Part shown: one piece after another, positions 1-27,094 of the stretch
How positions within the stretch are numbered: the stretch's first letter is position 1
Layout: each line of letters starts with the position of its first letter
IMG/VR virus record: IMGVR_UViG_3300035487_000961
Location: 1-27,094 of that record
Origin: a virus
DNA length: 27,094 bases
Strand: one strand, 5' to 3'
Translations under genes and position numbers: made by a program
Notes under the pieces: generated by a model
Databases searched by the model: none
What the model was told of the DNA's origin: nothing
What the model saw: only the letters and a program-made list of their open reading frames with translations

Positions 1-681
1 AATGGTGGTTATATTGTAAATGTACAAGGCGTTGATTGTTTCATGCCAGGTTCACTAGCAGGGATTAACAAGCTACATGACTTTGGATCTATTATTGGTA
101 CTGAAATGTATGTTGTGCCAGTAAGCTTCTCTCCAGAGAGAGGTACGATTGTTGTATCACATAGAAAATATTTACAAGCCATGATACCTCATGAGCTACA
201 GGCCGTTAAAGATAATATGGATGCTGATTATGTAGGTAATGTTACTGGAACTGCAAAATTTGGAGTCTTTGTTGAATTTAATAAATGTTTAACTGGTATG
301 ATCCACATTAATGACTTAGATGAGGAAACGATGCCGGCATTTAAAGCAAGGGATATTAAACCAGGTGATGAAATTAAATTTAAAGTAAAAGACGTGGTGT
401 CCAATACTAAAATCACCTTAACTCAAAAGGATAACGCAGTTGTTAGCCCGTGGTTAGATATTGCTACAAGATATCAAATTCCAACCACAGTCGAAGCTGT
501 TGTTAAAACTAAAAAGGAGTATGGTTTATTTATAAACATTGAAGACGGAGTAACTGGACTGCTACATGTTAGTGAACTAGAAGACGGCTTGATTGATGCT
601 TTTAATCCAGGTGATAAGATCACTGTACAGATTACAAGGATTGACATAGAAAGTAAAAAGGTATTCTTAAAGATGCCATAA
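1..681 (+). CDS. Ribosomal protein S1-like RNA-binding protein, 3' part (S1 domains)
   Basis: The reading frame is open from the first base, so this is the C-terminal 226 residues of a longer protein; the first internal ATG (base 43) is not the true start. I see three OB-fold S1 units. The first is partial (residues 1-55, opening with GGYIVNVQGVDCFMPGS and ending VVSHRK). The second spans about 75-142 (VGNVTGTAKFGVFVEF, then TGMIHINDL, PGDEIKFKV and KITLTQ). The third spans about 162-226 (VVKTKKEYGLFINIEDGVTG, then LLHVSEL, PGDKITVQI and KKVFLKM). This spacing matches the repeated S1 domains of bacterial ribosomal protein bS1, which binds single-stranded mRNA on the 30S subunit. I infer that it acts in translation or RNA binding during infection; a virion role cannot be excluded. 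It ends 56 bases before the next gene. The S1-domain call is firm; the role is not. Confidence 0.85.
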   Translation, partial: NGGYIVNVQGVDCFMPGSLAGINKLHDFGSIIGTEMYVVPVSFSPERGTIVVSHRKYLQAMIPHELQAVKDNMDADYVGNVTGTAKFGVFVEFNKCLTGMIHINDLDEETMPAFKARDIKPGDEIKFKVKDVVSNTKITLTQKDNAVVSPWLDIATRYQIPTTVEAVVKTKKEYGLFINIEDGVTGLLHVSELEDGLIDAFNPGDKITVQITRIDIESKKVFLKMP

Positions 682-703
682 TAACTTATGCATTTTAAAG
701 CGT

Positions 704-713
704 GATATATATT
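704..713 (+). promoter_or_regulatory. Candidate phage promoter element (GATATATATT) upstream of the amidoligase gene
   Basis: GATATATATT lies in the 56-base gap between the S1-like gene and the amidoligase gene, 24 bases before the ATG. The identical 10-mer recurs in the 14433-14486 gap, and GATATATA also occurs in the gaps at 25437-25463 and 26487-26780. It resembles an AT-rich -10 box or T4-type late element (TATAAATA), but the match is not exact and AT-rich DNA produces such words by chance. Confidence 0.35.
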
Positions 714-737
714 CAAACGTAATATCATACTCTTAAG

Positions 738-2045
738 ATGCAAAAATTAAATAGGAATTCAGATCGTAATACGATACTCAATGCTGCACTAGTTGGAGTC
801 GAGTTCGAATTCTACTCTAATATCGGCCTAGAAGAGACTCGAAAATCATTGAGTGATCTTTTAGGCCGACCTATTAGGCTTGAAACCAAAGCACACTCAG
901 ACTTCCAGCCATCGGCTGACGAGTTTAAATTAGAACCAGATATGTCTGGCGGAAAGGGATTAGCAGAGCTAGTTACTGGACCTATTCCATATAGGAACGC
1001 TAGAATCATGATTTCTAATATGATGAAGTGGATCCGAGAGAACGGATATACTACTGATAGAGCTTCAATCCACATTAACCTTTCTTTTGATAAAAAATAT
1101 TTAGAAGATCCTGCAATGATTTCTAAGATGAACGTCTTAAAGTTTATTCTTGATTTTAACGAAGCACAAGTTTACAAATTCTTTCCAGGTAGAGAGAAGT
1201 CAGTTTATGCCAAAAGCATAAAATGGATTATGCCTAAAGATGAAGCTTATTTCTTTGATGGAAGTAATATTTCGTCAATGAGTTATAAATTTGCAGACAC
1301 TAAATATTATGGAATTAACTTTTCTAAAAAAGAGAGCAATTATTTAGAGTTTAGGTATTTAGGTGGTGAAGATTATGAGAATAAAACAGAAGATGTATTC
1401 TATCTTACTGAAGCATTCTTAATGCAAATGTGGAATTCATGTAATGATCCGCTGTTTACCGAAGAGAATAAAATTGAACTTAGAAAAATACTTAATAAGA
1501 ATTTACCAATAACTGAATCCCTTAAAGATTGGACAAAGATTAATAAATATTGGCCGGAAATAAACATACTAGTAGATCTACAAGACCACCCACAAATTAT
1601 ACAACTAAGGTGGCCTGATATTAAAAAGAAGGTTATGGATTTAATTATAAACGGAGGTATGACTTCTGGTATAATTAATTACGATAGTGATTTAGGTAGA
1701 ATTCAAGTTAAAGACGGTAAGTTTGGGCTCTGTTATCTTCTACAAGGTTATGATTTTATAAATTGTAAAATAGGTGGTAATATTGAGACTTCTAATTTTT
1801 ATGGAGGTGTTCTTAAGGGTGCTAATTTATTAAGATGCGATTTATATAGAGCCACACATGCTGTAGAATCTAAAATAGAATCATCTTATGTACATGGAAG
1901 TTGCGAGTTAACTAATTGTTATGTCTTTGGTAGAGATGGTGTTTTTAAAGGTAAAATGATTGGAGGTATATTTAGAGAGGGTATGATGACAAAAGATGCT
2001 AGATTTGAAGATACTGAAATAGTAGTAAGCAAAAAAATAAAATAA
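738..2045 (+). CDS. Amidoligase-family protein with C-terminal repeat (beta-helix-like) region
   Basis: A protein of 435 residues. The N-terminal ~220 residues carry the signature elements of the glutamine-synthetase-fold amidoligase family in order: GVEFEF (20-25), LEPDMS (65-70) followed by ELVTGP (77-82), a histidine strand SIHINLSF (110-117), and EFRYLGG (204-210). Family members form ATP-dependent amide bonds between carboxylates and amines, and often modify peptides, cell-wall material or small metabolites. Residues 230-320 are a helical linker. From about 338 to 430 the sequence becomes a run of short strands (GYDFINCKIGG, NFYGGVLKGANLLRCDLYRA, FKGKMIGGIFREG), suggesting a pentapeptide-like right-handed beta-helix. 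There is no Shine-Dalgarno sequence; the ATG follows an A/T-rich leader. It sits between the S1-like gene and the virion genes, 4 bases before the next start. The amidoligase call is good; the substrate is unknown and it could be a virion component. Confidence 0.75.
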   Translation: MQKLNRNSDRNTILNAALVGVEFEFYSNIGLEETRKSLSDLLGRPIRLETKAHSDFQPSADEFKLEPDMSGGKGLAELVTGPIPYRNARIMISNMMKWIRENGYTTDRASIHINLSFDKKYLEDPAMISKMNVLKFILDFNEAQVYKFFPGREKSVYAKSIKWIMPKDEAYFFDGSNISSMSYKFADTKYYGINFSKKESNYLEFRYLGGEDYENKTEDVFYLTEAFLMQMWNSCNDPLFTEENKIELRKILNKNLPITESLKDWTKINKYWPEINILVDLQDHPQIIQLRWPDIKKKVMDLIINGGMTSGIINYDSDLGRIQVKDGKFGLCYLLQGYDFINCKIGGNIETSNFYGGVLKGANLLRCDLYRATHAVESKIESSYVHGSCELTNCYVFGRDGVFKGKMIGGIFREGMMTKDARFEDTEIVVSKKIK

Positions 2046-2049
2046 TAAG

Positions 2050-2916
2050 ATGAGTGAAATTAGAAGCGGAAATGAAACTGGTTTAAATACACCAAGGGAT
2101 TTTGGTGATAACTGTTTAAATGCATTTCTTACTGAAATTAGTGATGATATCACTGGGGCTTGTATGGTTCCAGTACAATTACCACAGCGTGAGATAATTA
2201 ATATTATTAAAAGAGCTAAGAAATGGTTCTATAAAAAATATGAGTATTCTGTAAAGGAGAACTATTACCATATACCTCGTAGTATTTTTGATACTGAATA
2301 CTTTAAGAGCAATAGAACATTAACACTACCACATGCAGGCTCTAGTGATCCTGAAGGGCTTAAGAAAGATTTGGGCGGTGCTGTTTATTCTGTTTTTGGT
2401 TTACATGATCTTTCTTCTGGCTGGAATTCAGCTGGTGGTGGAATGGATGTTAGATTCCAAAGCGGTTCTGATTTCTCTATGGAGAAGATGTTATTTAGGG
2501 GAATGTCAGAAGGTTCTGGTGCAGCTGAACAAGCAGAGGAATTACAGTTTTATGTGCTTAATGCTTCTTTAGCAGATATGTCTAGACAGATCTTAAATAA
2601 TCCAATCTCTTATAACTATTCACAATTAACTGGTGATTTAAAGATTATGGGTGATACTCCAAAGGGAGATGTTATACTTGAGGTATATGAGACCATCTCA
2701 GACTGTGCCCTGTACGACGATGAGATCTTCTTTAGGTATATTAGTGCAAAGATAAAACAATCACTAGGAGCTAAGTTAGGTATCTTTAAGTTCGCGATGC
2801 CTGGTAACGTTGAATTTGATTATGGTGCAATTAAAGATATGGGTGATGATGAACTATCTGCAATCGAAGAAGAGATTAAAGGTGATGAAGGAGTTGACTG
2901 GATGTTCCACTCTTAA
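2050..2916 (+). CDS. Virion structural protein, neck/connector-like
   Basis: A protein of 288 residues with no catalytic motif. The architecture resembles a family of myovirus structural proteins as I recall them. There is an N-terminal helix pair in which the chain runs PVQLPQREIINIIKRAKKWF and then YKKYEYSVKENYY (about 40-75), a Gly-rich middle, then a strand-turn (ISYNYSQLTGDLKIMGD, about 184-200). A conserved-looking helix-rich end follows, with EVYETISD, YDDEIFFRYISAKIKQSLG and an acidic C-terminus (DDELSAIEEEIKGDEG). The start lies 4 bases after the upstream stop, which has a second in-frame-independent TAA directly after it. It precedes the gp25-like gene by 19 bases, so it belongs to the tail/neck assembly module. 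The family match is from memory of the pattern and not tested; a baseplate role is the alternative. Confidence 0.5.
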   Translation: MSEIRSGNETGLNTPRDFGDNCLNAFLTEISDDITGACMVPVQLPQREIINIIKRAKKWFYKKYEYSVKENYYHIPRSIFDTEYFKSNRTLTLPHAGSSDPEGLKKDLGGAVYSVFGLHDLSSGWNSAGGGMDVRFQSGSDFSMEKMLFRGMSEGSGAAEQAEELQFYVLNASLADMSRQILNNPISYNYSQLTGDLKIMGDTPKGDVILEVYETISDCALYDDEIFFRYISAKIKQSLGAKLGIFKFAMPGNVEFDYGAIKDMGDDELSAIEEEIKGDEGVDWMFHS

Positions 2917-2935
2917 AAAATGAATATATATACAG

Positions 2936-3289
2936 ATGGAAATTTATATTAAAACACAGGAAGATCCTAATTTTGAAGTAAACAAACTTCAAATTGAAGA
3001 TGAGATACAACAACTCATTACTCAAATTGAAACTATTTTATTTACTAAAAAGGGAGATGTTCTAGGCAAGCCTGATTTTGGGTGCAGTTTAGAAGATATG
3101 TTATTTACGTTTGGATTTGCTGAATATAAAATTAGAAAAGAAATTAGAAACCAATTAAATGATTATTGTCCATTGTCAGAAAAACATAACGTGACAATTG
3201 ATATTACATTTGAAAAAGGTGAAGCTCGGGATATAGGCTATATAGATATTAAGATAGATAATAAGTATACAGTAGCAGTACGAGCATAA
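2936..3289 (+). CDS. Baseplate wedge protein, T4 gp25 / phage W-like
   Basis: A protein of 117 residues, close to the size of T4 gp25. The family core is visible: an N-terminal helix with QLITQIETILFT (26-37), then the hallmark segment KKGDVLGKPDFGCSLEDMLF (38-57), where the Pro-Asp-Phe-Gly-Cys turn is typical, followed by a helix with IRKEIRNQLNDY and two beta strands (NVTIDITFEK, YIDIKID). gp25 is a lysozyme-fold structural protein without enzyme activity; it joins the baseplate wedge and nucleates sheath assembly on the inner baseplate. The next gene is the gp6/J homologue, the standard partner. The start is the only reasonable ATG and lies 19 bases after the upstream stop. The leader lacks a Shine-Dalgarno sequence but contains an AT repeat, GAATATATATAC. 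Confidence 0.9.
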   Translation: MEIYIKTQEDPNFEVNKLQIEDEIQQLITQIETILFTKKGDVLGKPDFGCSLEDMLFTFGFAEYKIRKEIRNQLNDYCPLSEKHNVTIDITFEKGEARDIGYIDIKIDNKYTVAVRA

Positions 3290-3305
3290 ATTATAAGTAA
3301 AACAA

Positions 3306-5138
3306 ATGGCTGAATTAAAATTTTTAAGTAAAATTAAGACCACCGCTAATGATATTAGAAGGGATGCTTCTACATATATCACTAGAGTGTACAAGAGATC
3401 TTCTGTTCTATTTACAGCAGCTTCCCCGTTCGCTCAAATAATATCGGTTCTTTCTGATATTACTGAGCTCTTAATGTTTTATATAGAAGATTCTCTAGTA
3501 GAACAAAACATATATACAGCGCAGCATGCTGAATCTGTGTACGGGATGTCAAGATTAACTGGACATGATGCAACTAGAGGTTATGCTGCTTTTGGTGAAA
3601 TTAGATTTAAGTGGCAGCCAGGTGCTGATAAAGCAAAAATAGCAGGTAATGGAATAGTTATTGATGGTAAGGCTGAGGTTATATTTCAAACAAATGGGTT
3701 ATTTTATACACTACTGACACCAAAAGAGTTTTTTAGAATTGATAAAACTAACATGCTACCGGTAACAACCGCTGTCGTGCAGGGTGTTTTCGAGGATCAA
3801 ACATTTACATCAACTGGAGATGCGATGCAATCTTTTAATGTAAAAACTGGTGGTAAACTAACAGATCATAATAGAGTCTCGGTTAGTGTTAATGGAGAAA
3901 AGTGGACTAAACATGAGTCATTATATGATATATTAGCAAATGAAAAAGGCTATCTTATTAAAACCGGTATTGCCGGAGGTTTAGATGTTTATTTTGGAAA
4001 TGAAAACTTTGGAATGATACCGCCCGAAGGTGCTATCATTGAAGTTGAGTATTTAGTACATAAGGGTGCTGCTGGTAATATTTCAGACTCAACTGAATTA
4101 CAGGTAAAATTTACAGAGGAAGGCCAGGATGGCGCTGGTGTATTCCACGACCTTAATGAATTATTAATGATTGAAGTTACATCTTCCCCTAAAATGGGAG
4201 CTGATAGAGAAAGTATTGATTTCACAAAGATCTTAACTCCTATGGCATCTAAGAGCTTCGTACTGGCAACGCCAGATAATTATGAGTACTTCCTTTCAAA
4301 GTACGGGATGTTCTCTTACATTGACGCATACAATAGAACAGATGACAATTACTTAGATGATGATAATGTAATCTATATTTTTGCAACGCCAGATATAAAA
4401 AGAAAGGTTGCTAAGGGTCAAGATTATTTTTCAATGCCGGAACAAGAGATGTTCTTTGCTGATTCTGAATATGACGCAATGTTAAAAGCGCTGCAGGATT
4501 CTGGCCAAATGATGGTGACTACTGAAGTAAGTTTTGTAAAACCTAAAGTTAGAAAATACTCTATGGATATTGATATTAGATATTTTGAGGGCCATTTTAA
4601 AAGTGATATCTTTAATGATGTCAGAGGGGTTGTTGCAAATTATTTATTAAATATCACAAGAAGAGATAAATTGCCAAAATCCGATATTATTTACATTTTA
4701 GAAGAAATTGAAGGTATTGACTCAGTAAACGTTAGATTTATTTCTGAAACTGAAGAGACTGCTATTAGATTAGGTCGATATGAATCTATAACTACTACAG
4801 TGATTCCACAAGAGCCAGTTGTTTTAGAAGAAATTGGTAATGGTAAACAAAAATATGTTTTCTTTAAGAAAATAGAAACGGTTGAGAATGTATCTGTTGA
4901 TAGCACAACTGTTATACCAGATGATATTAAAGGCCTAGATCAATGGGGTGATATTATTATTGAAAAGGAAGAGGTTGTATTATTTAGAGGTGGATGGAAA
5001 GATAGAGATGGAGATGTAATAGAGGATGATGTCCTTATGAATGAAGAAGCAGCATTAAGTATTAACTTCGACCCAATACCAGTACCTAGATCTATTTATA
5101 CTAGAGCACAGGCTGGAAATAGAAAAGCACTTAAATAA
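3306..5138 (+). CDS. Baseplate wedge protein, T4 gp6 / phage J-like
   Basis: A protein of 610 residues, near the 660 of T4 gp6. The N-terminal part has the expected pattern of a helical start, then YGMSRLTGHDATRGYAAFGE (about 80-99), a beta-rich middle and an insertion. Around 310-345 the gp6/J-like core appears (PMASKSFVLATPDNYEYFLS, then KYGMFSYIDAY), followed by a strand NVIYIFATPD. Around 415-480 the C-terminal dimerisation-type domain (KYSMDIDIRYFEGHFKSDI, then IIYILEEIEGIDSVNVRF) is clear. gp6 dimers form the continuous inner ring of the contractile baseplate and bind gp25 and gp7. The location between a gp25-like and a tail-protein-I-like gene supports this. It starts 16 bases after the gp25-like stop and ends 2 bases before the next gene. 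The last ~130 residues are less conserved and may bind the neighbouring small protein. Confidence 0.88.
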   Translation: MAELKFLSKIKTTANDIRRDASTYITRVYKRSSVLFTAASPFAQIISVLSDITELLMFYIEDSLVEQNIYTAQHAESVYGMSRLTGHDATRGYAAFGEIRFKWQPGADKAKIAGNGIVIDGKAEVIFQTNGLFYTLLTPKEFFRIDKTNMLPVTTAVVQGVFEDQTFTSTGDAMQSFNVKTGGKLTDHNRVSVSVNGEKWTKHESLYDILANEKGYLIKTGIAGGLDVYFGNENFGMIPPEGAIIEVEYLVHKGAAGNISDSTELQVKFTEEGQDGAGVFHDLNELLMIEVTSSPKMGADRESIDFTKILTPMASKSFVLATPDNYEYFLSKYGMFSYIDAYNRTDDNYLDDDNVIYIFATPDIKRKVAKGQDYFSMPEQEMFFADSEYDAMLKALQDSGQMMVTTEVSFVKPKVRKYSMDIDIRYFEGHFKSDIFNDVRGVVANYLLNITRRDKLPKSDIIYILEEIEGIDSVNVRFISETEETAIRLGRYESITTTVIPQEPVVLEEIGNGKQKYVFFKKIETVENVSVDSTTVIPDDIKGLDQWGDIIIEKEEVVLFRGGWKDRDGDVIEDDVLMNEEAALSINFDPIPVPRSIYTRAQAGNRKALK

Positions 5139-5140
5139 TT

Positions 5141-5413
5141 ATGAATCCATTTAAAGACTTATTAGGTTATAAAAGTGAAAAGCTATACGATGTAAAAAAG
5201 AAGCGACAAGATATTAGGTATAATATAGGTCGCGATTACAAAGAGGATGGAATTTTAAGAAATTCTGTATCTCCGTTTATTTTAAGAAGCCAAACACTAA
5301 GTGAATTTGTTGGATTCTTAGATGACTCTTTATATAATATAACAAGTGGTATTAGATTTTTAAAGAATTTTAAGAATTATACTACTGAAAAAGATGACGA
5401 AACTGTTAGATAA
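5141..5413 (+). CDS. Small basic protein of the baseplate operon, unknown
   Basis: A protein of 90 residues that I do not recognise. It is rich in Lys/Arg and predicted helical: MNPFKDLLGYKSEKLYDVKK, then a charged RQDIRYNIGRDY, then LSEFVGFLDDSLYNITSG. It has no signal peptide, membrane segment or cysteine. The start follows the gp6-like stop by 2 bases, and the stop shares one base with the next start (TAATG at 5411-5415), the arrangement of translationally coupled genes. Together with its size, this suggests a small baseplate component or assembly chaperone acting with the gp6-like and tail-protein-I-like products, perhaps occupying the place of gp53. That role is inferred from position only. 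That it is real coding sequence is well supported by its fit between two coupled genes. Confidence 0.7.
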   Translation: MNPFKDLLGYKSEKLYDVKKKRQDIRYNIGRDYKEDGILRNSVSPFILRSQTLSEFVGFLDDSLYNITSGIRFLKNFKNYTTEKDDETVR

Positions 5414-8181
5414 TGAATAATTTAAGATATTTTAAAGGTGTTGATTACGATTTAAACCTCTCTAGCGATGATCCCGGAGAAGTTTTAAGAGGTGCGATCT
5501 ATTTTGATGAAGTTTCTGAGGGCTTATATGAAACAGTTAATCTTTTTATATTAGAACAAGCAGAGCACTTGGGAGACATTGTATTTAATAAACCTATTTC
5601 TGAAGGCGCACTTAACAGCGACATTAGCTCATTAGTATTTGCATGGGAATTAGATCCAACTGCGTCTGATGATATCATGATGTACTCTACGGGCCTTGCT
5701 AATGGCATCCCTGTAGTAACAGAATTAAAAACATATGAAGTAAACTTAGTTGACTATAGTGTTGTAGATTCGGTTAATGCTAATGGTCTTAAATCTATAA
5801 ATATTAAAGACGATTCAGCAGTACAGGTTAATATAGCTATTAAGTCTAACAAAGAAGGTTCTCATAAAAGAACTCTATCTATTTATACTAAAACAGCATC
5901 TGGTATAAAAACTAAGATTGCTGATATACTTTGTTACGGTGAAGTTGTTGCAGAAGATGAAAGATTAAAAATTCTTCTACAAAATTTTGGAGCTAGCTTA
6001 GATGAAACTGATTTTCTATTATTTAAAGATCATGACATTAGCGAGATGTCACCTGATTATATTTTATTAAATCAAAAAAGAAAAGAACTTCTTTTAGAGC
6101 TACATAATATTAAGCCATTTGTTGGTACATATAAAGCAATCTTAAATGCGATTGATTTCTTTGGTTATAATAAACTTACACTAAAGGAATACTGGATGAA
6201 TATTGATGGTACCGGAAGTAATTTTGGTAAGCTACATGCAGTCCCAGTTGCAAACTCATCTGTTAGGGGTGAGATGATTAGAAAACAAATGACTATTGAG
6301 TTACCATCTAGTACTATGAAGAAAACTAGTAAGTTTAGCCTTGTGTATAGGTTAAATGAAGCTGATGGAACTTATGATCAATGGGATTTTCCAAATGTAA
6401 AAGAAAGTTTTGATTATACTCCAGATGAAGTACTTATCAAGCTATATGGATTAAAACAAAAATTACAATTAGAATACTTACCGCTTAATGCCAAGATTGT
6501 TGACATAACAGCAGAGGGTGATTATTTTACACAAAAGAATCTTAATGTTTGGAATACACAAAACGCGATTGCTTACTTTAGTGAGGGACATGATTTAAAG
6601 TTTAAAGCAACTCCGGATAAAAGAGAAGTATTTATAGAAGATATGGCTTTGGTTATTGGTAATGTATTAGATCAAAATGATGCAGCCAGTAATTATGTTA
6701 AATTTTTAAATTATAGAGATCTAGATTATTCACTGTTAACCTCTAATGAGATGACAGAGCTACGTGGGATTGTTGAATCTTTTTATGACAATTACCATGA
6801 TCGTGATTTAAGCACATGGAACGAAGGAACTCCAGTTGGATGTCCAATAATTCTTGATGGCACGGAATCATTTGATGATATTTGGGATGAAGCTATTTTT
6901 ACATGGGAAGATGCAGATCCAACTGGAATTGCACCAACACCAAACGGTACTCAACAATTACATTCTGGGATCACTTGGGATAATTGGTGGAAACGTTGGG
7001 TGTATGAAATAGAATGGCTGGTTACAGAGTCTTCTGGAATAACTAAAACTTATAGAGGGCCAATTGATGATTATTTAAGACTGCCGGTTTTTATAACTAA
7101 TAATGGAAATATTAATGTTGAGATGAGAACTTATGATTTGTTTGGACACAGGTCTCATTATAGAGAAGATTCTATCACAGATGTTAAATTAAAAAACATT
7201 GAGTTATATGGTATTTATAAATGGCTAGAATCATCTACGTGGAATGACAAGAAATTGGATTGGTCTAAGTCAGGTGGATATTGGGATGTTGCTCAAGATA
7301 ATAAAACTACAATTGATGAGCATATTGCAGCATTATACTTAACATTAGATAGAGCTAATTATTTACATGATGAATCACAAGGTGTAAGATTCTCAACAGT
7401 GAGAAGATACCAAGATATTTATTCTGAGACTGGTTTTAGTGAAACAACAGGACCTTATAGATGGGAAGATGCAGAATATAGATGGCTAGACACTAAAAAC
7501 CTAGCATGGGACTATACTAGAGTTGGTATGGATCAAACTGCTTCATTTAAGATAAATGATATTAGTACTGGCGATGTTTTAAAAATTTGGCACATAAACC
7601 CTACTACTAACAAAGAGCTTACTGGTGAGATTACAATAACTTCTCCAACTGCAGCAAGTACTTTAGATATTGTTGCATGGCAAACTATTGCAAATGAACT
7701 TAATACGTCTACTGATCCTATAATTAGTAAGTTTAATTACAATCCAGTATTCTTGGATCCAGGTGCTATTGGAGGTAACGATGAACTATTTGTTTATATT
7801 ATTGCGGTGGGTAAAGAGTATTCTAGAAATTATGATTTTGATAAAGTTGCTATAAATAGTACATTTATCACAGAAGGGCTTCAGCATGTAATTCATTACA
7901 ATCCTACGTTTGATAACACTAGAGTATTTCATGATTTTGCTGAAGTAGAAAGATCTACTCATATTACAATTGCAGCGGAAGGTTCTCTAATGCCAGGTTT
8001 AAAAAATCCAACCTGGAAAATTCAACATTCAACGAACCCTGAAAATGCTGATATATACTATAATAATATGTGGTTCACTTATATTTTTCAAGAGGCAGGA
8101 TTCTATTCAATTGAATTAAATGCTGAAGACACATACGGAAATAAAAACGTTGTAAAACGTAACATGATAAAAGTAAAATAA
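5413..8181 (+). CDS. Large baseplate wedge protein with tail-protein-I-like segment and Ig/PKD-like domains (gp7 analogue)
   Basis: A protein of 922 residues. The first ~175 are beta-rich and Ig-like, with paired strands such as TYEVNLVDYSVVDSV and VQVNIAIKSN. Residues about 177-275 (RLKILLQNFGASLDETDFLL, then HNIKPFVGTYKAILNAIDFF and LKEYWMN) resemble the helical core shared by phage tail protein I and gp7, which link baseplate ring to fibres. Residues about 480-720 are unusually Trp-rich, with blocks such as FTWEDAD, ITWDNWWKRW and PYRWEDAEYRWLD. The last ~75 residues form a PKD/Ig-like domain ending YSIELNAEDTYGNKNVVKRN. The gene overlaps the upstream stop by one base. Its place directly after gp6/J and before a fibre matches tail protein I in P2. 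It probably acts as the wedge arm; T4 gp7 is of similar size (1032 aa). Confidence 0.7.
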   Translation: MNNLRYFKGVDYDLNLSSDDPGEVLRGAIYFDEVSEGLYETVNLFILEQAEHLGDIVFNKPISEGALNSDISSLVFAWELDPTASDDIMMYSTGLANGIPVVTELKTYEVNLVDYSVVDSVNANGLKSINIKDDSAVQVNIAIKSNKEGSHKRTLSIYTKTASGIKTKIADILCYGEVVAEDERLKILLQNFGASLDETDFLLFKDHDISEMSPDYILLNQKRKELLLELHNIKPFVGTYKAILNAIDFFGYNKLTLKEYWMNIDGTGSNFGKLHAVPVANSSVRGEMIRKQMTIELPSSTMKKTSKFSLVYRLNEADGTYDQWDFPNVKESFDYTPDEVLIKLYGLKQKLQLEYLPLNAKIVDITAEGDYFTQKNLNVWNTQNAIAYFSEGHDLKFKATPDKREVFIEDMALVIGNVLDQNDAASNYVKFLNYRDLDYSLLTSNEMTELRGIVESFYDNYHDRDLSTWNEGTPVGCPIILDGTESFDDIWDEAIFTWEDADPTGIAPTPNGTQQLHSGITWDNWWKRWVYEIEWLVTESSGITKTYRGPIDDYLRLPVFITNNGNINVEMRTYDLFGHRSHYREDSITDVKLKNIELYGIYKWLESSTWNDKKLDWSKSGGYWDVAQDNKTTIDEHIAALYLTLDRANYLHDESQGVRFSTVRRYQDIYSETGFSETTGPYRWEDAEYRWLDTKNLAWDYTRVGMDQTASFKINDISTGDVLKIWHINPTTNKELTGEITITSPTAASTLDIVAWQTIANELNTSTDPIISKFNYNPVFLDPGAIGGNDELFVYIIAVGKEYSRNYDFDKVAINSTFITEGLQHVIHYNPTFDNTRVFHDFAEVERSTHITIAAEGSLMPGLKNPTWKIQHSTNPENADIYYNNMWFTYIFQEAGFYSIELNAEDTYGNKNVVKRNMIKVK

Positions 8182-8191
8182 AAAACTAAAA

Positions 8192-8752
8192 ATGGCAAAC
8201 ATTACAGAAATTTTAGGAACTGATTCAGTTTCTTCGTCAAGGCCAACTATCAATAGCAATTTTGAATTGTTAAATGATGAGTTAGCTACAATCACTGCGT
8301 TATTAGACCCTACAACAAATACGTTGACTGGTTTAACAAACGTAAGTGCAGCTTCATTAAGCTTAATTAGCGGTGGGAGTGCTATAGCAACAATCACTTC
8401 AAGTTCTGCTACGTTTTATGTGGATTCCACATTTAGTGGAGCACTTAACGCAGCTGGCAACATAATTAAAAGTGGAACAGTGGGTAGCATGGGAACAACA
8501 ACTACTATACTAGCCCCTACTTCAATTGCAGCGTCTGCATACTTTATAGATGGGAACTTTACAATTCCAGTAGGAGCAGATGGACAAGAGGTAACTATTA
8601 TTGCAAAGGGTGCATACACGATTACAGCAGCAACTGGAGCATCATTAGCAGCAACTTCAATTTCACTAGATGGATTAAATTCTACAGTGACATTAAGATG
8701 TTTCAGTACTATTTGGTATGTAATTGCATCACACAAGGCAACAATCTTATAA
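8192..8752 (+). CDS. Short tail fibre / baseplate-attached fibre protein
   Basis: A protein of 186 residues, low in charge and very rich in Ala, Ser, Thr and Gly, as is usual for trimeric fibres. The N-terminus (ITEILGTDSVSSSRPTINSN, then FELLNDEL) resembles the N-terminus of the collagen-type fibre encoded at 19720, so it may be a shared baseplate-docking peptide. The middle has short strands (AIATITSSSATFYVDSTFSG), and the C-terminal ~80 residues (GNFTIPVGADGQEVTIIAKG, then VTLRCFSTIWYVIASH) look like a fibre head domain of the kind that ends in a Trp strand. No chaperone gene follows directly. It begins 10 bases after the tail-protein-I-like gene, the place of fibre gene H in P2. Fibre is likely; receptor binding is not shown. 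Confidence 0.68.
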   Translation: MANITEILGTDSVSSSRPTINSNFELLNDELATITALLDPTTNTLTGLTNVSAASLSLISGGSAIATITSSSATFYVDSTFSGALNAAGNIIKSGTVGSMGTTTTILAPTSIAASAYFIDGNFTIPVGADGQEVTIIAKGAYTITAATGASLAATSISLDGLNSTVTLRCFSTIWYVIASHKATIL

Positions 8753-8770
8753 TAATAAAATAATTAATAA

Positions 8771-10714
8771 ATGGCAACTCCACTAGTTAGAATACCCCAG
8801 TCGCAAGGCGGCACCATGTATGCATTTGCATCTTCTGCAAAGGATATGACTAGGGCGTTTAACAACCCAGATATTAAATTTGAATTTAGTAAATTCGCTT
8901 TGTTAGATCTTCCGGATTTTACAACAGCAGTTGCTGGTTCAAATACTATCGATTTTGAACTAAACCTTAAAGAGGCCTCTGGTTCAAATTATGTTGCAAC
9001 CGCACCTAATGTTGATTTCGCACAGACCTTTCAGAACTATGCATTAAACATGGAAGAATTGCTTCTACAAGATGATGACTATGATCCAATTATATTGCAA
9101 TCTGATTCTGAGAAAATATTCTTTAAATGGTTAAGCTCATTAGGAGCAATTCAATTAACATCCGCTGATTCTAATACAAGTACAGTTGGTGGTTATATTG
9201 AAAATGCAAATAGTGATGGTGTTGGTGTTTCTGCATATGATCGAGTTGTTAAGTATTTAGGTACAATAGACGCAGAGAACGACGTTGCTTATTCTGGTAA
9301 TACTTATCATGAGGTGTTTATTAATGTACCAACTTCAGTTGGTTATACCCCACAAGTTATTTTTAATCCTGGGTACTATAATACAACAGCAACAAAGCTT
9401 TACGCTAAAGATGATATTGAAGGTAGAGCTGGACAAACACACCCAGATCCAAGTTTAGATTTAAATACTATTGTAGATGCATATACTATTGCAGATGGTC
9501 CTACTTATAATATAGCAGTTAATTCAACTGATAGTGTACAAATAGAATGGAACTCTACTGCTTATGCTGAAGTTGCCAACGGATCTACTCTTAAAAATTT
9601 ATCGGATTATTCTAAAGCAGGTCAACAGTTTACTTTTAATGCCATTCTAGTTTACTATGACATGCACAGCCAGTCTACTCCGGCCAATAGATCAACTAAC
9701 CTTTATGGAATTCTTATATTAGATGATATACAATCTGTAGGTGGTGTTGGTTCTAAAATTAACGAGCAAATTAAAAATAAGCCAAATGAGGTAACTGGGC
9801 TTAACGGGAACGCGTTCTCTTTAAAACTTAACCTTAAATTTAATTCATCTTTAGATAATGTTGGAGTAGAAACAAGTATTAATGACTTTACTACTTTCTC
9901 AATGGATCTATTTATGGACACGACAACTGCTTTAGAGAATGCAGTTGAGGTTATAGTACAGGCTAATAATAGATATTCTACAATTGCATCTAGAGTTGAT
10001 GAGATAGAGAATCTATTAGTGTCAAATGCTAATACTTCAGATATTGTTACTAGAATTGCATCATTAGAATCTGATTTTCAAAATGCTTCAATTCAATTAG
10101 CAGACTCAAATTCATTATTAAAATTAATACAGAAGGCTCACGAGAAATTAAACTCATTAATTGATGGGACGATTCCGACTGAGTTACAATATAATACCGA
10201 TGTGATCTTTAATGGTAAAGGTACTACTGTTGATAAAACAGCAGGTGGTCATATTAAGATTAACAACACGGTTGTTGGTTACGCGCAAAGTGTAAATTAT
10301 TTATGGGACTTAGCGTCATCGACAGTTGGAGCAAAACTTGACGGAATTACTTTATTCGACGCAGGATTAGGTGGTTCTGGGGCTCAGAGTCAAGGTATAT
10401 GGACAAAACTTCAGTCTTATACTAATAGAATGAGCTTATATGAAACGTTCGCAGCAAGTGTACCTAATGATGATTTGTATATATACATTGATGATAGTGT
10501 AGTTGCGTGGCAAGCTGGCCAAGTGTTTAAAATAGCATTTGATACAATTGACATGGATGGACATAATATTATAGTTAGAACTGGAAAGGTAAGTGATTTT
10601 GATAAGACTATCATAAATATTGCCCCGGGACAGTTGCTTACGACAAAGCCATATATTGAGATTACATGTGTAGACCCAATAAATTATAAATTTGAAGCAG
10701 ATATTTTAAGATAA
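8771..10714 (+). CDS. Virion structural protein, probably baseplate/tail, unknown family
   Basis: A protein of 647 residues that I do not recognise. The N-terminal ~380 residues are mixed beta with no signal peptide (for example FALLDLPDFTTAVAGSNTI and YHEVFINVPTSVGYTPQVIF). Residues about 381-470 are a coiled coil or helical stalk (ENAVEVIVQANNRYSTIASR, VTRIASLESDFQNASIQLAD, SLLKLIQKAHEKLNSLID), which suggests a trimeric or dimeric elongated protein. The C-terminal ~170 residues are again beta-rich, with strands such as DLYIYIDDSVVAWQAGQVFK. The beta, coiled coil, beta layout is common to tail-spike and baseplate outer-ring proteins. It lies 18 bases after the short-fibre gene and 1 base before the next large gene, so it is in the same structural transcript. 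A baseplate outer wedge or fibre-base role is inferred from position and architecture only. Confidence 0.6.
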   Translation: MATPLVRIPQSQGGTMYAFASSAKDMTRAFNNPDIKFEFSKFALLDLPDFTTAVAGSNTIDFELNLKEASGSNYVATAPNVDFAQTFQNYALNMEELLLQDDDYDPIILQSDSEKIFFKWLSSLGAIQLTSADSNTSTVGGYIENANSDGVGVSAYDRVVKYLGTIDAENDVAYSGNTYHEVFINVPTSVGYTPQVIFNPGYYNTTATKLYAKDDIEGRAGQTHPDPSLDLNTIVDAYTIADGPTYNIAVNSTDSVQIEWNSTAYAEVANGSTLKNLSDYSKAGQQFTFNAILVYYDMHSQSTPANRSTNLYGILILDDIQSVGGVGSKINEQIKNKPNEVTGLNGNAFSLKLNLKFNSSLDNVGVETSINDFTTFSMDLFMDTTTALENAVEVIVQANNRYSTIASRVDEIENLLVSNANTSDIVTRIASLESDFQNASIQLADSNSLLKLIQKAHEKLNSLIDGTIPTELQYNTDVIFNGKGTTVDKTAGGHIKINNTVVGYAQSVNYLWDLASSTVGAKLDGITLFDAGLGGSGAQSQGIWTKLQSYTNRMSLYETFAASVPNDDLYIYIDDSVVAWQAGQVFKIAFDTIDMDGHNIIVRTGKVSDFDKTIINIAPGQLLTTKPYIEITCVDPINYKFEADILR

Positions 10715-10715
10715 G

Positions 10716-13700
10716 ATGAATACAAACAATTCTATTTCCAGCACGATAAAACAGCTTCTTGAGATTAATGTTAACTCATTAAAGACTTTCGAAAGAATTA
10801 ATGAAGCTATAACAACCAGTGAGCAGAACGTTCCTTTAGAAATATTAACATCTGAAGGAGGCACGAAAACTGTTTATGTTCCTTCTTTTGGTTTTATGAA
10901 GAAAGAACTTGAAAGATTAGATACTAATCTTAAAGCTCTTAGTGGGCTTGGCGTTGGTAATAGTACTATTCGACTTGCTGATGGTAGTTTCCAAAAGGTA
11001 ATTACATCTGTACTTAAAACACCAGCGTCTGACATAACTGTAATAAACAGACCAACTACTTTCGATATTAAATCTAATTACTTTTTTGAAGATTTCTTAA
11101 ATCCACTATTAGTAGCTAAATTTGATATTACAGGTCAAATACCTAACGATACAGAAAGAGTTTTAATTAAAAGGTTTATTTTTGATTCTACTGACCAAGT
11201 TGCAGTTGATTACTTTGATGATAATTTTATTAACACAAATGATATTACTTATACTGCAGCATTAGCCGGGCTTACAAATAATAAGATTGGTTATACTAAT
11301 GATGAGGAGGTAAGAGATATGCCTTATAGAAATAGTAGGTATTATGGTAAATTTGATGTTACAACAATTAGTGACTCTAAGAGAGAAGTTATTATTGATG
11401 GTGTAACTAAAACAAAACCTATTAAACTATACACACTAGATCAATTAACATACAGTGACTCTAATAAAGAATTAGATAGAACTGAGGTTATTAAGCCAGG
11501 TGATGAGTTAATGGTAAATTCATTATTAAAAAACACTAGGTATAAAATTACTAAGGTTGATGGCTCACAAGTTGAACTAGAGCTGGTTGAAGGTTTCGAA
11601 CCAATAAAAATAACCGCGGATTCTCTTGCTATTTATAAAAATGTTGGCAATACATTAGAGGCTGAGATTAATGTTGGATTTAATGAAAGAATGCTAATCT
11701 TTATTAAAGCAATTGATCCAGTATCTAAGATGTTAGCAGAGCAATGGTCACCTGGTGTTGGTTTCTATTCTAATGATCTTGAAATTACTAGAGAAGATGG
11801 TGTTGTACAAAACCTTGCAGAATACTATGCTGACGAAGTAGCTGATTTTGGTAGATATATTAAAGCACTAAAGGATGATGCAATCCCACCAGCGACTCAA
11901 GGTATTATACCAGATGCTCCGGTGTTAATTGCTGATAATTTTAAAGTGGTTCAAGTTAATAAACATTTAACTGAAAGTGATGCTGCTGTTAAAATTAAAA
12001 AATTAGTTTCTGACAAAGCTTCAGTAGAGGAGGCAATTAAGAAGTTAGACGATACTATCTCTAAGAAGAGATCAGAGATGGCAACTAAACTATATGCGTC
12101 TGCAATACAGAGCGATAGTGATAAAAATGAGCTTGCAGGTTTAATCGACCAGAGATCATCAGAGGCATCTTTATATAGCTCAATTGTAACACAGATACAA
12201 TCATTGTCAACTGATACAAACATCGGTGGCGTGGCCCCTAAGTACAGAGTACGTGGATTTTGGTCTATACCTTTTGCAAAAACAGTTGCAGGAACAATGG
12301 CTCAAAATGTTGTACAATTCTTTGTTCAATATAGATATGTTTCTACATCTGGTAAAACTCCTCCTGTTAATCAACTTGCGTTTCTTGAAGATTCAAAGGA
12401 GAAGACTGCTATTTTTTCAAATTGGTCAGAAGTTAAAACTGCTGCTAGGTCAAGGGCTAAAGATGCTGACGGTAAATTTAGATGGCAAGATTCAAAGGTT
12501 GAAGATGGCGAGGCTGTTAATTTTAATCAGCTAGATATTTCAATATCTCAAGGAGAGGCTATTGAAATTAGAGTTAAATCTATTTCTGAAGCCGGATATC
12601 CTGCAAACCCAATCTTATCGGATTGGTCTGAGCCGGTTTCAATCCCATTCCCAGTTGGTGAAGTTGATACAACTGATATTAATGCATTAATTCAACAAAA
12701 CATATCTGAAGTAACTAAAGTTAAATTAAATGAAGAGTTAGCAGCACAAGGAGTCTTTACTCACGTTGCAGGATCATTTACATCTAACGAAAACTTTTAT
12801 GCACATACTGCAACTGATTTAGCTTCAGGATTTTTATCCCCAGAGCAAAAACCAGTTTCTGTATTTGATAAGTTAACTGAACTTCAATTGCAAATTTCTG
12901 CATTACAAGAACAAATTGAAAATACTAAAGGTGAACTGCTTGTTAAACTTGTCGCGGAAGACGGTACGGTTACGATTATCAATAAAGATACAACAAATCA
13001 AATATTTGCTGGGTATTATACTGATGAAGTTTCTGATCTTACTGTTAAGAAGGGGCATATTGTTACTAAGACGTTTAAATTAGTAATAGAAAACACAAAA
13101 GCGACTACGTTAGAGTTGATTTCAAGGCTTACTGGTGATAGAACAAAACCAGCATATAAATCAGCAACTGCACTTGCAGCTGCTACCACAAATGGCTTTG
13201 GTAATCCAATAAACGACGCTGGAGCACAAACTACTGATAATAGGATTGTTGCAGATACTTACTATACAACCGAAGGGATGTATGACTTAGTGCCTATACA
13301 ATATCAAAATATTTCAAGTACTGAACTTAGTTCATTAGATTTATTACATGACACTCCATATCAATCAGCACAAAGAAGAGGGCAGTTTATCTATTCTAGA
13401 TTTATGGATATCTCAGGTACTCAATCGCTTTATAACATTGAGCCTATTGATACTACTGCAGCAATTGGATCTTTAACACAATATGAACATGTTCTTGGAT
13501 ATGCAGGGTTTGAAAGCTCAACAACAACAACACCACTAATAGTGAGTGGTAATGCCGGTGACGCTGACTTTATATGGGCAGGTACGTTTGGTAAGGACCA
13601 AGCCGGGACAAATAGCCCTGTTGATTTAACTCTTGATTTTAGTGCAGCTCAAATTGATGTAACTACATTTGGTACTGGTAATATAACAGCAAGTCAATAT

Positions 13701-14432
13701 AACAGCAGTATTTATTTACATAAAGAACACCCGGATTTACAGGGGCTTTATGCGGATTCAATCGCCGGTGTCGCCGACTCTGCTGCAGTAACAGAAACCG
13801 AACAACAAGCGTCGGTCCAGGCATTAGTTAATAATGCTATTCATACTATGCCTATTTCAGCAGCGATTGAAACTTCGGGATTAGTTTTGCCTTATCAAAT
13901 TTCTGGAGGCATAACTCTGGCTGATTCTAATATTTTATCTAAGAAGCAATTAGGTTATATGGAAATGGACGGCATGATAGCAGCTGGAGACAGATCATTT
14001 AAAATGTCGTTTGATGCAAATGACCAATATTTATTAGGTGGTAAATCAGTAGGAGCTTTCTTATTCTTAGCTCCAATTAATATGTTAACATTACGTACTG
14101 ATGGTGAGACTAGACAGAGTACTAAAAAGGTTCTACCACAGGCCAGTACCGAAAGATTAGGAACACAGACCAGTAGTAATAGTGTATCATTAGATGTTGT
14201 ATTCCAATATAGAATGACTGATTACTTTGGTAATGATTCATCAACTGATATTGGTAGAATTGGTGGATTCTCTAAGTTTGGATTTGGTAACTTAACTTAT
14301 ACAAAAACAATCGGCCTAGACATTTTTGATAAATCTGAAGAACAGTTCTCTTTTGATATAGAGGTATTCGCAAAGTATAGCCCAAGGGGTAAGAATTTAA
14401 ACTCTATTAGAGCAGCTCAATTAGTTAGATAA
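10716..14432 (+). CDS. Large virion protein (1238 aa) with coiled coils and an FN3-like region
   Basis: A protein of 1238 residues. The N-terminal helical section (SSTIKQLLEINVNSLKTFER) is followed by a beta domain starting near STIRLADGSFQKV (residue ~82), and then NRPTTFDIKSNYFFEDFLNP, a segment with the feel of a conserved phage structural core. Residues about 416-500 are a long helix/coiled coil (KIKKLVSDKASVEEAIKKLD, DDTISKKRSEMATKLYASAI). Residues about 505-650 have alternating strands with FN3-like character (VVQFFVQYRYVSTSGKTPP, then AIEIRVKSISEAGYP and WSEPVSIPFP), like the FN3 units of tail-tip proteins. A second short coiled coil (KLTELQLQISALQEQIENTK) lies near 717. The C-terminal ~500 residues are beta-rich. 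The gene starts 1 base after the upstream stop. A baseplate or tail-tip structural role is the best inference; no enzymatic motif is visible. Confidence 0.6.
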   Translation: MNTNNSISSTIKQLLEINVNSLKTFERINEAITTSEQNVPLEILTSEGGTKTVYVPSFGFMKKELERLDTNLKALSGLGVGNSTIRLADGSFQKVITSVLKTPASDITVINRPTTFDIKSNYFFEDFLNPLLVAKFDITGQIPNDTERVLIKRFIFDSTDQVAVDYFDDNFINTNDITYTAALAGLTNNKIGYTNDEEVRDMPYRNSRYYGKFDVTTISDSKREVIIDGVTKTKPIKLYTLDQLTYSDSNKELDRTEVIKPGDELMVNSLLKNTRYKITKVDGSQVELELVEGFEPIKITADSLAIYKNVGNTLEAEINVGFNERMLIFIKAIDPVSKMLAEQWSPGVGFYSNDLEITREDGVVQNLAEYYADEVADFGRYIKALKDDAIPPATQGIIPDAPVLIADNFKVVQVNKHLTESDAAVKIKKLVSDKASVEEAIKKLDDTISKKRSEMATKLYASAIQSDSDKNELAGLIDQRSSEASLYSSIVTQIQSLSTDTNIGGVAPKYRVRGFWSIPFAKTVAGTMAQNVVQFFVQYRYVSTSGKTPPVNQLAFLEDSKEKTAIFSNWSEVKTAARSRAKDADGKFRWQDSKVEDGEAVNFNQLDISISQGEAIEIRVKSISEAGYPANPILSDWSEPVSIPFPVGEVDTTDINALIQQNISEVTKVKLNEELAAQGVFTHVAGSFTSNENFYAHTATDLASGFLSPEQKPVSVFDKLTELQLQISALQEQIENTKGELLVKLVAEDGTVTIINKDTTNQIFAGYYTDEVSDLTVKKGHIVTKTFKLVIENTKATTLELISRLTGDRTKPAYKSATALAAATTNGFGNPINDAGAQTTDNRIVADTYYTTEGMYDLVPIQYQNISSTELSSLDLLHDTPYQSAQRRGQFIYSRFMDISGTQSLYNIEPIDTTAAIGSLTQYEHVLGYAGFESSTTTTPLIVSGNAGDADFIWAGTFGKDQAGTNSPVDLTLDFSAAQIDVTTFGTGNITASQYNSSIYLHKEHPDLQGLYADSIAGVADSAAVTETEQQASVQALVNNAIHTMPISAAIETSGLVLPYQISGGITLADSNILSKKQLGYMEMDGMIAAGDRSFKMSFDANDQYLLGGKSVGAFLFLAPINMLTLRTDGETRQSTKKVLPQASTERLGTQTSSNSVSLDVVFQYRMTDYFGNDSSTDIGRIGGFSKFGFGNLTYTKTIGLDIFDKSEEQFSFDIEVFAKYSPRGKNLNSIRAAQLVR

Positions 14433-14439
14433 AATCGAA

Positions 14440-14450
14440 GATATATATTA
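14440..14450 (+). promoter_or_regulatory. Candidate promoter element (GATATATATTA) upstream of the 1743-aa gene
   Basis: GATATATATT here is identical to the 10-mer at 704-713 and lies in one of the few long intergenic gaps of the structural region (54 bases), 37 bases before the ATG. A small inverted repeat overlaps it. The recurrence in long gaps suggests a phage promoter, but the sequence is low in complexity and no transcription data are available. Confidence 0.38.
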
Positions 14451-14468
14451 GAGAATAAACTCTATATA
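14444..14468. repeat. Inverted repeat in the leader of the 1743-aa gene
   Basis: TAGAG (14449-14453) pairs with CTCTA (14460-14464) across a 6-base loop. TATA arms on either side can extend the stem to 9 pairs with one bulged T at 14448. There is no T-tract after it, so it is a weak terminator candidate. It may be a leader hairpin, an operator-like dyad overlapping the candidate promoter, or chance in AT-rich sequence. Confidence 0.4.
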
Positions 14469-14486
14469 AAAGATTTTAATTAACTA

Positions 14487-17400
14487 ATGGCAATATTAAG
14501 CTTTCAAATAAACGGAGAAGAGTATACTGGCACAGCATTAGCAGCATGTAAGTTAGCGCTCGATGGTACCCTTAGATATTTTAACGCTGACAGATATGGC
14601 ATCCCAATTGTAGATGTCCCTATTTATATTGATAGTGATGGGCTTATTGATGATAAATTCATTGAGGATGAGCACGGCACAAAGGATCCAAATAAACAAT
14701 ACTGGTATAAAACTAATCTAGGTTACGTAATTAGAGTTGGCGAAGATGGTATAATTCGCGAAGTCTTTACATGCACTAACGAGGAAGCCCCAAAGCCTAA
14801 TTTTTTAACAGAGAGTAATTATAAACTAGATAATGTTGCAAGGCCTTTGTTAAGGACAAACCCTAAGTTAACTACAAATATTAAAATTATAGCAGATGGC
14901 GGTAATAAGATTTATTTAGAATCTATTGACGCGACGAAGGATTTAGCAAGTATTAAATATAAGCGAAATGAAATCAGCCCTGCTGGTTATTACTCATATG
15001 ATATTGCACATTTTTTTAATTCTAAGAAAACACCTTATGATATTGCATATAGAACTAGAAGAACAGAATCCGATCTCTCTGTATTAGACGACTATCAATC
15101 ACAGCTTGAGGAGGATTATCAATATGGGGCAACTCTAAACTATTCAAAATTATATGAAGAGAAGTTTAGAATATTTGCACCAATATGGGCAGATCTTAAT
15201 ATGCCAAAAAAGTTTGTTATATTTAAAGTAGCAAAACCGGCAACTAGCACTGCTTTTGATGATACTGCTGATGGCAACTTAGCTAGAATACAATCAATGC
15301 TAGCGAATGCTGAGATTGTAAAAACATTTGACTTAACAAATAATAGTTCAATTGGGCAATATATTAGAAATCACGTGCAAGATGAAAGATTTCCTGCAAG
15401 TCCTCTAACCTTTTCGTTTGAAAAAAATGAAAAGTCTTCTTATAATGGAATAGATTTAGTTAAAGGTGGGTTTACTAGTAAGCCTGAATATTTACATAAT
15501 GACTTAGTTAGAACAGATAAGCCTTTAATTGAGGCTAATGATTTTATTACCGATGGTTTTAAGAGAAACTCCATGGTATCTGCTAATATTTTAAACCTTG
15601 AATTTTTGTTCGATGATTTAACCGCAGCTGATTACTCTGTTAATCGATATTTTGGCTTATATGTAGATGATATTGATTCTGGATTAGGTGAAATTTCTAG
15701 TAGTAATTACGGTAAGCTTAAATTTAAATCAGTAGATTCATATGTAATGCCGGAATTAGGATACTCTGGGATACCTTCTAGTAAGTTAATACAAACTACA
15801 CCAACATTAGGTTATGTTTCTCTTGCTGATAAGTATTTTAAAATAGATTCAAATTCATATTATGATGAATCTAATCTAGACCTAAATGTTATAGACAGCG
15901 GCGATGAAATTACTAAGAATCTAGGGATTAAAGATACTGGTAAATCAATTAATATTGAAGAGTACCAAGCGCGAGGTTTTGATTTTGTAAAGTTTAAGAT
16001 TAAAGCAACTCCAATTATTAATGATAATATTGCTATTGTTGGGACTAAAGAAGAGGCTTATAATTTTAAATTTATTAAACACACTCCTGGTGAAACAATA
16101 ACAGTAACAGATGCTTCTGGTCCTAGGTTTTCTTTTTTTACAGGCCCAACTCAAGCGGATGGGTTTGCTAATTTTAAAGCCGGGTTTGATGCAAGCACCC
16201 TTGCAACGCTTATGTATTTTTCACAAGATAGTAACTCAGTTTACTTAACAGAAACTTTAGCTGGCCTTGGAGATCTAGAGTTGGCTATTACTGGAGCCCC
16301 TAATAATATTCTTAAAGTTACTAAAATTTATACTAACGTTAACTTAAATGAAAATACAGTATATGCTGCAGGTCCTGGAGTCTTACAAAAAGGTAGATTT
16401 GAAGGTAATAAATTTTCACAGGATGGGAAATTAAGTGATATAGCTATTGCTATTTCTGCTGCTATTAATAATTTAAAAGACTTTACATCATTTAACTCTG
16501 GTGAATATGTTTATGTTAAAAGCAATATTGCCGGTTATAGAACAATGCAAAATGCTTTTTTAATTAACTCAGGTAATAATGTTGATTTTATTGATGCTGA
16601 TAATGTAGATGCAGATAATTTACTAGGACTTGGTGCTAATGTGACTGGCGATTGGGCTGCTCATTATTTTAATGGCGGACATAATGAGAATCAATCAGTC
16701 CTAATAAGTGATAATACTATTAGTGAGGTTTCTGTTGGTGATTACATTCCTACTAAGTATAATAATACATATAATAAAGTTATTGATATTGTAGATAATA
16801 TTGATGATATAACTGGTGATTTTCATAAATTAATATTAGAAGATACAAACTCTATAAGCTCCGGAGAGGCCAGATTATTTAGAGAGAATAAGCTTCTTAT
16901 TGGTTTGTTTTCAGCATATAATGTATATGATTTAAACTTTGACTTTTACGATACTGCTAACTCAGATCTTAAAGGCCTAGGCAAAGAAAAATCTGCCAAT
17001 ATAAAATATAACCCATATAAAGATATTAAAGCTTTTTTAGCAACCAGTGAAATAGTAGGGAATCCTCCATATGAGGGACTTCTACCCGAAGATGTATTAG
17101 ATGAGGCCTATGATCTAGACCCTATAGATTATTTTTCAAATCTTTTACCGGTGTTGGAAAACGAAACTATAGAAGGGGTTGCTAGTGGGTTCTTAGCATC
17201 TGAGTTTGATAGACTACAAGAGAATAATACTAAGGAATTTGCTATTAACTCTAGGGTTGTGCCAAATATTAATAAGTGGGTTTTAAAAGATACACTTACT
17301 GCCAGAGAACAGCCTTATTACTTAAATGCTAACGAGGCATTTGGTAGAACTAATTTTGCCCCTGACTTGGATGTTGAAGGTAGAGATAGAAAATCATTTA

Positions 17401-19718
17401 CACATGAGTGGTTCTATATGGATAGGCCGCCTGGTTATGTTAGACCATATGATGTTAATAATGATTTTAATTATGTTAATTTTATTAGAGATTTTACTTT
17501 AAGCAAAGATTTATTCCTTGGCGTTGATAATGATTATTTTGATAAATTAATGGTATCTGATGGCTTAGAGGTGGGATTGTTTAATGCAAAGCCTTGGGTT
17601 GTAGAACAAACACCTCCGCTATGGAATATGACTGCTTTTCTAAAATCTGAAATAGTTAAAAAATATACATTAATAGAAAGAGGTAATGACATAGGGTTTG
17701 CTAGCACCTTCTTTAAGGGTATTAAAGTAACGTTTAAATCTAGAAAAGAATTTACTGCTGATAAAGCAACTGAATTTATTAAGAATACTGAGTTTAATGG
17801 TTATAAGTTTAGCACTATTGTTAAGATTAATAAAACTGCAGATGCTAATGGTGTTAATGGTATAGAATATGATGTAATACAGAATAAAGCACATAAATTT
17901 GTGATACTTTTTATTACACTAACGATTAACGATTTATTTATAGATAGTGAGCTGGCAACCAAACAACTATACGAATTAAACCATGCGATGGTTGAGGTTT
18001 CCGGAGTGAGCAATAATGATACGTGGAAATATGCTGATATTAATATATCTGGTGGTTTAGATTTTGTAAATGCTGATTTCTCTGGTACTGGACCTTATAT
18101 AGTATCTGGTATCGTTGACTCAAATGGAGCAGCTCCAGACTTTGAAAACCAGATTACAACTGGTGCGAATGGATTATATGGTAAACTTAAAATAACTTTC
18201 ATTGCCGGAACTTCATACATTGCCACAATACAATCCGTAAATTCTAGTAATGAATTAGTATTACAGAGTATTCCGCATTTGGAGGGTGCTCCTACTAGCT
18301 TATTGCCGACATCTTTGCTGACTCAATATTTACAACAAAACGCAGAGTACAGTTATATAGGAGGTGGTGTTAATGCCCATAAAAATATTTTAGAGAAGAT
18401 TTCAATTAATAATGTATCAAGTCTATTAAATTCAGGAAGTTCAGATATTAAATACACGACAATTGATGTTGATGGAACTGTTTCAAATAATAGGTTTATA
18501 ATTAACTTTGATGGGGGTAAAGAAATTATTAAGGAAGCAAAGTTAACAGTAACTGAAGATATTGAGAAGCCAAAATCATATAAGTTAAACTCAGGTAATA
18601 TTGGTTATAATATAGTAGAAGATACTCCATATTATCCTTTCTTGATTAGACATTCCGGTAACTATACTGTGGACATGAGGCCAGTTATTACCTTTACAGA
18701 CATATACACTCATTTTAAAGTTGATCGCCCGTATATTTCAATAAGTACTATTGAGCAAAATTATAATGAAGTGTTATATAAACATTCTATGACTAGGCTT
18801 TATGAAATAGAAATAGCAAGGGCTTATTATAATAAGTATAATAGAACTGGGGTTTCATTTAATCTTGGATTTATAAAAGATAGCATAGAACAAGTTGAGC
18901 TTTATCCTACAGAGGGTGGAGATCATGATAAAAACTGGGGTATGATTAAGAATCATTTTTACCATAAAGTGAATGAGGTTAACACAACTGGTGTTACTAA
19001 ATTAACAGCATCAAGTGAATTTACACCTCTTTATCCACTTATTAGTGAAATCGCTATTGACAAAAAAGACATTAATGTGTTTAGATCTTCTTGGGATTCT
19101 AATTATTATACTAGAGGACTCGTTAGTGGTGGTTCAATAAATGTACCTGGTACTTTTGATGTAATAGAAGAGAGGTCATATTTAGCATCTACAATGATGT
19201 CGTTGGAGAATTCATATAACTTATTAAGCTATACATCTAGTGTAGTTAATAGTAAAGAAGAATTAGATGATATTCTTAGAAACTCAAACAACACAACAGA
19301 TGTGGTTTTGTTTGAAGATAAGAGTACTATTATTGCTGATTTTTATTTAAATGAAGTTATCTATAAAAGACTTAGAGACTCTGGTGTGTTGGCAACGATG
19401 AATTTATACGTGAAACCAGCAGATTCAATTGGCGATAAAACTAGCCTGGTGGATGACTCAGAATCATACGCAATTAAAAATCTATTAAATGTGTTTACTG
19501 TAGATAGTTTAAATCTATTTACTAAAGCGTTTAAAGGATCTGGGTCGAATATTATTAACAGTAATACTGTTGATGATTTAAGTACTAATGGTTTTTCTGT
19601 TGATGTTAACTTTGGGTATAAACCACACGCTCAAACACCTCTTAATTTCAGATTGATATATAATAAAAGGTTAGGCTATTCATATGATATTAAGCCTATG
19701 ATAAAAATAAAGTCTTAA
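14487..19718 (+). CDS. Giant virion structural protein (1743 aa), unknown family
   Basis: At 1743 residues this is the largest gene here and I cannot assign a family. The N-terminus FQINGEEYTGTALAACKLAL (about 5-24) is followed by a short beta section. From about 115 to 265 it has a motif-rich domain (NVARPLLRTNPKLTTNIKII, YSYDIAHFFNSKKTPYDIAY, KLYEEKFRIFAPIWADLNMP) that looks like a conserved phage structural core. The remainder is mostly beta-rich with many Asn, Asp and Tyr residues. There is no signal peptide, obvious hydrolase motif or collagen stretch, and only short helical parts. It is preceded by a 54-base gap with a candidate promoter and hairpin, and followed after one base by the collagen-type fibre. 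Size and position suggest a long tail-fibre base or outer-baseplate scaffold. This is inference; a host-recognition role is possible. Confidence 0.6.
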   Translation: MAILSFQINGEEYTGTALAACKLALDGTLRYFNADRYGIPIVDVPIYIDSDGLIDDKFIEDEHGTKDPNKQYWYKTNLGYVIRVGEDGIIREVFTCTNEEAPKPNFLTESNYKLDNVARPLLRTNPKLTTNIKIIADGGNKIYLESIDATKDLASIKYKRNEISPAGYYSYDIAHFFNSKKTPYDIAYRTRRTESDLSVLDDYQSQLEEDYQYGATLNYSKLYEEKFRIFAPIWADLNMPKKFVIFKVAKPATSTAFDDTADGNLARIQSMLANAEIVKTFDLTNNSSIGQYIRNHVQDERFPASPLTFSFEKNEKSSYNGIDLVKGGFTSKPEYLHNDLVRTDKPLIEANDFITDGFKRNSMVSANILNLEFLFDDLTAADYSVNRYFGLYVDDIDSGLGEISSSNYGKLKFKSVDSYVMPELGYSGIPSSKLIQTTPTLGYVSLADKYFKIDSNSYYDESNLDLNVIDSGDEITKNLGIKDTGKSINIEEYQARGFDFVKFKIKATPIINDNIAIVGTKEEAYNFKFIKHTPGETITVTDASGPRFSFFTGPTQADGFANFKAGFDASTLATLMYFSQDSNSVYLTETLAGLGDLELAITGAPNNILKVTKIYTNVNLNENTVYAAGPGVLQKGRFEGNKFSQDGKLSDIAIAISAAINNLKDFTSFNSGEYVYVKSNIAGYRTMQNAFLINSGNNVDFIDADNVDADNLLGLGANVTGDWAAHYFNGGHNENQSVLISDNTISEVSVGDYIPTKYNNTYNKVIDIVDNIDDITGDFHKLILEDTNSISSGEARLFRENKLLIGLFSAYNVYDLNFDFYDTANSDLKGLGKEKSANIKYNPYKDIKAFLATSEIVGNPPYEGLLPEDVLDEAYDLDPIDYFSNLLPVLENETIEGVASGFLASEFDRLQENNTKEFAINSRVVPNINKWVLKDTLTAREQPYYLNANEAFGRTNFAPDLDVEGRDRKSFTHEWFYMDRPPGYVRPYDVNNDFNYVNFIRDFTLSKDLFLGVDNDYFDKLMVSDGLEVGLFNAKPWVVEQTPPLWNMTAFLKSEIVKKYTLIERGNDIGFASTFFKGIKVTFKSRKEFTADKATEFIKNTEFNGYKFSTIVKINKTADANGVNGIEYDVIQNKAHKFVILFITLTINDLFIDSELATKQLYELNHAMVEVSGVSNNDTWKYADINISGGLDFVNADFSGTGPYIVSGIVDSNGAAPDFENQITTGANGLYGKLKITFIAGTSYIATIQSVNSSNELVLQSIPHLEGAPTSLLPTSLLTQYLQQNAEYSYIGGGVNAHKNILEKISINNVSSLLNSGSSDIKYTTIDVDGTVSNNRFIINFDGGKEIIKEAKLTVTEDIEKPKSYKLNSGNIGYNIVEDTPYYPFLIRHSGNYTVDMRPVITFTDIYTHFKVDRPYISISTIEQNYNEVLYKHSMTRLYEIEIARAYYNKYNRTGVSFNLGFIKDSIEQVELYPTEGGDHDKNWGMIKNHFYHKVNEVNTTGVTKLTASSEFTPLYPLISEIAIDKKDINVFRSSWDSNYYTRGLVSGGSINVPGTFDVIEERSYLASTMMSLENSYNLLSYTSSVVNSKEELDDILRNSNNTTDVVLFEDKSTIIADFYLNEVIYKRLRDSGVLATMNLYVKPADSIGDKTSLVDDSESYAIKNLLNVFTVDSLNLFTKAFKGSGSNIINSNTVDDLSTNGFSVDVNFGYKPHAQTPLNFRLIYNKRLGYSYDIKPMIKIKS

Positions 19719-19719
19719 A

Positions 19720-21933
19720 ATGGCAATCAATATAAAAGAAATTCTACATCCAAATGATTCAGACTCTATTAAGTTTGAAAAGGTTAACTATAATTTTGAT
19801 CAAATATTAGCTAACGGAGGAGGGCCACAAGGGCTCAAGGGCGTTAAAGGGGGCACTGGTGGTACTGGTGCAACTGGTGTTAAAGGTCAAAAGGGAGAGA
19901 TTGGTGTGACTGGAGCAACTGGAGCAACTGGAAACGCTACTACATTATGGGATAGTGTATCGAATTCGGCTAATAACAGTATTATAATTAAGCCAAAGAC
20001 CCAAGGTATTGCAAAATCACCAACGATTTGGCTTGGAGATACAGCATTTATAGATAGTCCAACCGTAGTTGCTGGAAATCAAGATGGCGAGACTAGGTTA
20101 ACATTATCAACAGGAGATAGTTCCGGGCCTAATGTTATAGCTAATTTTTTAAGATATTATAAAGATGCGAACCATGTATTAAATACTACTTGGAGAGATG
20201 ATGGAACAACTACTTGGTTTTCTACTAAGAAAGATTTGGGCTCGGATACATCAATTATTGGAATTGAATTTGAGGCTAATAAATTTAAAATAGATGCAAC
20301 TGGTGGTAATATCACGCTTAATTCAACAAGTGGTGATATTGTATTAAACCCAGGCGTAGCTAATAAAGTTGAGAGCACGAGGCCGGTTGAAATAACAGGT
20401 TATTTAGATGTTAACAGCACAAGCCACGTTAAAATAGCAGCCGGAGTAGAAAGTGATCGTCCGGCCAGTGCTGCTACTGGTATGATTAGGTATAACACAG
20501 ATACCTCTTCGTTTGAAGGATATCATGATACTGCTTGGAAGGGCTTGGGTGGTGTTATTGATAGCGATCAAGATACTTATATTGTAGCAGAGAAGAATAC
20601 AGATGAAGATATTTTAAGATTTAATGTTGGAATTGGCGCGACGCTTGTTGGGATTGAAGTAGCTACAATGGGCGAAGACAACACTGATGGGAATCTACCT
20701 ACACAAGATGTTATTATATTTAAAAGAGATCAAATTAATGAAGCAGATGTTATAGTAGAGGAGGACAAGGGCCTTCTTGTTAAAGCAAAAACAGTAGCCT
20801 CTTTAGCAAGTGGTCAAGCACAGCCTGCTAATTCTGGATCTGTTAGAGAGTACAGAAGAATGGATGATTATTTTTATCAAGTGCCTACCTTTTGTGAAGC
20901 TACTACTACTGAAATTACACAGTCGCAGCCATTTGTTACAAATGACGCCATATACAAAGCAGATGGTTTAGGATATACTGATGGTTACCAAAATACAGAG
21001 CTTAGTACATATAACCCAGACGGCCCGATACACCTTTCTGAAGACTTATTCTGGATCCAAAGACAATACAACAATTCAAGTACTACATTAGACTTGACCA
21101 ATGATGGCCCATATGCAATTGCAATGGCAATAGATAAAAATGGTAGTAAATTAAGCTATGTTAAAACAGGGCACTTAGTTCACTGTTGGGGGCAAATAGA
21201 ATATTATCCTGCACCATTAGATATTAATATTGCAGGTAGCGGCACCCTTAACCTTAATGGTGAATGGACTACATGGATGACAAATGGCTCCGGCCAATCC
21301 CCTGCTAACAATAGCACTGGTGATGCAAACCAGCCCATGGCATATAGGGGCGCTAGAGTCGCTGTCTTTTTTGGACCTGAATCAAAGTTTCCATATACTA
21401 ATGCAACTGATGATTGGATTCATTTTAGAATACCGGAAAACGTAAACACTTCTGATAATATGGGTGACTATACTTCCGGAACTACTACCACTAGAAAGGT
21501 TAGGACATATGGTGATAATGCTTACCAAGCTGATATTCAAGAGTATGAGTATTGGGGTTCAATACCTCCAGGAAGGAACTATTTTAATATAGCTAAAGTG
21601 CATCCAAGCTGGGGGCATAACTGGTGGCATAATCAAAAAGAACAGGGCTATGCATATTCTCCGGAGGCTAACGACGGTTCTGCGATGATAGAATATATGA
21701 CCATGGAGGATTTAAGATCTGACGATTCAGTTTTTGGTTCCGGAACCGGTACTGCCCGCAAGGATCGTATAGCTAAATCTGTGATATCTTTTAATTTTAC
21801 TATGCCAACTGACGTAAGGTCATATGATACAATTACCGATACTAGAACCCTTTCATCTGAAGGCTATGTTTCCGGTGGTTCTCCAAGTGCTCCAAGTGCA
21901 CCGGTAACACCCAACACCAATACAAATACCTAG
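19720..21933 (+). CDS. Tail fibre protein with collagen-like stalk
   Basis: A protein of 737 residues. Residues 1-30 resemble the N-terminus of the short fibre at 8192 (IKEILHPNDSDS then NYNFDQIL), suggesting a docking peptide. Residues 35-73 are 13 uninterrupted Gly-X-Y triplets (such as GLKGVKGGTGGTGATG and GATGATGNA), a collagen-like triple-helix stalk. A beta-structured repeat region follows (GNITLNSTSGDIVLNPG). Around 248-290 there is a motif that I associate with marine phage fibres (GMIRYNTDTSSFEGYHDTAW, then GGVIDSDQDTYIVAE). The rest contains beta strands and aromatic loops (NYFNIAKVHPSWGHNWWHN), and the chain ends in a Pro/Ser/Asn/Thr-rich tail. The start follows the previous stop by one base. 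A trimeric adsorption fibre is the likely role; the receptor is unknown. Confidence 0.82.
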   Translation: MAINIKEILHPNDSDSIKFEKVNYNFDQILANGGGPQGLKGVKGGTGGTGATGVKGQKGEIGVTGATGATGNATTLWDSVSNSANNSIIIKPKTQGIAKSPTIWLGDTAFIDSPTVVAGNQDGETRLTLSTGDSSGPNVIANFLRYYKDANHVLNTTWRDDGTTTWFSTKKDLGSDTSIIGIEFEANKFKIDATGGNITLNSTSGDIVLNPGVANKVESTRPVEITGYLDVNSTSHVKIAAGVESDRPASAATGMIRYNTDTSSFEGYHDTAWKGLGGVIDSDQDTYIVAEKNTDEDILRFNVGIGATLVGIEVATMGEDNTDGNLPTQDVIIFKRDQINEADVIVEEDKGLLVKAKTVASLASGQAQPANSGSVREYRRMDDYFYQVPTFCEATTTEITQSQPFVTNDAIYKADGLGYTDGYQNTELSTYNPDGPIHLSEDLFWIQRQYNNSSTTLDLTNDGPYAIAMAIDKNGSKLSYVKTGHLVHCWGQIEYYPAPLDINIAGSGTLNLNGEWTTWMTNGSGQSPANNSTGDANQPMAYRGARVAVFFGPESKFPYTNATDDWIHFRIPENVNTSDNMGDYTSGTTTTRKVRTYGDNAYQADIQEYEYWGSIPPGRNYFNIAKVHPSWGHNWWHNQKEQGYAYSPEANDGSAMIEYMTMEDLRSDDSVFGSGTGTARKDRIAKSVISFNFTMPTDVRSYDTITDTRTLSSEGYVSGGSPSAPSAPVTPNTNTNT

Positions 21934-21966
21934 TAGTATTAAATAGAAGAAATGAATTATTAATTT

Positions 21967-22770
21967 ATGAGTATAATAAAAAACATATTTAGCAACAAGA
22001 ACACCCTTATTTTTATATTGGGTGCTCTTTTTATATTATTATTTTTAAGACAATGTAGTCAAACTGAAAATCTTAAACATGAGCTAGAGATTAGTAAGCA
22101 AGATTCTGATAGAACATTTAATAATTATTTAGCTTCAAAAGATAGTGTTAGAACGTTAACTGCTGAAAACGGCAATTTAATATCTGAAATTAGAAGCTAT
22201 GAATTTGACTTAAATAATCTTAAAGGTGATCAAGGTAAGCTATTGGATAAATACAAGAGGGCTCTTAATCTAAATAAAGATCTAAACAAAGTAAACACTT
22301 TGTTATCAGCTAATGTAGAAATTAAAGATACTATTATAGCGAATACTACAGTAGCTGAAGTTGACACAAATACAACTAAAGTATCGTTTGATAAATTTGA
22401 TGATTTTGGTGGTGGTAATACAAGAAGTCTATTTGGTGAACTGATAATAAGAAGGCTAGATAGTACATATTCTTATAGCGATCCATTTATTAAACTGGAT
22501 CAAACAATTAGCCTAATGGCAGCAATTGAAAATGTTAAAGGTTATAATCAGCTTAAAATATCTACAAGCTATCCAGGTCTTGACGTTTCAGACATTGAAA
22601 ATATAAACCTGATAAATACTAAACTGAACCAGCGTAACACTAAGAAATCCGGATGGAGCATTGGTATTGGCGTTGGATATGGAATAAACTTAAATAATAA
22701 TCAAGTAATTAGCACTGGTCCTTCAATTGGAGTTGGAGTTTACTGGTCACCTAAATGGTTGAGATTTTAA
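21967..22770 (+). CDS. Membrane-anchored coiled-coil protein with C-terminal beta-hairpin (spanin-like candidate)
   Basis: A protein of 267 residues. A short basic N-terminus (K5, K11) precedes one hydrophobic segment (LIFILGALFILLFL, about 14-27), which predicts N-in/C-out insertion in the inner membrane. Residues about 31-120 are a coiled coil with heptad-like Leu spacing (ENLKHELEISKQ, LTAENGNLISEI, LNNLKGDQGKLLDKYKRALN). Residues 228-267 form a Gly-rich amphipathic beta-hairpin (GWSIGIGVGYGINL, then GPSIGVGVYWSP) ending in Phe, like an outer-membrane strand pair. A protein spanning inner membrane to outer membrane would fit a spanin used to fuse membranes in lysis. The Cys at 30 is in RQC, not a convincing lipobox. 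It sits between fibre and virion genes; no endolysin or holin is nearby. A virion or periplasmic structural role is the alternative. It starts after a 33-base gap. Confidence 0.5.
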   Translation: MSIIKNIFSNKNTLIFILGALFILLFLRQCSQTENLKHELEISKQDSDRTFNNYLASKDSVRTLTAENGNLISEIRSYEFDLNNLKGDQGKLLDKYKRALNLNKDLNKVNTLLSANVEIKDTIIANTTVAEVDTNTTKVSFDKFDDFGGGNTRSLFGELIIRRLDSTYSYSDPFIKLDQTISLMAAIENVKGYNQLKISTSYPGLDVSDIENINLINTKLNQRNTKKSGWSIGIGVGYGINLNNNQVISTGPSIGVGVYWSPKWLRF

Positions 22771-22776
22771 AAAACT

Positions 22777-24873
22777 ATGGCACAATCATCTACATATTAT
22801 AGAATTGATAATGACGTCTTAATTGAATTCATATACCACGATCAATCAAACCCTACTGCATATCAGATAGAAGTTGATGATAATGGTAGTGAAGTTAAAT
22901 TTTTAGACACTATACAAGGAGACTCTACTGCAAAAAGACATTTAATTAGTGAGCTTGGTGGCAACGTAGTTAATTTTGATGTAACTGAATCTGCTGGTTA
23001 TCTAGCAATTGAGAACTTTGCAGCCAGAACTCTACTTTTACAAAATGGTAAAACTTATAAATTTAACCTTGCAAGTCTTACAGATCCAACAGCTTTTCAA
23101 ATTACAGGAGCTCTTGGTATTTATACTTACTCGGCAGTTACTAATGTTGCAACATTTACACCTAACCAAAATGGTATAATTGAATATACATCAACTGGAT
23201 TAATTGGTGGTAAAATTACAATAGGAAATAGAGCAAATCCTCTTTTTGCAAACCCAGATGAAAATGCTGGTAATGATATTAATCAGATACTAGGTAGATT
23301 TCATGCAATACAGCATTCAGAAGATCTTACTAAATATGCCCTTTTGGGTTATGATTCAACGGGAGCTTACGACGCTTTTAATTTTATTAACAATAACGAG
23401 GATTGGTCAGGTTCTGATGAAGCTAATTTAATTACATCACAGTCTGGTAACACTGCTAATATAAATTACATAAAGTACGATACAATTAGATTACACTTAA
23501 GAAGTGGGTATAGCTTTGCTTCTAGAAACTATGAAGGCTTCTTGTTTGAAGTAATGGCAGCAAGAACATCTGGTGTTAAAAATAATCTTACTCAATTAGT
23601 TTATTTAAATTCAAGTAATTATGAACATGCTAATCCAAAACCTTTTGTTTTAGGAGAAACTCTTTTTGCTAAATTTATAGAAGTTAAAGTTCCAACGTTA
23701 GTTAATCAAAACCAAGAATTTCTAGATAGATTTTATGGTGATGGTTCTTTAGGGTCTTCAGATCTAGATCCGTTTTCAAATTATGGAATTAGTTTTAAAT
23801 TAATTAATAAACTAACAACGTTAGGGGGATTTGATTATATTGAAACTGGAATAGAAAACATATTTACTATTTCTAGAGAGGATGAATTTCAGGATTTCAC
23901 ATTAGTAGTAGAGGATGCAACTGATGGGGATTATTTTAATATTTATGGAATGAGAGATGGTACGACTGCTGGGTTTGAATCTTATATCTTAGATAAAATA
24001 CAGACTGCTGGAGATGATATTATGGTTCTGTTTGATGTTGATATATTTGAACAAGTTGGTCTATCTGAGATTAAAACATTTACCACAACATATACACAGT
24101 ATGAAGATTTTGATTCTCCAATTGTGTTTAGGCCAGTAATTGTTAATGCTAATATTGCAGTTAACTTTTCTATAGATGTTACAATGAGAATTTGGAATCA
24201 AACTAATAATACACAGATTGTAAAAAGAGCAAGTCTTACTGTTAACCAAGCTGGTAAATATGGTAAAATTTTACAGAAGATTAATGTGAATGGAAATAAC
24301 ACTCTAACTGAGATATACAATATTCTACCTAATCTATCTACAAACAGGAAAATTAGTAATCTTATTTCTAACACAATGCCTAGAAGTATTAAGAAAATCC
24401 CTGCATTTATAGAGAGATATAATGTAGTAATTGGCCAGAGTGAAGTACAATTTAGAGAATCTCTTGTTGGTGGTGTTCAAGAATTAGAAGAGTTAAGTAC
24501 TTCGGAGTACGTTAAAAGCGGAAATCTTAAAGTAGTAATACCGCCAATGACTACGTATATTAAGTTTAAGCTAGCCAAGTCTGTTGATGGTGATTTAACC
24601 AATATTAATCTTGGAGGCGACGTGAACATAGTCTTATCATTCGTGGATGGCAATAATAAACTAACGTTTAATCATATGACTGATAGGTCAATTGACATGG
24701 GTCTTGGTGAGGTGCTTTTTAAAATCACAGAAGCTAACGCTTCATTGATTAGAGGCATGCAAGACAATATATTCTATATTAGTATGGATAACGGAACTGA
24801 TACAACTATGATTACTAGTGGAAGATGGTTTAGAACTGAACCGGCAACAAATGGCTTAGCCGCAAGCTTATAA
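22777..24873 (+). CDS. Virion structural protein with degenerate cupredoxin-like segment, unknown family
   Basis: A protein of 698 residues. Residues about 85-150 follow the pattern of a cupredoxin-like beta fold seen in marine phage proteins: a strand (RTLLLQNGKTYKFNLASLTD), then FQITGALGIYTYSA, then a strand pair (ATFTPNQNGIIEYTSTGLIG, then GKITIG). In typical members the end holds a copper-ligand-like His/Cys loop; here the corresponding loop is YTSTGLIGG with no ligand, so it would be structural. The rest is beta-rich, with no signal peptide, zinc motif or hydrolase motif, and a C-terminal half with several strands (SGNLKVVIPPMTTYIKFKLA). It is 6 bases after the spanin-like gene and 11 bases before a tube-like gene, so it belongs to the tail/baseplate module. 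The general virion call is likely; the specific role is unknown. Confidence 0.55.
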   Translation: MAQSSTYYRIDNDVLIEFIYHDQSNPTAYQIEVDDNGSEVKFLDTIQGDSTAKRHLISELGGNVVNFDVTESAGYLAIENFAARTLLLQNGKTYKFNLASLTDPTAFQITGALGIYTYSAVTNVATFTPNQNGIIEYTSTGLIGGKITIGNRANPLFANPDENAGNDINQILGRFHAIQHSEDLTKYALLGYDSTGAYDAFNFINNNEDWSGSDEANLITSQSGNTANINYIKYDTIRLHLRSGYSFASRNYEGFLFEVMAARTSGVKNNLTQLVYLNSSNYEHANPKPFVLGETLFAKFIEVKVPTLVNQNQEFLDRFYGDGSLGSSDLDPFSNYGISFKLINKLTTLGGFDYIETGIENIFTISREDEFQDFTLVVEDATDGDYFNIYGMRDGTTAGFESYILDKIQTAGDDIMVLFDVDIFEQVGLSEIKTFTTTYTQYEDFDSPIVFRPVIVNANIAVNFSIDVTMRIWNQTNNTQIVKRASLTVNQAGKYGKILQKINVNGNNTLTEIYNILPNLSTNRKISNLISNTMPRSIKKIPAFIERYNVVIGQSEVQFRESLVGGVQELEELSTSEYVKSGNLKVVIPPMTTYIKFKLAKSVDGDLTNINLGGDVNIVLSFVDGNNKLTFNHMTDRSIDMGLGEVLFKITEANASLIRGMQDNIFYISMDNGTDTTMITSGRWFRTEPATNGLAASL

Positions 24874-24884
24874 AATAAAATAAT

Positions 24885-25436
24885 ATGATTCTTAATAGTA
24901 GAAATAATCTTTATGATTTTAAGTTTCCTAGAAACTTTATACCAGCTGAAGTGGCTGCCAAGTATAAGAATTATTTAGATAGAATACCTGGATCTCTTTT
25001 AGCAGAGCCAATCGACTATATTAATTATTCAATACAGGGTATTAATATACCTGGCGTTGCATTTGAACCAACAACACAGGCTGATAATGATGGAACGACT
25101 AGATACCACAGAGGTGCAGTCCCAATTCAAAATACTATTACTAGAGAATTTACAGTGACTCTACAATTATTAGATGGTTTTATTAACTATTGGATAATGA
25201 TGGACACTCTTCTTTATTATTATGCAAGGGCCACGAAAGACCCATATACTCCCCCAATGACCCTAAGAATTCTAGATGCTGAAGGTGCAAGTGTTGCTTA
25301 TATGGAGTTTCAAAAACCAATCATGACATCAATTAATTCACTAGATCTTAATATGGCACAGAATGTTGCTGAGTTTTCAACGTTTGAACTTTCATTCGTT
25401 TACAACAAATTAGATCTTAGAATAGAGATTGATTGA
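24885..25436 (+). CDS. Tail-tube fold protein, gp19/gp54-like
   Basis: A protein of 183 residues, close in size to T4 tail tube gp19 (163). The second half matches the pattern of tail-tube/tube-initiator proteins. A hydrophobic helix with aromatic residues (FINYWIMMDTLLYYYARATK, about 100-119) is followed by a strand set (PPMTLRILDAEGASVAYMEF). Next come the characteristic hydrophobic strand MTSINSLDLNMAQNVAEFST and a final FELSFVYNKLDLRIEI. The N-terminal half carries the first beta strands (YINYSIQGINIPGVAFEPTT). In T4, gp19 polymerises as the tube, and gp54 and gp48 share the fold at the baseplate. Standing apart from any sheath gene and near fibre and wedge genes, this copy may be a tube initiator or junction protein. 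Bulk tube is the alternative. It starts 11 bases after the previous gene. Confidence 0.65.
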   Translation: MILNSRNNLYDFKFPRNFIPAEVAAKYKNYLDRIPGSLLAEPIDYINYSIQGINIPGVAFEPTTQADNDGTTRYHRGAVPIQNTITREFTVTLQLLDGFINYWIMMDTLLYYYARATKDPYTPPMTLRILDAEGASVAYMEFQKPIMTSINSLDLNMAQNVAEFSTFELSFVYNKLDLRIEID

Positions 25437-25443
25437 TATATAC
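25435..25443 (+). promoter_or_regulatory. Candidate promoter element (GATATATAC) before the capsid-targeted protein gene
   Basis: GATATATAC begins on the last two bases of the preceding stop codon and lies 20 bases before the ATG of the next gene. It is one of four GATATATA occurrences in intergenic gaps of this window and is placed to drive the small head-protein and resolvase pair. Evidence is limited to recurrence and position. Confidence 0.33.
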
Positions 25444-25463
25444 AATAAGAAAATTATAAACTA

Positions 25464-25835
25464 ATGATGAAAACATTTAATGACTATTTAGTAGAGAACG
25501 ATATATCTGAAAAAGATTATGAACTTATTAAAGAGGGTTTACAAGAAGAGTGGACTCCAGAATTAGAGGCTCAAATTGATGATGCTTTAGATATGTTCGA
25601 AAAGGAATATATGAAAGAAGATGGAACTTACGATCTAGAAAGACTTAACGAAGAGCTTACTAATGAAGGTTTCTTTGGTTCTATTATAGGTGGCCTTGCT
25701 GGATTTGCTTTAGGTAAATCAGTTGGTAAAATGATTGCAAGAGTATTAGGTATACAAAAAGGTATCTTTTATGATTTATTAACCTCCCGTTTAGTTGGTA
25801 CTGCTTTAGGTGCTACTATGGGTAAAAGAATGTAA
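25464..25835 (+). CDS. Putative internal head protein with capsid-targeting sequence and glycine zippers
   Basis: A protein of 123 residues. The N-terminus MKTFNDYLVE (residues 2-11) closely matches the capsid-targeting sequence of T4 internal proteins and Alt (MKTYQEFIAE). It ends in Leu-Val-Glu, the Leu/Ile-x-Glu pattern cut by T4 prohead protease gp21. Residues 12-68 are strongly acidic and helical. Residues 69-88 hold an exact GxxxG glycine zipper (Gly 72, 76, 80, 84, 88), and 112-120 repeat the pattern (Gly 112, 116, 120). Such zippers pack helices in membranes. I infer a head-packaged protein, cleaved in the prohead and possibly ejected into the cell, where the C-terminal part may associate with the membrane. 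A prohead core component is the alternative. Two ATGs are adjacent (25464, 25467); the second fits the motif. The stop abuts the resolvase start. No Shine-Dalgarno sequence is seen. Confidence 0.55.
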   Translation: MMKTFNDYLVENDISEKDYELIKEGLQEEWTPELEAQIDDALDMFEKEYMKEDGTYDLERLNEELTNEGFFGSIIGGLAGFALGKSVGKMIARVLGIQKGIFYDLLTSRLVGTALGATMGKRM

Positions 25836-26486
25836 ATGAATTTCATTGGAGTAGATTTCTCACTTAATTCTCCCGGTATTTGTATTTGGAATGATAAAGG
25901 TAGAGAATACCATTTTATAAATTATCTTAAACCTAAAACTGGTACTAAAGCTGAAAGGCTTATGCAGGAAGAAATTAGCCTCTTGCCAGATGTTACTATG
26001 GTAGCACAGCCAGATTTCACTAGTAATAAAGATTATTCAAAATCAGAATTAGCTAAAGTCAAAAGGTATGACAAGATGGCTGATGATATTATCAATTTAA
26101 TTTTACAGAACTCATATGAAAGCGATGGTTATACTATTGCCTTTGAGGGCTCTTCATATGGTTCTAAGATGGGAACCAATAATATGATCGACATGGCAGC
26201 AGGTGCAGCTATTTTAAAATTAAAGATGATTAAGGCCTTAAAGCCGGAAGATATTTTAACTGTCGCTCCAACCACTCTTAAGAAGTTTGCAGGTAAAGGT
26301 AATATGAGTAAGCTTCAATTGTTTGATGCTTTTAAAGCTAATGCCACTGAAGATAAATCTCTGCTTAAGTCTCCTTTATGGAACTATATTAAGAATATTG
26401 AAACTGGGAAGAAAGTTCCAAAGCCACTTGATGACCTTATCGACGCTTGCTACCTTGCAGCCTATACTGTAGATACTTTAAGCTAA
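25836..26486 (+). CDS. RuvC-like Holliday junction resolvase
   Basis: A protein of 216 residues with the RNase H-fold acidic residues of RuvC-type crossover junction endonucleases: Asp7 in MNFIGVDFSLNSPG, Glu104 in IAFEGSSYGSKMGT, and Asp199/Asp200 and Asp203 in KPLDDLIDACYLAAY. Between them, APTTLKKFAGKGNMSK (144-159) fits the segment that follows the second acid in these enzymes. RuvC nicks Holliday junctions symmetrically with Mg ions. In a phage it would debranch recombined concatemers before packaging, the role T4 gives to endonuclease VII. The start directly abuts the preceding stop (TAAATG), so the two are probably co-transcribed and coupled. The last four codons and stop lie inside a duplicated ~95-bp element. 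The bacterial RuvC is about 170 residues; the extra length is mostly a middle helical insertion. Confidence 0.85.
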   Translation: MNFIGVDFSLNSPGICIWNDKGREYHFINYLKPKTGTKAERLMQEEISLLPDVTMVAQPDFTSNKDYSKSELAKVKRYDKMADDIINLILQNSYESDGYTIAFEGSSYGSKMGTNNMIDMAAGAAILKLKMIKALKPEDILTVAPTTLKKFAGKGNMSKLQLFDAFKANATEDKSLLKSPLWNYIKNIETGKKVPKPLDDLIDACYLAAYTVDTLS

Positions 26487-26567
26487 CCTTATCTTTCCTT
26501 TAAATACATTACTTATATGCAAGGCTGGGAGATTTGTTCCAAACTAATTCAATTTAATTCAAAATAA
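26472..26567 (+). repeat. Direct repeat, copy 1 of a ~95-bp element
   Basis: Copy 1 runs from the last codons of the RuvC-like gene into non-coding DNA. It shares an identical 19-mer (TACATTACTTATATGCAAG, 26505-26523) with copy 2. A 5-pair stem (TGGGA at 26526-26530 with TTCCA at 26537-26541, 6-base loop) is also preserved. Identity by eye is roughly 80-85% with a few one-base indels. It may be a promoter cassette, an RNA element or a recombination duplication. Confidence 0.85.
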
Positions 26568-26602
26568 ATAATTAATAAGCTATTTAAGCTAATCTGTGCT
26601 TT

Positions 26603-26697
26603 GATACCTTAAGCCTAACCTTATCTTTTCTTAAATTACATTACTTATATGCAAGCCCTGGGAAATTGTTCCAAACTATTGCAAAATAATTCAAACT
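26603..26697 (+). repeat. Direct repeat, copy 2 of a ~95-bp element
   Basis: Copy 2 lies 131 bases downstream of copy 1 and is wholly non-coding. It keeps GATACCTTAAGC, which corresponds to the final codons of the resolvase gene (Asp-Thr-Leu-Ser) with a single silent-type change; a one-base insertion (CTAA) removes the in-frame stop. The identical 19-mer is at 26637-26655. The stem is TGGGA (26659-26663) with TTCCA (26669-26673), here with a 5-base loop, so the stem is kept while the loop varies. Confidence 0.85.
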
Positions 26698-26735
26698 ATT
26701 TTTTAAATAAGTTAAATGAAACAATTCTAAAGTTT

Positions 26736-26745
26736 GATATATAAT
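26736..26745 (+). promoter_or_regulatory. Candidate promoter element (GATATATAAT) upstream of the 58-aa gene
   Basis: GATATATAAT lies 35 bases before the ATG at 26781, followed by ATATGCAA, a word also found in the duplicated elements. The same GATATATAAT occurs inside the 3' end of the 1743-aa gene (19655-19664), about 55 bases before the fibre gene. A promoter role is inferred from position and recurrence. Confidence 0.35.
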
Positions 26746-26780
26746 ACACATATGCAAACGATATTAATTAAAGAGAGCAC

Positions 26781-26957
26781 ATGTTAAGTACTGCTGAAAT
26801 TCTTCATCTCAATAACGCCTTAATAAATTTGGTGAGAGATAACAAGATCACTGCCTTAGAGCGTGAATCATTACTCCACAAAGCCGGGCTGCTTAAGCTA
26901 AAGGACGGAAGATGGAGAGAATCAGAAACTAGTATATTAACTATTGCAAACTCTTGA
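26781..26957 (+). CDS. Small protein (58 aa), unknown
   Basis: A 58-codon frame from ATG to TGA. It starts MLSTAEILHLNNALINLVRD, continues NKITALERESLLHKAGLLKL and ends with a basic, Trp-containing segment KDGRWRES and a short tail. It is predicted mostly helical and soluble, with no membrane segment or cysteine. Unlike the structural genes, it has a purine-rich AAAGAGAG directly upstream, which can act as a weak ribosome-binding site, and a candidate promoter 35 bases above. GC by count is about 38%, in line with coding sequence and above the flanking gap. I do not recognise it. Its place after a regulatory-looking region, before a gene with a strong leader, suggests a small early or middle gene product. 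Coding status is likely but not certain given the length. Confidence 0.55.
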   Translation: MLSTAEILHLNNALINLVRDNKITALERESLLHKAGLLKLKDGRWRESETSILTIANS

Positions 26958-26995
26958 AACTAATTAATTTTGCATACTATAAGGACTGAAAGTAA

Positions 26996-27035
26996 TAAAC
27001 ATTTAAACAATTAAACAACTAAACAACTAAAAGGA
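26996..27035 (+). repeat. Five-unit 8-nt tandem repeat in a 5' leader
   Basis: Units beginning TAAA recur exactly every 8 bases at 26996 (TAAACATT), 27004 (TAAACAAT), 27012 (TAAACAAC), 27020 (TAAACAAC) and 27028 (TAAAAGGA). The last unit contains the ribosome-binding site. The stretch contains almost no G and cannot fold stably, so the mRNA leader should be single-stranded. This suggests a binding platform for a single-strand-binding protein, or a translational enhancer. Confidence 0.8.
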
Positions 27036-27038
27036 AAC

Positions 27039-27094
27039 ATGGCAGATTTTGACATTTTTAACTTGGGCGTGGAAGACGTAGAAACCCACCAAGT
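27039..27094 (+). CDS. 5' end of a gene with strong ribosome-binding site (partial)
   Basis: Only the first 18 codons are in the window (MADFDIFNLGVEDVETHQ). An AAGGA Shine-Dalgarno at 27031-27035 sits 3 bases before the ATG, the best such signal in the window, which decides the start. The leader is the unstructured 8-base repeat. Too little protein is present to name a family. The leader arrangement recalls the autoregulated T4 gene 32 (single-stranded DNA-binding protein), but that is a speculation from the leader and not from the protein. Coding is very likely because the start context is strong and the frame is open to the window end. Confidence 0.7.
   Translation, partial: MADFDIFNLGVEDVETHQ

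Follow-up and report, generated by a model that had tools for sequence, protein, structure and literature searches.

A predicted glutamine synthetase-fold amidoligase fused to a pentapeptide-type beta-helix within the virion gene module of large phages

Introduction

Phage amidoligases were reportedly defined by Iyer et al. in 2009. The amidoligase cassettes of phages LUZ24, UFV-P2 and phiEco32 contain a glutamine amidotransferase, a COOH-NH2 ligase, an ATP-grasp protein and a gamma-glutamyl cyclotransferase, and a cell-wall role has been proposed for the phiEco32/LUZ24-type enzymes (PMC10580990, PMC5498523).

Here we describe a gene found in a 27,094-nt stretch of viral DNA (IMG/VR record IMGVR_UViG_3300035487_000961, positions 1 to 27,094; hereafter the window), a fragment of a T4-like myophage in which Ad2, gp25, gp6 and a RuvC-like resolvase are recognizable. 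The gene (738..2045, + strand) is an open reading frame for a 435-aa protein with full-length homologues in IMG/VR, and its product is, by sequence and model, a glutamine synthetase (GS)-fold amidoligase joined to a pentapeptide-type beta-helix. With the phage members of PF12224 (LUZ24 gp18, phiEco32 gp84 and AUZ94978 of Atu_ph07) it shares the GS fold and the motif order ExE ... D.S..G.E ... HxN/H ... R ... KY..N ... EFR, but it differs from them in its C-terminal beta-helix, its setting in a virion module and the lack of a glutamine amidotransferase partner. The catalytic fold and motif order are also those of GlnA, from which the fusion departs by lacking the N-terminal beta-grasp domain and carrying the extra beta-helix; in the model, the catalytic sheet begins at residue 17 and ExE is located at residue 22, compared with residues 130-132 in GlnA. 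The helix has the quadrilateral beta-helix profile and fold of the pentapeptide-repeat proteins QnrB1, MfpA and McbG-like protein; unlike these, it is fused to an enzyme, is not acidic and bears a conserved tip motif. Both domains are already known, and no description of the fusion, of its breadth in large phages or of its virion-operon setting was found in the literature searched.

Domain organization and predicted structure

AlphaFold2, run on a 33-sequence alignment, gave a model of the fusion protein with a mean pLDDT of 89.7 and a pTM of 0.78. In this model, a GS-fold amidoligase domain (residues ~10-236; 765..1445) is followed by a helical linker, delimited by secondary structure (residues ~237-305; 1446..1652), and a beta-helix (residues ~308-428; 1659..2021), all encoded on the + strand. 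A Foldseek search of the PDB placed glutamine synthetases on top (E ~1e-4, probability 1.0), with a whole-chain TM of ~0.3 because a single domain of the two is in common; weaker matches fitting the helix include QnrB1 and the SV2 luminal domain. Among viral models, the uncharacterized A0A6J5PQ40 aligns over the full length (TM 0.86), and most of the named matches ranked after it are annotated as phage "amidoligase enzyme", that of Atu_ph07 included. The GS-like fold anticipated by the sequence-only reading was thus obtained by structure prediction.

The amidoligase signature motifs pointed out in that reading are all present, namely GVEFEF (residues 20-25), LEPDMS...ELVTGP (65-82), HINLS (112-116) and EFRYLGG (204-210), and residues 18-118 match PF12224 (Amidoligase_2) with 24.2 bits, above the cut-off of 22. 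PF12224 was found in eight of 33 family members (E<0.01), the more divergent ones scoring below the cut-off. Across 33 diverse homologues, down to ~30% identity, residues E22, E24, D68, S70, E77 and H112 are invariant, as are N114, R152, K189, N194, E204 and R206. The glutamates at positions 22, 24, 66 and 77 had been named as pairs expected in close homologues; this holds for E22, E24 and E77, whereas E66 is replaced by L, T or S in some homologues and the nearby D68 is kept. The motifs GPEPEF, HEVATAGQNEV, GMHCH and RIEVRF of Escherichia coli GlnA match the invariant residues in order and spacing, and we presume, from established knowledge of glutamine synthetase, that the residues of the two enzymes are equivalent one to one. 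The profile-profile match to the amidoligases of LUZ24, UFV-P2 and phiEco32 is weak (E 0.068), with the common motifs aligned in register, so that family membership rests on Pfam, on the bridge provided by Atu_ph07 and on the structure. The model, Foldseek and the invariant residues agree on a GS fold with ExE, E, HxN, R and EFR motifs. Since the GS-type active-site residues are invariant, the protein is likely an active ATP-dependent ligase. The fusion gene is under purifying selection, with dN/dS of ~0.03-0.05 in the GS domain, the most conserved part of the protein, and ~0.1-0.2 in the helix.

The C-terminal repeats, first seen as a beta-helix-like region of ~90 residues, do form a beta-helix in the model, and the domain is longer than had been thought (~120 residues, 308-428). 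Pentapeptide_4 of Pfam matches 18 of the 33 family members, and, when a profile was run against PDB sequences, pentapeptide proteins matched at residues ~309-394, with a McbG-like protein at E 6e-4 and MfpA and QnrB1 as weaker matches. Both the repeat profile and the quadrilateral helix of the model are those of a pentapeptide-repeat protein; a five-residue hydrophobicity periodicity was not significant by Fourier power (p 0.16, strongest period 2.65). Conservation of the C-terminal domain peaks, as an entropy minimum in the alignment, at the tip motif F.G.M.GG[IV]FR.G (residues 403-415; 1944..1982, + strand), in which R413 is invariant.

Distribution among phages

When viral contigs were scanned with a single query, 55 relatives were recovered; with profiles, each scan gave ~490-550. 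The homologues analyzed came from three overlapping IMG/VR scans and comprise the best 80 of the ~490-550 matches of each profile scan, which makes them a biased sample. Among the matches listed, 217 proteins longer than 380 aa form 32 clusters at 65% identity, and 216 of them carry the two-domain fusion over nearly the full length; likewise among the matches listed, more than 220 loci have at most one family match each. A search for other proteins with the same fusion, proposed beforehand, led to over 200 phage loci with one copy each. The gene appears to be inherited vertically and in single copy in large phages.

The carriers of the fusion are very large marine and freshwater phages, and each of the five huge-phage records examined (462-735 kb) has the gene. 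Those of 634-735 kb belong to the Mahaphage clade, for which Bacteroidetes hosts have been predicted (PMC7162821). The fusion family was not found in Lak-A1. The most distant family member is AUZ94978 of Atu_ph07, which has the GS domain in common and lacks the helix. When 84,980 species genomes of bacteria and archaea were scanned with a pattern, 33 stretches came up, none of them a relative, and plasmids searched for relatives of the fusion protein gave none either; a host origin of the gene, for which these cellular-genome and plasmid scans offer no relative, was rejected.

In 2025, nine large aquatic "moraphages" were reported to carry glutamine synthetase (PMC12619734). Some of these glutamine synthetases may belong to the present amidoligase family under a wrong name.

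Gene neighborhood

The sequence-only reading had placed the amidoligase beside the virion genes, and this is confirmed by the genes directly downstream, all on the + strand, which encode a head-tail adaptor Ad2-like protein (2050..2916; phrog_211, E 1.8e-8), a baseplate wedge gp25-like protein (2936..3289; phrog_261, GPW_gp25) and a baseplate wedge gp6-like protein (3306..5138; phrog_219, E 2.9e-27). Upstream lies the gene of a multi-S1-domain protein (1..681, + strand; Pfam S1, E 1e-18), whose 5' end is cut by the window and whose position is conserved by synteny. When complete, this S1-domain protein is ~400 aa long; it is bS1-like, phage-encoded within a virion gene cluster, and has a promoter-like box of its own. 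The conserved neighbors sought in relatives were found in 55 marine loci, where the order S1-amidoligase-Ad2-gp25-gp6 is preserved to the limit of each contig, with sheath-like and baseplate-hub genes upstream of the amidoligase.

Across the family, 24 of the 32 clusters, which are not fully independent, have the amidoligase no more than ~9 kb from a gene for a neck, sheath-like or baseplate protein, even where gene order is otherwise scrambled. In huge phages L058, L155, L174, L175, L142, L177 and L171 the amidoligase is apart from the tail genes examined. The distances of the amidoligase follow those of Ad2, gp25, gp6 and the hub with rank correlations of 0.86-0.94 (10-18 representatives), values that are inflated by shared ancestry. 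Because its distances track the virion genes and its dN/dS is low, the amidoligase appears, on sequence grounds, to behave as a core virion-module gene rather than as a drifting metabolic gene.

In Atu_ph07, the homologue AUZ94978 is two genes from the portal gene, and it would be gp196, as worked out from the portal gp198 being AUZ94980. In the published Atu_ph07 study, which lists 131 virion proteins, CDS 170-215 form a cluster with many virion proteins detected by mass spectrometry (PMC6102473), and the homologue falls within this cluster. In Porphyromonas phages, a related amidoligase is located between adaptor and neck genes. Other amidoligases, in Porphyromonas and Christensenellales phages (L227, 8923-9876; L228, 5191-6747), are in or beside virion or packaging modules, so the link to the virion may extend beyond the present family.

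Elsewhere in the window, two genes encode very large proteins (10716-14432, 1238 aa; 14487-19718, 1743 aa) whose matches are unknown-function PHROGs only, and the latter is followed by a gene (19720-21933) whose protein has collagen-like tail-fibre matches. An imperfect direct repeat of ~75 bases, AAGCTAACCTTATCTTT...TGTTCCAAACTA, was seen by eye at 26480-26690, overlapping the end of the RuvC-like gene and continuing past it.

Promoter-like element and leader dyad

A promoter-like element, TGATATATA, precedes the amidoligase gene (703..711, + strand) and was recognized by sequence matches in the window and in relatives. In the window it occurs at 703-711, 8049-8057, 19654-19662, 25434-25442 and 26735-26743, all five on the + strand, where 1.4 would be expected on both strands; GATATATA is additionally present at 14440. 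Within 60 nt upstream of the gene, GATATATA was found for S1 genes (59/69) and amidoligase genes (59/108), and for none of the Ad2 (0/77), gp25 (0/71) and gp6 (0/73) genes. The S1-bearing loci contain 163 distinct GATATATA contexts on the coding strand, many of them related by descent, versus six on the opposite strand, and 116 of the 163 lie 10-60 nt before an ORF start (expected, 4%).

The coding-strand bias and the position before ORF starts suggest that GATATATA is probably a phage promoter element. Since it precedes the amidoligase and S1 genes and is absent before Ad2, gp25 and gp6, the amidoligase probably heads a neck/baseplate unit, amidoligase-Ad2-gp25-gp6, in the marine clade. Given the genes served, and given that it resembles the T4 late box, we infer that GATATATA would be a late promoter.

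The amidoligase leader also contains an imperfect dyad conserved in the marine clade (699..731, + strand; arms 699-708 and 722-731), noted in the leader alignment and by its folding z, the mean of which is ~-2.8 in single-sequence folding of 62 distinct leaders. A hairpin was thus predicted for single leaders, whereas RNAalifold gave none as a consensus of the aligned ones. The dyad overlaps the promoter-like box at 703-711, and its arms seem to covary between relatives. It could possibly act as an operator or in translational control.

Possible function

From the computed fold, motifs, fusion, conservation and gene context we infer activity, late timing, substrate and docking role as follows, a reading that we favor tentatively. 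The amidoligase would be expressed late, together with the neck/baseplate unit. In its N-terminal domain, E22/E24, D68/E77, H112 and E204 would bind ATP and metal ions, and a carboxylate would be activated as an acyl phosphate and then coupled to an amine. The C-terminal beta-helix would serve as a rigid arm, with the conserved tip as the site that docks on the target. The place of the gene at the head of neck/baseplate genes suggests a part of the virus particle as this target. The likeliest candidate is a virion protein of the same transcription unit, for instance one of the neck or baseplate, which would be amidated, tagged or cross-linked while the particle assembles. Co-transcription with virion genes does not in itself prove a virion-protein target. 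The sequence-only reading had listed a host cell-wall peptide, a host protein and a virion protein as candidate substrates, and the gene context favors the last of these.

Modification of peptide side chains in the wall or envelope of the host, which would block superinfection or ease lysis, would agree with the enzyme family, which is that of the phiEco32/LUZ24-type amidoligases with their peptide-enzyme cassettes and the role already proposed for them. The cassette of that type was looked for, and its partner genes were not found or were unlinked: class-II glutamine amidotransferase (PF13522) was found in none of 19 large records, with 14 of 14 controls positive; gamma-glutamyl cyclotransferase (PF06094) occurs in 4 of 15 records, at least ~24 kb from the amidoligase and never linked to it; and COOH-NH2 ligase (PF14395) gave no match in the records examined, nor in the control genomes. 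Together with the position of the gene within a virion module, the amidotransferase and cyclotransferase results weaken the cell-wall role, which we consider possible but unlikely.

About equally improbable is that the amidoligase has the S1-domain protein, the translation apparatus or a small molecule as its target, the last perhaps a polyamine conjugate that serves in packaging DNA, and that the position of the gene among virion genes reflects timing only. In the marine clade, the amidoligase gene always has the S1 gene as its upstream neighbor, with the same promoter-like box, and GS-fold enzymes with polyamine substrates are known. However, most huge-phage clusters lack the S1 gene next to the amidoligase, so the S1 protein cannot be the general substrate, and no polyamine gene was seen within the window.

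The protein might also be a catalytically dead scaffold or a structural part of the tail, given its place in the virion module and a rigid beta-helix of the kind also found in phage structural proteins; the invariance of the GS-type catalytic residues down to ~30% identity, in the most conserved domain of the protein, makes this quite unlikely. Another possibility is that the helix mimics DNA in the manner of Qnr and MfpA and so targets gyrase or a defence protein that binds DNA. A weak resemblance to QnrB1 and MfpA in profile and fold speaks for this role, which was nevertheless rejected as highly improbable, because the strongly acidic surface of these mimics is absent: the helix has a net charge of 0 in the window protein, and its charge ranges from -10 to +3 in relatives.

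The amidoligases of phages have been predicted for years, and none is known to have been assigned a substrate. A single-copy amidoligase that heads neck/baseplate genes and lacks the cell-wall partner searched for points to virion proteins as a possible new substrate class. In surveys of large phages, the fusion may pass for a metabolic glutamine synthetase. More speculatively, it could be a peptide ligase dedicated to virion modification in large and huge phages that probably infect Bacteroidota. With its beta-helix as a built-in docking arm, it would attach an amide-linked group to a neck or baseplate protein, or cross-link that protein, as a core step of particle assembly.
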